Of a stretch of 64,000 nucleotides of DNA, positions 1 to 64,000 are shown one piece after another (within the stretch, counting starts at the first letter, position 1; every line of letters starts with the position of its first letter). The position numbers were made by a program, and so were the translations under genes. Origin of the DNA: Streptomyces sp. ICC1 (GTDB lineage Bacteria > Actinomycetota > Actinomycetes > Streptomycetales > Streptomycetaceae); the NCBI RefSeq assembly GCF_003287935.1, contig NZ_CP030287.1, positions 1,054,001 through 1,118,000 of the forward strand, given 5' to 3'. The notes below the pieces were generated by a model. It was given only the letters and a program-made list of their open reading frames with translations. It was not told the origin of the DNA and ran no database searches.

Positions 1-39
1 GTCGGGCATGGGATAGGAGCCGATGGCCGGCAGGCCCAT
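1..39 (-). CDS. N-terminus of a probable isochorismatase (partial, runs off the left edge)
   Basis: Thirteen codons read leftward from an ATG whose first base is 39: MGLPAIGSYPMPD. A purine-rich ribosome site (GGGGAGGGG) lies six bases upstream, and an iron box lies 60 bases further up. The pattern PAIxxYxMP is the usual start of isochorismatases of the DhbB/EntB type, which convert isochorismate to 2,3-dihydro-2,3-dihydroxybenzoate in catecholate siderophore synthesis. Only 13 residues are visible, so the assignment rests on a short motif plus the iron box and the siderophore neighbourhood. It is the same strand as cchK but separated from it by about 290 bases. Confidence 0.5.
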   Translation of the reverse strand, partial: MGLPAIGSYPMPD

Positions 40-98
40 GACGATCCCCTCCCCCCGATGCCGCGTGCGCGCGGGCCCCACACGAGGCCGCCGTTCAC

Positions 99-117
99 TT
101 AGCTTAGCCTAACCTAA
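99..117. promoter_or_regulatory. Iron box (IdeR/DmdR1 operator) upstream of the left-edge gene
   Basis: TTAGCTTAGCCTAACCTAA is a near-perfect 19-base palindrome of the IdeR/DmdR class (consensus close to TTAGGTTAGCCTAACCTAA). It sits about 60 bases upstream of the leftward start at 39 and 216 bases beyond the cchK stop, so it most likely governs the left-edge gene rather than cchK. The 216 bases between this box and cchK hold no gene I can support. Confidence 0.85.
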
Positions 118-332
118 TTTCTCCTGACCCTGCTTCCACTGCCTGCCGTGACGCCCAGACCGGGGCGGCCTCCTCGACCGCGAGCGGATCGGGCTCGGCG
201 AGTGCGACCTCCTAGAGCCCGACGTCCACCGCCCCGCCGCCGTCCGCAGGGTCACGCGCGCCGGGTCGAGGCGGAGCCGCCCGCCGTCGAGGGGTTTGCC
301 CGCCGGGGTCAGCCAGCCCGGGGCGGGCCGGA

Positions 333-545
333 TCAGGCGTCGACGGCCGCCGCGAGGGACCGGGGGCGCAGGTCGGTCCAGCTGGACTCGATGTACTCCA
401 GGCAGGCGTCGCGGGTGGTCTCCCCGAGGGCGATCGTCCACCCTCCGGGCACACTGGTGAAGGAAGGCCACAGGGAGTGCTGGCCCTCGTCGTTCACCAG
501 GACCAGGAAACGGCCGTCGGCATCGTCGAACGGGTTGGTGCTCAT
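333..545 (-). CDS. cchK: MbtH-like protein (CchK)
   Basis: A 70-residue protein covering the whole MbtH fold, with NPFDD near the start, the conserved SLWP and the G-W pair, and the final W-T-D-L-R-P. MbtH-like proteins bind the N-terminal part of adenylation domains and are often needed for soluble, active NRPS. Here the partner is expected to be the NRPS CchH. The ATG at 545 has a GGAGG site nine bases upstream. It is divergent from cchJ, and the 185-base gap between them carries an iron box at 667-685, so iron repression is expected. Identity as cchK rests on its position at the end of a coelichelin-type locus. Confidence 0.95.
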
Positions 546-666
546 GCTTGGATTCCTCCAGGAGCCCGATGGGACCGGCGGGTACCGGCGGGCGCGCGAC
601 GCGCGGCCCGGCAGCGGGTGCCGTGCCCGCGGGGAAGGTCGATCGGGAATGAAGAGAGCCCAACAC

Positions 667-685
667 TTAGGTTAGGCTCGCCTAA
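667..685. promoter_or_regulatory. Iron box between cchK and cchJ
   Basis: TTAGGTTAGGCTCGCCTAA matches the IdeR/DmdR1 operator at nearly every position. It lies 46 bases upstream of cchJ and 122 bases upstream of cchK, in the divergent promoter region, so one site could repress both genes when iron is plentiful. Confidence 0.92.
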
Positions 686-730
686 TTATAGACCCTAACG
701 TTTCCCCTTCCCCCTCACAAGGAGGCACCG

Positions 731-1846
731 ATGCGCGCACGTGAACGGGTCCGGGCCGAGGACGGCGCGGAGAGCCCCTTCGCCGCGTTCGACCTGCCCG
801 GCACGCCCGGCACCGACGAGTTCTGGGCGGCCGCGGCTCCCGCGTCCGTGCCTTCCGGCGACGGCGGTTGGGTCACCCTGTTCCTGTGGCGCGGCACCCC
901 GACGGTCATCGATTTCGAAAGCTGGTCGGATCCGGTGGCGCTGCTCCGGTGGCGCGACACGGACTGCTGGTACGCCGAGGTGCCCATGCCCGCCCGGCTC
1001 CGGGTGACCTACCGGTTCCTCGCGGATGACGGATCGTCGTACGCCGATCCGCTCAACCCGGTCCGGGCCGGCGCCGACCGGTCCATCGCCGCCACTCCGG
1101 ACGCGTCGCCCCAGCCGTACTGGCCGGCCGTCGGCGCCGACGACGTACTGCCCCTGCCGCGCACCCGGATCCGCTGGGCGAGCGAACGGCTCGGCGGACG
1201 GCGCACCGTACGGGTCCACCCCGTGGGCGGCGGCGGACCGGTGGTCCTGCTGCTCGACGGGGACGACTGGCTGTACCTGCACCCGGCCGTGACCGCCTTC
1301 GACGCGGCCTTCGACGCCGGCGACATGCCCCCGGCCACGCTGGTGTTCCTGCCCACCAAGGACCGGCAGGCCGAGTTCGGATGCCGGCCCGCGCTGTGGG
1401 AGGCGGTACGGGACGAACTGCTGCCGCTGGTGGCGGAGTGCGGGGTGCCCGCGGACCTGAACCGGTTGGTGGTCGCCGGGCAGAGCCTCGGCGGACTGAG
1501 CGCGATGTACGCGGCCACGGAGTTCCCGGAGCTGGTCTCCCGCGTCGCCTGCCAGTCGGGGTCGTTCTGGTGGACGCCGGAGGCCGCGGACCTGCCGGAC
1601 CCCCTGGGCGGTCCGGTCGGCGGCGCCATCGCCGCGCGCCTGCGCGAGCGCCCCGCCCCGTCCACGCTGCGGATCGCGTTCGACCTGGGAGAGCACGAGA
1701 CGCGCATGCGCCCGCACTGCGAGCTGGTCGAGACCCTGACGGAGCAGGCCGGTTCGACCGTGCGGATCTCCAGGTCGGCGTCGGGCCACGACCGGGCGGG
1801 CTGGCGACAGGCCCTGCTCCGTGATGTCGCCTGGGCCCTGGCCTGA
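731..1846 (+). CDS. cchJ: Ferri-siderophore esterase, Fes/enterochelin-esterase family (CchJ)
   Basis: A 371-residue alpha/beta hydrolase of the enterochelin-esterase (Fes) type. Residues 30-160 form the beta-rich N-terminal domain of Fes proteins and the hydrolase follows. The nucleophile elbow is GQSLGG with Ser252, and the probable catalytic His353 is in SGHDRAGW near the C-terminus. No signal peptide is visible, so it should be cytoplasmic. In the coelichelin locus this protein has been discussed either as releasing the peptide from CchH, which has no thioesterase domain, or as opening the siderophore for iron recovery; the sequence does not decide between them. GGAGG lies directly before the ATG and the iron box at 667-685 lies upstream. 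Confidence 0.93.
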   Translation: MRARERVRAEDGAESPFAAFDLPGTPGTDEFWAAAAPASVPSGDGGWVTLFLWRGTPTVIDFESWSDPVALLRWRDTDCWYAEVPMPARLRVTYRFLADDGSSYADPLNPVRAGADRSIAATPDASPQPYWPAVGADDVLPLPRTRIRWASERLGGRRTVRVHPVGGGGPVVLLLDGDDWLYLHPAVTAFDAAFDAGDMPPATLVFLPTKDRQAEFGCRPALWEAVRDELLPLVAECGVPADLNRLVVAGQSLGGLSAMYAATEFPELVSRVACQSGSFWWTPEAADLPDPLGGPVGGAIAARLRERPAPSTLRIAFDLGEHETRMRPHCELVETLTEQAGSTVRISRSASGHDRAGWRQALLRDVAWALA

Positions 1847-1851
1847 CACAC

Positions 1852-1914
1852 CGCATGACAGAGGGGCCCGGGTGCGCGGCGATCCGCCGTGCACCCGGGC
1901 CCCTCTGTCATGCG
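1852..1914. terminator. Bidirectional terminator between cchJ and cchI
   Basis: A perfect 24-base inverted repeat with arms 1852-1875 and 1891-1914 and a 15-base loop. It starts six bases after the cchJ stop and ends 17 bases before the cchI stop on the other strand, which fits a shared terminator for two convergent genes. No long T-run follows, as is common in Streptomyces. Confidence 0.88.
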
Positions 1915-1931
1915 GTCACCGCGTCACCGGA

Positions 1932-3635
1932 TCACCGCGTCACCGCCAGGCAGTACGCCGGGTCGGTGGCCAGCAGTTCGCGATGGGTGCCCTCGGCGGT
2001 GACGACCCCCTCGTCCAGGACGAGGACCCGGTCGGCGGCGTCCAGCAGGGCCGGGCTGCTCGTGATGACGACGGTGGTGCGGCCCCGGCGCAGCTCCGCG
2101 ATGTTGCGTGCGACGAGCTGCTCGGTGACCGCGTCCACGGCCGTCGTCGGGTCGCGCAGGACGAGCACGTCGGAGTCCGCGGCCAGGGCCCGCGCCAGCG
2201 ACAGCCGCTGACGCTGCCCCCCGGAGAGGTTCGAGCCGCGGTCGCGGACCTCGTGGTCGAGTCCCTGCCGGTGCAGGGCGACGACATCGGTCAGCATGGA
2301 CGCCTCGACGGCCTCGGACACCGAACGGCTGGTGCCCGACGGGTCGATGTTCGTGCGCAGCGTCCCCGCGAAGATCTCCCCGTCGTACGGGTTCACCAGC
2401 ATGTGCTCGCGCACCGCCTCGACCGACAGTTCCGCGAGGTCCTGCCCGCCGATCCGCACCACTCCCCCGTACGCGGCCGGCGGCACGTTCAGGGCCAGGA
2501 TCGACGCGAGTTCCGCCGCCGCCCGCGGCTGGTAGACCGCGATCGCCGTGAACTCCCCCGCCGGGACGTGGAACTTCAGGCCCTGGAGGGACGCGTACCG
2601 GACGCAGTCGATCTCCAGGTCCGCGCCGGGGGCCGGGCGCGCCGTCCCCGGGGCCGCCACCGGCGGGGCGGAGAGCACCAGGGCCATCCGCTCCGCCGAA
2701 GCGCGGGCCATCATCACGTACTTCGGCATGTCCGAGAACAGCCGGAGGGGTTCCATGATGAACTGCGCCAGGCCCACGGCCATGACGAGCTCGCCGATGT
2801 TGATCTGCCCGTCGAAGGCCAGCCAGCCGGCCGTCAGGGTCACCGAGGCCGCGAGGGTCGCGTTCAGGCCCAGCGCGGTGCCCGTGTAGACGCCGTTGAC
2901 GCGAGCGACGGTGATCGCCTGCTCCTTCGCCTCCGTACTGACCTTCCGGTACGACCGGAAGGCCGCGTGGTTGCCGCCGAAGCCGTGCAGCGGGCGCAGA
3001 CCGGTGATCAGGTCGGCGACCTTCGCCCCCGCCCGCGCCACCCGGGCCTGCTGCTCCTTGGTGCTGCTGCCGATCCGCTTGGACATCACGCTGAGGGTAG
3101 ACAGGATCAGGGCCGTTCCCACCATGACGAGCAGGCCGAGCCGCAGGTCCGCCAGGCTCAGCGCGACCGCCGCGATCAGCACCGAGACCGAGGAGCTGAT
3201 CAGCATCGGCACGACCTCGACGATGTCGGCGGTCTGGTCGGCGTCCTCGGTGGCGATGGTGAGCACCTCGCCGGACTTGAGGTCCACGTCCCGGGCCACC
3301 GGCTGGAGGCCGCAGGCCGCGACCTGCACCCGCCAGCGGTGGGCCTCGGTCGTGTTGGCCTTCTGCAGGATGCGCATCCCGTACCGCCACGACAGCGACA
3401 CGGTCGTGATGATCACGGCCAGCGCGGAGATCGAGAGGACGAGCGCCTCCGTGCTCCGCTCGCGCATCGTGTGCTCGACGATCAGGCCGAGCGCGATCGG
3501 GAAAGCGGTCTCGCCCGCCTGGTACAGGCCCATGAGGACGGTGCCCCAGACCATGGCACCGGTGTTGCGGCGTATGGCGGTGCGGAGGATGTCGGATCCC
3601 GGGCGGCGGGATCCCCGGTCGTCAGGAGTTGTCAT
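1932..3635 (-). CDS. cchI: ABC exporter half-transporter with degenerate nucleotide site (CchI)
   Basis: A 567-residue type I exporter: membrane domain about 20-320, nucleotide-binding domain about 335-567. The LSGGQ signature is intact (470-474), but the Walker A region reads [12 protein letters not shown] (about 366-377) with no GxxGxGKT. Walker B reads VLVLRD, so the usual Asp-Glu pair is Arg494-Asp495, and the H-loop His is replaced (ITSSPA). It can lend a signature motif but should not hydrolyse ATP itself. The expected partner is CchG, whose defects are the exact complement; together they would export coelichelin. I take the ATG at 3635, which overlaps the cchH stop by 14 bases and implies coupled translation. 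Confidence 0.93.
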
Positions 3636-6600
3636 CAAGGTGCCGTGCAATCGCTTCGGGGGTTCGCAGGGTGAGCAGGTCACGGATGGTGATGGCGGGG
3701 CCGAATTCCCGGCGCAGGAGTCCGACCAGCCGTACGGCCAGCATGGAGTGTCCCCCGAGGGAAGTGAAGTCGCTCACCGCGCTCACCTCGTCGTCGTCCA
3801 GGTCCAGGGCCTCGGCGAAGAACTCGCACACCAGGGTCTCGGTCTCGGTCTCCGGGCCGCGCTCGCCCGAAGTGGTCAGCGCTCCCAGCGGCTTGGGCTC
3901 CGGCAGTGCCTTGGTGTCGGCCTTCCCGTTCACCGTGAGCGGGATGGCGTCGACCTGAGCGTAGTGCGTCGGACGCATGTAGTCCGGCAGTCCGGCGCCC
4001 ACCTCGGCGGCGACGGCCGCCAGGTCGAAACCGTCCGCCAGTACGAGGTACGCGGCCAGTCGGTGGGCGCCGTCGACCTGCGGGTCGGGCTGGGCGACCG
4101 CGGCGGTGAAGCGCACCGCCGGGTGCGCGGCGAACGCCGCCTCGACCTCACCCAGTTCTACCCGGTGGCCGCGGATCTTGACCTGCTGGTCGGTGCGGCC
4201 GAGGTACATCAGGTTCCCGTCCGGCCGCCTGATCACCAGGTCGCCGGTGCGGTACATGCGCTCGCCGGGAGCCCCGAACGGGGACGCGACGAACCGGTGC
4301 GCGGTCTGGGCCGACTGGCCGAGGTAGCCGCGGGCGATGCCGATGCCGGAGACGTAGAGCTCACCGGGGACGCCGTCCGGCAGCGGCCGCAGCCACGGGT
4401 CCAGGACGAACACCTCGGTGTTGTCGATCGCCACGCCCACCACCGGGTCCACGCACTCGAAGGTGCCCACTCCCAGGGTGTTGATGGTGTATTCGGTGGG
4501 TCCGTACAGGTTGTAGCCGACGGTCCCCTCGGTCTCGGCGAGCCGCTGCCACAGGGTCGGGGTGACCGCCTCGCCGCCCAGCAGCACCAGCGCGGGGCGC
4601 CGGTCCGGGTTGTCGAGCAGGCCCTCGGCCACCAGCTGCTGCGCGTACGTCGGGGTCACGTTGACCACGTCGATCCCGTGCTCGCGGGAGTACTCGACCA
4701 GGGCGGGTGCGTCGCGTCGCAGTTCCTCGTCGCAGATGTGCACCTCGTGCCCGTCGGCGAGCCACAAAAGCTCCTCCCACGACATGTCGAAGGCGAAGGA
4801 CACGGTGTGCGCGATCCGGAAGACCCGGTCGCCGTGCTCCGCCAGCACCGGTTCGAAGATCCGGCGCTGGTGGTTGACCAGCATGTTGGTGAGTCCGGCG
4901 TACTCGGTCACGACGCCCTTGGGCTTCCCCGTCGAACCGGAGGTGTAGATCGTGTACGCGGGGTGCCGCAGCCGGTTCGGGTCGTCCGGTGCGAACGTCA
5001 CCAACGGCTCGGCCTCGGGAAGGGGGCGGTCCAGTTCGATCAGTTCGCCGGTCAGCCGGGGCGAGACGGCGCTGACGGTGAGGATCACCTCGGGCCGGGC
5101 GTCCGCGACGATCGTGGCGATCCGCTCGTCCGGGTGGTCCAGCTCCAGCGGTACGTATCCCGCTCCGGTGCGCAGCACGGCGAACAGGGCCACGATCCAG
5201 TCCAGCGAGCGCGGGATCGCGAGGCCCACGGTCTTCTCCGGGCCGATGCCGCGGCCGGCGAGCACGCCCGCCAGCAGGCGGCTGCGGTCCTGGAGTTCGG
5301 CGAAGGTCAGGCTCCGGCCGTGCGCGACGAGCGCGATCCGCTCGGGTGAGCGGTCCGCGGCCCGGTCGAAGCGGTCGACCACCGTGTCGGTGCCGATGTC
5401 CGTGCGGACGGCGGGCTCGGGCACCGGCCCGAGGCCGGGCAGCGCGCCGACCGGTCCGGTGGACCGGGCGAGGTCCTGGAGGACCCCGACGTAGTCGTCG
5501 AGGAGGCGGCGGGCGTCGGCGCTGTCGCCGTGGCGGTGCTCCAGCTTGACGGTGAGCCGGTCGCCGGGCGTGACCACCCAGGTGAACGGGTAGTGGGTGG
5601 AATCGTCCGACTTCACCTCGGTGATGCCGTGGCGGGCGTTCATCTCGGCGAGCCCGTCCAGGTCCAGGAAGTTCTGGAGCACGAACAGGTTGTCGAACAG
5701 GGTGTCGTGGCCGCTGGCCCGCTGGATCTCGCCGAGCCCCAGGTGCTCGTGCTCCATCGCTTCGACCCGGGCCGCCTGTACGGCGGACAGGTAGTCCCCG
5801 ACCGTGTCGTCCGGCCGGGCCCGCGTCCACATGGGCACGGTGTTGAGGAGCACGCCGACGATGTCGGACAGGCCCTCGCCCTCGCGGCCGGAGACGGTCA
5901 CGCCGAACACGGCGTCGCCGCGGCCGGTGTGGGCGCCGAGGAGCAGGCCGAAGGCGCCGGTGAGGACCGAGTTGAGGGTGACTCCGTGCGCCTTGGCCGT
6001 ATCCCGCAGCAGGTCGGACTGTTCGGCCGTGAGCGTGTGGACGAGCGCGGGCGGCAGGTCGTCCGAGAGGGACGGTGCCGGTCCGGCGAGCAGTGTCGGG
6101 CCGGAGAGCCCGGCCAGGTGCCCGGCCCAGAACCGCTCCGAGAGGGCCGGGTCCTTGGCGGCGAGCGCCCGGGCGTGGTCCTCGAAGCGCGGCTCGGCCT
6201 GGGTCGCGTCCGGCTGCTCGCCGGCGAGTACGGCCCGGTAGGCCTCGAAGAGGTCCCGCAGCACGATCGCGCGGGACCAGCCGTCCCACAGCAGCAGGTG
6301 GTAGCTGAGGAGCAGGCCGTCGCGGCCGCCCGGCAGCCGGACCACGGTGAGCCGGATCAGCGGCGGCTCGGCCGGGTCGAATCCGGTGTTGCGGTCCCGG
6401 ACGCGGAAGGCTTCGACCTCCTCGTCGCCCGACAGCTCGACCGTGTGGACGCCGACCCGGCGGCCCGCCTTGAGGACCTGGACCGGGTTGCCGTCGTCGT
6501 CGGTGGAGAAGCCGGCGCCGACGACGGGGTGCCGGGCCATGACGACGGCCATGGCCTCGGCCAGGGCTCCGGTGTCGAGGCGCCGGTCGAGGGCGAAGTA

Positions 6601-9600
6601 GCTCTGCGCGACGTAGTGTCCGGCCGAGCCCGCCAGCTGGGCCTGGAAGTACAGGCCCCGCTGGAGCGCGGTGACCGGCGCCGTGCGCTCCGCGGTCGCG
6701 GAGGCTTCCGCGAGGGCTTCCAGGGCGTCCAGCCAGTGCGCGGCGAGCTCGTCGGGGATCTCCTCGGCGAGGGTGAAGGTCGCGTGCAGGCTGCCGGTGG
6801 CCGCGTCGGTCCAGGCGTTGACCTCCACGGCGTACGGGCTGTCCCGGTCGGCGCCGGTGATGTGGAGCGCCTGGGACTCGCTGCCCCGGCCGAGGTAGTT
6901 GAACAGCACCTGCGGACGGGCGGTCAGCAGCGGGGCCGTCTGCGGGTTGAGGTGGCGGAGCCGGCCGTAGGCCAGGTGCCCGGACTCGTCCGGCTGGCGC
7001 TCGGCGAGCTCGCGGGCCGCCGCGACCGGGTCGGTGTGCGCGGTGAGCCGGACGGGCGCGATGGCGGTGAACCAGCCGACCGTGCGGGTGTAGTCGTGGT
7101 GCTCCGCCACCGCGACCCGGCCGTGGCGCTCCAGCTCGATCGCGAGATCGGTGGGTGCCGGCTGGATCCGCGTCAGGGCGGTGCGCAGGGCGCCGCACAG
7201 CAGCTCGGTGAGCGCGACGCCGAGCGCGGCGGGCGCGGTGCGCGTCACCCGGTCGCTGACGGCGGCGTCGAGCACCACGGTGGTGTCGCGCAGCGGGCCG
7301 ACGGCCGGCAGCAGCGGGGGTGCCTGGAGGGTGTCGATCCAGTGTCCGAGGCCGGCGATGTCGCCGACGGACCGCAGGACCTGGGCCTCCGCGTACTCGG
7401 CGTAGGACGTGGTCGCCGGTGCGAGGGTCTCGCCGCGCAGTGCGGCCGCCATGTCGTCCAGCAGGATCAGCCAGGACACCGCGTCGACCGCGATGTGGTG
7501 CACGGTGATCACCAGGGTGCCGGTGGCCGCGAGCCAGGTGAAGGCGATGACGTCCCCGGTCTCGGGGTCGAGCCGGCCGGCGGCCTCGTTCGCGGCGTCC
7601 GCCGCGTCCGCCGCGTCCGAGTGGACGACGGTGGCCTCGCGGGCGGGTTCGGTGCGCAGGGTCCACGCGCCGTGCTCGGTGCGCAGCCGTATCCGCAGGG
7701 CCGGGTGGGCGGCCAGTACGGCGTCGGCGGCGCGCTCGATGTCGGCGAGCGCGGTGCCTTCGGCCACGTCCAGCGTTCTGGCCTGGGCGAACCGGGCGAG
7801 GGAGCCGCCCAGCTCGCGCTGGCGCAGGATGATCGGCGTGGGGGCCACCGGGCCGTCCTCGCGGCGCGCGGGAGCGGGCGCGGACGCCTGGGCCGGCGTG
7901 CGCGTGCCCAGGAGCTCGGCGAGCGCCCTCGGCGTCTTCAGCAGGAACACGTCGCGGGGTGCGATCGGCAGGCCGAGCGCCCTGGCCCGGTTGACCACGG
8001 TGATGGCGATGATGCTGTCGCCGCCGGCGCCGAAGAAGTCGGTGTCGGCGTCCGCGTCGGGGTGGGACAGCGTGTCGGCGAAGATGGCGACCAGCGGGGC
8101 GAGTACGGAGTCCGCGGCGGAGCCGGTGGCGGCCACCGGGGTGTCGTCCTGCGCGGCCCGCTCGATCAGGGCCTTGCGGTCCAGCTTGCCGTTGACGGTC
8201 AGCGGCAGGGCGTCCACGGGCAGGACCCGGCCCGGCACCATGTGTACGGGCAGCTTCTCCGCGAGGAGGGCGGAGAGGTCTCCGGGGACCCGGCCCACGA
8301 CGTGGGCGACCAGGTGGTCGCCGCTGTCGGCCACGGTGACGGCCACGTCGACGACGCCGTCGAGGTCCCGCAGCGCGGCCTCGACCTCGCCGAGCTCGAT
8401 GCGGAAGCCCTTGAGCTGCACCTGGTCGTCGGCGCGGCCGGTGAACTCCAGCTCGCCGTCGAGAGTGCGGATCGCGAGGTCGCCCGTGTGGTACATCCGG
8501 GAGCCGTCGCCCGCGAAGGGGTTCGCGACGAACCGGCCCGCGGTGAGGCCCGGCCGGCCCAGGTAGCCGAGGGAGACCTGGTCGCCGGCCACGTAGATGG
8601 CGCCCACGACACCCGGAGCGACCGGCTGGAGCCGGTCGTCGAGCAGGTAGGTGGTCAGGCCCGGGATGGGGCCGCCGATGGGGCTCACGTCGTCGCCGAA
8701 GGCGAAGTCCTCACCGGTCAGCACCCGGTGGGTCACGTGGACGGTCGTCTCGGTGATCCCGTACATGTTGACGAGCTCGGGCGAGGCGGCGCCGTGCCGC
8801 TCGACCCAGCCGCGCAGCCGTCCGAGGTCCAGCGCCTCGCCGCCGAAGACGACCCGGCGCAGGGCGGGGAGCGACGGGCCGGTGAGCGACCGGCCGGCGT
8901 GCCGATCGGCCTCGGCGAACTGGTAGAAGGCCGAGGGCGTCTGGTTGAGCACGGTCACCCCGCGCTCGCGGACCAGGCGGTGGAAGTCGACCGGGGAGCG
9001 GGTCAGCCCGTAGTCGGGGACGAGCAGCTCGCCGCCGTGGACCAGGGCGCCCCACAGCTCCCAGACCGCGAAGTCGAAGGAGTAGGAGTGGAACTGCACC
9101 CACACGTCGTCCGGGCCGAAGGCCATGTCCGGCTGGGTGTTGGCGAGCAGCGCGACCACGCTGGAGTGCGGGACGACGACGCCCTTGGGCTTGCCGGTGG
9201 AGCCGGAGGTGTAGATCACGTAGGCGGGGTCGTGCCAGCTGACCTCGCCGGCCTCGCCGTCCCGGGCGTTCGCCTCGGCGTCCGCTGAAGCGTGCGGCTC
9301 GTCGCCCTGTACGAGGACGCGGGCGGTGACGCCCGCACGGTCCAGGAGCTCCGTGAAGCGTTCGCGCTGACCGGGATCGACGAGGACGACCTGCGGCGCG
9401 GCGTCCGCGAGGACGTACTCGAGGCGCCCGTCCGGATAGGCCGTGTCGAGCGGTACGTAGGCGCCGCCCGCGCTGACGATCGCGACCAGGGCGACGACCT
9501 GCTCGATGGTGCGCGGGACGGCCACGGCCACGCGCCGGCCCGGCCGGACCCCGGCCGCGCGCAGGGCTGCGGCCAGTTCGTTCTTGGCGGCAGCCAGTTC

Positions 9601-12600
9601 GCCGTAGGTCAGCGACCGGGTGGTGCCGTCGAGCGCGCACTGGGTGACGGCGGTGGCCGCCGGGTCCCGGTCCGCCGCGGCGTCGAACAGGCCGCCGAGG
9701 GTGGTCGGGGTGATCCGTGCGGGGCTCCTGCCCTCCTTGGGCACGAGGTCGCCGACCGGGGCGTCCGGCCGGGCGAGCAGGCCGGTGAGGGTGTGCGCGA
9801 AGCGGCCGAGGATGTCCTGGGCGCTGCTCTCGCGCAGCAGTTCGCCGTCGTAGATCAGGTTGAAGCGCGGGCGCCCGTCGAGGGCCCGCTCCACGACGAG
9901 GGTCAGCGGGTAGTGCGGGGCTCCCTCGTTGACGAGGTCCGTGATGGCCAGCGTGTCGCCGGTCCGGCGCAGGGCGGCCACGTCGGTCGCCACGTCGAAC
10001 ACCACGAGGGTGTCGAAGAGGGGGCCGACGCCGGCCTGGCGGCCGATCCGGGCCAGCGAGACGTGCTGGTGCGGCAGGACCGCGCCCTGGTGTTCGCGCA
10101 CCGAGGCGAGCAGTTCGCCCGCCGTGGTGCCGGCGGTCCACCGGGCGCGCAGCGGGATGGTGTTGATGAACAGGCCGACCATGTCACCGATGCCGGGGAC
10201 GTCCGCGTCGCGGCCGGAGACGGTGGAACCGAAGACCACGTCGCCGGAGTGCAGGATGGAGCCGAGGGTCAGTGCCCAGGCGCTGTGCACGGCCACGCTC
10301 AGCGGCACGCCGGCCGCGCGGACGGCCGCGTCGATGTCTTCGGCCGGTTCCACGGAGGTGTCGGCGAAGCGGTCGGACGGGGTGTGCTCCCTGGCCACCA
10401 GCGAGGGGCCGGGGAGCCCGGCGAGCTCGGCGCCCCACACCCGGTCGCTCTCGTCCGCGTCGCGGCCGGCGAGCCAGCCGACGTAGTCGGGGAAGCCGCT
10501 CAGCGTGTACATGCTGCCCGGCGCGTGGTACTCGGCGAGCAGCGTGCGCAGCATCGCGGGCACCGACCAGCCGTCGGCGATGATGTGGTGGACGGTCTGC
10601 ACCAGGACGTCGCGGCCCGATTCCGGGTCGCGGACCAGCGTGAACCGCATCAGCGGGCCGGTGGCCAGGTCGAATCCGGCGCGGCGGTCCCGCTCGGCGT
10701 GGGCGTGGAGCTCCTCGTCGGTGATGCCGGGCCGCTCCAGCGTGGTGAAGGGCGCCTCGGCGCCGCTCTCCAGCACGGAGACGACGCGGCCGTCGGCGAG
10801 GGCCTGGAACCGCGCGGCCAGGTTCGGGTACAGGACGAGGAGCCGGGTGGCGGCGGCCGCGAGGCGGCCGGCGTCGAGCTCGCCCTCCAGGGTCAGCAGC
10901 TGCTGTTCGACGTAGCTGCCCGCGGAGTCCTCGTCGAAGACCGAGTGGAAGTACAGGCCTTCCTGGAGCGGGGTCAGGGGCAGGACGGCGCGCAGGGCGG
11001 GGCCGTCCAGGGCGTCGACGTCGGCCTGCGTCAGGCGTACCAGCGGGAAGTCGCTGGGCGAGTGGCCGCCTTCGTCGAGCGCGGCCAGGGCGGTGAGGGC
11101 CTCCCGGAAGTACCCGCCGATCGCCTCGACGTCCTCGTCGGTGAACATCCCGTCGGGCCAGGAGATGGTGGTGACGAGTTCGTACTCGCCGGTGGCGGCG
11201 GGTTCGGCGATCGCGTTGAACTCCAGGGCGCGCGGCAGGCGCATCCGCGGGTCGCGCTTCTCGCCGAGCTGCCCGGTGGTTCCGCAGAGCTGCCAGTCCC
11301 CGGACGCGCCCGCGTCGAAGCGGCCCAGGTAGTTGAACAGGACCTGGGGCGCGGGGGCCGTGAAGGCGGCGTCGGACAGGTAGCGCAGGGCGCCGTAGGA
11401 GACGCCGTTGCTCGGGACCCGGGCGAGGTCCTCCTTGACCGCCTTGAGGGCGGCCGCGAGGTACTCGGGGGCGGTGAAGTCGGCGGCCCGGCCGGGGTCC
11501 ACGGTCACCGGGAACAGGGTCGTGAACCAGCCGACGGTCCGCGACAGTTCCGGCTCGACGCCGGCGGGGCCCGCGACGTGGCGTCCTTCGCGTCCGTGGC
11601 CCTCGAGTTCGATGTGGGCGAAGGTCTGGTCCTGGCCGCGGTCGCGGCGCCACCGGGCGAGGGTGACGGCGAGCGCGGTCAGCAGGACGTCGTTGACGCC
11701 CGCGTGGAACTTCGCCGGTACCTCGCCCAGCAGCGCGGCGGTGACCTCGGGGCCGACCGTGACGGTCCGGTCCCGCTCACGCTCGACCGTGTCGGCCTCG
11801 GACGGTGCCCGCCGGCCGAGCGGCGCGTCGGGTCCCGGCAGGGGGCGCTCGAAGTGGGTGCGGTCCGCGTCGAACTCCGCGCCGCCCAGGAGCTGGGTCC
11901 AGCGCCGGAACGACGTGCCCACCGCGGGCAGTTCGACGGCTTCGCCCGCGGAGGTCTGGCGCCATGCCGTGGCCAGGTCCTCCATCAGGACCCGCCAGGA
12001 CACGCCGTCGACCACCACGTGGTGGGCGACGAGGACCAGTTGGCGTGCCTCACGGCGCCAGACGGACCGCAGCATCACGCCGTTGTCCGGGTCCAGCGCT
12101 TCGGTGGCGAGGGCGACGCACTCGTCGAGCGGGAGGTCGCTCTCCTGCCAGCCGGCGGTGATCCCTTCGGCCTCCGGGATGTCGAAGCTCCAGCGCTCGC
12201 CGCGGACGAGCCGGGCGCGCAGCATGTCGTGCCGGGCCACGACGGAGTCGAGGACGGCGGCGAGGGCGTCGGCGGTGAGGTCCGCCGGGGTGTTCAACAC
12301 GACCGCCTGCACGAAGCCGTCGATCGCGTCGGTGGTGCGGCCGAGCCACTGGACGATGGGCGATCCCGTGACGGGACCGGTCGCGACGTCGGCGTGGTCC
12401 GCCCGGGCGACGTCCTCGCGGCCGGCCACCGCCGCGAGCGCGCCCAGGACGCTGTTGGCGAAGATCTGTCCCGCGGTGACGTAGAGGCCCGCTTCGCGCA
12501 GCGCGCTCAGCAGCGAGATCGCGAGGATGCTGTCGCCGCCGAGCTGGAAGAAGTCCTGGTCGACGCCCACCTCCTCCAGCCGCAGTACCGAGGCGACGGC

Positions 12601-14574
12601 CGCGCAGACCGCGCGCTCGTCGTCGGTGGAGGGCCGCAGGAACGAGCCGGTGACGATCTCGGGTTCGGGCAGTGCGCGGCGGTCGAGCTTGCCGTTCGCG
12701 GTGAGCGGGAACTCGGTCATCACGACGACGTGGGCGGGCACCATGTACTCGACCATGTGCCCGGCGGCCCACGCCTTGACCTCGTCGGCCGTCAGGCCCT
12801 CGCTGTCGGCGGCCGGGATCACGTACCCCACGAGGTAGGTGCCGCCCGCGCTGTTCTTCTTCGCGATGACGCAGGTGTGCCGCACCCCGGGGTGCTCCGC
12901 GAGGCCGACCTCGACGTCCTCGAGCTCCAGGCGCATGCCGCGGATCTTGATCTGGTTGTCGGCCCGGCCGAGGAAGTCGAGCGATCCGTCCGGGGCGAAC
13001 CGGGCGAGGTCACCGGTCCGGTAGAGGCGGGAGCCGTCGTCCGCGAAGGGGTTCGCCACGAACCGCGAGGCGGTCAGCCCGGGTGCGCCGACGTATCCGC
13101 GGCCGAGGAGGAAGCCGCCCACGTAGAGCTCGCCGCCGACGCCGACCGGCACCGGGCGCAGCTCGTCGTCGAGGACGTACAGCTGGGTGTTGGGGTTGGC
13201 CTTGCCGATCGAGGTCGACAGGCGTTCGGCCTCGCCCCGGTAGATGACGTGGGAGACGCCGATGGTCGTCTCGGCCGGGCCGTAGCCGTGGTACATGGGG
13301 ATGTCGAGCCGGGTGCGGTAGCGCTCGTACAGCTCGGGGGTGAGCACCTCGCCGCCGCACCACACGTGGCGCATGCTGTCGAGCCGGTCGGAGTCGCCCG
13401 CGATCTCCAGGAGGACGTCCAGCATGGAGGAGACGAGGTAGGTGAAGGTGACGCGGTGCTCGGCGATCACGCTCAGCAGGTGGTGCGGATCGCGTTCGCC
13501 GCCGGGCCGCAGGACCACGAGCCGGCCGCCGCACACGAGCGGGAGGAAGATCTCGTTGATGGATATGTCGAAGGACAGCGGCGCCTTGAACAGGGACGCG
13601 TCGTCGTGGCCGAAGCCCAGGATCTCGTTGACCTGCCAGAGCAGGCGCTCGCTGATCGCCTCGTGGCGGATCATCGCGCCCTTGGGGCGGCCGGTGGAAC
13701 CGGACGTGAAGATCACGTAGGCCAGGGAGTTGCCGGGGGCGGTGATTCCGGTGCCCTCGGTGGGCTGGTCGGCGTACCGCCAGTCGTCGAGGTCGACGGT
13801 GACGGCGGCCGGTTCGGCGGGGTCGTGCTCGCCGGAGCCGCTCAGCTGCACCACGACCCGCGCGTCGTCGATGACGACGGCGCGGCGCGCGGCGGGCCAC
13901 TGCGGGTCGAGCGGTACGAAGGCGCAGCCGGCCTGCAGCACTCCGAGGAGGCCGATCACCATGTCGGCGGAGCGGCCGAGCGAGATGCCGACGACCTGCT
14001 CGGCGCCCAGTCCGCGTCCGATCAGGTGGTGGGCCAGCTGGGCGGACAGCTCGGCCGCCTGGCGGTAGGTCAGCGAGCGGTCTTCGTCGATGATGGCGAC
14101 CGCGTCCGGCCTGAGCCGCGCCTGCTCGCGGAACATCTCCACGATGGTCGGCCGGACCCGGTCCGCCCCGGTGTCGTTCCACTCGGCCAGGGTCTTGAGT
14201 CGCTCCGCCGGGTCGGACGGGCCGATGGTTCCGATGGGCCGGTCCGGAAAGTCCGCCAGGTCGTCCAGCGCGCGCTGCGCGTCGGACGCCAGGACCCCCT
14301 CGGGTACGGCGATGCCGATGCCGTCCGGGCCGGCTTCGCCGGTCTCCCAACCGCTCGGTGCGCTGCCGCCGTTGTCGACCCATCCGAGGACGTCCGCGAA
14401 CAGCGTGCCCGGGGTGAGGTCGATGCCGTCGGGGCTCTCGCCCGTCGCCCAGAACGACAGTCCGATGGCACAGGCCTCGGCGACGGTCCGATCGGCGTGG
14501 CCGCCGGTGCGCCGGCGCACGTCGGCCAGGCGCGTAGGAGAGATCAGCACGAGACGAGCGCTCGGTTCCATCAT
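3622..14574 (-). CDS. cchH: Trimodular non-ribosomal peptide synthetase for coelichelin (CchH)
   Basis: A 3650-residue NRPS with order A1-PCP1-E1-C1-A2-PCP2-E2-C2-A3-PCP3. A1 (about 135-640) reads D336-I337-N340-Y379-W405-G407-G430-I438-G439, the code described for formyl-hydroxyornithine. A2 (about 1630-2140) reads D-F-W-N-V-G-M-V-H, the threonine code. A3 (about 3080-3560) reads D-M-E-N-L-G-L-I-N, as for hydroxyornithine. Carrier serines are about 682, 2187 and 3610. Two epimerisation domains (HHxxxD motifs at 851 and 2359) fit the D-residues of coelichelin. C1 has a normal HHIIADG (1329-1335). C2 has HLLLWDG (2759-2765), with Leu for the second, catalytic His. No thioesterase domain is present, and three modules must yield a tetrapeptide. 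Residues 1-130 have no recognised domain. Confidence 0.97.
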
Positions 14575-14601
14575 TGAAGACTCAACACCCTTCCAAGGTA
14601 C

Positions 14602-14636
14602 GAAGGCTAGCCTAACCTAAATTAGGGTTACCTAAC
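14602..14636. promoter_or_regulatory. Overlapping iron boxes upstream of cchH
   Basis: GAAGGCTAGCCTAACCTAA (14602-14620) matches about 16 of 19 positions of the IdeR/DmdR1 box. It is followed at once by a second half-site pair, TTAGGGTTACCTAA (14622-14635). The cluster lies 28 bases upstream of the cchH start and reaches into the cchG stop codon (14632-14634). cchH-cchI therefore probably has its own iron-repressed promoter squeezed against the end of cchG. Confidence 0.85.
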
Positions 14637-16419
14637 TACCGTCTCGCCAGGCCCGCCAGAGTCGCGCGTAGCGGCCTCCCAGGGCCACCAACTCCTCGTG
14701 CGTGCCCTGTTCCACGACGCGTCCCGCGTCCAGCACGGCGATCCGGTCGGCCGCCACCGCCTGGGTCAGCCGGTGGGCCACGAACAGCGTGGTCCGGCCC
14801 GAACAGGCGGCCAGAACGGCCCGTTCCAGCTCGGCAGCGCCCTCGCTGCCCGCTTCCGCGGTCGACTCGTCGAGCACGACCACGGGCGCCCTGCCCAACA
14901 CCAGCCGGGCCAGGGCGATCTGGGCGACCCTGGTGCCGTCCGCCCGCTCACCGCCCTCGCCGACCGCGGTGTACAGCCCGTCGGGCAGCGCCTCGACCCA
15001 CTCCTGCGCGCCCACGGTGCGCAGCGCGGCCGTCAGTTCGGCGTCGGTCGCCGCCGGCGCGGCCAGCCGCAGGTCGTCGGCGAGCGGACCGGAGAACACG
15101 TGCGTCTCCTGGGTCAGGATGCTCACGAGCGACCTCGCCCCGGCCTCGTCCAGATCGGCGAGGTCGGTCGACCCGACGCGCACCGACCCGGCCTGGGGGG
15201 TCCCGATGCCGGCGATGAGGGCGGCCAGGGTCGTCTTGCCGGCGCCCGTGGCGCCCACCAGGGCCAGTGAGCCGCCCGCCGGGATCGTCAGGCTGACGTC
15301 CCGCAGGACCGGCTCCTCGGAGCCGGGGTAGGCGAAGGTCAGCCCCTTCACCGTCACCGGGTACGACGCGTTGTCCGCCGGCGCGGCGGCCGAGTCGCCG
15401 AGCAGCCTCTCCTCCGCGGGCTCCGCCAGCACTCCGACGAGCCGGGTCAGGCTCGCGCCCGACTTCTGGGCCTCGTCGAAGGTGAACATGATGGCGCCCA
15501 GCGGGGTGAACAGGCGGTGGAACACCAGCGGCGCGGCCGACACCGCGCCGAGGGTGGCGGAGCCGGTCTCCAGCAGGACGTAGCCCACCACGAGGATCAG
15601 GGCCAGGCCGATGAACTCGGCCCGGTTCTCCCTGCCGACGAACCGGCCGAAGAAGCGGAACACCTCGATCCCGAGGTCCTTCACCCGCCGGGAGTCGCCC
15701 TCCACCCGCTCGCGGAACGCCTCTTCCAGGCGGTGCGCCCGCACCGTCTCGATGCCGTTCAGACCGCTGATCAGCGCCTGGGCGCGATCGGCCTGGGCGA
15801 CCCGCTGCTGCCGGTAGAGCGGGGCGGACCGGGGGAGGTACCAGCGCAGGGCCAGCGCGTAGGCGGGCAGCGCACAGGCGCCGGCCAGGCCGAGGCGCCA
15901 GTCGAGCCCGAACATGCCGACCGTGGCGATGGCCACCAGCACACCGGCGGAGAACACCGTGGGAATGGCGGACCGGATGCCCTTGGACAGGACGGCGACG
16001 TCGTCGCCGACCCGGGAGAGCACGTCACCGCGGCCCACTTGTTCGATCCGGGCGCTGGGCATGCCCAGCACGGCGCGGACGGCGCCTTCGCGCAGTTGCG
16101 CGAGCAGGTCGGCGCCGAGCCGCCCGATCAGGTAGGTCGACAAGGCGGTGGCCGCCGCGCCAAGAAGCGCGGCGGCCACCATCAGGGCCCCGATCGTGAT
16201 CAGGATCGAACGCGGTTCGCCCCCGATCACTCCGTCGACCACCCGGCTGAGCAGCAGCACGGGGAGCATCTGGAGCGCCGCACCGGCAACCGTGCTGAGG
16301 ACGGCGGCGGACGTCAGCCAGGGCATCGTGCGGCAGTTCGCCGCCACCCATCGGGCCGCTTCACGTCCGGTCGTCGTGCGCAGGGTTGCCGGGGCGACAC
16401 GCGTATCGGTGGCGCTCAC
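14632..16419 (-). CDS. cchG: ABC exporter half-transporter with degenerate signature motif (CchG)
   Basis: A 595-residue type I exporter half: membrane domain about 30-330, nucleotide-binding domain about 355-590. Walker A GATGAGKT (389-396), Walker B VVVLDE (513-518) and the H-loop His549 are intact, but the ABC signature is lost: ADGTR stands where LSGGQ is expected (about 493-497). This mirrors CchI, which keeps the signature but has lost Walker A and B. A CchG-CchI heterodimer would have one working composite site and one dead site. Expected role: export of desferri-coelichelin across the membrane. The start is GTG at 16419, two bases after the cchF stop. Confidence 0.94.
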   Translation of the reverse strand: MSATDTRVAPATLRTTTGREAARWVAANCRTMPWLTSAAVLSTVAGAALQMLPVLLLSRVVDGVIGGEPRSILITIGALMVAAALLGAAATALSTYLIGRLGADLLAQLREGAVRAVLGMPSARIEQVGRGDVLSRVGDDVAVLSKGIRSAIPTVFSAGVLVAIATVGMFGLDWRLGLAGACALPAYALALRWYLPRSAPLYRQQRVAQADRAQALISGLNGIETVRAHRLEEAFRERVEGDSRRVKDLGIEVFRFFGRFVGRENRAEFIGLALILVVGYVLLETGSATLGAVSAAPLVFHRLFTPLGAIMFTFDEAQKSGASLTRLVGVLAEPAEERLLGDSAAAPADNASYPVTVKGLTFAYPGSEEPVLRDVSLTIPAGGSLALVGATGAGKTTLAALIAGIGTPQAGSVRVGSTDLADLDEAGARSLVSILTQETHVFSGPLADDLRLAAPAATDAELTAALRTVGAQEWVEALPDGLYTAVGEGGERADGTRVAQIALARLVLGRAPVVVLDESTAEAGSEGAAELERAVLAACSGRTTLFVAHRLTQAVAADRIAVLDAGRVVEQGTHEELVALGGRYARLWRAWRDGS

Positions 16420-16421
16420 AC

Positions 16422-17480
16422 CTAGCCGACCGACTTGACGAGCTCGTCGATGGCGAAGGGCAGGGAGGGCAGGGTGGCCTGCGACATGGCCGCGCCGGCC
16501 GCGGCGCCCTCGCTGTCCAGCAGGTAGGACACCTTGTTGGCCTTGGTGACCTTCAGGTTGGCGAAGAGGTCGAACTTCTTCAGCGCGTCCGTGTCGGCCT
16601 TGTCGTTGATGACGAAGACGCGGTCGACGTCGATGAGGTCCATGCGCTCCGGGGAGAGCCCGAAGGAGAACTTGCCGTCGGCGAGCTTGTCGATCTCGGC
16701 CTGGCCCTTGAAGCCCATGCCGGTCAGGAGCTGGCCGCGCACGTCGGTGGTGGTGAAGGGGTTGACCGCGTCCTTGTACCAGGACAGCGAGACGGCGGTC
16801 TGGGTGGCGAACTCGGGGTGCGCCTTCTTCACCGAGGCGAGCTTGTCCTGGATGCCCTGGACCATCGCCTTGCCCTCATCGGCCTTGCCGAGCGCCTTGG
16901 AGATGTGGAGGGCGTTGTCCGACCACGGAGCGCTGAAGGGCTCCTTCTCGGCCTTGGTGCGGCCGACCGTCGGGGCGATCTTCGAGAGCTTGTCGTAGGC
17001 GGCCTGGTCGATCTCGGAGTAGACCGCGATGATCAGGTCGGGGCGCAGGGCCGCGATCTTCTCGAAGTTGGGGCCGGCGTCACCGTTGTTCATGATGACC
17101 TCGGGCTTGGTCTCGCCCCACTTGTCCTTCACCCAGGGCCACTGGGTGTTGATGTCGGGGCTCTGACCCGCCGGGTTCGGGTACTGGTCGACCATGCCGA
17201 CCGGCTTGATGCCGAACGCGAGGATGTTCTGGTCGTCGGTGTAGCCGACGGACACGACCCGCTGCGGGGCCTTCTTGACCTCGGTGGAGCCGAAGAAGTG
17301 CTCGACGGTGACCGGGAACGCACCGGCGGCGGCCGGGGCGTTGGCAGCGTCGTCCTTCTTGTCCTTGTCCGCCGTGTCGGAACCGCATCCAGCGAGGAGG
17401 CCTACACCGAGGGCCGCGGCGGACACGCCTGCCGCCAGCCGCCGCCAGGGCTTCATACGTGTCGTTCGGTCGAGGAGCAT
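16422..17480 (-). CDS. cchF: Ferri-coelichelin substrate-binding lipoprotein (CchF)
   Basis: A 352-residue periplasmic-binding-type lipoprotein of the Fe-siderophore (FecB/FepB) family. It has a lipoprotein signal sequence with the lipobox LLAGC, then a Lys/Asp-rich linker, then the two-lobed binding domain containing RVVSVGYTDDQNILAFG and DLIIAVYSEI. It should be anchored outside the membrane and hand ferric siderophore to the CchC-CchD permease. I start at the ATG at 17480, preceded by AAGGGA; a second ATG 24 bases later is possible. An iron box lies about 70 bases upstream, overlapping the end of cchE, so cchF-cchG may be expressed separately from the permease genes. Confidence 0.94.
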   Translation of the reverse strand: MLLDRTTRMKPWRRLAAGVSAAALGVGLLAGCGSDTADKDKKDDAANAPAAAGAFPVTVEHFFGSTEVKKAPQRVVSVGYTDDQNILAFGIKPVGMVDQYPNPAGQSPDINTQWPWVKDKWGETKPEVIMNNGDAGPNFEKIAALRPDLIIAVYSEIDQAAYDKLSKIAPTVGRTKAEKEPFSAPWSDNALHISKALGKADEGKAMVQGIQDKLASVKKAHPEFATQTAVSLSWYKDAVNPFTTTDVRGQLLTGMGFKGQAEIDKLADGKFSFGLSPERMDLIDVDRVFVINDKADTDALKKFDLFANLKVTKANKVSYLLDSEGAAAGAAMSQATLPSLPFAIDELVKSVG

Positions 17481-17551
17481 CCGGAATCCCTTGCTTTCGT
17501 GCTGTCCACTGCGGCCCCACATAAGGGCAGGCAAACCGTACCCCGGGGAAG

Positions 17552-17570
17552 TGAGGTAAGCCTAGCCTAA
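17552..17570. promoter_or_regulatory. Iron box upstream of cchF
   Basis: TGAGGTAAGCCTAGCCTAA matches most positions of the IdeR/DmdR1 box. Its right half overlaps the cchE stop codon at 17567-17569, so the cchF promoter is embedded in the end of the upstream gene. Confidence 0.82.
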
Positions 17571-18457
17571 GTCGCGAGGCTCTCGTTCCGGTTGCCCGAA
17601 CTCTGGACATGGGTCCGGCCGATGGGCACGACGAGCGGCCGGTCGCCCACCGGATCGTCGATCACCACGGCGCGCAGACCGAACGCCTCGAGCAGCAGCT
17701 CGGCGGTCAGCACATCGCGCGGGTGACCCTGCGCCAGGACCGAACCCGCCTTCATCACGATCAGGTTGTCGCTGTAGCGCGCGGCCAGGTTGAGGTCGTG
17801 GAGCACCATGACCACCGTGCATCCCGACTCGTGCAGGTCGTCGACCAGGTCGAGCACGTCGACGGCGTGCGCCAGGTCCAAGTAGGTGGTGGGCTCGTCG
17901 AGCAGCAGCAGGTCGGTGCCCTGGGCGAGGGTCATCGAGATCCAGACCCGTTGCCGCTGACCCCCGGAGAGCGCGTCGACGGGACGGTCGGCCAGGTCGG
18001 CCACCCCGGTCATGGCCAGCGCGCGCTCCACGACGGAGGCGTCGTCCGAGGACCACTGCCGCAGCCAACTCTGGTGCGGGTGGCGGCCCCTGGCCACGAG
18101 GTCGGCCACCGTGAGCCCCTCCGGGGCCACCGGCGCCTGCGGCAGCAGGCCGAGCTTCTTCGCCACGTCCCTGGTCCGGAGCCGGGCGATGTCCTCGCCG
18201 TCCAGCACGACCGATCCCCTGGTCGGCTTGAGCAGCCGGGACAGCGTCCGCAACAGGGTCGACTTGCCGCAGCCGTTGGGGCCGATGATCGTCGTCACCA
18301 CACCCGGCGGGATCGACACGTCCAGCGCGTCGATCACGGTCCGATCGCCGTACCCGACCGTGACGCCCTTGGCCGCCAGCCGCGCACCGTCCACGGTCCC
18401 GGAATCGATCCCGGACCCGGCCCCGGACTCGATCCCGGTGATGTGCTGAGCGACCAT
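17567..18457 (-). CDS. cchE: Ferri-siderophore uptake ATPase (CchE)
   Basis: A 296-residue ABC ATPase of the FecE/FepC type that powers import of ferric coelichelin. Walker A is GPNGCGKST, the signature is LSGGQRQR, Walker B is DLLLLDEPTTYLD, and the switch His is in VLHDLN. The first 30 residues are a Gly/Ser/Asp-rich stretch not found in most relatives. The ATG at 18457 is preceded by AAGGGGGG. An iron box (18471-18489) lies 14 bases upstream, overlapping the ribosome-site region, which would allow tight repression. It works with CchC and CchD. Confidence 0.95.
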   Translation of the reverse strand: MVAQHITGIESGAGSGIDSGTVDGARLAAKGVTVGYGDRTVIDALDVSIPPGVVTTIIGPNGCGKSTLLRTLSRLLKPTRGSVVLDGEDIARLRTRDVAKKLGLLPQAPVAPEGLTVADLVARGRHPHQSWLRQWSSDDASVVERALAMTGVADLADRPVDALSGGQRQRVWISMTLAQGTDLLLLDEPTTYLDLAHAVDVLDLVDDLHESGCTVVMVLHDLNLAARYSDNLIVMKAGSVLAQGHPRDVLTAELLLEAFGLRAVVIDDPVGDRPLVVPIGRTHVQSSGNRNESLAT

Positions 18458-18470
18458 GCCCCCCCCTTAT

Positions 18471-18489
18471 TTAGGCTTGCCTAACCTTT
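18471..18489. promoter_or_regulatory. Iron box upstream of cchE
   Basis: TTAGGCTTGCCTAACCTTT fits the IdeR/DmdR1 consensus at about 15 of 19 positions. It sits between the cchD stop (18497) and the cchE start (18457). Confidence 0.82.
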
Positions 18490-18496
18490 TTACCAT

Positions 18497-19558
18497 CTAG
18501 CGGCGGTTCGCCCGCACCAGGAGGTAGATGAGGAAGGGGCCGCCGATCGCGGCGGTGACCACGCCGACGGGCAGGCTGATCGGAAGTACCGTACGGGCGA
18601 CCAGGTCCGAGCCGATCAGCAGCAGCGCGCCCACCACGGCGGACGCCACCAGCGGCGGTGTGGGGCACTTCGTCAGACGGATCGCCACCTGCGGCGCCAC
18701 CATGGCGACGAACGGGACCGGTCCCGCCGCGCTCACCGCGAAGCCGGCCAGGAGCACGGCGCAGAGCAGCATGACGGCCCGTACCACCGCGTACCGGACG
18801 CCGAGGCCGGCGGCCACGTCGTCGCCGAAGTGCAGCGGCTTGAACTGGAAGGCGACGCACGCCACGACGACCGCGAGGATCGCGGTGCCCCAGAGGGCCA
18901 CCCCCACCTCGTCCCACGACCGGTTGTCCAGGGAGCCCACCAGCCACGCCTGGGCCCGCGCCACGTCCCTGATGTCGGCGGTGACCAGCAGCCAGGTCGT
19001 GACCGCCTCCATCACGGCGCTCACGGAGAGGCCGATGAGGATGAGCCGGAAGCCGTCGACCCCGCGCCGCCACGCCATGAAGTACACGAGCAGCCCGGTG
19101 GCGAGACCGCCCGCGAGCGCCGCCCCGGACAGGCCCACGGAGCTGACGACCGCGGCGGTGGCCCCGCCCGAGACCGTCACCAGGCACACCGCGACCGCGC
19201 TGGCGCCTCCGGTGATGCCCAGGATGTCCGGACTGGCCAGCGGATTGCGGGCGATGGACTGGGTGATCGCCCCGGACATCCCCAGGGCGATGCCCACGAC
19301 GAGCCCGGCCAGGGCCCGCGGCATGCGCAGGTCCATGATCACGAACTCGTCGACCCGCTCGCCCCCGCCGAAGAGCGTGGCGACCACCTGCGGCAGGCCG
19401 ATGGGGAAGTCCCCCACGGCGATGGACAGGCAGAACACCAGGAAGGCCGCGGCCATCAGCAGCAGCGTGACCAGCACGATCCTGGGCCGCCACACGAACG
19501 ACACGCGGCCGAGCCGCACGCCCGGCGCCACCGGGCGCTTCACCACTGTCACGTTCAT
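18497..19558 (-). CDS. cchD: Ferri-siderophore permease (CchD)
   Basis: A 353-residue FecCD-family integral membrane permease with about ten hydrophobic helices. It carries RMPRALAGLVVGIALGMSG, ARNPLASPDILGITGGA and the late LGSD-type segment (LLIGSDLVARTV) that marks siderophore permeases. It pairs with CchC to form the channel for ferric coelichelin. The ATG at 19558 overlaps the cchC stop as ATGA, so the two are translated together. It ends 40 bases before cchE, with an iron box in the gap. Confidence 0.95.
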   Translation of the reverse strand: MNVTVVKRPVAPGVRLGRVSFVWRPRIVLVTLLLMAAAFLVFCLSIAVGDFPIGLPQVVATLFGGGERVDEFVIMDLRMPRALAGLVVGIALGMSGAITQSIARNPLASPDILGITGGASAVAVCLVTVSGGATAAVVSSVGLSGAALAGGLATGLLVYFMAWRRGVDGFRLILIGLSVSAVMEAVTTWLLVTADIRDVARAQAWLVGSLDNRSWDEVGVALWGTAILAVVVACVAFQFKPLHFGDDVAAGLGVRYAVVRAVMLLCAVLLAGFAVSAAGPVPFVAMVAPQVAIRLTKCPTPPLVASAVVGALLLIGSDLVARTVLPISLPVGVVTAAIGGPFLIYLLVRANRR

Positions 19559-20628
19559 GCGCTCTTGAACTTTCCCCGCCACACCAGGACCGCGAAGAAC
19601 GGGGCGCCGAGCAGGGCGACGAGGACACCCGCGTCCAGTTCGCCCGGCCGCACCACCACGCGCCCCACGATGTCGCAGACCAGAAGGACGACCGCGCCGA
19701 GCAGACCCGCGTAGGGCACCAGCCAGCGGTAGTCGGGCCCGGCCAGGTGCCGGGCCACGTGCGCCACCATGAGTCCGAGGAACGCGATGGGGCCGCACGC
19801 CGCCGTCGCCGCGCCCGCGAGCAGGGTGATGGCGATGATGCCGACGGTCCGGATCAGGGTGATGTTGACACCCAGTCCGCGCGCCACGTCGTCACCGAGG
19901 TTGAGCAGGTTGACGGAGGGCAGGGTGGCCAGGGCCAGCACCAGCCCGACCACGATGAACGCGGTGACCGGCCAGATGACGTCGAAGCGGACGCCCGCGA
20001 CGGAGCCGGAGTTCCAGAACCGCAGGGCGTTCAGCGCCGCCTTGTCCGACAACGCCACGGCCGTGGTCATCGCCATGAGGAACACCGTGACCCCCTGCCC
20101 GGCCAGGGCGAGCGTCAGCGGATTGCCGGCGCCCCGGCCGATGCTGGAGAGTCCGAACACGACGACACCGGCGATCGCGGCGCCCAGGAAGGCGAACCAG
20201 ACGTACTGGAACGGGTCGGTGAGCCCGAGCAGGGAGATCGCCGACACGACGGCGAACGAGGCGCCGGTGTTCACGCCCAGCAGGCCGGTGTCCGCGATGG
20301 GGTTGCGCGTGTACCCCTGGATCAGCGCCCCGCCGACGCCCAGGGCGATGCCCGCCACGATCGCGAGCACCGTACGGGGCACCCGCACGGTCTGCATGAT
20401 GAGCCTGGCGTCCGAGACCTTCTGGTCGGGGTCCGGGGCCGCGAACAGCCCGTGCCACGCCTCGGCGGGACTCAGCGCGCGCGCACCGACCGCGAGGGAG
20501 ACCACGGCCGCGACCAGGAGGACCGCGAGGATGGTGGCCAGGCCCGCCAGCCGGCGTCGCCGGGCCGCCGCGATCCGGGAGGGCGCCGGGCGTTCCACGG
20601 TGGCCGTGCCCGTGTCGAGGCGGGTCAT
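19555..20628 (-). CDS. cchC: Ferri-siderophore permease (CchC)
   Basis: A 357-residue FecCD-family permease and the partner of CchD. Visible motifs are RVPRTVLAIVAGIALGVGGAL, TRNPIADTGLLGVNTGA and a C-terminal VRPGELDAGVLVALLGAPFF, with about nine to ten membrane helices after a basic N-terminus. I place the start at the ATG at 20628; upstream in-frame codons give an arginine-rich tail that does not look like protein. No iron box lies directly upstream. Instead a stable hairpin (20759-20799) separates it from cchB, so transcription probably enters from the cchB promoter. Confidence 0.94.
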   Translation of the reverse strand: MTRLDTGTATVERPAPSRIAAARRRRLAGLATILAVLLVAAVVSLAVGARALSPAEAWHGLFAAPDPDQKVSDARLIMQTVRVPRTVLAIVAGIALGVGGALIQGYTRNPIADTGLLGVNTGASFAVVSAISLLGLTDPFQYVWFAFLGAAIAGVVVFGLSSIGRGAGNPLTLALAGQGVTVFLMAMTTAVALSDKAALNALRFWNSGSVAGVRFDVIWPVTAFIVVGLVLALATLPSVNLLNLGDDVARGLGVNITLIRTVGIIAITLLAGAATAACGPIAFLGLMVAHVARHLAGPDYRWLVPYAGLLGAVVLLVCDIVGRVVVRPGELDAGVLVALLGAPFFAVLVWRGKFKSA

Positions 20629-20758
20629 CCCGTGCGTCCGGCGCGGACGGTGTGCCGCCTGGGTATCACGCGCCCGTGGGCGGGCGGGCCGCCGGCGCGG
20701 CGACGGGTGCCAGGAGACACGGACGTTCCTTTCTCGGGGTTCTGCTGCATGCACACTA

Positions 20759-20799
20759 CTGCCGTGCCTGCCGGTGCGAACGCACCACAGACACGGCAG
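20759..20799 (-). terminator. Intercistronic hairpin between cchB and cchC
   Basis: An outer 8-base stem (CTGCCGTG 20759-20766 with CACGGCAG 20792-20799) encloses an inner stem (GGTGCG 20773-20778 with CGCACC 20781-20786). It lies in the 200-base gap between the cchB stop and the cchC start. It could partly terminate or stabilise the transcript and so set the ratio of biosynthetic to uptake proteins. No T-run follows. Confidence 0.6.
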
Positions 20800-20829
20800 C
20801 GGGCCTGGGCCGACGGGCCGGTCACAGCA

Positions 20830-22197
20830 CTAGATGGCCGGCTGGCGGGCTCCGCCTTCGGCTCCCCCGGCGACCGGCCTGACCTGGTCGGGCACGGTCT
20901 TGAGGTTCCGGTCGAGGATCGAGTCGAGTATCTCGCCGACGCGGACCGCGGTGTTGGACAGCAGCGAGGAGGTGATGCCGTGGGTGTGCTCGGTGCCGCC
21001 CTGGAGGTAGATGCCGCAGCGCAGTTCGAGGTCGGTGCTCACGCGGTAGTCGCGCTCGACCCGGACCCGGCCGTGGTCGTCGCGGTGGCAGCGGTCGGCG
21101 ACCTCGCCGAGCAGGCCCAGGCCGTCCGCCTGCTGGTAGCCGGTGGCGCACACCACGACGTCGGCGTCCAGCACGTTCTCCTCGCCGGTGACGAGGGACT
21201 TGACGGTGGCGCGGACCCCGTCGGCCGTCTCCTCCACGCCCGTCAGGCGCGAGACGTTCAGGAAGCGCAGCCGCTCGGTGCCGAGCACCTTCTCCTGGTA
21301 CGACTGCCGGTACAGGTCGTCGATGAGGTCGATGTCCACCACGGAGTAGTTGGTGTTGCCGTGGTAGTCCATCAGCCGGCGCTTGATGTCCTCGGGCGCC
21401 GAGAAGTACTCGTCCACCGCCTGGGGGTCGAAGATCCGGTTGGCGAAGCTGCTGTCGTCCGCGGGGCTGTAGCCGTAGCGGGAGAAGACCGCGCAGACCT
21501 CGGCCCGGGGGAAGCGGCGGTGCAGGTAGGCGACGTTCTCGGCGGCGCTCTGGCCGGCGCCGACCACGATGAAGCGGGTGGGCTCGGTGCCTTCCAGGCC
21601 GTCCACCTTCGACAGCAGGTCGGTGTTGTGCCAGACGTGCTCGGTCCGCTCGACGCCCTCCGGCATGACCGGGCGGAGCCCGGTTCCGACGATGAGGTTG
21701 CGGGCCCGGTGGACGACGACCTCGTCGCCGGAGCGCGCGGTCACGTCGAGGTACTCGATCACGCCGTCACGCACGACGGGCTCGACGGAGACGACCTGGT
21801 GGCCGTACGAGACCATGTCGTCGACCTTGGCCGCGGCCCACTCGAGGTAGTCGTGGAACTCCACGCGGAGCGGGAACAGGTTCTTGTGGTTGACGAAGTC
21901 GATCAGCCGGCCCTTGCTCTGCAGGTAGCAGAGGAAGCTGTACTCGCTGGTCGGGTTCCGAAGCGTCACCAGGTCCTTCATGAAGGACACTTGCATCGTC
22001 GCGTCGTCGATGAGCATGCCGCGGTGCCACCCGAAGCGGGGCTGCTGCTCGAAGAAGTGAGCGGTGACCGCCTCCTGCCTTCCGACGCGCGCGTTGTGCT
22101 CGCTGAGCGCGATCGCCATGGCCACGTTCGACGGCCCGAAGCCGATGCCGATCAGATCGTGGATCAGTGGTGCGTCGCCAGGAAGAGCCTGTGACAT
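20830..22197 (-). CDS. cchB: L-ornithine N5-monooxygenase (CchB)
   Basis: A 455-residue flavin-dependent N-hydroxylating monooxygenase of the SidA/PvdA/IucD family. It makes N5-hydroxyornithine, the first step to coelichelin's hydroxamates, using FAD, NADPH and O2. Visible are the FAD site GIGFGPSNVAMA near the start, the family's substrate-region LRNPTSEYSFLCYL, the NADPH site VVGAGQSAAENV and the late ATGYQ. Length is normal for the family. The ATG at 22197 is preceded by GGGAG. It is divergent from cchA across a 260-base region with two iron boxes. Confidence 0.96.
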   Translation of the reverse strand: MSQALPGDAPLIHDLIGIGFGPSNVAMAIALSEHNARVGRQEAVTAHFFEQQPRFGWHRGMLIDDATMQVSFMKDLVTLRNPTSEYSFLCYLQSKGRLIDFVNHKNLFPLRVEFHDYLEWAAAKVDDMVSYGHQVVSVEPVVRDGVIEYLDVTARSGDEVVVHRARNLIVGTGLRPVMPEGVERTEHVWHNTDLLSKVDGLEGTEPTRFIVVGAGQSAAENVAYLHRRFPRAEVCAVFSRYGYSPADDSSFANRIFDPQAVDEYFSAPEDIKRRLMDYHGNTNYSVVDIDLIDDLYRQSYQEKVLGTERLRFLNVSRLTGVEETADGVRATVKSLVTGEENVLDADVVVCATGYQQADGLGLLGEVADRCHRDDHGRVRVERDYRVSTDLELRCGIYLQGGTEHTHGITSSLLSNTAVRVGEILDSILDRNLKTVPDQVRPVAGGAEGGARQPAI

Positions 22198-22298
22198 GTC
22201 ACTCCCATTGGTGCGGGACAGCCGCCTGCCAGGCGTCTTGTCAAGGTGGGGGAAAGGGGGGAGTCCAGGCACGCCGGTGACCGGCAGCCGAGTGGAAC

Positions 22299-22317
22299 TT
22301 AGGTAAAGCTAACCTGA
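22299..22317. promoter_or_regulatory. Iron box facing cchB
   Basis: TTAGGTAAAGCTAACCTGA, a good IdeR/DmdR1 match, lies 102 bases upstream of the cchB start in the cchB-cchA divergent region. Confidence 0.83.
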
Positions 22318-22400
22318 TCCAGGCGGGCTGTCGACCAGGCAAAGCGGACAACACGCCCACACTCGGGTCAATAGAGCCCAGAATCGGGGTTGTTGCACTG

Positions 22401-22419
22401 TTAGGTAAGCCTTGCTTTA
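22401..22419. promoter_or_regulatory. Iron box facing cchA
   Basis: TTAGGTAAGCCTTGCTTTA is a weaker IdeR/DmdR1-type palindrome 41 bases upstream of the cchA start. With the box at 22299-22317 it gives each divergent gene its own operator. Confidence 0.75.
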
Positions 22420-22459
22420 CTTGCTTCTGGTTATTGTGCTCTTCTGAGGAGGAACCCCG

Positions 22460-23407
22460 ATGCGGGTCGTCATGTTCGGCTATCAGACCTGGGGCCATCG
22501 CACCCTGAAGGCGCTCCTGGACTCCGAGCACGACGTGGTGATGGTCGTGACGCACCCCAAGAGCGAGCACGCCTACGAGAAGATCTGGAGCGACTCGGTC
22601 GCCGACCTCGCCGAGGAGCACGGCGTTCCGGTCGTCATCCGCAACCGTCCCGACGACGAGGAGCTGTTCCAGAAGCTCAAGGAAGCCGACCCGGACATCC
22701 TCGTCGCCAACAACTGGCGCACCTGGATCCCGCCGCGCATCTACACGCTGCCGCGGTACGGCACCCTCAACGTGCACGACTCGCTGCTGCCCAAGTACGC
22801 CGGCTTCTCCCCGCTGATCTGGGCCCTCATCAACGGCGAGGCCGAAGTGGGCGTCACGGCGCACATGATGGACGAGGAGCTCGACGCCGGCGACATCGTC
22901 GTCCAGCGCGCGGTCGCCGTGGGCCCGACGGACACGGCCACGGACCTGTTCCACAAGACGGTCGACCTCATCGCCCCGGTCACGATCGGCGCCCTCGACC
23001 TGATCGCCTCCGGGCAGACCGAGTTCACCAAGCAGGACCGGTCCCAGGCCAGCTTCTTCCACAAGAGGGCCGAGGAGGACATCCGGATCGACTGGTCCTG
23101 GCCCGCCGAGGTCCTGGAGCGCCTGGTCCGCGCCCAGTCCGCGCCGTACCCGGCCGCGTTCACCTTCCACAAGGGCAAGCGCCTGGAGGTGCTCTCCGCC
23201 GTCCTGTCCGAGGGCCTGTACGGCGGCACCCCCGGCCGCATCTTCTACCGGGAGGGCGAGGGCGTGGTGATCGTCGCCGGCGCCGACGCCCGCACGGGTC
23301 GCAACCACGGCCTGGCCATCACCCGCGTACGGACCGAGGACGGCCGCGAGCTGCCCGCGTCCGAGTACTTCAAGACCATGGGCGGCTACCTCGCCGACCG
23401 CCCCTGA
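22460..23407 (+). CDS. cchA: N5-hydroxyornithine formyltransferase (CchA)
   Basis: A 315-residue formyltransferase of the methionyl-tRNA formyltransferase fold. The formyl-tetrahydrofolate site shows the conserved Asn-His-Asp set as ANNWRTWIPP, NVHDSLLPKYAGFSP and DELDAGDIV. It converts N5-hydroxyornithine to the N5-formyl form that CchH loads. A C-terminal domain (about 210-315) follows the catalytic core. The ATG at 22460 has a strong GAGGAGG site. Transcription is divergent from cchB and should be iron-repressed. A hairpin terminator follows at 23460-23498. Confidence 0.95.
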   Translation: MRVVMFGYQTWGHRTLKALLDSEHDVVMVVTHPKSEHAYEKIWSDSVADLAEEHGVPVVIRNRPDDEELFQKLKEADPDILVANNWRTWIPPRIYTLPRYGTLNVHDSLLPKYAGFSPLIWALINGEAEVGVTAHMMDEELDAGDIVVQRAVAVGPTDTATDLFHKTVDLIAPVTIGALDLIASGQTEFTKQDRSQASFFHKRAEEDIRIDWSWPAEVLERLVRAQSAPYPAAFTFHKGKRLEVLSAVLSEGLYGGTPGRIFYREGEGVVIVAGADARTGRNHGLAITRVRTEDGRELPASEYFKTMGGYLADRP

Positions 23408-23459
23408 GCCGATCGCCGGCCCGCCCCGGACGGTCCCCGGGCGAGCCGGCGGTCACCTT

Positions 23460-23498
23460 CGCGCACGGCCCCATCCCCCTCCTACGGGGCCGTGCGCG
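23460..23498. terminator. Bidirectional terminator between cchA and the broken oxygenase gene
   Basis: A perfect 13-base stem with arms 23460-23472 and 23486-23498 around a 13-base loop. It lies 52 bases after cchA, and the stop codon of the minus-strand oxygenase (23482-23484) falls in its loop. It marks the right end of the coelichelin locus. Confidence 0.85.
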
Positions 23499-24340
23499 GG
23501 TCCGGGAGGGTGAGGCGGGTGGCCGGTGCGGCGGCCGGCAGGGCGATGGGGCCGGCGCCGTCGTGATCGCGCGCGACGCCTGCCAGCGGACGGGTGCGTT
23601 CCGCCGCCCGGGCCATCCACTGCCACACCGGGAACGGGGTGCCGGGCGCCGCGGCCGCGGGCTCCGCGCCGCTGATCCACGTCGTGAGGGTGAAACGGTG
23701 GTCGGCGAACCGCCCGCTCGGGCAGGTGGACGGGACGACCTCGTGGAAGGCCCCGGCCGGGAAGAACACGATGCTGTCGTGCTCGGGTTCGACGGTGCGG
23801 TAGGACTCCGCCGGCTGTGCTCCGCCGGCGTGGAGCAGGGTGTCGTACAGCCGGAGCTGACCGCCGCCGAAGCCGCGGGGCGTGCCGTGGAGGTAGTACA
23901 CCGCCGACAGCGCCGTGCTCACGTCACGGACCCGTGAGGCGTCCGTGTGCAGTCCGTAGTGCCCCCCCTTCCCCGTGCGCCGTCAGGACCGTCAGGGTCT
24001 GCGTGAGCGCGGCCCGGTGGCCGAGGACCTCCTGGACCAGGGGCAGACAGTCCGCGAGGTGCGCGCTGAACACGGAGCTGGTCACGGGCAGGACGAGGGA
24101 GCTGCGGCCCTTGTGGGACACCTGGCCCGAAAGGGGGTCCACGACCGTCCCCGCGCTGAAGTCGCCCTGCCGGGAGATCGCGTACTCCAGCAGGGAGCCG
24201 GCCCGTTCCGCTCCGAGGAAGTTCTCCAGGCGGCAGACCGGCGCCGGCACCACCGGGACCGTGGACCACTGGTCGGAGGGAGGCAAGGCCTGGCTGCTGA
24301 TTTCCGTCGGCGTGGCCGGTTCCATCGCGTTTCCGCTCAT
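23482..24340 (-). pseudogene. 2-oxoglutarate/Fe(II) oxygenase (prolyl-4-hydroxylase-like), frameshifted
   Basis: Two adjoining minus-strand frames together make one 2OG-Fe(II) oxygenase of about 285 residues. The span from the ATG at 24340 to the stop at 23482 is 859 bases, one more than a multiple of three. The break is in a run of seven G (on the gene strand, 23968-23962). Removing one G restores GGHYGLHTDASRVRD and with it the iron-binding HTD motif. The second frame supplies the distal FFPAGAFHEV His and an Arg for 2-oxoglutarate. As written, the product stops about 140 residues in, after LTAHGEGGALRTAHGR. It could be a sequencing error, a dead gene or a phase-variable tract. Its substrate is unknown. 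Confidence 0.8.
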
Positions 24341-24444
24341 GGCCCGGAACCGTATGCGGAACCTCCGATGCCGCCGAAGGAGCACACGGGGGCGCACGGG
24401 AGTACGCCGGGCAGGGCCGCCTGCACCACCGCCCGGAACCCGTT

Positions 24445-25050
24445 TCAGGCAGGCACCGCCGGCACGACCACCGCGGTGAGGAGGAGGTCCGCTCCGGCCA
24501 GCCACCGTCCCGAGACGACGATGTCCTTGAAGTCCAGGTCCTTCTGGACCCTGCCCCCCTCCGGCCCGGGCGGCGGATACCGCCACGCCTTGTACGCGCT
24601 CTCCTTGGCGCTGAACGGCAGCCGGTCCCATCTGATGCCGGGGCGCTCCCGCAACAGGGCCCTGATGTCCGCGGCTTCGTGGGGCACGGAGATCGTTCCG
24701 AGCACTCCGGGAGGCAGGGCGGCATGCGGCTCGGCGTCGATGCCGATCGCCCCGATGCTCGACGATTCGGCGACCGCCGCGGCCCGGTAACTGTGGCAAT
24801 GGGTGATCGACCCCCTGATCCGGTCCGGCCACAGCGGCGCGCCGCGGTCGTCGCGGAGGATCGGCCCGGGCGGGACGCCGAAGCAGGCCAGGGCCTGACG
24901 GGCGCAGTACCGGCCCGTCGTGAACTCCCGGACCCGCCCCGGAAGGGCACGGGCGACGATCGCCCGCTCCTCGGGGAAGAGGAAGCCGTCCTGCGAGTCG
25001 GCGTGGGTTTCGTACGCGGAGACGGACCGCGGCAGTATCCGGTCGATCAC
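24445..25050 (-). CDS. 4'-phosphopantetheinyl transferase, EntD/Sfp type
   Basis: About 201 residues carrying the family's motifs GIDAEPH (Mg-binding Asp and Glu) and FSAKESAYKAW. The enzyme moves phosphopantetheine from CoA to carrier-protein serines; the three PCPs of CchH are the obvious nearby clients, though it may serve others. I start at a GTG at 25050 because relatives begin with a MIxRILP-like segment and here VIDRILP follows. An ATG at 25164 would add 38 residues but overlap the upstream NB-ARC gene by 65 bases. Neither has a clear ribosome site. It is not preceded by an iron box. Confidence 0.85.
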   Translation of the reverse strand: MIDRILPRSVSAYETHADSQDGFLFPEERAIVARALPGRVREFTTGRYCARQALACFGVPPGPILRDDRGAPLWPDRIRGSITHCHSYRAAAVAESSSIGAIGIDAEPHAALPPGVLGTISVPHEAADIRALLRERPGIRWDRLPFSAKESAYKAWRYPPPGPEGGRVQKDLDFKDIVVSGRWLAGADLLLTAVVVPAVPA

Positions 25051-25099
25051 GGCGAAAGGACCGCGTCGTGACCACGCACGGTCCAGGTGTCGTTTCCGC

Positions 25100-26236
25100 T
25101 CAGCAGCGCCCCCCAGATCGCCCTTGCCGTTGCGTTCTACGGCTGTTTCGAGTTGTTCGGCCATGAGGGTGTCGTAGACGGGCCGCGTGCAGGTGGACCG
25201 GCTCCGGCTGCGCCTCGGCGCGTTCGGCCCCGTAGATCCGCACGAGCTCGTTGATCCGGTAGCGCTCGGGCCCGACGCGCTCCAGCAGGCCATGGCCCAC
25301 CAGCGACTCCAACTGCCCCGAGGCCACGGCGGCAGTGGCGCCCGCGAGCCGCAGCGAGCACAGCAGGCCGACCTCCTCCAGGCCCGCCCTGCACAGGAGC
25401 CGGAACAGCCGGGCCACATCGTCGGGCAGGACGCGGTAGCTGGCCGCGAACACGGAGCGGACGCTCATCTCCTCGTCGCCGTCGACCGCCAGCAGGTCCA
25501 GCCTGGTGACCGGGTCCTCGTACTGCGCGGCCAGCCGCTCCGGACTTCCGTACGGATCCCCGAGCAGGGTCCCGGCGGTGATCCTGATGCCCAGCGGCAG
25601 GTACCCGCACAGCTCGACGAGCCGGTCGACGGCGGACGGCCGCCGCGCACCGTGCCCGGACCCGGTCAGCCGGAGCAGGAGGTCCGCCGCGGTGTCCGGA
25701 TCCAGCGGCTTCAGGCCGATGCGGTGGGCGCCGTAGCGGACGACCAGACCACGCTGCGGCTGCCGGCTGGTGACGATCAGACAGGCTGACCCCTGCGGTA
25801 TCAATGGCCGTATCTGGTGCGAGTCCAGCGCGTTGTCCAGTACGACGAGCACCCTTTTGCCGTGCAGCATGCTGCGGTAGAGCCTCACCCGGCAGTCCAG
25901 GCCGAGCGGCAGGGCGGACGGCTCGACCCCCAGGCTCTGCAACAGCTGTGCGAGCACGTCGAAGGCGCTCAGCGGATTGTCGCCGGATCCCCCGAGATCG
26001 ACGTAGAGCTGACCGTCGGGGAAGCGGTCCAGCGACTCGTGCGCCAGCTCCAGCGCGAGAGCGCTCTTGCCGACGCCGGGGGCGCCGTCGATCGCCAGGA
26101 TCGGGGTCGCCCGGCCCCGTTCGGGGCGGTCCCGGGTGAGCAGCTCCCGGACCGCGCGGAGTTCGGGGCGCCGGCCGACGAAGACGCTGGCACGCGAGGG
26201 GAGGTGGCTCATCCCGTGGTCGGGGAACGGCGGCAT
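25100..26236 (-). CDS. Stand-alone NB-ARC (AfsR/SARP-like) ATPase
   Basis: A 378-residue NB-ARC STAND ATPase: VFVGRRPELRAVRELL near the start, Walker A DGAPGVGKSALALEL, Walker B KRVLVVLDNA, the sensor region CLIVTSRQ and the GLPL-like YLPLGIRI. It looks like the central domain of AfsR/SARP regulators but lacks both the N-terminal DNA-binding/BTAD part and the C-terminal TPR repeats. The last 30 residues (after RIYGAERA) are Arg/His-rich and do not look natural, so the 3' end may be eroded. The ATG at 26236 has GGAG seven bases upstream. How it would act without a DNA-binding domain is unclear. Confidence 0.78.
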   Translation of the reverse strand: MPPFPDHGMSHLPSRASVFVGRRPELRAVRELLTRDRPERGRATPILAIDGAPGVGKSALALELAHESLDRFPDGQLYVDLGGSGDNPLSAFDVLAQLLQSLGVEPSALPLGLDCRVRLYRSMLHGKRVLVVLDNALDSHQIRPLIPQGSACLIVTSRQPQRGLVVRYGAHRIGLKPLDPDTAADLLLRLTGSGHGARRPSAVDRLVELCGYLPLGIRITAGTLLGDPYGSPERLAAQYEDPVTRLDLLAVDGDEEMSVRSVFAASYRVLPDDVARLFRLLCRAGLEEVGLLCSLRLAGATAAVASGQLESLVGHGLLERVGPERYRINELVRIYGAERAEAQPEPVHLHAARLRHPHGRTTRNSRRTQRQGRSGGRC

Positions 26237-27066
26237 CAGACAACTCCGCTCACTGACGTAGGAAGCGACCGTGGTTGGCGAACCCTGGGCGGGCCGCGCG
26301 CGACCGCGGCACCGCACACGGGGAATCCGGCCGCGCCGCGGCGCTCGGGGACCACCAAGGGAGGACGCGCGGGGGGCAGGGCGGTTCCCGCTCCGCTTCG
26401 GGGGCGCCGCAACTCGCCTGCGCAGCCCACCCGGAACACGCCGAACATCACGAAGGCACCGCCGGACGGAGCCGGTCGGGTCTTCTGGGAAAGGGGCTCG
26501 GGAAGCCTTCCGGGCATGCGCCCGGGAGTGGTGTGACCGCTCCCGCCGCCCCGGAGGCCGGATCGGTCCGCTCCTACACGACGCGGACCCCCGTCGCGCT
26601 CGGCGCCGTCACGGGTCTGCGCGGCACAGCCGGCCGCGGCATGCTGGTTGCGAACATGGCAAGATCCCGCCCGGGTTGGTGTGCCCCGCACGGACACCAC
26701 CGAACGCATATGCCTTGATCAAAGTATGCCCCGGAGCAGGGACGTTACTGAAGGCATTCCGCCACTCGGATGCCACCGCCCGGGATCAGGCCAGTCCGCG
26801 AGCGGCTGCCGGCGACGGGCGCGGACGGCGCCGGACCCTCCGGGGGATTCTCGGTACGCCGCCCCCGACCGGTGACCGCCGAACCGGCCGGCGGTCCACC
26901 TGACCAGCAGTCAATCCCCTCACGCGCATCACCGCGGGCCGACCGCCGGGGCCGCCGCGGGCCGGCCGGCCCCCCGCAGCCCACGACGAAAGGAGCCCTC
27001 CCGACTACGTGCTCCTCCAAGCGAGTTGGCCTGAATTGACCCGGCCTCTGTCCGGTGTCGGGCCGT
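26237..27066. other. 830-base stretch without a supportable gene
   Basis: All open frames here are Arg/Pro/Gly-rich and have no domain-like pattern or ribosome site. A short AT-richer patch around 26705-26730 stands out from the GC-rich surroundings and could hold a promoter, but I cannot assign one. The stretch lies between two sets of genes that look like relics, so it may itself be decayed sequence. Confidence 0.5.
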
Positions 27067-28128
27067 TCACCCGTATCGGCTCAGTTCGTGGAAGAAGTCG
27101 TCGATGACGTGCAGTTGCCCCGTGCGGGCGGCTTCGTCGTAGACGTGTTTGCCGACGGCGAGGTCGAGTACTCCCAGGCCGAAAGGCGAGAACACCACCG
27201 GCCGGTCGTGCGGCACCGCCGTGCGGCCGGTCATGACGTCGTGCAGCGTGCCGGTGAGGAAGTCGCGGTTCCCGGTGAGCTGTTCGGCCAGGTGGGGTGA
27301 GGTGTCGGCCTTGAGGCAGTGCTCGATGTCGTCGACGATGTTGGTCGAGGCGAGCAGGATTTCGGGGGCGAGGTCGCGCAGTGACACGTGCAGGACCAGG
27401 GGGTTGTGGTCGAACCATGCCGGGTCGGTGACATGCGGCCGGCCGGCGACGGTGGCGAAGACGAGCAGGTCGCTGGAGCGGATCAGCTCCTCGGGGCTGT
27501 CGTGCACGGTGATCCGGGTTGTCTCGTGGGTGTCTTGCAGGTAGCTGTGGAAGCCGGCTGCGCTGTCGGCAGAGGTGTCGTGCACGCCGATCTCGTCGAA
27601 GGACCAGCCGGTCGCGGTCAGGAAGGCATGGATGTAGCGGGCGATGAGGCCCGTTCCGAAGAATCCGACGCGGGCCGGTCGTGTCCCGCGGCTTTGGCTG
27701 AGCCTGTGGGCCGCTGATGCGGCCATCGCGGCTGTTCGGGTGGCGCTGATGATGGAGCTCTCCAGGCAGGCGAACGGGTAGCCGGTGTCGTGGTCGTTGA
27801 GGATCAGCACCGCCGAGGCCCTGGGGATGCCGGCCTGCACGTTGTCGGGAAAGCTGGAGATCCACTTGAGGCCGTCCACCCGCGCCTCCCCGCCGATCGA
27901 TGCGGGCAGCGCGATGATGCGGGCGGTCGGGCGGTCGGGGAAGCGCAGGAAGTACGACGGCGGGTTCACCGACTCCCCGACGGAGTGGAGATGGTAGGTG
28001 GCCTCGATCAGCTCCACGATCTGGTGTTCCTGGCCCTGGAGGGTGTGCTGGACCTGGGCCCCGGGGATCACGGCGAACGGGGGCACGGCGATCGGAGCCT
28101 GCGCGGCGGTGGGGCGGGACGTGGTCAT
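27067..28128 (-). CDS. SbnB-like ornithine-cyclodeaminase-family dehydrogenase
   Basis: A 353-residue protein of the ornithine cyclodeaminase/mu-crystallin fold, most like SbnB, the NAD-dependent dehydrogenase that releases 2,3-diaminopropionate from N-(carboxyethyl)glutamate. Visible are HSVGESVNPPSYFLRFPD, the nucleotide site VGFFGTGLIARY, and SPFGLGVLDLAVGKHVYDEA near the end. The usual partner SbnA (a cysteine-synthase-like enzyme) is absent, so making diaminopropionate here would need a partner elsewhere. The ATG at 28128 overlaps the upstream oxygenase stop (28125) as ATGA, so the two form a pair. Confidence 0.88.
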   Translation of the reverse strand: MTTSRPTAAQAPIAVPPFAVIPGAQVQHTLQGQEHQIVELIEATYHLHSVGESVNPPSYFLRFPDRPTARIIALPASIGGEARVDGLKWISSFPDNVQAGIPRASAVLILNDHDTGYPFACLESSIISATRTAAMAASAAHRLSQSRGTRPARVGFFGTGLIARYIHAFLTATGWSFDEIGVHDTSADSAAGFHSYLQDTHETTRITVHDSPEELIRSSDLLVFATVAGRPHVTDPAWFDHNPLVLHVSLRDLAPEILLASTNIVDDIEHCLKADTSPHLAEQLTGNRDFLTGTLHDVMTGRTAVPHDRPVVFSPFGLGVLDLAVGKHVYDEAARTGQLHVIDDFFHELSRYG

Positions 28129-29123
28129 CGGGTGCTCCCCTCGGGGGCCGGGACCGGGGGTTGCGGGGCGGCCATGGCGACGAGGACCTCGCGCGGCGGC
28201 TCGAACGGCTCCCTGCTGTGGGCGGTGCGGATGTTGTCGATGAGCATCAGGTCGCCCGACCGCCACGGCTCGCGGATGGTGTGCTCGGCGTAGACCGTGT
28301 TGATCAGCTGGACCACGTCCTCGCCGATCGGGTCGCCGTTTCCGAAGCGGGTGTTGAACGGCAGGGCTTCGGGGCCGTAGACGTCGACGAGGTACTCCCG
28401 TACCTCGGGCGCCAGCGTCCACTCGTTGAGGAAGGCGACCTGGTTGAACCAGCAGCGCCGGCCGGTGGCCGGATGGCGCACCACGGCGGGGCGGCGCTGG
28501 CGGGTGCGCAAGCTGCCGTCGTCCTGCCAGGCGAACTCGATGGCGTTGGCGCGGCAGTACTCCTCGACGCCCGCCCGGTCGTCGGCGGCGAACGCCTCGG
28601 TCCAGGATGCGCCGATGTCGTCGTTGTAGGTGCGCGTGAGCAGCCAGCCTTCCTCTTCGAACCGCTGGACGAGCTCCGGCGGCAGTGCGTCCAGGACGGC
28701 GGCGGAATCCGCGAGGGCGGTGGCCCCGCCCGTGGTGGGCGCCGTCAGGCAGGCCAGCAGCAGTAGACCGGGAGGACTGTGGGCGTAGCTGAGCTCGTGG
28801 TGCATGCACATGGGCTGGTTGGCGGGCCACGCCGTGGAGGAGTACACGCCCGGGGCGTAGGTCTGACGGGGGGCGAAGGCCTCGGTGTCGGTCATCAGGG
28901 CGGGGGTCAATCGGCCGAAGACGGAGCCCACCTGCCCGGCGTCGCACAGGCCGAGCCCGCGGACGAGTACGGCGCCGTGTTCGGTGACGAGGCCGTGCAG
29001 GGTGTGGCGGTGTTCGGCTGCCCAGGCCGGCAGATCGGCCGGGGCGGGGGTGGGGACCGTCAGTATGGGGAAGGCTCCGCGCAGCGGACCTCGCAGGCGC
29101 CGGCCAGGGGGAGCACGATCCAT
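28125..29123 (-). CDS. TauD/TfdA-family Fe(II)/2-oxoglutarate oxygenase, 5' end joined to an iolB remnant
   Basis: A dioxygenase of the TauD/SyrP type: HGAVLVRGL near the start, the first iron ligands in MHHELSY (HxE type), FNQVAFLNEW, and the distal His in DNIRTAHSREPF. Family-like sequence begins around base 29065. No good start is there: the first in-frame ATG upstream (29123) lies inside the iolB remnant and adds about 18 residues read out of frame from iolB, giving about 332 residues. The original start may have been lost at the junction, with translation now depending on coupling to the iolB stump, whose stop is at 29060. It pairs with the SbnB-like gene by an ATGA overlap. Confidence 0.85.
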   Translation of the reverse strand: MDRAPPGRRLRGPLRGAFPILTVPTPAPADLPAWAAEHRHTLHGLVTEHGAVLVRGLGLCDAGQVGSVFGRLTPALMTDTEAFAPRQTYAPGVYSSTAWPANQPMCMHHELSYAHSPPGLLLLACLTAPTTGGATALADSAAVLDALPPELVQRFEEEGWLLTRTYNDDIGASWTEAFAADDRAGVEEYCRANAIEFAWQDDGSLRTRQRRPAVVRHPATGRRCWFNQVAFLNEWTLAPEVREYLVDVYGPEALPFNTRFGNGDPIGEDVVQLINTVYAEHTIREPWRSGDLMLIDNIRTAHSREPFEPPREVLVAMAAPQPPVPAPEGSTR

Positions 29124-29221
29124 TCCGCGTCCCCGCACGCGTGCGCGTACGCCTCCCCCGGCGCGAGGTCGAGCACGAGCAGCCTCGTCCACTCCATCGC
29201 GTGCGAAGCGGTCACCGGCAT
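29060..29221 (-). pseudogene. iolB: Truncated iolB (5-deoxy-glucuronate isomerase) remnant
   Basis: A 53-codon frame starting at an ATG at 29221 that overlaps the end of iolC by ten bases, as expected for an iolC-iolB pair. It reads RLLVLDLAPGEAYAHACGD then EWIVLPLAGACEVRC, which matches the N-terminal region of IolB (normally about 270-300 residues). It then passes straight into the TauD-like gene and stops. About 80 percent of the gene is missing. This marks a deletion or insertion breakpoint near base 29062. Confidence 0.78.
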
Positions 29222-30222
29222 GACGACAGCACCTCCTCCACTTCTCCCTCGAACGGCATCGCCGTCGAACAGGCCAGCCGCGAGGCCACGATCGCCCCGG
29301 CCGCGTTCGCGAAGCGGACCGTCCGCTCCAACTCCCATCCCGCGAGCAGTCCGTGGCACAGGGCGCCGCCGAAGGCGTCTCCGGCCCCGAGCCCGTTGAC
29401 GACCGTCACCGGCACCGGCGCGGCCTCCACCACCGTCCCGTCGCGGTGGACGGCGAGCACGCCCCGCGGGCCCCGTTTCACCACCGCCAGCTCCACCCCG
29501 GCCGCGAGCAGGGCCCGCGCGGCCGCGTACGGCTCGCTTTCGCCGGTGGCGATCGCGCACTCCTCGGCGTTGCCCACGGCCACCGTTGCGAGCCCGAGCG
29601 CCCGCCGGTACCACTCCCCCGGCTGCGCGTCCCCGCTCCCGGCCCCGTCACCGGACCCGGACCCGGACCCGGACCCGGCCCCGGCGGGCCACAGCATCGG
29701 CCGCCAGTCCAGGTCGAACACCGTGGTGCCGGCCTTCGCGCGCGCCTCCAGCGCGGCCAGCGTGGCCGTGCGGCTCGGCTCCGCGCTGAGCCCCGTACCG
29801 GTCATCCAGAACACGCGCGCCGCCCGGACCGCCTCCAGGTCCAGCTCCGCCGCGCCGATCTCCAGATCGGGGGCCTTCGGGTAGCGGTAGAAGTACAGCG
29901 GGAAATCGTCCGGCGGGAAGATCTCGCAGAAGGTCACCGGCGTCGGGTAGGCCGGCACCTCCCCCACCCAACGGTCGTCCACCCCGAACCCGCGCAGCTC
30001 CGCGCGGAGGTACGCCCCGAAGGGATCCGCACCGGTCCGGGTGATCACCGCCGTCCGCCGCCCCAGCCGGGCGGCCGCGACCGCCACGTTGGTGGGCGAA
30101 CCTCCCAGGAACTTCCCGAAGGTGTCCGCCTCCCCCAGCGGTACGCCCGTCTTCAGCGGGTAGAGATCCACCCCGATCCGTCCCATCGTGATCAGGTCGA
30201 AAGCCGCCGCGTCCCCAGCCAT
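29212..30222 (-). CDS. iolC: 5-dehydro-2-deoxygluconokinase (IolC), PfkB family
   Basis: A 336-residue PfkB sugar kinase of the myo-inositol catabolic pathway. Markers are TMGRIGVDLYPL at the start, FLGGSPTNVAVAAARLG, FDLDWRPMLW and the catalytic VNGLGAGDAFGG. A Gly-Ser-Asp repeat (GSGSGSGSGDGAGSGD) encoded by a GGACCC tandem lies in the middle, between the DLDWRP segment and the next helix; it is unusual and probably a surface loop expansion. I start at the ATG at 30222, preceded by GGAAGGG. It is divergent from the iolE-like gene. The downstream iolB is a stump, so the pathway here is incomplete. Confidence 0.9.
   Translation of the reverse strand: MAGDAAAFDLITMGRIGVDLYPLKTGVPLGEADTFGKFLGGSPTNVAVAAARLGRRTAVITRTGADPFGAYLRAELRGFGVDDRWVGEVPAYPTPVTFCEIFPPDDFPLYFYRYPKAPDLEIGAAELDLEAVRAARVFWMTGTGLSAEPSRTATLAALEARAKAGTTVFDLDWRPMLWPAGAGSGSGSGSGDGAGSGDAQPGEWYRRALGLATVAVGNAEECAIATGESEPYAAARALLAAGVELAVVKRGPRGVLAVHRDGTVVEAAPVPVTVVNGLGAGDAFGGALCHGLLAGWELERTVRFANAAGAIVASRLACSTAMPFEGEVEEVLSSCR
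29653..29682. repeat. GGACCC hexanucleotide tandem inside iolC
   Basis: Four perfect copies of GGACCC (29653-29676), then a GGCCCC variant. On the coding strand it encodes the Gly-Ser stretch in the middle of IolC. Repeat number may vary between strains without shifting the frame. Confidence 0.8.
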
Positions 30223-30288
30223 CACCACACCCTTCCTGCCGACCGCACGCTCCCCGTTCCTCCGAGCCTCGCACTTTAAGGTGGCCGC

Positions 30289-31203
30289 ATGACGTCCTCA
30301 CCGCCCGCGTTGACCCGTATCCGCATCGGTTCGGCTCCGGATTCCTGGGGTGTCTGGTTCCCCGACGATCCCGCGCAGACCCCGTGGGAGCGGTTCCTCG
30401 ACGAGGTCTCCGACGCCGGGTACGAGTGGATCGAACTCGGGCCGTACGGCTACCTCCCGACCGATCCCGCCCGGCTCGCCGACGAGGTGGCCAAGCGCGG
30501 CCTGCGGGTTTCGGCCGGAACCGTCTTCACCGGACTCCATCACGGGCCCGCCGTGTGGGAGGACACCTGGGAGCACGTGTCGCGGATCGCGGAGCTCACC
30601 CGCGCCATGGGCGCGGCGCACCTCGTCGTGATCCCGTCCTTCTGGCGGGACGACAAGACCGGCGAGGTGCTGGAGGACCGCACGCTCACCCCCGCCGGCT
30701 GGCGTGAACTCACCACGCAGACGGAGCGGCTGGGGCGGCTTGTCCAGGACCGCTACGGGCTGAAGATCGTCGTCCACCCGCACGCCGACACGCACATCGA
30801 CACCCCCGGGAACGTGGCCCGCTTCCTCGACGCGACGGATCCGGAGCTGGTCTCCCTGTGCCTGGACACCGGGCACTACGCGTACTGCGGCGGCGACAGC
30901 GTCCAGGCCATCGAGGCCTTCGGGGAGCGGATCGGCTACCTCCACCTCAAGCAGGTGGATCCCCGGATCCTCGCCGAAGTCATCGCGGACGAGGTGCCCT
31001 TCGGGCCGGCCGTGGCCCGCGGGGTGATGTGCGAGCCGCCCGCCGGGGTGCCCGCGCTGGAGCCGGTGCTGGCGGCCGCCCAGCGGCTCGGCGTGGACCT
31101 GTTCGCGATCGTGGAGCAGGACATGTACCCGTGCCCGCCCGACCGCCCGCTGCCGATCGCCCGCCGCACCCGCGCCCATCTGCGCTCCTGCGGCGCCCGC
31201 TGA
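30289..31203 (+). CDS. Sugar phosphate isomerase/epimerase, IolE/IolI-like TIM barrel
   Basis: A 304-residue TIM-barrel protein of the AP-endonuclease-2/xylose-isomerase-like family. It contains SAPDSWGVW near the start, [49 protein letters not shown] and a late EQDMYP, which provide the metal-binding Glu, His and Asp residues. Members act as inosose dehydratase (IolE) or isomerase (IolI); next to iolC and an inositol-dehydrogenase-like gene, inosose processing is the likely role. The ATG at 30289 follows AAGGTGG. It is divergent from iolC. Confidence 0.85.
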
Positions 31204-31258
31204 CCGAACCCCGCTGACCGAACCCGCGCCGACCAGATCCCCCACGGAGGAACACGAC

Positions 31259-32272
31259 ATGACCAGCACGCTCGGCATCGCCGTCATCGGCACCGGGAAG
31301 ATGGGGTCCGACCACGTCCGCCGCTTCGGACGGACGGTGGGCGGGGCCCGGGTGGTGGCCGTGGCCGACCCCGACGGGGACCGGGTCAAGGAGGTCGCGG
31401 CCGGGCTGGAGGGGGCGGGCGCGCACACCGATCCGGCGGCCGCGATAGCCGCGCCTGGGGTGGACGCCGTACTGATCGCCTCGCCCGGGCCCGCCCACGA
31501 GGAAGCGATCCTGCACGCGCTGGAACGGCAGTTGCCGGTGCTCTGCGAGAAGCCGCTGACCCCGGATCCGGCGGGCGCCCTGCGGATCATGGAGGCCGAG
31601 GCGCGGCTGGGCCGCCGGCTCGTCCAGGTCGGCTTCATGCGGCGCTACGACGCCGAGTACGCGCGGCTCAAGGAGCTGCTCGACGCGGGCGGCATCGGGC
31701 GGCCGCTCTTCCTGCACTGCCGGCACCGCAACGCCGCCTCACCGTCCTTCTTCACGAGCGACATGCTGATCAGCGACTCGGTCGTGCACGAGGTGGACGC
31801 GGCCCGCTGGCTGCTCGGGCAGGAGATCACCGCCGTGACCGTGCTCTCCCCGACGCCCACCTCCGCCGCCCCCGAGGGGCTGCGCGATCCGCGCCTCGTC
31901 CTCATGGAGACCTCGGGCGGCGCCGTCGTGGACGTGGAGATCTTCGTCAACTGCGGTTTCGGCTACCAGGTGCAGTGCGAGGCGGTCGGTGAGTCCGGCA
32001 GTGCCCGGATCGGCGACGGCCACGCGATGATCGTCCAGGCGGCGGGCCGGTGGGGCGGGGAGATCGACCAGGACTTCACGGTGCGGTTCTCCGACGCCTA
32101 CGACCGCCAGCTCAGGCACTGGGTGACCGCGGCCGCGCGGGGCCGGGTGGACGGCCCCGACGCGTGGGACGGTTACGCGGCGGCGGCCGTCTCCGAGGCG
32201 GGCCTGGCCGCGGCGCGCAGCGGCGTACGGACCCTCGTGGAGCAGGTGGAGCGCCCGGCCCTCTACCGCTGA
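31259..32272 (+). CDS. Gfo/Idh/MocA-family dehydrogenase, probable inositol 2-dehydrogenase
   Basis: A 337-residue NAD(P)-dependent oxidoreductase with the N-terminal nucleotide site [15 protein letters not shown], the family's CEKPLTPDP motif and the substrate-region [12 protein letters not shown]. Its place after an IolE-like gene suggests oxidation of myo-inositol or a related cyclitol to an inosose. GGAGG lies ahead of the ATG, and a 55-base gap separates it from the upstream gene, so the two are co-transcribed. The exact substrate cannot be read from sequence. Confidence 0.87.
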
Positions 32273-32512
32273 GCCGCACGCGCCGCGTGTGCCGCATGTG
32301 CCTTGTGTGCCGTGCGTGTCACAGGGATCCCCCTTCTGTCACGCATGTCCCCATTACGCGGGTTTTCCGTCACAGCCGGTCGACAGGCCCTCCCCTGCCC
32401 TCACCGTGCGTCGTTCTCCGGGCACAACCTGAGTGATCGTCAGTGTCCACGCGCCGGCTCCCCCGACGGCCTCCCGGCCGGCCCCCGCGGCGTGGACAAG
32501 GAGGTGTCGAGG

Positions 32513-32713
32513 ATGAGCGACCGACAGCTGTGGTCGTACAAGGAGATCGCCGCCCACATCCGGGTACAGCCGGACACCGTGCGCTCCTACCGCAAGCACG
32601 GGCTGCTGCCGCCGCCCGACCATGTGGAGGGCGGCAAGCCCTACTGGTACGCCGACACCATCCGGACCTGGGTGGCCCGTCGGCCCGGCAACCGGGGACG
32701 CCGCGAGGACTGA
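32513..32713 (+). CDS. Small MerR/AlpA-type helix-turn-helix protein
   Basis: A 66-residue protein made almost entirely of one winged helix-turn-helix: WSYKEIAAHIRVQPDTVRSY then RKHGLLPPPDHVEGGKPYW and TIRTWVARRPG. This is the layout of AlpA/excisionase-like DNA-binding proteins. An AAGGAGG site lies eight bases before the ATG at 32513. No phage or integrase genes are nearby, so it is probably a small chromosomal regulator; its target is unknown. The 240 bases upstream hold only short GTGTGCCG-like repeats. Confidence 0.8.
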   Translation: MSDRQLWSYKEIAAHIRVQPDTVRSYRKHGLLPPPDHVEGGKPYWYADTIRTWVARRPGNRGRRED

Positions 32714-32797
32714 CCCCGGCGTTCGCGGGCCACGGACGGGACCCTCCCGGGCCCCGTCCGCACAGGCTCCGTGCGGCCCGCAGCCCGCAGCCGGCGG

Positions 32798-35044
32798 CTA
32801 GTGGCTGGCCGCGGGTATCCGCTCCGGCTCCTCGGCCTCCGGTGCGCGCACGGCGGGCTCCCCCTCGCTCAGCCCGAACCGCTCGTGCGCCCTGCGCAGC
32901 GGGGCCGGCGCCCACCAGGTGGCCTTCCCGGTCAGCTTCATGACCGCCGGGACCAGCAGGCTCCGGACGACCATCGCGTCCATGAGCACGGCCAGCGCGA
33001 TCCCCAGGCCCAGCATCTTGGTGTTGGTCACCCGCGAGCTGCCGATGGCGACCATCACCACCGCCAGGATCACGGCCGCCGCGGTGATCAGTCCGCCCGT
33101 GCGGGCCAGTCCGGCGCGCACCGAGCCCTCGTGGTCTCCGGTCCGGTCGTACTCCTCCTTGATCCGGGATATGAGGAACACCCCGTAGTCCATGGAGAGT
33201 CCGAAGGCGATGCAGAACATCAGCACGGGAAGTGTGGTCTCGATGTCTCCCGTGGAGGTGAAGGCGAGCGGTCCGGAGAGGTGCCCCTCCTGGAAGACCC
33301 ACACCACGGCCCCGAACATCGCCGTCAGGCTCAGCGCGTTGAGCAGGACCGCCTGGAGCGGTATCAGCAGGCTGCCGGTGAGCAGGAAGACCAGGAGCAG
33401 CGTCGCCGCCACCACGAGGGCCAGGGCCAGGGGCAGTTCATCGGCGATGGCCTTGCGGGCATCGACGAGCACGGCCGCCTGTCCGGTCACGGCGGTCTCG
33501 AAGGGCGCCTCCACCTTCCTCACTTGGCCGACCAGGTCCTGGGCCTCCTGCCCCACGGCCTCGCCCTCGGTGAGCACCGAGAAGTAGGCGTACGCGCCGC
33601 CGGAGGGCGAGCTCACGGGCCCGTCCACCCGGACCACTCCGGGCAGGGCTCCGACCTCCCGCATGTAGCCGTCGAGCGCGGGACCGGACGCACCCTCGGC
33701 CAGTACGGTCAGAGCGCCTCCGGGGGCGCCCGCGAAGCCCTCGCGGATCTGCTGCTGCACCACATGCGATTCGGCGGTCTTCGGCAGCTGCCGGTCGTCC
33801 ACGGTGCCGAACTTCACCCCGAGGAACGGCAGCCCTAGGAGCAGCAGTCCGGCCGTGGTGGCCACCGCGAACAGCGGGGCCCTGCGCATCACCAGGGCCG
33901 TCAGCCGGGCCCATCCCCGCCCGCCCTCGGCCGGGGAAGCGGGTCCCCGGGCCGGCCGGCCGCGCTGCCACAGCCGCCGCAGGTCCAGGGAGTTGACCCG
34001 GTCCCCGAGCAGCACCAGCGCGGCGGGGAGCAGGATGAGCGCGGCCGCCGCGGCGAGCAGGACCACCGCGACCCCGGCGTAGGCGAAGGAGCGCAGGAAG
34101 TACATCGGGAAGAAGAGCATGGCCGACAGGGAGACGGCGACGGTCAGCGCCGAGAACAGCACCGTGCGCCCGGCGGTGCGCAGGGTGACCCCGACGGCGG
34201 CCACCGGGTCGCGCCCGGCGGCCAGCTCCTCGCGGAACCTGCGGACGATGAACAGGGCGTAGTCGACGGCGAGTCCGAGCCCGAGCGCGGTGGTGAGGTT
34301 CTGCGCGAAGACCGAGACGTCGGTGAGCTCGGTGAGGCCGCGCAGCACGGCATTGGTGCCGATGATGGCCACGATGCCGACGCCGAGGGGCAGCAGGGCT
34401 GCGATGGCACTGCCGAAGACGAGGACGAGCAGGACGAGCGTCACCGGCAGGGCGATCAGCTCGGCGCGCAGCAGGTCCTCCTGGATGGTGGTCGTCACCT
34501 CGCGCTGGACGGCGGCCGGTCCGCCGAGGGAGACCTTCACGGGGCCGTGCTCGCCCCGGTAGTGCGGGGCGATCCGGTCGAGCACGGCGTTGACGGCCTT
34601 GTCGTCACCGGGCACCCGGGCGACGACGAGCGCCTGCCTGCCATCCGTGGAGCGCAGGGCGGGCAGCCGCGTCTGCCAGTACGAGCCGACGCCGATCACT
34701 CCCTGCTCGGCGGCGAGTTCCGTGGCGAGCCGCTGTGCCTCGGCGACGACGGCGGGGTCGTCCACCCCGGCCGGCCCCACCTCGGCCCCCGCGTCGACGA
34801 GGAGCAGCAGATTGGACTGGGACCCCGGGAACTCGCGCTCCAGGGCCTCGGTGGCGTAGGTGGACCGCGCTCCGGGGTCCTCCCAGCCTCCGCTGCCCAG
34901 GCGGTCGGCGACTCCGCCGCCCGCGAAGACGGCCAGTGCCGTGACCACCAGGGCGAGGAGCAGCGAGAGCCTCGGCCGTGCGGTGACGAACCGGGTCCAC
35001 CGGCCGCCCTCCACGGGCGACGGCGGTTTTTTGACTTCGGACAT
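32798..35044 (-). CDS. MMPL/RND-family exporter
   Basis: A 748-residue RND-type membrane protein of the MMPL family with two similar halves. Each half has one helix, a large extracytoplasmic loop and a block of about five helices, with GLAVDYALFIVRRFREE in the first half and FGLSMDYGVFLISRIKEEYD in the second; these Asp-Tyr pairs are the proton-relay positions. Such proteins export lipids, pigments or antibiotics. It is divergent from a TetR regulator across 131 bases holding a 24-base inverted repeat, so it is probably induced when that regulator binds a ligand. Confidence 0.93.
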   Translation of the reverse strand: MSEVKKPPSPVEGGRWTRFVTARPRLSLLLALVVTALAVFAGGGVADRLGSGGWEDPGARSTYATEALEREFPGSQSNLLLLVDAGAEVGPAGVDDPAVVAEAQRLATELAAEQGVIGVGSYWQTRLPALRSTDGRQALVVARVPGDDKAVNAVLDRIAPHYRGEHGPVKVSLGGPAAVQREVTTTIQEDLLRAELIALPVTLVLLVLVFGSAIAALLPLGVGIVAIIGTNAVLRGLTELTDVSVFAQNLTTALGLGLAVDYALFIVRRFREELAAGRDPVAAVGVTLRTAGRTVLFSALTVAVSLSAMLFFPMYFLRSFAYAGVAVVLLAAAAALILLPAALVLLGDRVNSLDLRRLWQRGRPARGPASPAEGGRGWARLTALVMRRAPLFAVATTAGLLLLGLPFLGVKFGTVDDRQLPKTAESHVVQQQIREGFAGAPGGALTVLAEGASGPALDGYMREVGALPGVVRVDGPVSSPSGGAYAYFSVLTEGEAVGQEAQDLVGQVRKVEAPFETAVTGQAAVLVDARKAIADELPLALALVVAATLLLVFLLTGSLLIPLQAVLLNALSLTAMFGAVVWVFQEGHLSGPLAFTSTGDIETTLPVLMFCIAFGLSMDYGVFLISRIKEEYDRTGDHEGSVRAGLARTGGLITAAAVILAVVMVAIGSSRVTNTKMLGLGIALAVLMDAMVVRSLLVPAVMKLTGKATWWAPAPLRRAHERFGLSEGEPAVRAPEAEEPERIPAASH

Positions 35045-35086
35045 GTCTCGGTGTCCCCTTCACCGTGGTTGCCAGGCCACTTAGAC

Positions 35087-35147
35087 TGGCAAACACGAGC
35101 AGTCGCTCGCGTTACCCAAGAATGCGAGCGACCTCTCGTGTTTGTCA
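35087..35147. promoter_or_regulatory. TetR-type operator between the exporter and its regulator
   Basis: A 24-base inverted repeat with arms 35087-35110 and 35124-35147 that match at about 21 of 24 positions, separated by 13 bases. Each arm is itself composed of AAACACGAG and TCGCTCGC blocks. It occupies most of the gap between the divergent starts at 35044 and 35176, which fits binding of two TetR dimers that repress both genes. Confidence 0.85.
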
Positions 35148-35175
35148 ATCACCCACGGGAAGCAAGGGATTGGAC

Positions 35176-35875
35176 ATGCGGGAGAGCTCTCGGACCACGA
35201 GCGCGGACAAAGCGGGTGAATCGGTTCCGGAAGGGGCTGCCGCCGAACCCGCGCCGCGCCGCCGCCAGGCCCGCGGAGAGCGCCGGATCGCCCAGCTCCT
35301 GGCGGCCGCCGCCGGGGTGTTCTGCCGTACCGGCTACGCCGCCGCCAGCACCAACGCGATCGCGCGCGAGGCCGGCGTGTCCCCGGGCACGCTCTACCAG
35401 TTCTTCCCGAACAAGGAGGCGATCGCCGTCGAGCTGGGCGGCCAGCTGCTCCAGCGCGCCCACGAGGCGCACGGCCAGGCCTTCCTCCCCGAGAACCTGG
35501 ACCGGCCGCTGCCCGAGCTGCTCGACGCGGTCCTGGACCCGGTCATCGCCTTCAACTGCGAGAACCCGGCCTTCTGGGCGCTCATGCACGGCTCCGGCGT
35601 CCCCGGGATCGCCCAGGAGCACGACGAGCTGCACACCGGGATGCTGACCCGCGTCGAGGAGGTGCTGCGGGCCTGCGTCACACCCGCCGCGGCCGGGGCC
35701 CCCGCCGGTCCGGCCACCCCGGCCGGTCACCCCGCCGACCTCACCCACGTCGCCCACATGGTGCTCGGCATCGTCAAGACTGCGCTCGAGCTGATCCTGG
35801 CCAGCGAGGGCGACGAGCGGGCCGCGTACGTCGCGGAGCTGAAGACCGTCCTGCTCCGCTACCTGGACCCGGTGA

Positions 35876-35898
<23 letters not shown>
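35176..35898 (+). CDS. TetR-family transcriptional repressor
   Basis: A 240-residue regulator with the TetR helix-turn-helix at about 35-85 (IAREAGVSPGTLYQFFPNKEAI). The C-terminal ligand domain has an Ala/Pro/Gly-rich insertion about two thirds of the way along. It probably controls the divergent MMPL exporter and itself through the inverted repeat at 35087-35147. I start at the ATG at 35176 because an earlier in-frame start would place coding sequence across the operator. Its last 23 bases overlap the 3' end of the convergent antiporter gene. Confidence 0.92.
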
Positions 35899-37192
<1,294 letters not shown>

Positions 37193-37275
37193 TTACATAC
37201 GGTTCACCCGGATTGTCCACTCCACAGCCCCGCGCGCGAGGGTCTCGGCAAAAGATCCCCGGGGTGCTCGCTTCG

Positions 37276-37292
37276 ATACCCCCTAGGGGTAT
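37276..37292. promoter_or_regulatory. CsoR-type copper operator
   Basis: ATACCCCCTAGGGGTAT is a perfect palindrome (one central base) of the kind bound by CsoR copper-sensing repressors in actinobacteria. It lies 80 bases upstream of copZ, so copper should relieve repression of copZ-copA. No csoR gene is in the window. Confidence 0.9.
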
Positions 37293-37371
37293 AGTCTTCG
37301 AGAGTCGGGAGGACGGTGGAACGATCCGCCGCCTTCCGGCGCCCGGAAACGCCCTTGAAGAGGAGAACGAC

Positions 37372-37605
37372 ATGAGCGCCGACACGGACACCCAGACCAC
37401 CGCCGTCTACCGGGTGACGGGCATGACCTGCGGGCACTGCGAGGGCGCGGTGACCACCGAGCTCTCCGCCCTGGCGGGCGTCAGCTCGGTCAAGGCCGTC
37501 GCGGCCACCGGCGAGGTCACCGTGGTCTCGGCCGCCCCGCTGGCCGAGGCCGATGTGCGCGCCGCCGTGGACGAGGCCGGGTACGAGCTCGCCGACCAGG
37601 CCTGA
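37372..37605 (+). CDS. copZ: Copper chaperone, heavy-metal-associated domain (CopZ)
   Basis: A 77-residue protein that is a single HMA domain with the metal site GMTCGHC at about residues 17-23. It carries Cu(I) to the exporter encoded just downstream. AGGAG lies upstream of the ATG at 37372, and the CsoR-type palindrome sits in its promoter. A 158-base gap with a 13-base tandem repeat separates it from copA. Confidence 0.93.
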
Positions 37606-37620
37606 GCACCTTCCCCCTCG

Positions 37621-37687
37621 GCACGCCCCTCGGGCACGCCCCTCGGGCACGTCCCCTTGCCACGCCCCTTCGGCACGCATCTCTTCG
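37621..37687. repeat. 13-base tandem repeat between copZ and copA
   Basis: Two perfect copies of GCACGCCCCTCGG (37621-37646) followed by about three diverged copies up to 37687. It lies in the copZ-copA gap and has no coding content; it might influence the relative expression of the two genes. Confidence 0.75.
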
Positions 37688-37763
37688 GCACAGCCCCGCC
37701 GGGCCGTACCGGCCAGCTCATACTGGTTCCGTACGGCCCGGCCCACCCCCTGGAGCCCGGATC

Positions 37764-40061
37764 ATGAGCAGCAGCACCGTGCACGACGGACCCATAGCGG
37801 GAGCAGCGGCGGCAGCGGCCGCCGGCCCCGCCGAGGTCGAGCTGACCATCGGCGGGATGACCTGCGCCTCCTGCGCGGCCCGCATCGAGAAGAAGCTGAA
37901 CCGGATGGACGGGGTCACCGCCTCGGTGAACTACGCCACCGAGAAGGCCAAGGTGTCCTACGGCGGCGGAGTGCAGGTCTCCGACCTCATCGCGACCGTC
38001 GTCAAGACCGGCTACACCGCCGAGGAGCCCCCGCCCCCGGAGCCCGAGACCGGGCCCGAGCCGCAGGCCGCCGAGTCGCGGGAGGCACGGGACCCCGAGC
38101 TGGCCGCGCTGCGCGAGCGGCTCCTGGTCTCCGCCGCGCTCGCCCTGCCCGTCGTCCTGCTCGCGATGGTCCCGGCCCTGCAGTTCGACAACTGGCAGTG
38201 GCTCTCGCTCACCCTCGCCTCCCCCGTGGTCGTCTGGGGCGCCCTGCCCTTCCACAAGGCCGCCTGGACCAACGCCCGGCACGGCGCCGCCACCATGGAC
38301 ACCCTGGTCTCCGTCGGCACGCTGGCCGCCTTCACCTGGTCGCTGTGGGCCCTGTTCTTCGGCCACGCCGGGATGCCCGGCATGCGGCACGGATTCGACC
38401 TCACCGGCTCGCGCGCCGACGGCTCCTCGGCGATCTACCTGGAGGTGGCGGCCGGGGTCGTCGCCTTCATCCTGCTCGGCCGCTACCTCGAGGCCCGCTC
38501 GAAGCGGAAGGCCGGCGCGGCCCTCAAGGCCCTGATGCGCCTCGGCGCCAAGGACGTGGCCGTACTGCGCGGCGGCGCCGAGGTGCGCGTCCCCGTGGGC
38601 TCGCTCGCCGTCGGCGACCGGTTCGTCGTCCGGCCCGGCGAGAAGATCGCCACCGACGGCACCGTCGTCGAGGGCAGCTCCGCCGTGGACGCCTCCATGC
38701 TGACCGGCGAGTCCGTCCCCGTCGAGGTCGCCGTGGGCGACACCGTCACCGGCGCCACCGTGAACACGTCGGGCCGCCTGGTCGTCGAGGCCACCCGCGT
38801 CGGCTCCGACACCCAGCTCGCCCGGATGGCCCGGCTCGTCGAGGACGCGCAGAACGGCAAGGCCGAGGTGCAGCGCCTCGCCGACCGGATCTCCGGCGTC
38901 TTCGTGCCGATCGTCCTCCTCCTGGCCCTGGGCACCTGGGTGACCTGGATGCTGCTCACGGACGACCCGACGGCCGCCTTCACCGCCGCCGTGGCCGTCC
39001 TGATCATCGCCTGCCCGTGCGCCCTGGGCCTGGCCACCCCGACCGCGCTGATGGTCGGCACCGGGCGGGGCGCGCAGCTCGGCATCCTGATCAAGGGACC
39101 CGAGGTGCTGGAGTCCACCCGCCGCGTGGACACCGTCGTCCTGGACAAGACCGGGACCGTGACCACGGGCCGGATGACCCTGTCGGGCGTGCACGCCGCC
39201 GAGGGTGTGGACGAGACCGAACTGCTGCGGCTGGCCGGCGCCCTGGAGCACGCCTCCGAGCACCCGATCGCCCGCGCCATCGCCACGGGAGCCGCGGGGC
39301 GGGCCGGGGAACTGCCCGTACCCGAGGGGTTCGAGAACGTCGCCGGCCTCGGCGTCCAGGGCGTGGTCGACGGCCATGCCGTGCTGGTGGGCCGCGAGAA
39401 GCTGCTGGCCGACTGGTCGATCGCCCTGCCGGCCGCCCTCGCGGACGCCAAGGAAGCCGCCGAGGCCGCCGGCTCCACCGCCGTGCTGGTCGCCTGGGAC
39501 GGGGAGGCGCGCGGGGTGCTGACCGTGGCCGACGCGGTCAAGGAGACCAGCGCCGAGGCGGTGTCCCGGCTGCGGGCCCTGGGTCTGACCCCGGTCCTGC
39601 TGACCGGGGACAACAAGGCCGTCGCCGAGACGGTGGCCCGCGCGGTGGGCATCGACGAGGTCATCGCCGAGGTCCTCCCGCAGGACAAGGTGGACGTCGT
39701 ACGCCGCTTGCAGGCCGAGGGCCGTACGGTCGCCATGGTCGGCGACGGGGTCAACGACGCGGCCGCGCTGGCCCAGGCCGACCTGGGCCTGGCGATGGGC
39801 ACCGGGACCGACGCGGCGATCGAGGCCGCGGACCTGACCCTCGTACGGGGCGACCTGCGGGTCGCGGCGGACGCGATCCGGCTCTCCCGCCGGACCCTGG
39901 CCACCATCAAGGGCAACCTGTTCTGGGCCTTCGGCTACAACGTCGCGGCGCTGCCGCTGGCGGCCGCCGGACTGCTCAACCCGATGATCGCGGGGGCCGC
40001 GATGGCCTTCTCCTCGGTCTTCGTGGTGACCAACAGCCTGCGGCTGCGGTCCTTCCGCTAG
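37764..40061 (+). CDS. copA: Copper-exporting P1B-type ATPase (CopA)
   Basis: A 765-residue P-type ATPase. It has an N-terminal HMA domain with GMTCASC, about eight membrane helices including the ion site [12 protein letters not shown], the phosphorylation motif DKTGTVTTG, the HP motif EHPIARAI and the hinge [12 protein letters not shown]. It exports Cu(I) from the cytoplasm, fed by CopZ. Length and motif order are normal for bacterial CopA. TGGAG lies about ten bases before the ATG. Copper induction through the upstream operator is expected. Confidence 0.95.
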
Positions 40062-40361
40062 TGGGCGCCCTTCGCGGGTCCCACACGATTCCTTCACACG
40101 AGACGCAGATCACAGCGATCGCAACGTAACCATCGGGCAGGCCCGTGGGTCTAATGGGGCGATGCCAGGAACGTCTGGGGGGCGTTCTCGGGGGTCTTGG
40201 GGGACGCCTGCGGCATCGGCCGGCCGGGACGCGTGCCCTGGGGAAGCTCTGAGCGGCCCTCCCGACCCGTACGGGTCCCGGCAGACACCCGACGGAGCGC
40301 GCCCCGCGCGCTCCACACAGACACCCGGTCCGGGTCCCGTGGGGGGAATCCGTTCCGGGGC

Positions 40362-40419
40362 AAGGAAAGCGCCCCGACCTTCGACCCGTGGGGGGATCGA
40401 TGGCGGGGCGCTTTTCCTT
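40362..40419. terminator. Hairpin between copA and citrate synthase
   Basis: A 15-base stem (40362-40376 with 40404-40419, one bulged base) whose right side ends in CTTTTCCTT, so on the plus strand it resembles a terminator with a short T-rich tail for copA. The rest of the 420-base gap (40062-40481) has no gene I can support. Confidence 0.65.
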
Positions 40420-40441
40420 GTGAGGCCGCGGATGCGCGGTC

Positions 40442-40467
40442 CCGCGGCGCCGGGGGGGGCGCCGCGG
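40442..40467 (-). terminator. Hairpin just downstream of citrate synthase
   Basis: A perfect 10-base GC stem (40442-40451 with 40458-40467) around a six-base homopolymer loop, 15 bases beyond the minus-strand gltA stop. Likely a GC-type terminator for gltA. Confidence 0.75.
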
Positions 40468-40481
40468 CGGGGAGACTCGGG

Positions 40482-41771
40482 TCAGCGGTTCTCGACCGGG
40501 ACGAAGTCGCGCAGGACCTCGCCGGTGTAGATCTGGCGCGGACGGCCGATGCGGGAGCCGGGCTCCTTGATCATCTCGTGCCACTGGGCGATCCAGCCGG
40601 GCAGCCGGCCGATCGCGAAGAGCACGGTGAACATCTCGGTCGGGAAGCCCATGGCCCGGTAGATCAGACCGGTGTAGAAGTCCACGTTCGGGTAGAGGTT
40701 GCGCTCGACGAAGTAGTCGTCGGCCAGCGCGTGCTCTTCCAGCTTGAGCGCGATGTCGAGCAGCTCGTCGTCCTTGCCGAGCGCCGAGAGGACGTCGTGC
40801 GCCGCAGCCTTGATGATCTTCGCCCGGGGGTCGAAGCTCTTGTAGACGCGGTGTCCGAAGCCCATGAGGCGGACGCCGTCTTCCTTGTTCTTCACCTTGC
40901 GGATGAAGGCGTCGACATCGCCGCCGTCGTTCTTGATGCCCTCGAGCATCTCGAGGACGGACTGGTTGGCGCCACCGTGCAGCGGGCCCCACAGGGCCGA
41001 GATGCCGGCGGAGATCGAGGCGAACATGTTCGCCTGCGAGGAGCCGACCAGGCGCACGGTGGAGGTCGAGCAGTTCTGCTCGTGGTCCGCGTGCAGGATC
41101 AGCAGCTTGTCGAGCGCCGCGACCACGACCGGGTCCAGGTCGTACTCCTGGGCCGGCACGGAGAAGACCATGCGCAGGAAGTTCTCGGTGTAGCCGAGGT
41201 CGTTGCGCGGGTAGACCACCGGGTGGCCGACCGACTTCTTGTACGCGTACGCCGCGATCGTCGGGAGCTTGGCCAGCAGCCGGATCGTCGAGAGGTGGCG
41301 CTGCTTCTCGTCGAACGGGTTGTGGCTGTCCTGGTAGAACGTCGACAGCGCGCTGACCACGGAGGAGAGCATCGCCATCGGGTGCGCGTCACGCGGGAAG
41401 CCGTCGTAGAACCGCTTGACGTCCTCGTGCAGCAGCGTGTGCTGGGTGATCTCGTTGCGGAACGACGCGAGCTGGTCGACGGTCGGCAGCTCCCCGTTGA
41501 TCAGCAGGTAGGCGACCTCGATGAAGGTCGAGCGCTCCGCCAGCTGCTCGATCGGGTACCCGCGGTAGCGCAGGATGCCCCGCTCACCGTCGAGGTAGGT
41601 AATGGCGGACTTATAGGCGGCGGTGTTTCCGTAGCCGCTGTCCAGGGTGACCAGCCCGGTCTGAGCCCGGAGCTTCGCGATGTCGAAGCCCTGGTCGCCA
41701 ACGGTGCTCTCGACCACCGGGTAGGTGTATTCACCGTCCGCGTACCGCAGTACTACAGAGTTGTCGCTCAC
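40482..41771 (-). CDS. gltA: Citrate synthase
   Basis: A 429-residue type II citrate synthase: condenses acetyl-CoA and oxaloacetate at the entry to the TCA cycle. Catalytic regions are visible as HADHEQNCSTSTVR, GPLHGGANQ and MGFGHRVYKSFDPR. The start is a GTG at 41771 (protein MSDNSVVLRY...), chosen because GAGGG lies six bases upstream and upstream codons do not look like citrate synthase. Single gene with hairpins on its 3' side. Confidence 0.96.
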   Translation of the reverse strand: MSDNSVVLRYADGEYTYPVVESTVGDQGFDIAKLRAQTGLVTLDSGYGNTAAYKSAITYLDGERGILRYRGYPIEQLAERSTFIEVAYLLINGELPTVDQLASFRNEITQHTLLHEDVKRFYDGFPRDAHPMAMLSSVVSALSTFYQDSHNPFDEKQRHLSTIRLLAKLPTIAAYAYKKSVGHPVVYPRNDLGYTENFLRMVFSVPAQEYDLDPVVVAALDKLLILHADHEQNCSTSTVRLVGSSQANMFASISAGISALWGPLHGGANQSVLEMLEGIKNDGGDVDAFIRKVKNKEDGVRLMGFGHRVYKSFDPRAKIIKAAAHDVLSALGKDDELLDIALKLEEHALADDYFVERNLYPNVDFYTGLIYRAMGFPTEMFTVLFAIGRLPGWIAQWHEMIKEPGSRIGRPRQIYTGEVLRDFVPVENR

Positions 41772-41954
41772 GTCATCCCTCACCGACGTAGTGCCTCTTC
41801 TTCGAGGTGCCCTGACTGCCTCTACCTTCCCCCATTTGGCACAGGTGAGTGCACTCGGGGTCGGGGTTTGGTGTTTTTGACGGCACTGAGTGCCTTCAAG
41901 CTGCTCATCCTGCCCCCTCGGCACCGGTGCCGGATACCCCAAATGATCGATCAT

Positions 41955-44198
41955 CTAGGTGATGTTTCCCACCGGTATGCGTCCCGAGAGCCGAGCGGCG
42001 ACGGCTGTGTACCTCCTGCCTGCGGAAACCGTACGCACCGCCTGGGCAAGGGCTTTGCGGGACCCGACGAGGACGACCAGTTTCTTCGCCCTGGTCACCG
42101 CCGTGTAGAGCAGATTTCGCTGGAGCATCATCCAAGCCCCGGTGGTGACGGGGATCACGACGGCCGGGTATTCGCTCCCCTGGGAGCGGTGGATGGTGAC
42201 GGCGTACGCGTGGGCGAGCTCATCGAGCTCGCCGAACTCGTAGGCCACTTCCTCGTCTTCGTCCGTGCGCACCGTCAGGCGCTGTTCGTCCAGGTCGAGG
42301 CCGGTGACCACGCCGACGGTGCCGTTGAAGACGCCGTTGGCGCCCTTGTCGTAGTTGTTGCGGATCTGGGTGACCTTGTCGCCCACCCGGAAGACGCGGC
42401 CGCCGAACCGTTTCTCGGGCAGGTTCGGCCGGGCGGGGGTGATGGCCTGCTGGAGCAGGCCGTTGAGGTTCCCCGCGCCGGCCGGGCCCCGGTGCATGGG
42501 GGCGAGGACCTGGATGTCGCGCCGCGGGTCGAGCCCGAATCTGGCCGGAATACGTCGTGCGGCGACGTCGACGGCGAGCTTTCCGGCCTCTTCGGTGTCC
42601 TCTTCGGGGAAGAGGAAGAAGTCGGGCAGCCCGTCGGTGATCGGCGGCAGGCCGGTGTTGATCCGGTGGGCGTTGGTGACCACGCCGGACTGCTGGGCCT
42701 GGCGGAAGATGGTGGTCAGCCGGACGGCGGGGACCGGCCCGCCCTCGGCGAGGAGATCGCGCAGCACCTCCCCCGCGCCGACCGAGGGCAGCTGGTCCAC
42801 GTCCCCGACGAGCAGCAGGTGGGCGCCTGGTGCCACGGCCTTGACCAGCTTGTTCGCCAGCAGCAGGTCGAGCATCGAGGCCTCGTCGACGACGACGAGG
42901 TCCGCGTCGAGCGGCCGCTCCCGGTCGTACGCCGCGTCCCCGCCGGGTTTGAGTTCCAGCAGCCGGTGGACGGTGGAGGCCTCGGCCCCCGTGAGCTCGG
43001 CCAGCCGCTTCGCCGCGCGGCCGGTGGGGGCGGCGAGCACCACCTTGGCCTTCTTGGCGCGGGCCAGCTCCACGATCGAGCGGACGGTGAAGGACTTGCC
43101 GCAGCCCGGCCCGCCCGTGAGGACCGCGACCCGGCGGGTGAGGGCGAGACGGACCGCGTCCCGCTGCCCGGGGGCCAGTTTCGCGCCGGTCCGGCCGGCG
43201 AGCCAGCCCAGGGCCTTGTCCCAGTCCACGTCCTGGAAGGCCGGCATCCGGTCCTCCTCCGTGTTCAGGAGCCGGCGCACCTGGCCGACCAGGGACAGCT
43301 CGGCGCGGTGGAACGGCACCAGGTACACCGCGGTGAGGTCCGGTCCGCCCGCCGGATCCGGTACGGATTCCCGTACGACCCCTTCGGGATCGGCGGCGAG
43401 CTCGGCCAGGCAGTCGATGACCAGCCCGGTGTCCACCTGGAGCAGCTTGACCCCGTCGGAGATGAGCCGGTCCTCGGGCAGGAAGCAGTGCCCCTGGTCG
43501 GTGGACTGGGACAGGGCGTACTGGAGGCCCGCCTTGACCCGCTCGGGGCTGTCGTGCGGGATGCCGACGGCCTGCGCGATCCGGTCGGCGGTGAGGAAGC
43601 CGATGCCCCAGACGTCGGCGGCGAGCCGGTACGGCTGGTTCTTCACCACGGAGATGGAGGCGTCGGCGTACTTCTTGTAGATGCGGACCGCGATGGAGGT
43701 GGAGACGCCGACCCCCTGGAGGAAGACCATGACCTCCTTGATGGCCTTCTGCTCCTCCCAGGCGGCGCCGATCATCCTGGTCCGCTTGGGGCCGAGCCCG
43801 GGCACTTCGATCAGCCGCTTCGGCTGCTCCTCGATGACGTCCAGGGTGTCGGTGCCGAAGTGCTCCACGATCCGGTCGGCGATCTTCGGGCCGATGCCCT
43901 TGATCAGGCCGGAGCCCAGGTAGCGCCGGATGCCCTGGATGGTCGCGGGCAGCAGGGTCGTGTAGTTCTCGACGGTGAACTGCCTGCCGTACTGCGGGTG
44001 GGAGCCCCAACGGCCCTCCATGCGCAGCGATTCACCCGGCTGGGCCCCCAGCAGGGAGCCCACGACGGTGAGCAGATCGCCCGCGCCCCGGCCGGTGTCG
44101 ACCCGGGCGATCGTGTAGCCGCTCTCCTCATTGGCGTAGGTGATGCGCTCGAGCACCCCCTCGACCACTGCCGACGACACCGCCGCGTTGGTAGTCAT
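41955..44198 (-). CDS. RecD2-type ATP-dependent DNA helicase
   Basis: A 747-residue SF1B helicase of the RecD2 class (no RecB/RecC nearby). The N-terminal third has the RecD2-specific helix-hairpin-helix segments (YLGSGLIKGIGPKIADRIVE, VPGLGPKRTRMIG). The helicase core has Walker A TGGPGCGKSFT, Walker B VVVDEASMLD, LLVGDVDQLPS and the late motif AVTIHRSQGSEYPAVV. RecD2 unwinds DNA 5' to 3' and is linked to repair and replication-fork processing. The ATG at 44198 (MTTNAAVSS) is chosen over an upstream start that adds non-conserved residues. Confidence 0.93.
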   Translation of the reverse strand: MTTNAAVSSAVVEGVLERITYANEESGYTIARVDTGRGAGDLLTVVGSLLGAQPGESLRMEGRWGSHPQYGRQFTVENYTTLLPATIQGIRRYLGSGLIKGIGPKIADRIVEHFGTDTLDVIEEQPKRLIEVPGLGPKRTRMIGAAWEEQKAIKEVMVFLQGVGVSTSIAVRIYKKYADASISVVKNQPYRLAADVWGIGFLTADRIAQAVGIPHDSPERVKAGLQYALSQSTDQGHCFLPEDRLISDGVKLLQVDTGLVIDCLAELAADPEGVVRESVPDPAGGPDLTAVYLVPFHRAELSLVGQVRRLLNTEEDRMPAFQDVDWDKALGWLAGRTGAKLAPGQRDAVRLALTRRVAVLTGGPGCGKSFTVRSIVELARAKKAKVVLAAPTGRAAKRLAELTGAEASTVHRLLELKPGGDAAYDRERPLDADLVVVDEASMLDLLLANKLVKAVAPGAHLLLVGDVDQLPSVGAGEVLRDLLAEGGPVPAVRLTTIFRQAQQSGVVTNAHRINTGLPPITDGLPDFFLFPEEDTEEAGKLAVDVAARRIPARFGLDPRRDIQVLAPMHRGPAGAGNLNGLLQQAITPARPNLPEKRFGGRVFRVGDKVTQIRNNYDKGANGVFNGTVGVVTGLDLDEQRLTVRTDEDEEVAYEFGELDELAHAYAVTIHRSQGSEYPAVVIPVTTGAWMMLQRNLLYTAVTRAKKLVVLVGSRKALAQAVRTVSAGRRYTAVAARLSGRIPVGNIT

Positions 44199-44496
44199 GG
44201 CACGAAAGCTACCGTCCGGCGCCGACAGCCCGCGGCCCCTGTGGACAACTCCCGGACGGGCCCCGGAAACCAAAAGGAGGTCCGACCTTCCGGCCGGACC
44301 CCCTCACGGTTACCCCTCCCTCGTCGGACTTCCCGATCCCCCCAGATCCCTCCCCGGAAGTGCCGACGCACCATACGACCCGCGACCCCCGCCGGTGGTT
44401 GCACGCGGATGCACACCTTTACCTCTCCATTACCCAAGGGTGATCCCGGCGCGACCCAAGGTGCCGGTAAATCGCCACAGAAGTAGCGTTTCAGGC

Positions 44497-45102
44497 ATGA
44501 GCGAACCTTCATTCCAGGACGACGTGCTGAGCGAACTCGGCGACGACCGGCTGACCGAGATCGCCGGACTCCTCGGCACCGACGCCAACGGCGCCCGCGA
44601 CACCGTCACGGCCACCGTCGGTGCGATGACCGGCGACCTCCAGCAGAAGGCCGACGCCGATGACGACGACGGCAACGAGGTCCGCCAGGCCTTCGCCGAG
44701 GTGACCGAGGCCCCGCTGGAAGGCGTGGCCACCCTCGGCGGCGGCCTCGGCGGCATGCTCGGCGGCGGGATGATGGCCGGGGTCCTCGCCAAGGTCAGCA
44801 AGCCCGTGGCCAACGCCGTCTCCAAGAAGACGGGCATCCCCGCGCCCACCATCGCCCGCGTCATCGAGCTGCTGATCCCGGTGCTGCTGGCCGTCTTCGC
44901 CAAGCGCGCGGCGGGCCGGGGCGCGGGCGGCGGCGCGGCCCCGCAGGCCGGCGGCGCCGAATCGGCCATCCCCTCCCCCGGAGCGGTACCGGGCGCGGCA
45001 GGAGCCGCGGGCGCGGGCGGCGCGGCCGGCGCGGGCGCCCCGGCGGCCGGCGGCAGCCTCGGCGACCTGCTGGGCCAGATCCTCGGCGGCGGCAAGAAGT
45101 AG
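44497..45102 (+). CDS. DUF937-type protein with Gly/Ala-rich tail
   Basis: A 201-residue protein. Its first half is helical (DDVLSELGDDRLTEIAGLLG, VGAMTGDLQQKA) as in DUF937/YidB-like proteins. A Gly-rich segment (GGGLGGMLGGGMMAG) follows, then VIELLIPVLLAVFAKRA, then a low-complexity Ala/Gly/Pro tail ending GDLLGQILGGGKK, which resembles the repeated motif of that family. Function is not known. It stands alone on the plus strand; the 298 bases upstream hold only a short GGTCCG/CGGACC repeat. Confidence 0.8.
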   Translation: MSEPSFQDDVLSELGDDRLTEIAGLLGTDANGARDTVTATVGAMTGDLQQKADADDDDGNEVRQAFAEVTEAPLEGVATLGGGLGGMLGGGMMAGVLAKVSKPVANAVSKKTGIPAPTIARVIELLIPVLLAVFAKRAAGRGAGGGAAPQAGGAESAIPSPGAVPGAAGAAGAGGAAGAGAPAAGGSLGDLLGQILGGGKK

Positions 45103-45159
45103 TCCCGCCGGGCGGCCCCGGCGAGCAGCCGGGCGCCGCGCGTTCACCCGTACGGCCGA

Positions 45160-45200
45160 CGCGGCCCCGGTCCCGGTCCCGGTCCGGGACCGGGGCCGCG
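45160..45200. terminator. Bidirectional terminator between the DUF937 gene and the SnoaL-like gene
   Basis: A perfect 17-base stem (45160-45176 with 45184-45200) around a seven-base loop, made of CCGGTCCC blocks. It lies between two convergent genes and marks the 3' end of the large minus-strand unit to the right. Confidence 0.87.
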
Positions 45201-45272
45201 TCGAACGCGGTGGTCCGGGCCGCCCCCCGGCGGTCCGGACCCGACACGGAGCCGGACCCACCCGGCCCCGCG

Positions 45273-45647
45273 TCAGATCGCGGGACGGTAGAAGAACGTC
45301 TTGCGGTGCTCGATCCTGCCGTCGCGGACGAGGTAGGTGTCGGCGAAGGCCTCGTCCAGGGCCGTGCCGCTCTTGTCGGCGCCCCGGAAGCGGCCCCAGC
45401 AGGCGGCCGCGGCCAGCCCGCCGGTCACCTGGCTCACCTCGTGCGCGCCCGAGGTGATGATCCGCTCGTGCTCGTAGAAGCGGCGGATGCGCTCGAGGCC
45501 CTCCAGCGCGGGGTAGCCCGGTCGCTCGTAAACGGCGTCCGGCGAGAAGACCTCGCCGAGCCGGTCCCACGAGCGGGTGTCGATCACCTGGAACAGCCGG
45601 GCCACCAGAACGTCGGCGGTCACCGGTGCGGGGGACGTGGTTGTCAC
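45273..45647 (-). CDS. SnoaL/NTF2-like protein
   Basis: A 124-residue single-domain protein of the NTF2/SnoaL fold: a long first helix (VLVARLFQVIDTRSW), EVFSPDAVYERPGYPALEG, RIRRFYEHERII and the terminal strands DTYLVRDGRIEHRKTFFYRP. Members are cyclases, isomerases, dehydratases or mere binding proteins, so no reaction can be assigned. The start is GTG at 45647 with GGAG upstream. It is the last gene of the minus-strand unit, 130 bases after the aminotransferase, and may or may not belong to the pathway. Confidence 0.85.
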   Translation of the reverse strand: MTTTSPAPVTADVLVARLFQVIDTRSWDRLGEVFSPDAVYERPGYPALEGLERIRRFYEHERIITSGAHEVSQVTGGLAAAACWGRFRGADKSGTALDEAFADTYLVRDGRIEHRKTFFYRPAI

Positions 45648-45777
45648 GGCCTTGCTCCTTCAGGGGTGCGGACAGTGCGGGATGCGGACTGTGCGGATGC
45701 GCGCCGCGCGGGATGGACGCGGTGCGGTCGTGCGGACGGGGGTCACCCGTGGGTGGCGCGCGTGCGTGATCGGGCCG

Positions 45778-47070
45778 TCAGGAACCGTCGGCGAGCGCCT
45801 TCTCCCAGGCGTCGGCCAGCCGTGAGACGCCCTCCCGGCGCTGCGCCTCGTCCAGCGAGGCGAAGGACAGCCGCAGCACGCGCGAGCCGTCCTCCTCGAT
45901 GCAGAAGGGCGTACCGGGCACGATGGCCACGCCCCGCGCGAGCGCGTGCGCGTACAGCGCCTCGGAGCCGACCCGGGGGTCGGTCAGCCGGCACCAGAAG
46001 AAGAGGCCGCCGCGCGGCCGCTCGAAGTCCAGCCAGGGCAGGCGCTCGCGCAGCAGCGCCTCCATGTCCCGCGCCCGCCCGCCGTAGAGCGTGCGCAGTC
46101 CCGCCAGGTGGGCCGGCAGGAACTCCGGGTCCCCCAGCAGGTCGACGAGCAGGTACTGGCCGAAGGTGTTGGTCTGCAGGTCGCCGCACTGCTTGGCGGC
46201 GATCAGCTCCCCGATCAGATCGGCGGGCGCGACCAGGCCGGCCACCCGCAGGCCCGGGCAGACCGTCTTGGACAGGCTCATCAGCCGGACCACCCGGTCG
46301 CTGTGGACGTCGGTGGACGGCAGCCGGCCGCCCTCGAAGGCCAGGTCGCCGTACGGGTCGTCCTCGACCACCAGGAAGCCGTACCGCTCGGCCAGCGCGG
46401 CCAGGTGGCGGCGCCGCTCCGCGGAGAGGACCGCCCCGGTGGGGTTGTGGAAGTGCGGTACGACGTAGACCAGTTTGGGCCGGGCGCCGGCGGCCAGGCG
46501 CTCCTCCAGCACGTCGGTGCGCATGCCGTCCGCGTCCGCGGGCACCGGCAGCAGCCGGGCGCCGGCCCGCCGGAAGACCTGTACGGCGCCCAGGTAGCTG
46601 GGGTCGTCCAGCGCCACCTCGTCGCCCTCGTCGATGAGGGTCTGGGCGACGAGGTCGAGGCCCTGCTGGCTGCCGGCGGTGACCATCACCCGGTCGGGCG
46701 TGACGGGAGCGCCGGTCGCGGTGGCCCGCGCCGCGATCACCTCGAGCATCGGGGCGATGCCGTCCGTGGGGGCGTACTGGAGCGCCGGCACGGCGGAGCG
46801 GGCGAACAGCCGCTCGGTCGCCTCGGCGAGCCGGGCCACGGGGAAGCTGTCGGGCGCCGGGATGCCCCCGGCCATCGAGAGCACTCCGGGCGCGCCGGCG
46901 GCCGCCAGGATCCGGCTCACCGCGTCGGAGCGGCCCCAGCCGGTGCGGCGGGCGAGCAGTTCCCCGATGCCGCGGGCCGCCGGGGGCACCGTCGTCGCCG
47001 GGAGCGCCGTCATCGCCGGGAGCGCCGTCGTCGCCGTCGTGGCCGGGGTCGCCGGGGTCACGGGGGTCAC
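45778..47070 (-). CDS. Class I/II PLP-dependent aminotransferase
   Basis: A 430-residue fold-type I aminotransferase like 2-aminoadipate/aromatic transaminases of the MocR-related class but without a GntR domain. It has MAGGIPAPDSFP, VPHFHNPTGAVLS, VVEDDPYGDLAFEG, the PLP lysine in SLSKTVCPGLRVAG, and GLFFWCRL near the end. The first 35 residues are Thr/Ala/Pro repeats and are probably not part of the fold. The start is GTG at 47070, overlapping the transporter stop as GTGA. As part of the HypEF-containing unit it probably supplies or modifies an amino acid building block. Confidence 0.9.
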   Translation of the reverse strand: MTPVTPATPATTATTALPAMTALPATTVPPAARGIGELLARRTGWGRSDAVSRILAAAGAPGVLSMAGGIPAPDSFPVARLAEATERLFARSAVPALQYAPTDGIAPMLEVIAARATATGAPVTPDRVMVTAGSQQGLDLVAQTLIDEGDEVALDDPSYLGAVQVFRRAGARLLPVPADADGMRTDVLEERLAAGARPKLVYVVPHFHNPTGAVLSAERRRHLAALAERYGFLVVEDDPYGDLAFEGGRLPSTDVHSDRVVRLMSLSKTVCPGLRVAGLVAPADLIGELIAAKQCGDLQTNTFGQYLLVDLLGDPEFLPAHLAGLRTLYGGRARDMEALLRERLPWLDFERPRGGLFFWCRLTDPRVGSEALYAHALARGVAIVPGTPFCIEEDGSRVLRLSFASLDEAQRREGVSRLADAWEKALADGS

Positions 47071-48407
47071 CTTGCCTCCACCTTCCGCGGCTCCGCGCCG
47101 ATCTGCGCCGGGAAGTCCTTCAGGCGCCACACCGGCGACTTCAGGACCACCAGGACCGCGGTCAGGAAGACCGCGGCCGTGACGAACAAGGTCTCCCGCA
47201 GCCCGATGAGGTCGCCGAGCCAGCCGCCCAGCAGGGCGCCGAGCGGGAGCGTCCCCCAGGAGACGAACCGGTAGCCGGCGTTCATCCGGCCCAGGAGGTG
47301 GTCCGGGGTCATGGACTGGCGCAGGGAGATGATGTGGATGTTGGCGATGGTGCCGCCCGCGCCGATCAGGGCGAAGGCGGCGACGAACAGGGCGATCGAG
47401 GGCGCACCGCCGTTCGCCGGGGCCGCCGGGATGGCCACGGGCGCCAGGCAGCACAGCAGCAGGGCCGCCAGGATGGCCGGGCCGAGCCCGATCCTGCGCT
47501 TGAGCCGCTGCGCGAACATCGAGCCGACCAGGGAGCCCACCGCGCCGGTGCCCAGCAGCAGGCCGATGCCCCCGGGCGAGATGCCGAGCGTGCGGGCCGC
47601 GTACAGCACGAACACCGTCTGGAGCGACATCCAGCACAGGTTGTACAGCCCGGACTGGAGGGCGCAGGCCCGCAGGTGGGCGCTGTCCCAGATGATCCGG
47701 ACGCCCTGCTTGATGCTCGTGCGGATGCCGGTCCGCTCCTGCTGGGGCTCCGGCGCCGGTTCGGTGCGCCGTACCGCGAGCAGCGTGAGCACGGACACCA
47801 GGTACGAGATCCCGTTGATCAGCAGCGCGTAGGGGGCCGTGACCCAGCCGACGAGCAGGCCGGCCAGTCCGGGACCGCCGATCTGGGCCAGCGAACTGGT
47901 GCCCTGGAGCTTGCTGTTGCCCTCCACCAGGTGCTCCTTGCCGACCAGGGTCGGCAGGTACGACTGGTAGGAGACGTCGAAGACCACGGTCAGGGTGCCG
48001 ACGAGCAGCGCGGCGACGTAGACGTACTCGATGCGCAGCAGGTCGAGCACGGCCAGCAGCGGTACCGCGCTGACCAGCAGCGCGCGCCCCACGTTGGCCA
48101 TGATCATCAGGGGCCTGCGGCGCACCCGGTCGACCCAGACGCCGACCAGGAGGGTGACCATCAGGAACGGGGCGTAGGAGGCCGCGTTGACGAAGCCCAC
48201 CTGCGAGGAGCTGGCGTCGAGCGTGAGCACCGCGGTGAGCGGCAGTGCCAGGGTCGTGACCTGGGCCCCGACCTGTGAGATCGCCTCCCCGGACCAGAAC
48301 TTGAGGAATTCCGGGTCCCGCCAGAGCGTGGAGTTCCCGGCGCCGGCCGGGGGGCCGGCCGGCGCCTCCTCCAGCGCCTCGGCGGCTCCGTTCCCGATGT
48401 CGGTCAC
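47067..48407 (-). CDS. MFS exporter
   Basis: A 446-residue major facilitator with 12 predicted helices, of the MFS_3/enterobactin-exporter-like type common beside biosynthetic genes: FWSGEAISQVGAQVTTLALPL, VGVWVDRVRRRPLM, LGRMNAGYRFVSWGTLPLGALLGG. Expected role: efflux of the cluster's product. The GTG start at 48407 overlaps the ATP-grasp stop (48404) as GTGA, and its own stop overlaps the aminotransferase start in the same way, so three proteins are translationally chained. Confidence 0.92.
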   Translation of the reverse strand: MTDIGNGAAEALEEAPAGPPAGAGNSTLWRDPEFLKFWSGEAISQVGAQVTTLALPLTAVLTLDASSSQVGFVNAASYAPFLMVTLLVGVWVDRVRRRPLMIMANVGRALLVSAVPLLAVLDLLRIEYVYVAALLVGTLTVVFDVSYQSYLPTLVGKEHLVEGNSKLQGTSSLAQIGGPGLAGLLVGWVTAPYALLINGISYLVSVLTLLAVRRTEPAPEPQQERTGIRTSIKQGVRIIWDSAHLRACALQSGLYNLCWMSLQTVFVLYAARTLGISPGGIGLLLGTGAVGSLVGSMFAQRLKRRIGLGPAILAALLLCCLAPVAIPAAPANGGAPSIALFVAAFALIGAGGTIANIHIISLRQSMTPDHLLGRMNAGYRFVSWGTLPLGALLGGWLGDLIGLRETLFVTAAVFLTAVLVVLKSPVWRLKDFPAQIGAEPRKVEAR

Positions 48408-51022
48408 TTGGCTTCCACCACCCCGGCGGCCGGGTCGACGTGGAAGGCACAGCCGATCTGTGCGCCGCGCAGCATGCTGACGATGCCCACGGCCGGGTCG
48501 GTGACGCCGCGGGCCAGGGTGCCGGCGTAGCGCCCGTCGACCATCAGGGTCCCGTAGGCGACGGCCATGTCCTCGCAGCTCTCGCCGTCCTCGGAGAGGA
48601 ACCGCTCGGTGGTCGGCAGCAGCCGGTGCTGCAGGACGAACGGGCCGTCCGTGGCCTGCCGCAGCTTGGCCACCCACTCCTTCTGGTCGGTGGTCCAGCC
48701 GGGGGTCACGCCGACGCCGCCGTAGAGCAGCGTGGGCTTGAGGACGAGGTGGTCCTTGTTGGCGATGGCGTAGGGCAGCAGGTCGATCTTCTCGCCGTCG
48801 AAGGTGACCTTCTCGTCGCGCACGAACCGGGTCCAGGGCAGGATCCGGTCGATCAGTTCGCGCTCCTCCTCGGTGAAGAACCCGCGGTTGCGCTCGTCGC
48901 TGAGCATCGCGAGGCTGCCCTTGTTGCCGTACAGCTCGCAGTCCAGCGGGGCGAACAGCTCGACGCGGCCGGCCTCGACGGCGTCGAGCAGCGGGTTGAC
49001 GAGGTCGTAGGTGCGGGGCTCGTCCGGCATTTCGCCGGGCAGGAACATCCGGTAGACCACGTCGACCTTGCGGCCGCGGTGCAGGACGTTGCCGTCCTCG
49101 TACGCGAAGTCGCCGAGGTGGCAGACGACGGGCTCGAAGCCGAGCCGCTCGAAGGCCGGGACGACGAAGTCCATCCAGCACTTGGACTTCTCGAAGCCCT
49201 CGGGCCAGTCGGTGATGGCGAGCAGCGGGCGCAGGGCGCCTTCGAGGGAGGGCGCCTGGCGGCGCAGCACCTCGGTGATGCGGGCGAGCGGGTCGGGGTA
49301 GACCAGGCCCTCGGCGTCCGCGAACTTCACGAACTCCTCGTCCTGGACCAGGGCGCGGGCGAACTCGCCCATCTGCCAGCCGCCGAGCGAGGAGCCGGTG
49401 TTGAGCTCCATGACGCGGAAGCCGCCGGTCTCGCGGTACAGGTCGGCGCGGGAGAGCGGGGCGAGCTCGTCGGAGGAGCCCCGCAGGACCAGGTCGGCCT
49501 GGGTCGGGGACATTCCGACGGCCTTGGCGAAGGCGCGCAGGTCGCCGTCGAAGAGCCGGGCGGGCACCGCCTTCAGCAGTTCGAAGAGGCCGCCGAGGTC
49601 GTGCTCGAGGGTGGCGACGTCCGTGGCGCTGAGGAAGACGGGGCGGTTGAGGCCCTCGCCGCCGCCGGCGCCGGTGCGGAAGCGCTCCACGCCCCGGACG
49701 CCGGAGACGGTCATCCGCCGGGAGGTGCGCTCGTGGTCGAAGAAGCGGCGGGTCACGGCGTTCTCCACGCGGGCGCCCAGGCGGTGTGCGGCGACTCCGG
49801 AGACCTCGGTACGGGAGAGCTCCTCGGCCCGGTCCAGGGCGCGGCGGGTCCCGGCGGGGCTGTCGCTCACCGCGATGAGGGCCGCGGAGCGGGGGGTCAG
49901 GCCGCGCGGCGGGAGCAGCAGCTCGTCGCCGGGCTCCACCAGGGCGATCGCCTCGACCAGGTCCTCGACGTCCTCGGGCGCGGGCAGCACGACCCGGTCG
50001 ACGGCTCCGTCGTAGGCCGGGTAGAGGAAGCGGACCTCGGCGCTCTTGGAGTGCGTCGGGGTGATGTCGGGGGTCTCCTCGAAGGCGATCCGGGCGGCGG
50101 CCAGGGGCAGGTCCACCCCGGTGGCCAGCTTGTTCAGGTGCGGGATGAGGTCGCCGCCGAGGCGGCCGTTGAGCTCGATCAGCCGGGGGCCGTCCGCGGC
50201 GACGCGCAGTTCGGTGTGGGTGACGCCGTAGTCGACGCCGGCCGCGCGGTGGGACCCCTGGACCAGTTCGGTGACGGCGTCCGCCCACGGCTCGTCGCGC
50301 CAGTCGGTGACGAGGTGGCCGACCTCCTCGAAGTACGGGTGGGCGCCCAGGCGCTTGCGGGCCACTGCCACCGGGGTGGCGACGCCGTCCACGACGACGC
50401 TGTCCACGCTGAGTTCGGGGCCTTCGACGAACTCCTCGATCAGGACGGAGGCGGTGGTGCCGGCGCCGCGCAGGCGGCTGGTGGAGGCGAGCTTGAAGGC
50501 CCGGCGCAGGCCGTCGACGTCGCGGGCCATCATGACGCCGAAGCTGCCGCCGAGGGTGCGGGGCTTGACGACCACGGGGAAGCCGATGGTCTCGGCGGCG
50601 GCGACGGCCTCGTCCTCGGTGGTGGCCGGGATGTAGCGGACGGCGGCCATGCCGGCGGCTTCCAGGGCCTGGCGGGTGGCGTACTTGTCGCGGCAGATGC
50701 GGGCGGCCGCGGGGTCCATGGACCGCATGCCCAGCTTCTTGGCGACCGAGGACACGGCGACGAGGGACCACTCGTCCCAGGTGACGATCGCGGCGTTCGC
50801 GACCTCGCCGCGCAGGTCGGCGACCGGTGCGTACAGCTTGGCGGCGTCCGTGGTGTCCGCGATCCGGTGGGTCTCCACGTAGCGGGCCTGCCAGGTGGGC
50901 GCCTCAGGCGCGACGAGCGTCACCTCGTAGTGCTGGGCGAGGGAGGCCAGGGCGTATTCGCGGTACTGGCGTATGCGGCTGCCGACGAGGATGACGCGCT
51001 GGCGTTCAGAGGTGAAGACCAC
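48404..51022 (-). CDS. Double ligase: ATP-grasp fused to a circularly permuted-type ATP-grasp
   Basis: An 872-residue protein with two ligase-like halves. Residues 1 to about 410 are a carboxylate-amine ATP-grasp (FPVVVKPRTLGGSFGVMMAR, LIEEFVEGPELSVDS, LIELNGRLGGDLIPHLN). Residues about 440-872 resemble circularly permuted ATP-grasp proteins (RVMELNTGSSLGG, NPLLDAVEAGRVELFAPLD, LVLKPTLLYGGVGVTPGW, FVLQHRLLPTTERFLSE). Each half could form an amide bond between a carboxyl-phosphate and an amine. Fusion of both kinds in one chain is uncommon. The start is GTG at 51022 with AAGGA eight bases upstream. It works beside a third ATP-grasp (51126-52394), so up to three peptide bonds could be made without an NRPS. 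Confidence 0.87.
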   Translation of the reverse strand: MVFTSERQRVILVGSRIRQYREYALASLAQHYEVTLVAPEAPTWQARYVETHRIADTTDAAKLYAPVADLRGEVANAAIVTWDEWSLVAVSSVAKKLGMRSMDPAAARICRDKYATRQALEAAGMAAVRYIPATTEDEAVAAAETIGFPVVVKPRTLGGSFGVMMARDVDGLRRAFKLASTSRLRGAGTTASVLIEEFVEGPELSVDSVVVDGVATPVAVARKRLGAHPYFEEVGHLVTDWRDEPWADAVTELVQGSHRAAGVDYGVTHTELRVAADGPRLIELNGRLGGDLIPHLNKLATGVDLPLAAARIAFEETPDITPTHSKSAEVRFLYPAYDGAVDRVVLPAPEDVEDLVEAIALVEPGDELLLPPRGLTPRSAALIAVSDSPAGTRRALDRAEELSRTEVSGVAAHRLGARVENAVTRRFFDHERTSRRMTVSGVRGVERFRTGAGGGEGLNRPVFLSATDVATLEHDLGGLFELLKAVPARLFDGDLRAFAKAVGMSPTQADLVLRGSSDELAPLSRADLYRETGGFRVMELNTGSSLGGWQMGEFARALVQDEEFVKFADAEGLVYPDPLARITEVLRRQAPSLEGALRPLLAITDWPEGFEKSKCWMDFVVPAFERLGFEPVVCHLGDFAYEDGNVLHRGRKVDVVYRMFLPGEMPDEPRTYDLVNPLLDAVEAGRVELFAPLDCELYGNKGSLAMLSDERNRGFFTEEERELIDRILPWTRFVRDEKVTFDGEKIDLLPYAIANKDHLVLKPTLLYGGVGVTPGWTTDQKEWVAKLRQATDGPFVLQHRLLPTTERFLSEDGESCEDMAVAYGTLMVDGRYAGTLARGVTDPAVGIVSMLRGAQIGCAFHVDPAAGVVEAK

Positions 51023-51088
51023 GGTGTGTTCCTTTCCGATGCGGGGCGTGGTGCCTTGGCCCCGCCAAGACGGGGGGTGCTGGGGAGG

Positions 51089-51120
51089 GGCGCGCCGCGG
51101 GCTGGTCCGCGCGGCGCGCC
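51089..51120 (-). terminator. Hairpin between the two ATP-grasp genes
   Basis: A perfect 11-base GC stem (51089-51099 with 51110-51120) with a ten-base loop, directly after the upstream ATP-grasp stop at 51126. It could attenuate transcription into the downstream genes or protect the upstream message. Confidence 0.65.
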
Positions 51121-51125
51121 GTGTG

Positions 51126-52394
51126 TCAGTTCTGCGGGTCGGGCGGGCCGGCGGCCGGTACGCAGGTCAGCCGGAAGCCGTTCGCGGCCTCGGTGATGGC
51201 CGCCTCGACCTCCCGGGTGGAGGGGCCGCGGAAGCGGAAGCGGGTGCCGACGTGCTCGTAGCCGCTGATCGCCGGGGCCACGTCGCCGACCGGGGTGTGC
51301 AGGACGGCGTACGGGAGGCGGCCCGGCCGGGGCGTGCCCACCCAGCCGGCGGCCTCCACCCGGCAGGGGGCGGGCACCGGCAGCGGGAGGAGCAGGTAGC
51401 CGCCGACCTCGCCGGTCTTCAGGGGCGGCAGGACCGGGGTCAGGCCGAGCTGGATGTCGACGGCGGCGGCCATCAGGTCGACGCCGTGGACGTCGCGCCA
51501 GGTGAAGGGGATCTCGCCGCCGCCCACCCGGGCCCCGCATTCGAGGAAGACCAGCGCGGGCCCGCCGTCGGGCGCCGCGGTGACGAAGGCCTCCAGGTGG
51601 AAGACCCACGGCCGGGTGCCGCCGAGGGCGGCGCCGACGGCCGCGGCGAAGGCCTCCGTGGCCTCCAGGAGCGCGGGGTCGTCCTCCTCCACGGAGCCGA
51701 GCCAGGTGCCCTGGGTGAAGTCGGCGCAGGTGCCGCCGACGTAGCGGGAGACCGTCCAGCTGCCCAGCGAATCGCCCTCCCACAGGCCGTCGATGTGCAG
51801 GATCGGCCCGTCCACGTAGCTCTGGACGAGGTACGGCTCCCCGGCCAGGGCGGCGGCCAGGCCCGCCACCTCGGCCACGTCCTCGGCGCGGTCCACCCGG
51901 ACCACGCCCCGGCTGGCGGTGCCCCGGTGCGGTTTGACGACCACCGGCCAGCCGTGGGCTTCGCCGAAGTCGGTCACCGCGGCCGGGTCGGGCGCCGGGG
52001 CGAAGGCCGGTACGGGCAGCCCGGCGGCCGCCGCCGTGCGGCACATCGTCAGCTTGTCGCGGAAGACGGCCAGTTCGGCGGTGTGCTGGCCGGGGATCGC
52101 GAACTCCTCGCGGATCAGCGCGGCCGTGTCGAGGTCTCCCTCGTTGAGGGCGACGAGCCGGGCCGGGGTGCCGAAACGGGCGGCGAGGCCGGTGACGGCC
52201 GCGCGCACGGCGGGCAGGTCGTCGGTCAGCCCCACGGCGACGACCGCGGCGGCGGCCGGGGGCAGCGAGGCGCGGCCGAGCTCGGTGCTCACGTAGGTGA
52301 CGTGGGCGGCGGCGTGGTCGAGGTAGTCGGTGTAGTGCGCGTGGGTGTCCCGCCAACGGTGCAGGACGAGGATGTGGGGGCGGTCGCCGTTCAT
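51126..52394 (-). CDS. ATP-grasp amino acid ligase
   Basis: A 422-residue ATP-grasp protein of the amino acid/dipeptide ligase type (BtrJ/DdaF-like by general layout). It contains WPVVVKPHRGTASRGVVRV (ATP-binding lysine and small loop), YLVQSYVDGPILHIDGL, FHLEAFVT and the metal-binding FLECGARVGGGEIPF. It should activate a carboxylate as acyl phosphate and couple it to an amine. The ATG at 52394 overlaps the amidohydrolase stop as ATGA. It is one of three ligase-type domains in the unit. Confidence 0.9.
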   Translation of the reverse strand: MNGDRPHILVLHRWRDTHAHYTDYLDHAAAHVTYVSTELGRASLPPAAAAVVAVGLTDDLPAVRAAVTGLAARFGTPARLVALNEGDLDTAALIREEFAIPGQHTAELAVFRDKLTMCRTAAAAGLPVPAFAPAPDPAAVTDFGEAHGWPVVVKPHRGTASRGVVRVDRAEDVAEVAGLAAALAGEPYLVQSYVDGPILHIDGLWEGDSLGSWTVSRYVGGTCADFTQGTWLGSVEEDDPALLEATEAFAAAVGAALGGTRPWVFHLEAFVTAAPDGGPALVFLECGARVGGGEIPFTWRDVHGVDLMAAAVDIQLGLTPVLPPLKTGEVGGYLLLPLPVPAPCRVEAAGWVGTPRPGRLPYAVLHTPVGDVAPAISGYEHVGTRFRFRGPSTREVEAAITEAANGFRLTCVPAAGPPDPQN

Positions 52395-53755
52395 GCGCTC
52401 CGGCCCTCCTCTCCCGGCTGCACGGCCGCGGCGGCCTCGGCGGTCTCGGGCACCTCGGAGGTCTCAGAGGTCTCGGCGGGCTGGGCGGTCTCGGCGGCGA
52501 GCCAGGGCAGGGCGGCCGTGGCCATCGTGCGGACGCCCACGGACAGCGCGGGTCCGGCGACGGGCGCGAAGGTGGACGAGTGGTTCTGCGGGAGGTCCTC
52601 CAGCCGGCCGGCCGCGAAGGCCTCGCCGAAGGCCTGCGGGTCGAGGCCGCCGTAGAACCAGTACACCGAGGGGACTCCGGCCGCGGTGGCGAGGAGTCCG
52701 AAGTCCTCGCTGGCGGTGGTCGGGCCCATGGTCATGACGGCGCCGGCCCCGAAGTGGTCGCGGTGGGCCTGGGCGACCCGCTCGGCGCTCGCCGTGTCGT
52801 TGACCGTCATCGGCAGGTGGTAGACGGAGGTGATCTCCGGGTCGGCGGTCGCTCCGGCGGCGGCCGACTCGGCGCGCGCCAGGCGCTCGATGGCCGCGAG
52901 CACCTTCTCGCGCACCGGGGCGGAGCTGGTGCGGACGTTGATGCCGAGCTCGGCGGTGTCGGGTATGACCGCGGCGGTGGTGCCGGCCTGCAGCTTGCCG
53001 ACGGTGAGCACCACCGGTTCCTGGGCGGCGACCTCGCGGGAGACCACCGTCTGGAGCCGCAGCACCAGGGAGGCGGCCATGACCACCGGGTCCACCGCGG
53101 CCTCGGGCTTGGAGCCGTGGCCGCCGCGCCCGAAGAGCTTGACGGTGATGGAGTCGGTGGCGCCCATGACCGTGCCGGGCAGGGTCGCGACGAGTCCGAC
53201 CGGGCCGGGTCCCACGTGCGAGCCGAGGATGACGTCGGGGCGCGGGAACCGCTCGAAGAGGCCGTCCTCGACCATCTCGCGGGCGCCGTAGCCGCTCTCC
53301 TCGCCCGGCTGGAAGACGGCGACGACGGTGCCCCGCCAGGCCTCCCGGTTGCGGGCGAACAGCTCGCAGGTCCCGATCAGGGCGGCCACGTGCAGATCGT
53401 GTCCGCAGGCGTGCATCACCGGCACCTCGGCGCCCGTGTCGTCGGTGGCGGTCTCCGTGCTCGCGTACGGCAGTCCGGTGGCCTCCTTGACGGGCAGCGC
53501 GTCCATGTCGGCGCGCAGCATGGCCACGGGTCCGTCGCCGTTGCGGAGAACGGCGACCACGCCGGTGCGGCCGACGCCGGTGGTGATCTCCCAGCCGCCC
53601 TGGGCGGCCAGCCGCTCGGCGACGAGCGCGGCGGTCCGCTTCTCCTGGAAGGCGAGTTCGGGGTGTGCGTGCAGTTCGCGATAGTCGGCTTCAAGGGCCG
53701 GCATCAGCGAGTCGAGACCATCGAGCAGTGCAGTCATGGCGTCCTTCTCAGACAT
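52391..53755 (-). CDS. M20-family amidohydrolase/peptidase
   Basis: A 454-residue zinc/manganese amidohydrolase of the IAA-amino acid hydrolase/hippurate hydrolase type. The metal and catalytic residues appear in HAHPELAFQEKRT, LRADMDALPV, MHACGHDLHVA, FQPGEESGYGAREM, SHVGPGP and TASEDFGLL. Such enzymes remove N-acyl groups from amino acids; here it could unmask an amine acetylated by the cluster's GNAT enzyme or process a peptide. The C-terminus has an Ala/Glu/Thr-rich tail. Its start overlaps the upstream transporter stop by eight bases. Confidence 0.92.
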   Translation of the reverse strand: MSEKDAMTALLDGLDSLMPALEADYRELHAHPELAFQEKRTAALVAERLAAQGGWEITTGVGRTGVVAVLRNGDGPVAMLRADMDALPVKEATGLPYASTETATDDTGAEVPVMHACGHDLHVAALIGTCELFARNREAWRGTVVAVFQPGEESGYGAREMVEDGLFERFPRPDVILGSHVGPGPVGLVATLPGTVMGATDSITVKLFGRGGHGSKPEAAVDPVVMAASLVLRLQTVVSREVAAQEPVVLTVGKLQAGTTAAVIPDTAELGINVRTSSAPVREKVLAAIERLARAESAAAGATADPEITSVYHLPMTVNDTASAERVAQAHRDHFGAGAVMTMGPTTASEDFGLLATAAGVPSVYWFYGGLDPQAFGEAFAAGRLEDLPQNHSSTFAPVAGPALSVGVRTMATAALPWLAAETAQPAETSETSEVPETAEAAAAVQPGEEGRSA

Positions 53756-55109
53756 GAGGGGTTACGGAGGACGTGGGGTGCTCGCGTACACCCCATGAGG
53801 CGGCCAGCGCCGCCGCGGCGGTGAGTGCGGGCCACCACGGCAGCCAGTCGTTGTGCCCTGCCGAGCGCAGCAGCTCCGCGAGCATCGGGAAGGTGCCGCC
53901 GAAGAGGCTGATCGCGGCCGCGGTGGGCAGGCCCACCGCCACGGCGCGCACGGCCGTCGGGAACATCCGGCCGGCGAAGACGTTGCTCACGGCGAGCGGC
54001 AGGCCCAGCAGGAAGAGCAGGACCACGGTGACCAGTTGGACGGGCACCCGGCCGGAGGTCATGGCCGCCAGCAGCGGGACGGTGCCCAGGGCGAGCCCGG
54101 CGAAGCCGGTGCGCAGGACGGGCAGGGCGCCGAACCGGTCCGCGGCCTTGCCGCCGCCGAGCATCGCGGCCAGCAGGGCCGCCATGCCCAGCAGCAGGGC
54201 CGCGGAGGTCTCCTCCTTGGTGGCGGCGCCCGCGCTGGCCGCGTAGGACGGGAAGTCGACGGTGACGAAGTAGAAGGCGGTGGTGGCGCCGGAGGTGATG
54301 GCGAACACCACGGCGAGGCTTCCGAGGTGGGAGCGGAGCACCGGCCAGGGGCTCGGCGCCTTGGCGGCGGCGGCCGTGAAGGCGGCGCTCTCCGCCGCGC
54401 CGCGCCGGATCCACAGGGCGGTGAGGCCGAGCAGGCCGCCGAAGACGAAGCCGTAGCGCCAGCCGCCGTCCTCGACCCCGCTCTCCCCGAACACCCCGAG
54501 CAGGACGTTCATCACGATGAAGGACAGCGCGCTGCCCAGCACCACGCCCGCGTAGGAGACGGCGCTGTAGAAGTAGCGCCGCCCGGCCGGGGCGGTCTCG
54601 GTGACGTACGCGGCCACGCTCGGGTTCTCCGCTCCCACCGAGAGCCCCTGCACCAGCCGGGCGCCGACCACCAGGAGCGGGGCGGCCAGGCCGATGGAGG
54701 CGTATCCGGGTACGACGGCCAGGAGCAGGGAGCCGGCCGCGATGAGGCCGACGGTGAGGGTCAGTCCGTAGCGCCGGCCGCGGGTGTCGGTGAGGCGGCC
54801 GATGAGCACGCTGCCCAGGGGCCGGACCAGGAAGCCGAGGGCGAAGCCCAGGTAGGCGGCGATGAGTTTGGCGGTGGGCGAGGAGCCGGGGAAGAGCGCC
54901 TCGGCGAAGTAGGGGGCCAGGATGCCGTAGATGGTCCAGTCGTAGGCCTCGACCACCGAGCCGACGGTGGCGGCGGCCAGTTCCCTGCGGGGCCGCCGGG
55001 CCGCCGCGGGGACGGTGCCCGTCTGCGCGGGGGCGGTGTCCGCCGCCGCGGGGACGGTGCCCGCCGCGGCGCCGGCCGCCGGTAAGCCGACTTGCTCAGT
55101 GCTGGTCAT
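53748..55109 (-). CDS. MFS transporter, MHS (metabolite:H+ symporter) type
   Basis: A 453-residue, 12-helix transporter of the MHS group, shown by VGSVVEAYDWTIYGILAPYF, FLVRPLGSVLIGRLTDTRGRR and GARLVQGLSVGAENPSVAAYV. Members import organic acids or zwitterions with protons; in this unit it may import a precursor, complementing the exporter at 47067-48407. The first 40 residues are Ala/Pro/Thr-rich and cytoplasmic. Its ATG overlaps the upstream stop by 14 bases. Confidence 0.9.
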   Translation of the reverse strand: MTSTEQVGLPAAGAAAGTVPAAADTAPAQTGTVPAAARRPRRELAAATVGSVVEAYDWTIYGILAPYFAEALFPGSSPTAKLIAAYLGFALGFLVRPLGSVLIGRLTDTRGRRYGLTLTVGLIAAGSLLLAVVPGYASIGLAAPLLVVGARLVQGLSVGAENPSVAAYVTETAPAGRRYFYSAVSYAGVVLGSALSFIVMNVLLGVFGESGVEDGGWRYGFVFGGLLGLTALWIRRGAAESAAFTAAAAKAPSPWPVLRSHLGSLAVVFAITSGATTAFYFVTVDFPSYAASAGAATKEETSAALLLGMAALLAAMLGGGKAADRFGALPVLRTGFAGLALGTVPLLAAMTSGRVPVQLVTVVLLFLLGLPLAVSNVFAGRMFPTAVRAVAVGLPTAAAISLFGGTFPMLAELLRSAGHNDWLPWWPALTAAAALAASWGVREHPTSSVTPHV

Positions 55110-55809
55110 CTGTCACTCCGTAGACCCTGATCAATGTGTCGTCCGGGCCGGGGAACGGCACGGCGTGCAGCCGGACCCCGGTCGCCGGGAGTTCCTCCAG
55201 GCCGGTCAGGCCCGTGAGGGCGGGCAGGCCGGCGGCGGCGAGTGCCCGCGCCACCGGTCCGTCGCCCTGCCGGCTGTCGGTCGCCACGAGGGCCGCGCCC
55301 TGCCCGGCGAGCAGTTCCACCGCGTCCTCGGTGAGGTACGGGCCGTCCTGGCGGCCGGTCTGCACCACGACGGCGTGTCCGGCGAGGTCGAAGGGGGCCA
55401 GCGCGAGCCGGTCGGCGACCGGCCGCCCGGCTCCGAGGAGTCGCAGCAGGACCACGGGCAGGTCCACCAGGCCGGCCAGGGCCGGTGCGCCGCCGCCGGG
55501 AGCCGCGGGCCAGGCGGCCCTGGTCGCGGGGCCGGTCAGGTCGGCGGTGCGGCGGCCCGAGCCGGGGGCGGCGGTGTGGCGGGAGCCCTTGTGCGGCTCC
55601 TGGAGCAGCTCCCGGCGCGTGATCTTCGTGCTGCCGACCATCAGCAGTCCGAGGTGGCGCACCAGCAGTTCGCCGAGCTCCCCGTCGGCGATGTCGTCAC
55701 CGGGGATGTCCAGCCGGAATCCCTGGGTCTGCAAGGCGCCGCCGTTGCTGAAGACGACCTCCGCGTCGAAGTCGACCCGCCACTGACCGCTGCTCGTTCC
55801 CGTGGTCAT
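55096..55809 (-). CDS. Cyclase/kynurenine-formamidase-like protein lacking the metal motif
   Basis: A 237-residue protein. Residues about 10-65 (VDFDAEVVFSNGGALQTQGF, LLVRHLGLLMVGSTKI, EPHKGSRH) resemble a domain that precedes the cyclase family (kynurenine formamidase fold) in some actinobacterial proteins. The second part (VADRLALAPFDLAGHAVVVQTG, PYLTEDAVELLAGQGAALVATDS, ALTGLTGLEELPATGVRLHAVP) looks like that fold's core. The metal-binding HxGTHxDxP motif of active cyclases is not present, so it may be inactive or act without metal. I am unsure of its function. It lies 73 bases after the aminotransferase gene. Confidence 0.65.
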   Translation of the reverse strand: MTTGTSSGQWRVDFDAEVVFSNGGALQTQGFRLDIPGDDIADGELGELLVRHLGLLMVGSTKITRRELLQEPHKGSRHTAAPGSGRRTADLTGPATRAAWPAAPGGGAPALAGLVDLPVVLLRLLGAGRPVADRLALAPFDLAGHAVVVQTGRQDGPYLTEDAVELLAGQGAALVATDSRQGDGPVARALAAAGLPALTGLTGLEELPATGVRLHAVPFPGPDDTLIRVYGVTDDQH

Positions 55810-55882
55810 GTCCCTGTCCTCGCGTTCGTGGATCCGCCGTTCGCGGATCCGTGCCCTGTCGTGCCGAACCGGCCGTTGCCGC

Positions 55883-57217
55883 TCAGGCGCAGTCGATCAG
55901 AGCTTTCTCCAGAGCCGCCGCCATCTCGTGGATCTCGCCCTCGGTGATGATCAGTGGCGGCAGGAGGCGGAGCACGGCGCCGTGGCGGCCGCCGCTCTCC
56001 AGCAGCAGCCCGTGATCCAGGCAGGCCCGCTTGACGCGCTTGGCGCGGGCTCCGTCGGCGGGCAGGGCGCCGAGCGCGTCGGCCCGGCCGAGCGGGTCCA
56101 CGATCTCGATGCCCCACATCAGGCCCCGGCCGCGGACCTGGCCGATCTCGGGGTGGACCGCGGCGAGGCGGCCCAGCAGTTCCGCGATCAACTCGCCCTT
56201 GGCGACGGCCTTCTCGATCAGGCCCTCGGACTCCGTGACCCGCATGGCGGCGAGTCCGGCGACGAGCGCGATCTGGTTGCCGCGGAAGGTGCCCGCGTGG
56301 GCGCCGGGCGACCAGGAGTCGTACTTGCCGTGGTAGAGCAGCATCGACAGCGGGAAGCCGCCGCCGGCCGCCTTGGAGACCAGTACGGCGTCCGGCTCGA
56401 TCCCGGACTCCTCGAAGGCCCACATGGTGCCGGTGCGCCCGAAGCCCGCCTGGATCTCGTCCAGGACCAGCGGGATGTCCAGCCGGGCGGTGATCTCCCG
56501 CAGCCCCCGCAGCCAGGCCGGCGGCGCGGGGATGACCCCGCCCTCGCCCTGGACCGCCTCGACGAAGACGGCGGCCGGCTTGGTGATGCCGCTCTCCGGG
56601 TCGGTGAGCAGCCGCTCGATGTAGGTCAGGCCGGCCCGGACGCCCGCCTCGCCGCCGATGCCGAACGGGCAGCGGTAGTCGTAGGGGTAGGGCAGGTGGT
56701 GGACGTCCGGCATGAGGGAGGGCACGGCCTCCTTGGCGCCCAGGTTGCCGGTGAGCGCGAGCGCCCCCGCCGTCATCCCGTGGTAGGCGCCGTGGAAGGA
56801 CAGCACCGTCCGGCGGCCCGTCGCGGTCTTGAACAGCTTGATGGCCGCCTCGGTGGCGTCGGTGCCCGCGGGCCCGCAGAACTGCGTCTTGAAGTGGTCG
56901 GCCATGGTGCCGGGCAGCCGTGCGTACAGGGCCTGGAGGTACTCGTACTTGGCGGGGGTGGTCAGGTCCAGCGCCTGCTGGACCTGACCGGAGGAGAGGT
57001 ACCGCGCGACCTCGCGCAGCACCTCGGGGTGGTTGTGCCCCAGGGCGAGGGTGCCCGCCGCGGCGAGGCAGTCGAGGTACTCGCGGCCGTGTCCGTCACG
57101 GATCCGCGCGCCGCGGCCCTCGGTGAGGATCTGGCCGAAGGCGTTGGCGTAGGTCCGGGCGCCCGACTCGCGCTCCTTGACGAAGGCGTACATGTCGTCC
57201 GGCGTGAGGGTGGTCAC
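55883..57217 (-). CDS. Class III aminotransferase, diaminobutyrate--2-oxoglutarate type
   Basis: A 444-residue fold-type I, subgroup III transaminase. Motifs are DCLAAAGTLALGHNHPEV, SFHGAYHGMTAGALALTGN, VQGEGGVIPAP, LVLDEIQAGFGRTG and the PLP lysine in VLVSKAAGGGFPLS. The sequence is closest to EctB/DABA aminotransferases, which make L-2,4-diaminobutyrate from aspartate semialdehyde. No EctA or EctC follows, so ectoine is not the product. A diamino acid would fit ATP-grasp ligases and an amine-modifying diiron oxidase. The start is GTG at 57217, four bases after the hypF stop. Confidence 0.9.
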   Translation of the reverse strand: MTTLTPDDMYAFVKERESGARTYANAFGQILTEGRGARIRDGHGREYLDCLAAAGTLALGHNHPEVLREVARYLSSGQVQQALDLTTPAKYEYLQALYARLPGTMADHFKTQFCGPAGTDATEAAIKLFKTATGRRTVLSFHGAYHGMTAGALALTGNLGAKEAVPSLMPDVHHLPYPYDYRCPFGIGGEAGVRAGLTYIERLLTDPESGITKPAAVFVEAVQGEGGVIPAPPAWLRGLREITARLDIPLVLDEIQAGFGRTGTMWAFEESGIEPDAVLVSKAAGGGFPLSMLLYHGKYDSWSPGAHAGTFRGNQIALVAGLAAMRVTESEGLIEKAVAKGELIAELLGRLAAVHPEIGQVRGRGLMWGIEIVDPLGRADALGALPADGARAKRVKRACLDHGLLLESGGRHGAVLRLLPPLIITEGEIHEMAAALEKALIDCA

Positions 57218-57221
57218 GTCT

Positions 57222-59591
57222 TCACTTCCTCAGGTGTGAGCGGGCGTCGGCGACCATGACCTGACCGAGGGCGATCCCTCCGTCGTTGGTCGGCACGAGC
57301 CGCTGGACGTAGGTGTCGAAACCGTCGGCGGTCAGCCCGGTCAGACAGTTGAGCAGCAGGAATTCGTTGAGGAACACGCCTCCGGAGAGGGCGACCTGGT
57401 TGACCCCGGTCTCCTCCCGCAGGGCCTTGCAGCGCTCCCGGACCATCTCGACGACGGCCGTGTGGAACCTGCGGCTGATCCGATCCGTGGGCAGTCCGGC
57501 GGCGATGTCGGCGGCCATGGCCCGGATCACGGGCCGCGGGTCCACCTCGGTGAGGCCGTCCGCCGCGTAGGCGCCGAAGCGGTACTCCGGCCCCTCCTCC
57601 CGGGTCGCGTCGCGGCCCAGGAGTCCTTCCAGTTCGATCGGGCCCTGTGCCTCGTACTCGGCTTTGGCGCACACTCCGGCCAGGGCGGCGGCCCCGTCGA
57701 AGAGGCGGCCCATGCTGGAGGTCGGCGGGGAGTTGATGCCGCGGGCCGCCATGGTCGCGAAGACCTGGCGCCGCTGTGCGTCGAGGGTGGCGAGGGCGGG
57801 GAAGCCGGCCAGGGCCCGGTCCTGGTCCCCGTCGAAGGCGTCGAGGGCGAGGGCGTACCCCGTGCGGATGGGTTCGCGCACGGCCTGGTCCCCGCCGATC
57901 AGCGGCAGTCCGCGCATCCGGCCGACGCGGCGGAAGGAGGCGAAGTCCCCGAGGAGGAACTCCCCGCCCCACACCGTGCCGTCCTCGCCGTAGCCGAAGC
58001 CGTCGAATATGACGCCGAGGGTGGTGCCGCTCACGTGGTTCTCCGCCATGCAGGAGGCCATGTGCGCGTGGTGGTGCTGGACTTCCACGGTGGGGCCGGC
58101 CGGGCCCGTGCCGTCGTCGTCCAGGGCGGCGCGGGTGGAGCGGAACTGCGGGTGCATGTCGTGCGCGGTGATCTCCGGCTTCAGCGCGTAGAGCTGTGCG
58201 AGGTGCCGGGCGGTGCGGTGGTGCGCGGCGAAGGTCTCGTCGTTCTTGAGGTCGCCGATGTGCTGGCTGAGGAAGACCCGGGAGCCGTTGGTGAGGGCGA
58301 CGGTCGTCTTCAGCTCGGCTCCGAGGGCGACCACGGGGGCGACCTCGCGGCCGACGTCCACCGGGTAGGGGGCGTAGCCGCGGGCCCGCCGGATGAACTG
58401 GAGGAGCGGCTTGTCGAGTTCGGGGTGGGCCGAGAGGCGGACGACCGAGTCGTCCACGCGGATCTCGATGTCGCGGTCGTGGTAGAGGATGACGTCCGCG
58501 ATCTCGAAGAGCTGCTCCAGCGCCTCCTCGTTGCGGTAGGCGATGGGGTAGCCGGAGATGTTGCCGCTGGTGGCGACGAGGGCCTCGAGGCCGGGCTCGT
58601 CCAGCAGCAGGTGGTGGTGGGGTGCCGACGGCAGCATGATCCCCAGGTTGGGGTTGCGCGGCGCCACCGACTCCGGGAGGGAGCCGGGGCGCTTGCGCGC
58701 CAGCAGGATCGGCCGGGCCGGCGAGCGCAGGATGTCGATCTCCTCTTCGGAGAGGTCCACGAGGCCCTGCGCCGTGACGAGGTCGCGGACCATCACCGCG
58801 AAGGGCTTGGAGTCGCGGCGCTTGCGGCTGCGCAGCAGGGCCACGGCCTCCGCGTTCGTCGCGTCCACCACGAGGTGGAAGCCGCCGACGCTCTTCATGG
58901 CCGCGATCCCGCCGTCCGCGAGCACCCGGGCGGCCCCCAGGAGGGCCTCGTCCCCTTCGGCCGTGTTCCCCTCGCGGTCCTGGAGCACCAGCCGGGGGCC
59001 GCAGTCCGGGCACGCGTTGGGCTGCGCGTGGTAGCGCCGGTCCATGGGGTCTTCGTACTCGTTCTTGCAGTCCGCGCACATGGTGAAGGAGGCCATGGTG
59101 GTCATCGGACGGTCGTACGGCAGGTCCTGGATGATGGAGTACCGGGGCCCGCAGTTGGTGCAGTTGATGAAGGGGTAGCGGTGCCGGCGGTCCTTCGGGT
59201 CCCGAAGTTCCGCCTGGCAGTCGCCACACACGTGGGTGTCCGCCGGGAGCAGCGCGGACCGGGCTCCGGTGTGCTCGCTGTGCACGATGGTGAACGGGCC
59301 GGGGGGCACGCTCCCCGGGGCCAGGTCCCGGGTGGGACGGACTTCGTCCACCCGGGCGAGCTCGGGGGCGCGGCCGCTCAGGCCGGCCGCGAACTCCTCC
59401 AGGGCGGCGACCGGTCCGGACGCCTCCACCAGCACGCCCTCGGGGTCGTTGCGGACCCAGCCGGACAGGCCGAGTTCGCGGGCCAGCTTGTAGACGAAGG
59501 GCCGGTAGCCGACGCCCTGGACCACGCCGGTGACGCGGATGCGCCACTCCTCCGTGCACACTGCGGGCTCTGCGCTCTGATCGATGCTCAT
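57222..59591 (-). CDS. hypF: HypF-type carbamoyltransferase
   Basis: A complete 789-residue HypF. The acylphosphatase domain (about 13-100) keeps the catalytic Arg30 and Asn48. Two zinc fingers follow, with cysteine pairs at 122/125 and 144/147, then 172/175 and 194/197. Next come a YrdC-like domain (about 210-400) and a Kae1-like domain with HHHAHMASC and GGVFLNEFLLLNCL. HypF turns carbamoyl phosphate and ATP into carbamoyl-AMP and carbamoylates HypE's terminal Cys. All catalytic parts look intact, but no hydrogenase, HypC or HypD gene is here. The ATG at 59591 follows GGGGAG; hypE ends 20 bases upstream. Confidence 0.95.
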   Translation of the reverse strand: MSIDQSAEPAVCTEEWRIRVTGVVQGVGYRPFVYKLARELGLSGWVRNDPEGVLVEASGPVAALEEFAAGLSGRAPELARVDEVRPTRDLAPGSVPPGPFTIVHSEHTGARSALLPADTHVCGDCQAELRDPKDRRHRYPFINCTNCGPRYSIIQDLPYDRPMTTMASFTMCADCKNEYEDPMDRRYHAQPNACPDCGPRLVLQDREGNTAEGDEALLGAARVLADGGIAAMKSVGGFHLVVDATNAEAVALLRSRKRRDSKPFAVMVRDLVTAQGLVDLSEEEIDILRSPARPILLARKRPGSLPESVAPRNPNLGIMLPSAPHHHLLLDEPGLEALVATSGNISGYPIAYRNEEALEQLFEIADVILYHDRDIEIRVDDSVVRLSAHPELDKPLLQFIRRARGYAPYPVDVGREVAPVVALGAELKTTVALTNGSRVFLSQHIGDLKNDETFAAHHRTARHLAQLYALKPEITAHDMHPQFRSTRAALDDDGTGPAGPTVEVQHHHAHMASCMAENHVSGTTLGVIFDGFGYGEDGTVWGGEFLLGDFASFRRVGRMRGLPLIGGDQAVREPIRTGYALALDAFDGDQDRALAGFPALATLDAQRRQVFATMAARGINSPPTSSMGRLFDGAAALAGVCAKAEYEAQGPIELEGLLGRDATREEGPEYRFGAYAADGLTEVDPRPVIRAMAADIAAGLPTDRISRRFHTAVVEMVRERCKALREETGVNQVALSGGVFLNEFLLLNCLTGLTADGFDTYVQRLVPTNDGGIALGQVMVADARSHLRK

Positions 59592-59611
59592 GGCGGTCTC
59601 CCCGGCCCTTC

Positions 59612-60637
59612 TCAGCAGAGCCGGGGGAGCTCTGCGCCGAGCAGCTCCTCCAGCTGGGTCTCGCGACCCTCCTTGTCGCGCAGCAGGACCAGGCCCTCGG
59701 TGTCCTCGGAGATCTCGCCGATGGTCACCGCGTGCTTGCCGTAGGGCAGGGAGCGCAGGGCGGCCAGCACCTCGGCCTCGGCCTCCGGGTCCACGAAGAC
59801 CGCCAGGCAGCCCTCGTTGGCGCAGTGGAGGGGGTTGATGCCGAGCATGTCGGCGGCCATCGCGGTCTCGTGCTGGATGGGCAGGTCGTCCTGGGCGACG
59901 CGGATGGTGCGGCCGAGCTTGTGGGCGTACTCGTGGAGCACCGCCGTCAGGCCGCCGCGGGTGACGTCGCGCATCGAGCGGACGGCGCCGGCGGGGACGG
60001 TGGAGAGCACCGTTTCGACGAGGCCGTTGAGCGGGGCGCAGTCGCTGTCCACGCGCTGTTCGAAGCCGAGGCCCTCGCGGATGGAGAGCAGGTGGACGGT
60101 GTGGTTGCCGATGGGGCCGCTGAGGATCACCTTGTCGCCGGGGCGCACGTCGGTCATGGTGAGCGGCTCGCGCTCGAAGACCCCGACGCCCGCGGTGTTG
60201 AGGTAGATCTGGTCGGCCTCGCCCTTGCGGACGACCTTGGTGTCACCTCCGACGATCTGTACGTCGGCCTCGCGGGCGGTGTCGCGGATCGACTCCAGGA
60301 CCTGGACGAGCTTGGGTATGGGCAGCCCGGTCTCCAGGATCATGCCGAGGGTGAGGTACTTGGGCCGGGCGCCCGCCACGGCCAGGTCGTTGACGGTGCC
60401 GCAGACCGCGATCTTCCCGATGTCCCCGTTGCCGAAGAACGGCGGGTCGATCACGAAGGAGTCGGTGGTCATCGCGATGCGGTCGCCCTCGATCTTGAGG
60501 ACCGCACTGTCCTCCATGATGCCGACGTACACGTCGCCGAGGGTCTGTGCGATCAGCTGGACCAGGTCCTGGCTGAGCTTCGCGCCGGTGCCGTGGTCGA
60601 GAACGATGTACTGGGTGGGGTCCACGCTCGTGGTCAT
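59612..60637 (-). CDS. hypE: HypE-type carbamoyl dehydratase
   Basis: A 341-residue PurM-fold ATPase with the HypE hallmarks FGNGDIGKIAVCGTVNDLAVAG (split here by no gap), DTKVVRKGEAD, and SMRDVTRGGLTAVLHEYA. The chain ends in ELPRLC, with the C-terminal Cys341 that HypF carbamoylates and HypE dehydrates to thiocyanate. Everything needed to make enzyme-bound -SCN is therefore present. In hydrogenase maturation the cyano group goes to iron on HypC-HypD; here the acceptor must be different or encoded elsewhere. It lies between the isochorismatase-fold gene (43-base gap) and hypF. Confidence 0.95.
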   Translation of the reverse strand: MTTSVDPTQYIVLDHGTGAKLSQDLVQLIAQTLGDVYVGIMEDSAVLKIEGDRIAMTTDSFVIDPPFFGNGDIGKIAVCGTVNDLAVAGARPKYLTLGMILETGLPIPKLVQVLESIRDTAREADVQIVGGDTKVVRKGEADQIYLNTAGVGVFEREPLTMTDVRPGDKVILSGPIGNHTVHLLSIREGLGFEQRVDSDCAPLNGLVETVLSTVPAGAVRSMRDVTRGGLTAVLHEYAHKLGRTIRVAQDDLPIQHETAMAADMLGINPLHCANEGCLAVFVDPEAEAEVLAALRSLPYGKHAVTIGEISEDTEGLVLLRDKEGRETQLEELLGAELPRLC

Positions 60638-60680
60638 GCCGGTTCCTTTGCGGAGAGGGGCTGCGTCGAGTGGGGCGCGG

Positions 60681-61265
60681 TCACGGGGTCTTGATGTTCT
60701 TGCGGGGCAGACCGCCCTCGGCGTCCAGGACGCGCAGGACCTCGGAGGAGTCGGTCACGGTGGCGCAGTAGCCCTCGAGCCAGTCCAGGGCGCGCTGCTT
60801 GTCGTCCAGGCGGGCCGAGACGACGCAGTCGGACGGGACCCAGATGTTGTAGCCGCGGAAGAAGGCGTCGGCGGCGGTGGTCTGGACGCAGATCTGCGTC
60901 TGCATGCCGGTGATCAGGACGGTGTCGACGCCGAGGGCCTGGAGGCGCTCGTGCAGGTCGGTCTCGTAGAAGCCCGAGTCCTTGCTCTTCTCCATGACGA
61001 CGTCCTCGGGGGCGAGGAACGCCTCGATGACGTCGGCGCCGTGGGTGCCGCGGGTGACCGGGAGGTAGCCGTCGTAGCGCTCGGCGTTCGGGTCGTCCGG
61101 GTCGTTGACCAGCTGCAGGTGGAAGATGTGGTGGCCGCGGCGGCGCATCTCGTCGAGGAACCCGGTGAAGTGCGGGGTCGCGGCCTCGACGGCGGCGACG
61201 CGCTCGGGGTTCTTCTCGACCAGTTCGTACTGGAGGTCGTTGGTGAGGACGGCGATCTTCGACAT
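60681..61265 (-). CDS. Isochorismatase-fold cysteine hydrolase
   Basis: A 194-residue cysteine hydrolase with the triad Asp10 (LTNDLQ), Lys93 (VMEKSKDSGF) and Cys126 (MQTQICVQTTA). The family includes nicotinamidases, N-carbamoylsarcosine and ureidoacrylate amidohydrolases. Directly upstream of the carbamoyl-handling hypE-hypF pair, a role on an N-carbamoyl or amide intermediate is plausible, but this is inference. GAAGGG precedes the ATG at 61265. It is unrelated in role to the isochorismatase suspected at the left edge. Confidence 0.9.
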   Translation of the reverse strand: MSKIAVLTNDLQYELVEKNPERVAAVEAATPHFTGFLDEMRRRGHHIFHLQLVNDPDDPNAERYDGYLPVTRGTHGADVIEAFLAPEDVVMEKSKDSGFYETDLHERLQALGVDTVLITGMQTQICVQTTAADAFFRGYNIWVPSDCVVSARLDDKQRALDWLEGYCATVTDSSEVLRVLDAEGGLPRKNIKTP

Positions 61266-61608
61266 GGCTGTGCCCTTCGGTGGACCGGTGTGTCGGATGG
61301 ACCCGGCCGGGGGCGTGCGGAAGCGCGCTCTGCCGGGGTGGGTGCGCGGGGTGCGGGGCGGTGCGCGGCGGGCGCCGCGTGGGCGCGGCCGTCGGGCCGC
61401 TGCCCGTGGGGAGGAGGGGATCCGCCCGCCGGTGGCGGGGCGTTGGCGGTGGCACCGTGCCGGGCGGCCCCGATGGGGCGCCGACGGCCGGGAGGGGCGC
61501 TCGGAGGCGCGTCAGGTGTGGTGCGAGTGCGCCGCGAGGGTGCGCGGGGCGGCGCGGGGGTGTGCCCGTACGTTCAGCCGGTGTGCGGGCGGTGCGGAGC
61601 CGGGCTCG
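61266..61608. other. 343-base gap inside the minus-strand unit
   Basis: GC-rich sequence with no gene I can support; a weak six-base hairpin is at 61385-61400. It is the longest gap within the unit and could hold an internal promoter for the isochorismatase-hypE-hypF part, but no clear promoter can be read. Confidence 0.5.
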
Positions 61609-62184
61609 CTACGCGGCCACGCGGTCGGACTCGATCTCGTGCAGCCAGCTGCCGGTGGCCTCGAAGTGGGCCGTGATGTCGGCGAGCCGGGCGTACATGT
61701 AGAAGCCGGTGACGGGGCGTTCGTCGGCGCGGGCGTAGTCGGGCAGCCGGCCGTACTCGCGGAAGCCCAGGCGCTGCCAGAGCACGGAGGGGCCGTCGTC
61801 GCGGACTTCGAGCGTGATGACGTCGCATCCCATCTCGCCGACCTTGCGCAGGGCCTCGGCCCAGCCCTCGAGCAGGAACTGCCCGCGGTAGTCGGGGGCG
61901 ACGACGCAGCGGCGCATCTCGACGATGTGGCGGCGGGCCGGCAGCGGCGCCCGGGCGAGGGTCACCATGCCGACGATGCGGCCTTCGTCGTTGCGGACGT
62001 GGAGGAGGTCGACGGCCCCCTTCCGCAGGTCGGCCTCGAAGGCCCGCATCAGCGGGAGGCCCTTCTCCAGCCCTACGGGTTCGTAGAAGCCGAGGGTCAT
62101 CTCCTTGACCGCCACGGCGTCCATCAGCTCGATCATTTCGCGCATGTCCTGCTCGGACAGCTCGCGAGGCCATGAATAGTGCAT
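61609..62184 (-). CDS. GNAT-family N-acetyltransferase
   Basis: A 191-residue GNAT protein: a long N-terminal helical part (SEQDMREMIELMDAVAVKEM), strand IVGMVTLARAP, the acetyl-CoA loop region RRCVVAPDYRGQFLLEGWAEAL, and the late VLWQRLGFREYGRLPDY. It should acetylate an amine using acetyl-CoA. In this unit it could protect an amino group of a diamino acid, to be removed later by the M20 amidohydrolase. It could equally be a self-resistance enzyme. The start is the ATG at 62184. Confidence 0.88.
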   Translation of the reverse strand: MHYSWPRELSEQDMREMIELMDAVAVKEMTLGFYEPVGLEKGLPLMRAFEADLRKGAVDLLHVRNDEGRIVGMVTLARAPLPARRHIVEMRRCVVAPDYRGQFLLEGWAEALRKVGEMGCDVITLEVRDDGPSVLWQRLGFREYGRLPDYARADERPVTGFYMYARLADITAHFEATGSWLHEIESDRVAA

Positions 62185-62322
62185 CGTCGTCTTCCTTGGT
62201 GAGTGGACGGGAGAGGCAGCCGGACCCCGGACACCGCGCGCACGGCCCCGCCGGGGCGGTGCGGACATCTGGGAGCGCAATGTCCGGGATCGCCGGCTTG
62301 CGGAGGTGGCGACTTGCGTGTC

Positions 62323-62386
62323 GGACCGGGCTGACCGGTCGGACCGGGCTGACCGGCCGGATCAGGCTGACCGGCCGGACCGGGCC
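62323..62386. repeat. 18-base tandem repeat between the oxidase and acetyltransferase genes
   Basis: Three and a half copies of an 18-base unit beginning GGACCGGGCTGACCGG (62323-62340, 62341-62358, 62359-62376, partial to 62386), differing at only a few positions. It lies in the 204-base gap just after the oxidase stop on the minus strand. Confidence 0.85.
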
Positions 62387-62388
62387 TG

Positions 62389-63192
62389 CTAGACCGAGGC
62401 CGTGGCCTGCGTCTGCAGGTTGGTCTGGACGGCGGCGGCCGGGGCCGCCTGGGTCAGCAGCGAGAGGTCGGCGCCGGCGCCGAGCACGGTGGCGGCGTAG
62501 ACCTCGACGAAGTAGGAGACGAACAGGGAGTTGATCTTGATGAGGTGCTCGACGAAGCGCTCTTCGTCGTCCTCGTCCTTGACGACCCGCATGATGAGGT
62601 TCCAGACCATGTCCACGTGGTCGTCGTCCTCGTCGAGGGCCAGGTGGGCGCGGGCGCCCTTGGTGTTGGCGGCCCCGACGTGCTGCTCCATGATGTTGAG
62701 CCAGTCGGGCTGGGTCTTGCCCGCGATGTACTCCAGGTAGAAGCCGCTGATCATGGCCGCGAGCGGACCCTCGGTGGCCATCGTGTAGTAGAAGTAGCCG
62801 TTGAGCAGCTCGGTGGCGAAGGTCGGACGGATCGCGTAGATCTCCTCGTCCGTCATGCCCACCTTGTGCAGGTCGCCGGCGAACATGCGGTCGTGGCGGC
62901 CCTCCTCCGCGCCGTACAGCCCCCACTCCTTGCAGAGCTGCGGGTCGCGGGTGGCCCAGTAGTTGGCGATGAGCGGGTCGACGGCGCGCTTGAGACCGAT
63001 GCGGATCATCGTCTCGACGTTGTGCCGCTTGTACAGGTCGAGGTCGAACTTGTCCTTGTCGAGCATGCCGTCGGCGCCCGCGCTGCGCTCGTAGAAGTCC
63101 CGCTCGAACTTCAGCAGGAGGTCGTCCACTCGCTTGCGGAACTCGGGTCGCTGCAGGTTGGAGTACGTGTTGTACGACTTACTTCGAGGCAT
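62389..63192 (-). CDS. Heme-oxygenase-like diiron oxidase
   Basis: A 267-residue all-helical protein of the iron-containing redox enzyme (HDO) group, whose members include UndA, BelK/HrmI, RohS, AetD and part of SznF. Candidate iron ligands are Glu97 and His100 (GAEEGRH), Glu141 or Glu154 (MATEGPL, FYLEY), and His183, Asp187/189 and His192 (HLALDEDDDH). The last motif is two residues longer than the usual HxxxDxxH. These enzymes activate O2 to oxidise amines or cleave C-C bonds, giving nitro, N-hydroxy, alkene or nitrile products. Directly after a small secreted-peptide gene, it is the first enzyme of the unit. Confidence 0.87.
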   Translation of the reverse strand: MPRSKSYNTYSNLQRPEFRKRVDDLLLKFERDFYERSAGADGMLDKDKFDLDLYKRHNVETMIRIGLKRAVDPLIANYWATRDPQLCKEWGLYGAEEGRHDRMFAGDLHKVGMTDEEIYAIRPTFATELLNGYFYYTMATEGPLAAMISGFYLEYIAGKTQPDWLNIMEQHVGAANTKGARAHLALDEDDDHVDMVWNLIMRVVKDEDDEERFVEHLIKINSLFVSYFVEVYAATVLGAGADLSLLTQAAPAAAVQTNLQTQATASV

Positions 63193-63193
63193 C

Positions 63194-63334
63194 TCATCCC
63201 CAGCCGAGATCGTTGACTACCCGATCCGGACCAGTGGCGGCCACCGGGGCCATACCACTTGTCGACGGAGCAAGGAAGACGGACACCGCGACAGTTGCCG
63301 CAATGGCGAGAAGGGATCTCGCTATACGTGGCAT
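63194..63334 (-). CDS. 46-residue peptide with a signal sequence, ending in DLGWG
   Basis: From the ATG at 63334 (GGAGG about 11 bases upstream) a short frame runs to the stop at 63194, one base before the oxidase start. It begins MPRIARSLLAIAATVAV, a basic start and hydrophobic stretch typical of a signal sequence, and ends TGPDRVVNDLGWG. An upstream ATG at 63388 would extend it by 18 residues but has a poor ribosome site. The mature part would be about 15-25 residues. It could be a small secreted peptide, a leader peptide affecting the genes behind it, or a modified-peptide precursor; I do not recognise it. Confidence 0.6.
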   Translation of the reverse strand: MPRIARSLLAIAATVAVSVFLAPSTSGMAPVAATGPDRVVNDLGWG

Positions 63335-63467
63335 GCTTACCTGCCCCTCCAGAATCTTTTCCGCGGTCCGGATCAGCTTCGCCTTCATCCTGCCGGTGGG
63401 ACGACTTCCGTATCCATCCCCTTCTGGGATCATGTTGCCGCTGGCGAAAACATGACAGGGGGATGAA

Positions 63468-64000
63468 TTGAACTCAACCAGACAAGTCCATCCTTTTCCC
63501 GTGCCTCAGCTGACCGCTGACGGGAACCGCCTCTACCGGTTCGTGGCCCTGACACCGGGTACAACGCGCGAATCCGCGTGCGAGGCACTGGACATGGACG
63601 CCGCCGACGTGGAGGAAGCCGCCGACGCCCTGGGGGACCTCGGGCTGCTGAGCAAGTGCCCGGACACGGGGATCTACACCCCGTACCCCGTGGACCACGC
63701 GCGCATCAAGGTCCTCAACCCGGCGCAGCACGGCCTCAACGAGATACAGGCCTTCATCGACCATCTCCGGGGAGATCTCGATGAGTTGACGCTCAAGACC
63801 GAGCACTTGGAGGACGACAACTCACTGGAGGTCATCCCCGGGGTCCACGATGTCCGCCAGCTCATCAACGGCCTGGCCGAAGGCTGCCGCGCCGAGGTGC
63901 TGACCTCCCAGCCCGGCGGGGCGCGGGACGAGGGGGTGCTCGACGAGAGCCTGGAGCGCACCGAACGGCTGCTGCGGCGGGGGGTGCGGATGCGGACCCT
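63468..64000 (+). CDS. Winged-helix (TrmB/LuxR-like) regulator, partial at the right edge
   Basis: A frame of 177 codons still open at 64000, starting at a TTG at 63468 behind AGGGGGATGAA; a GTG at 63501 is an alternative. An ATG at 63463 stops at once. The start reads as a winged helix (LYRFVALTPGTTRESACEAL, EEAADALGDLGLLSKCPDTG), then YTPYPVDHARIKVLNPAQ, a helical linker, and VRQLINGLAEGCRAEVLTSQPGG. This is the layout of TrmB-like sensors and of the N-terminal parts of some Streptomyces LuxR regulators. It is divergent from the unit at 63334 and is the obvious candidate regulator. Confidence 0.75.
   Translation, partial: MNSTRQVHPFPVPQLTADGNRLYRFVALTPGTTRESACEALDMDAADVEEAADALGDLGLLSKCPDTGIYTPYPVDHARIKVLNPAQHGLNEIQAFIDHLRGDLDELTLKTEHLEDDNSLEVIPGVHDVRQLINGLAEGCRAEVLTSQPGGARDEGVLDESLERTERLLRRGVRMRT

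Follow-up and report, generated by a model that had tools for sequence, protein, structure and literature searches.

HypE and HypF beside an isochorismatase-fold enzyme: a candidate cyanyl-transfer module for small-molecule biosynthesis

Streptomyces sp. ICC1 encodes a HypE-HypF pair that is very probably used outside hydrogenase maturation. The pair lies together with an isochorismatase-fold cysteine enzyme (Isoch) in a biosynthetic operon on the minus strand of the window, the whole stretch of 64,000 nucleotides analyzed here (NZ_CP030287.1, 1.054 to 1.118 Mb; Table 1). A role outside hydrogenase maturation was the central claim of the original prediction, and it is supported by the separate clade of these HypE proteins, by the lack of HypD in many genomes with the cassette, and by a hydrogenase locus in the same genome that has its own hypE and hypF. 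We favor the reading that Isoch-HypE-HypF passes a CN unit to a small molecule. The wider proposal is finely balanced: the trio may be a general, horizontally moving cyanyl-transfer module, present from Streptomyces to E. coli and working without a metal center, in which the HypE thiocyanate would be converted via Isoch to a cyanamide, guanidine, or nitrile in exported peptides or metabolites.

Table 1. The cassette and its operon neighbors, with positions in the window
Feature	Position	Strand	Evidence
HDO diiron oxidase related to MboA; accessory	62389-63192 (start may be 63129)	-	9ypi MboA E 7.9e-20
GNAT acetyltransferase; accessory	61609-62280 (start may be 62184)	-	PF00583 27.5 bits; F5
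Isoch, isochorismatase-fold cysteine enzyme, constant third cassette member	60681-61265	-	PF00857 118 bits
HypE, cassette clade, 341 aa, C-terminal PRLC	59612-60637	-	TIGR02124 423.5 bits, cut-off 251.6
HypF, full length, 789 aa	57222-59591	-	TIGR00143 704.9 bits, cut-off 466
Class III aminotransferase, diaminobutyrate--2-oxoglutarate transaminase family; accessory	55883-57217	-	TIGR00709 520.6 bits, cut-off 401.6
237-aa protein without assigned family	55096-55809	-	no Pfam/NCBIfam match; present in 9/42 loci
MFS transporter, likely exporter	53748-55109	-	PF07690 79.9 bits
M20 family peptidase/amidohydrolase	52391-53755	-	PF01546 103 bits
ATP-grasp protein A	51126-52394	-	weak below-cut-off ATP-grasp matches; type B clusters have homologs at this position
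ATP-grasp protein B, 872 aa	48404-51022	-	PF13535 66.3 bits, N-terminal part only
Second transporter, family F6, common to type B clusters	47067-48407	-	gene call; type B member is MFS
PLP aminotransferase-like protein, last gene listed	45778-46989	-	PF00155 116.7 bits; gene call

Does this pair serve a hydrogenase? The window had been described as free of hydrogenase subunits and of HypA to HypD, and the whole-genome profile search agrees: HypA, HypB, HypC, HypD, and the [NiFe] large subunit gave zero matches above the cut-off within the window, and all such matches fall at 1.726 to 1.738 Mb. Weak HypB-like and large-subunit-like matches below the cut-off occur elsewhere in the genome, also outside the window. 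A hydrogenase locus lacking only hypE and hypF had been named as the finding that would speak against the proposal; the [NiFe]-hydrogenase locus at 1.726 to 1.739 Mb is separate and has its own HypA to HypF. Hence, the window pair is an extra one, and its members are about 43 to 45% identical to the hydrogenase copies of the same genome.

HypF was predicted to be complete, and its acylphosphatase residues, eight zinc cysteines, and YrdC and Kae1-like domains are indeed all present. The profile scan found Acylphosphatase, YrdC, both HypF_C domains, and two stretches of HypF zinc fingers. Cysteines 122, 125, 144, 147, 172, 175, 194, and 197 of the zinc fingers do not vary among the 46 cassette and 11 hydrogenase HypFs compared, nor do R30 and N48 of the acylphosphatase part, which we take to be catalytic (L047 and L049 excluded from these counts). 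The C-terminal cysteine of HypE is kept as well, C341 being invariant across 54 aligned rows, and the cassette HypEs retain the catalytic residues, including K134 and E275, which presumably have roles in dehydration, and other positions common to dehydrating HypEs (L022, L037, L038, and L047 were excluded from the HypE column counts, and L049 from the alignment). Judged by their sequences, HypF and HypE look catalytically complete.

The tail of HypE differs from that of the hydrogenase proteins. A PR(I/V)C tail has been described as common to all HypE proteins (PMC12130793, PMC4506123), and the window HypE departs from it. It ends in PRLC, as do 47 of 48 cassette rows, against PRIC in all 24 hydrogenase rows (17/17 plus 7/7 actinobacterial controls, all with HypD). 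Because this change is conservative, it lowers the case for a hydrogenase-type HypE and not the case for a protein that works like HypE. In the tree, the cassette HypEs form one clade on a single branch with a support of 100, apart from the hydrogenase HypEs.

The earlier account of the neighborhood omitted the isochorismatase-family gene directly before HypE in the operon and so overlooked a key partner. The genes for Isoch and HypE overlap by four bases in 11 of 40 loci, which suggests translational coupling. C126 and C167 of Isoch are invariant in 47 rows (alignment without L049). The window protein has D10, K93, and C126, which we take to be the Asp-Lys-Cys triad of isochorismatase-like cysteine hydrolases, and all three are present in 40 of the 47 rows; in seven Nocardia Isochs, D10 and K93 are replaced and C126 and C167 retained, and no invariant residue is lost from the adjacent HypE and HypF. 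The predicted structure (pLDDT 93.9) has an isochorismatase-like fold. In the fold search, numerous isochorismatase-like entries scored within a few Z units of each other, a spread too narrow to indicate a function. Isoch is about 21 to 31% identical to isochorismatase-like amidohydrolases (N-carbamoylsarcosine amidase, triuret and biuret hydrolases, and RutB), from which it differs in that all its curated matches, with biuret hydrolase and RutB the closest, lie below the cut-off, and in the replacement of D10 and K93 in Nocardia.

How constant is the trio? Isoch, HypE, and HypF occur together in 41 of 41 loci whose HypE is 49 to 96% identical to that of the window (tblastn). They were collected in a single pattern-based scan that used the window HypE as query, so relatives without those patterns were missed; with the window they make up the 42 loci counted below. 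No HypD match was found by tblastn in the 41 fetched stretches, some of which were ended by contig ends. In contrast, HypD is present and an adjacent Isoch absent at all 10 loci with a more distant HypE and in all 7 actinobacterial controls. In a search of 40 whole assemblies (L022 not among them), which include many drafts whose completeness is not stated, HypD is absent from 23 and present in 17, and in these 17 the cassette could have a side role in maturation. Pairwise distances of Isoch, HypE, and HypF correlate with r values of 0.89 to 0.97 (permutation maxima, 0.26 to 0.35; L047 and L049 excluded). We rejected a chance neighborhood on the basis of the constant co-occurrence, the correlated distances, and the separate HypE clade.

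A further 13 Streptomyces regions (7 of them repeats of earlier assemblies) all had the trio, and so did one E. coli region and all six plasmid regions examined, taken from ten listed records with HypE identity of at least 53% over nearly the whole query. The unit occurs in 14 of 5,426 E. coli genomes. A HypE of at least 54% identity occurs in 22 of the 392 genomes of the genus sample, and one of at least 68% in 2 of the 396 of the phylum sample, the window genome included in both; 27 others in the phylum sample matched at 40 to 49% within the E-value limit, and all seven that were fetched are of the hydrogenase type. The family search around a Lonsdalea genome found a HypE match in that genome alone (1/149). 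The unit spans Streptomyces, Nocardia, Paraburkholderia, Rhizobium, and E. coli in differing gene contexts, a spread beyond actinobacteria that the original prediction had missed.

The neighbors in the window are as predicted, with an oxidase, aminotransferases, ATP-grasp proteins, and MFS exporters all on the minus strand. The aligned iron ligands of HDO (E97, H100, E154, H183, D187, and H192) are present, together with D101 and Y93. The HDO family is limited to type A clusters and occurs in 9 of 42 loci, the ATP-grasp family occurs in 19 (both counts include the window), GNAT family F5 in 12, and the diaminobutyrate-type transaminase (family F4) in 14. Minimal operons consist of the trio, a transporter, and little else. 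Since they lack oxidase and ATP-grasp genes, these neighbors are not part of the core, and with families in only 9 and 19 of 42 loci we rejected both as core candidates. Elsewhere the core sits in nonribosomal peptide synthetase (NRPS) clusters, enterobacterial operons add a HAD phosphatase, and other clusters carry amino acid and peptide enzymes. A second large subunit of carbamoyl-phosphate synthase is encoded in the L021 cluster. The cassette of L052 is followed by carA-carB, but that small assembly has no other carB. In two Solirubrobacterales assemblies, a LeuRS gene, a candidate resistance gene, adjoins the cassette (the scan covered the L046 protein). A defense system was set aside, as none of seven cassette proteins matched a PADLOC model.

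We hypothesize that HypF carbamoylates the terminal cysteine of HypE from carbamoyl phosphate and ATP and that HypE, with ATP, dehydrates the carbamoyl group to a thiocyanate, as would be predicted from the conserved residues and from the known Hyp chemistry, by which these two enzymes make the cyanide of hydrogenases. Isoch, replacing HypC-HypD, would most likely take the HypE tail and move the CN group to a small organic nucleophile. An amine is a possible acceptor, though a doubtful one. As a guess from the neighboring genes, the best candidate in the window operon would be 2,4-diaminobutyrate, free or N-acetylated, whose side-chain amine would take up the CN group; the resulting cyanamide might be kept or turned into a guanidine or urea. 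The ATP-grasp proteins could then assemble a short peptide, the MboA-like oxidase desaturate it, and the transporters export it. However, the transaminase is found in only 14 of 42 loci and in none of the E. coli-type operons, which would weaken this guess at a diaminobutyrate-type acceptor.

Alternatively, HypE might carry carbamoyl only, with Isoch transferring it unchanged to an amine or hydroxyl group to give a ureido compound or carbamate. We consider this unlikely: the families nearest to Isoch, although below the cut-off, act on ureido groups, but HypE retains K134, E275, and the other positions common to dehydrating HypEs, and an ordinary carbamoyltransferase could do the same without HypE. 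Mangotoxin, the product of a cluster with a related oxidase, ends in a citrulline-type side chain, which would fit such a relay (PMC13185094). Quite unlikely, too, is the release of cyanide, cyanamide, or thiocyanate for export or for use by other enzymes; the minimal operons would suit an inorganic product, whereas the HAD phosphatase and the amino acid and peptide enzymes suggest an organic acceptor. Isoch belongs to a family of hydrolases and could therefore act after or beside the transfer. That it instead clears or trims carbamoyl or cyano groups attached in the wrong place is very unlikely in our view: the triad, complete in most members, and the predicted structure fit an amidohydrolase, but the Nocardia members without D10 and K93 keep both cysteines beside a HypE and HypF with their invariant residues. 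Least probable, and rejected as the main reading, is a spare maturation pair serving the HypC-HypD of the distant locus, which do exist and could be served by two complete-looking enzymes, because that locus owns HypE and HypF, many cassette genomes have no HypD, and the window pair has an altered tail, a separate HypE clade, and a constant Isoch.

Isoch-HypE-HypF, for which we favor CN transfer, is seemingly used by many bacteria for making small molecules. If this is true, there is a biological route from carbamoyl phosphate to a CN group and on to other acceptors without HypC-HypD, a family of undescribed metabolites exists, with one member in certain E. coli strains, and the hydrogenase annotation of some hypE and hypF genes is wrong.

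Among the matches listed in a search of the open-licence literature (preprints and most subscription papers lie outside its scope), we found one report of HypE-HypF outside hydrogenases. It concerns a candidate cluster from decRiPPter in which hypE and hypF are accompanied by an ATP-grasp ligase gene and by no other hyp genes, for which the authors proposed a novel function in a few sentences in 2020; the available part of that paper, with which we compared our cluster by description only, mentions neither an isochorismatase partner nor the spread of the unit (PMC7794033). The mangotoxin (mbo) cluster has, like the window, an oxidase of the MboA type, whose iron ligands HDO shares, and ATP-grasp amino acid ligases; the available part of its description names an arginine deiminase (MboE) and the redox partner MboB, not HypE-HypF (PMC13185094). 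The profile scan found no amidinotransferase-type family among the window neighbors, one of which has no family. With the HypE-HypF of [NiFe]-hydrogenase maturation, the window pair shares domains, catalytic residues, and the terminal cysteine, and both proteins score above the curated cut-offs of their families; it differs in having Isoch instead of an adjacent HypC, HypD, or hydrogenase, in its PRLC tail, and in its separate clade.

The HypF-HypE pair of the original prediction was confirmed in the window (1054001-1118000 of a 9.03-Mb single-contig genome; G+C content, 72%). It lies in a minus-strand run encoding an MboA-related diiron oxidase (HDO), a GNAT protein, an isochorismatase-fold cysteine protein (Isoch), HypE, HypF, a class III aminotransferase, a 237-amino-acid protein without family, an MFS protein, an M20 peptidase, ATP-grasp proteins A and B, a second transporter, and a PLP aminotransferase. 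The successive gaps between Isoch, HypE, HypF, and the aminotransferase are about 43, 20, and 4 bases. A genome-wide search for hyp and hydrogenase genes placed HypA, HypB, HypC, HypD, and the [NiFe] large subunit at a single site, with HypF and HypE adjoining and over the cut-off. The hydrogenase thus has its own pair (43% and 45% identical to the window HypE and HypF, respectively) and is not a locus lacking only these two genes, the finding that the original prediction had named as evidence against itself.

Coordinates of features in the window, in the rest of the genome, and in loci fetched from other genomes (L handles)
Feature	Sequence	Position	Strand	Remark
HypF	window	57222-59591	-	far over curated cut-off; domains complete
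HypE	window	59612-60637	-	far over curated cut-off; domains complete
Open reading frame	window	3622-14574	-	3650 aa; coding-like composition
[NiFe] large subunit	genome	1726764-1728320		one strong locus in genome
HypA	genome	1732645-1732986		over cut-off
HypB	genome	1733091-1733699		over cut-off
HypC	genome	1736364-1736570		one in genome
HypD	genome	1736744-1737787		one in genome
carB paralog	L021	16248-18489		Streptomyces sp. CBMA156
tRNA synthetase	L045	6693-8915		Solirubrobacterales
tRNA synthetase	L046	6870-9086		Solirubrobacterales
Broken cassette	L047	9342-13352		Lonsdalea britannica
HypE-like protein	L070	11842-12861		solitary
Chromosomal operon	L071	8001-13904		E. coli
HypE-like protein	L092	9603-10604		solitary

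One scan of named genomes with the window HypE as the query returned 51 loci, the closest relatives coming from Streptomyces. In 41 of these (HypE 49 to 96% identical), the stretches fetched around HypE all matched Isoch and HypF, and none matched HypD. The remaining 10 (40 to 45%) all have HypF and HypD adjoining HypE, with no Isoch match. Seven actinobacterial control loci from a phylum sample (HypE <50% identical) all contained HypD and a HypE with the tail PRIC; Isoch was matched in none. Gene calling found the complete trio in 40 of 42 loci (window counted), the exceptions being the frameshifted L049 and L047 with its broken HypF. All three genes share a strand in 37 of the 40, and Isoch is divergent and about 1 kb away in the other three. 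The trio was also present in 13 of 13 additional Streptomyces regions (6 new, 7 from assemblies already represented). The L047 cassette looks decayed or badly assembled, with a split HypF and a shortened HypE whose end is abnormal.

No HypD was found in 23 of 40 cassette genomes, with the caveat that genes can be missed in draft assemblies, and the large-subunit family exceeded its cut-off in 17 of the 40. The only large-subunit match over the cut-off among the 23 was in one genome, G008 (38.5 bits); in another cassette genome, G037, a fragment of HypD was found but not the large subunit. A dedicated non-hydrogenase role of the cassette is well supported.

In a 65-protein HypE tree built with a quick method, one branch (support, 100) parts 48 cassette from 17 hydrogenase proteins, at a place where the method warns of long branches. 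The cassette clade mixes actinobacteria, proteobacteria, and plasmids, which suggests horizontal spread. The tail reads PRLC in 47 of 48 cassette rows (the exception being the broken L047) and PRIC in 17 of 17 hydrogenase rows. One paper describes PRIC as common to all HypE and its arginine as a proposed contact of HypD (PMC12130793); another writes the motif as PR(I/V)C (PMC4506123). At ten HypE positions the cassette and hydrogenase groups differ systematically, whereas K134, E275, R339, and C341 are among the columns that never vary across 43 cassette and 11 hydrogenase rows. Over 47 loci, the pairwise distances calculated for Isoch, HypE, and HypF correlate (r = 0.89, 0.97, and 0.91; best r in 999 permutations, 0.26 to 0.35), a result that shared descent of a linked unit would also produce. 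Two solitary HypE-like proteins (L070, in a polyketide cluster, and L092) resemble cassette HypE in their N-terminal part, have neither Isoch nor HypF beside them, and end in PRLA and ARLR; having lost the terminal cysteine, they are perhaps noncatalytic.

The core occurs in several contexts. Type A (the window, the frameshifted L049, and eight fetched loci, one of them from Nocardia alni) combines it with HDO, GNAT, and a transaminase, and with peptidase and ATP-grasp genes where the contig reaches. Type B (nine loci) has both ATP-grasp proteins, an MFS protein, a pyridoxal-dependent decarboxylase-family protein, and a 173- to 246-amino-acid protein, which gave no Pfam match in the one member tested. 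Type C (seven Nocardia loci) adds an HTH-containing protein; five of these loci also encode a membrane protein taken by eye to be a transporter. The core accompanies a diaminobutyrate-type transaminase in Actinosynnema, two Solirubrobacterales, Paraburkholderia, and Streptomyces L043. Near the Solirubrobacterales cassettes, and divergent to them, lies a class I tRNA synthetase (leucyl editing domain in L046; same family in L045), which may be a housekeeping or resistance copy. NRPS clusters pair the core with an amidotransferase-type hydrolase and a transaldolase-like protein (TIGR04506, 187.5 bits, under the cut-off), and the Streptomyces clavuligerus/sulfonofaciens type with an arginase-family protein and a DUF3865-related oxidase (Pfam match below the cut-off). 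The enterobacterial operon (LysR, Isoch, HypE, HypF, HAD phosphatase, MFS) sits on Citrobacter and Salmonella plasmids and on one E. coli chromosome, where a tRNA-Asn gene and integrase remnants adjoin it. The core was present in 14 of 5426 E. coli genomes. In Rhizobium leguminosarum the order is Isoch, HypE, DMT transporter, HypF.

Isoch is the cassette part deserving study first. All 47 rows have C126 and C167, and 40 of them also have D10 and K93; in the seven type C Nocardia proteins (L020, L027, L029, L031, L033, L034, and L036), these last two residues are replaced by G and R. The predicted structure (pLDDT, 93.9) has an isochorismatase-like fold, which does not tell the reaction, because the Z scores of many hydrolases with this fold lie only a few units apart.

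Two clusters hint at the feedstock. Among the loci searched, a gene for the carbamoyl-phosphate synthase large subunit (carB) was matched only in L021 and L052. The L021 paralog lies inside the cassette cluster and shares 31% identity with the L052 protein; a second large subunit elsewhere in the L021 genome shares 42% identity with it. In L052 the cassette is directly followed by carA and carB, the only carB found in the 1.4-Mb assembly. Both placements are consistent with a carbamoyl phosphate feedstock. Members of the transaminase family occur in 14 of 42 loci; the window member exceeds the TIGR00709 cut-off and that of L053 the EctB cut-off, while those of L043 and L046 fall under theirs. 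These diaminobutyrate-type enzymes, together with an additional aspartokinase-family protein in L043 (below NCBIfam cut-offs), make 2,4-diaminobutyrate a candidate acceptor in the transaminase-bearing clusters only.

The original prediction proposed delivery of enzyme-bound -SCN to an organic acceptor, and such a CN transfer, putative and unproven, is the most likely function. One paper (PMC7794033) describes a candidate family with hypE, hypF, and an ATP-grasp ligase, other hyp genes being absent, and suggests a novel function; we found no functional study of such clusters in the open-licence literature. The window product would be a short peptide, one side chain of which would be unsaturated and bear CN or a CN-derived group; the GNAT and M20 proteins hint at an acetyl group that can be taken off again. 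HDO has the aligned iron ligands, Asp90, and Tyr82, to which we assign roles from PMC13185094; that paper also describes the MboA substrate as a tripeptide built by two ATP-grasp ligases. In its MboA-related oxidase and ATP-grasp proteins, the window operon resembles the mangotoxin cluster.
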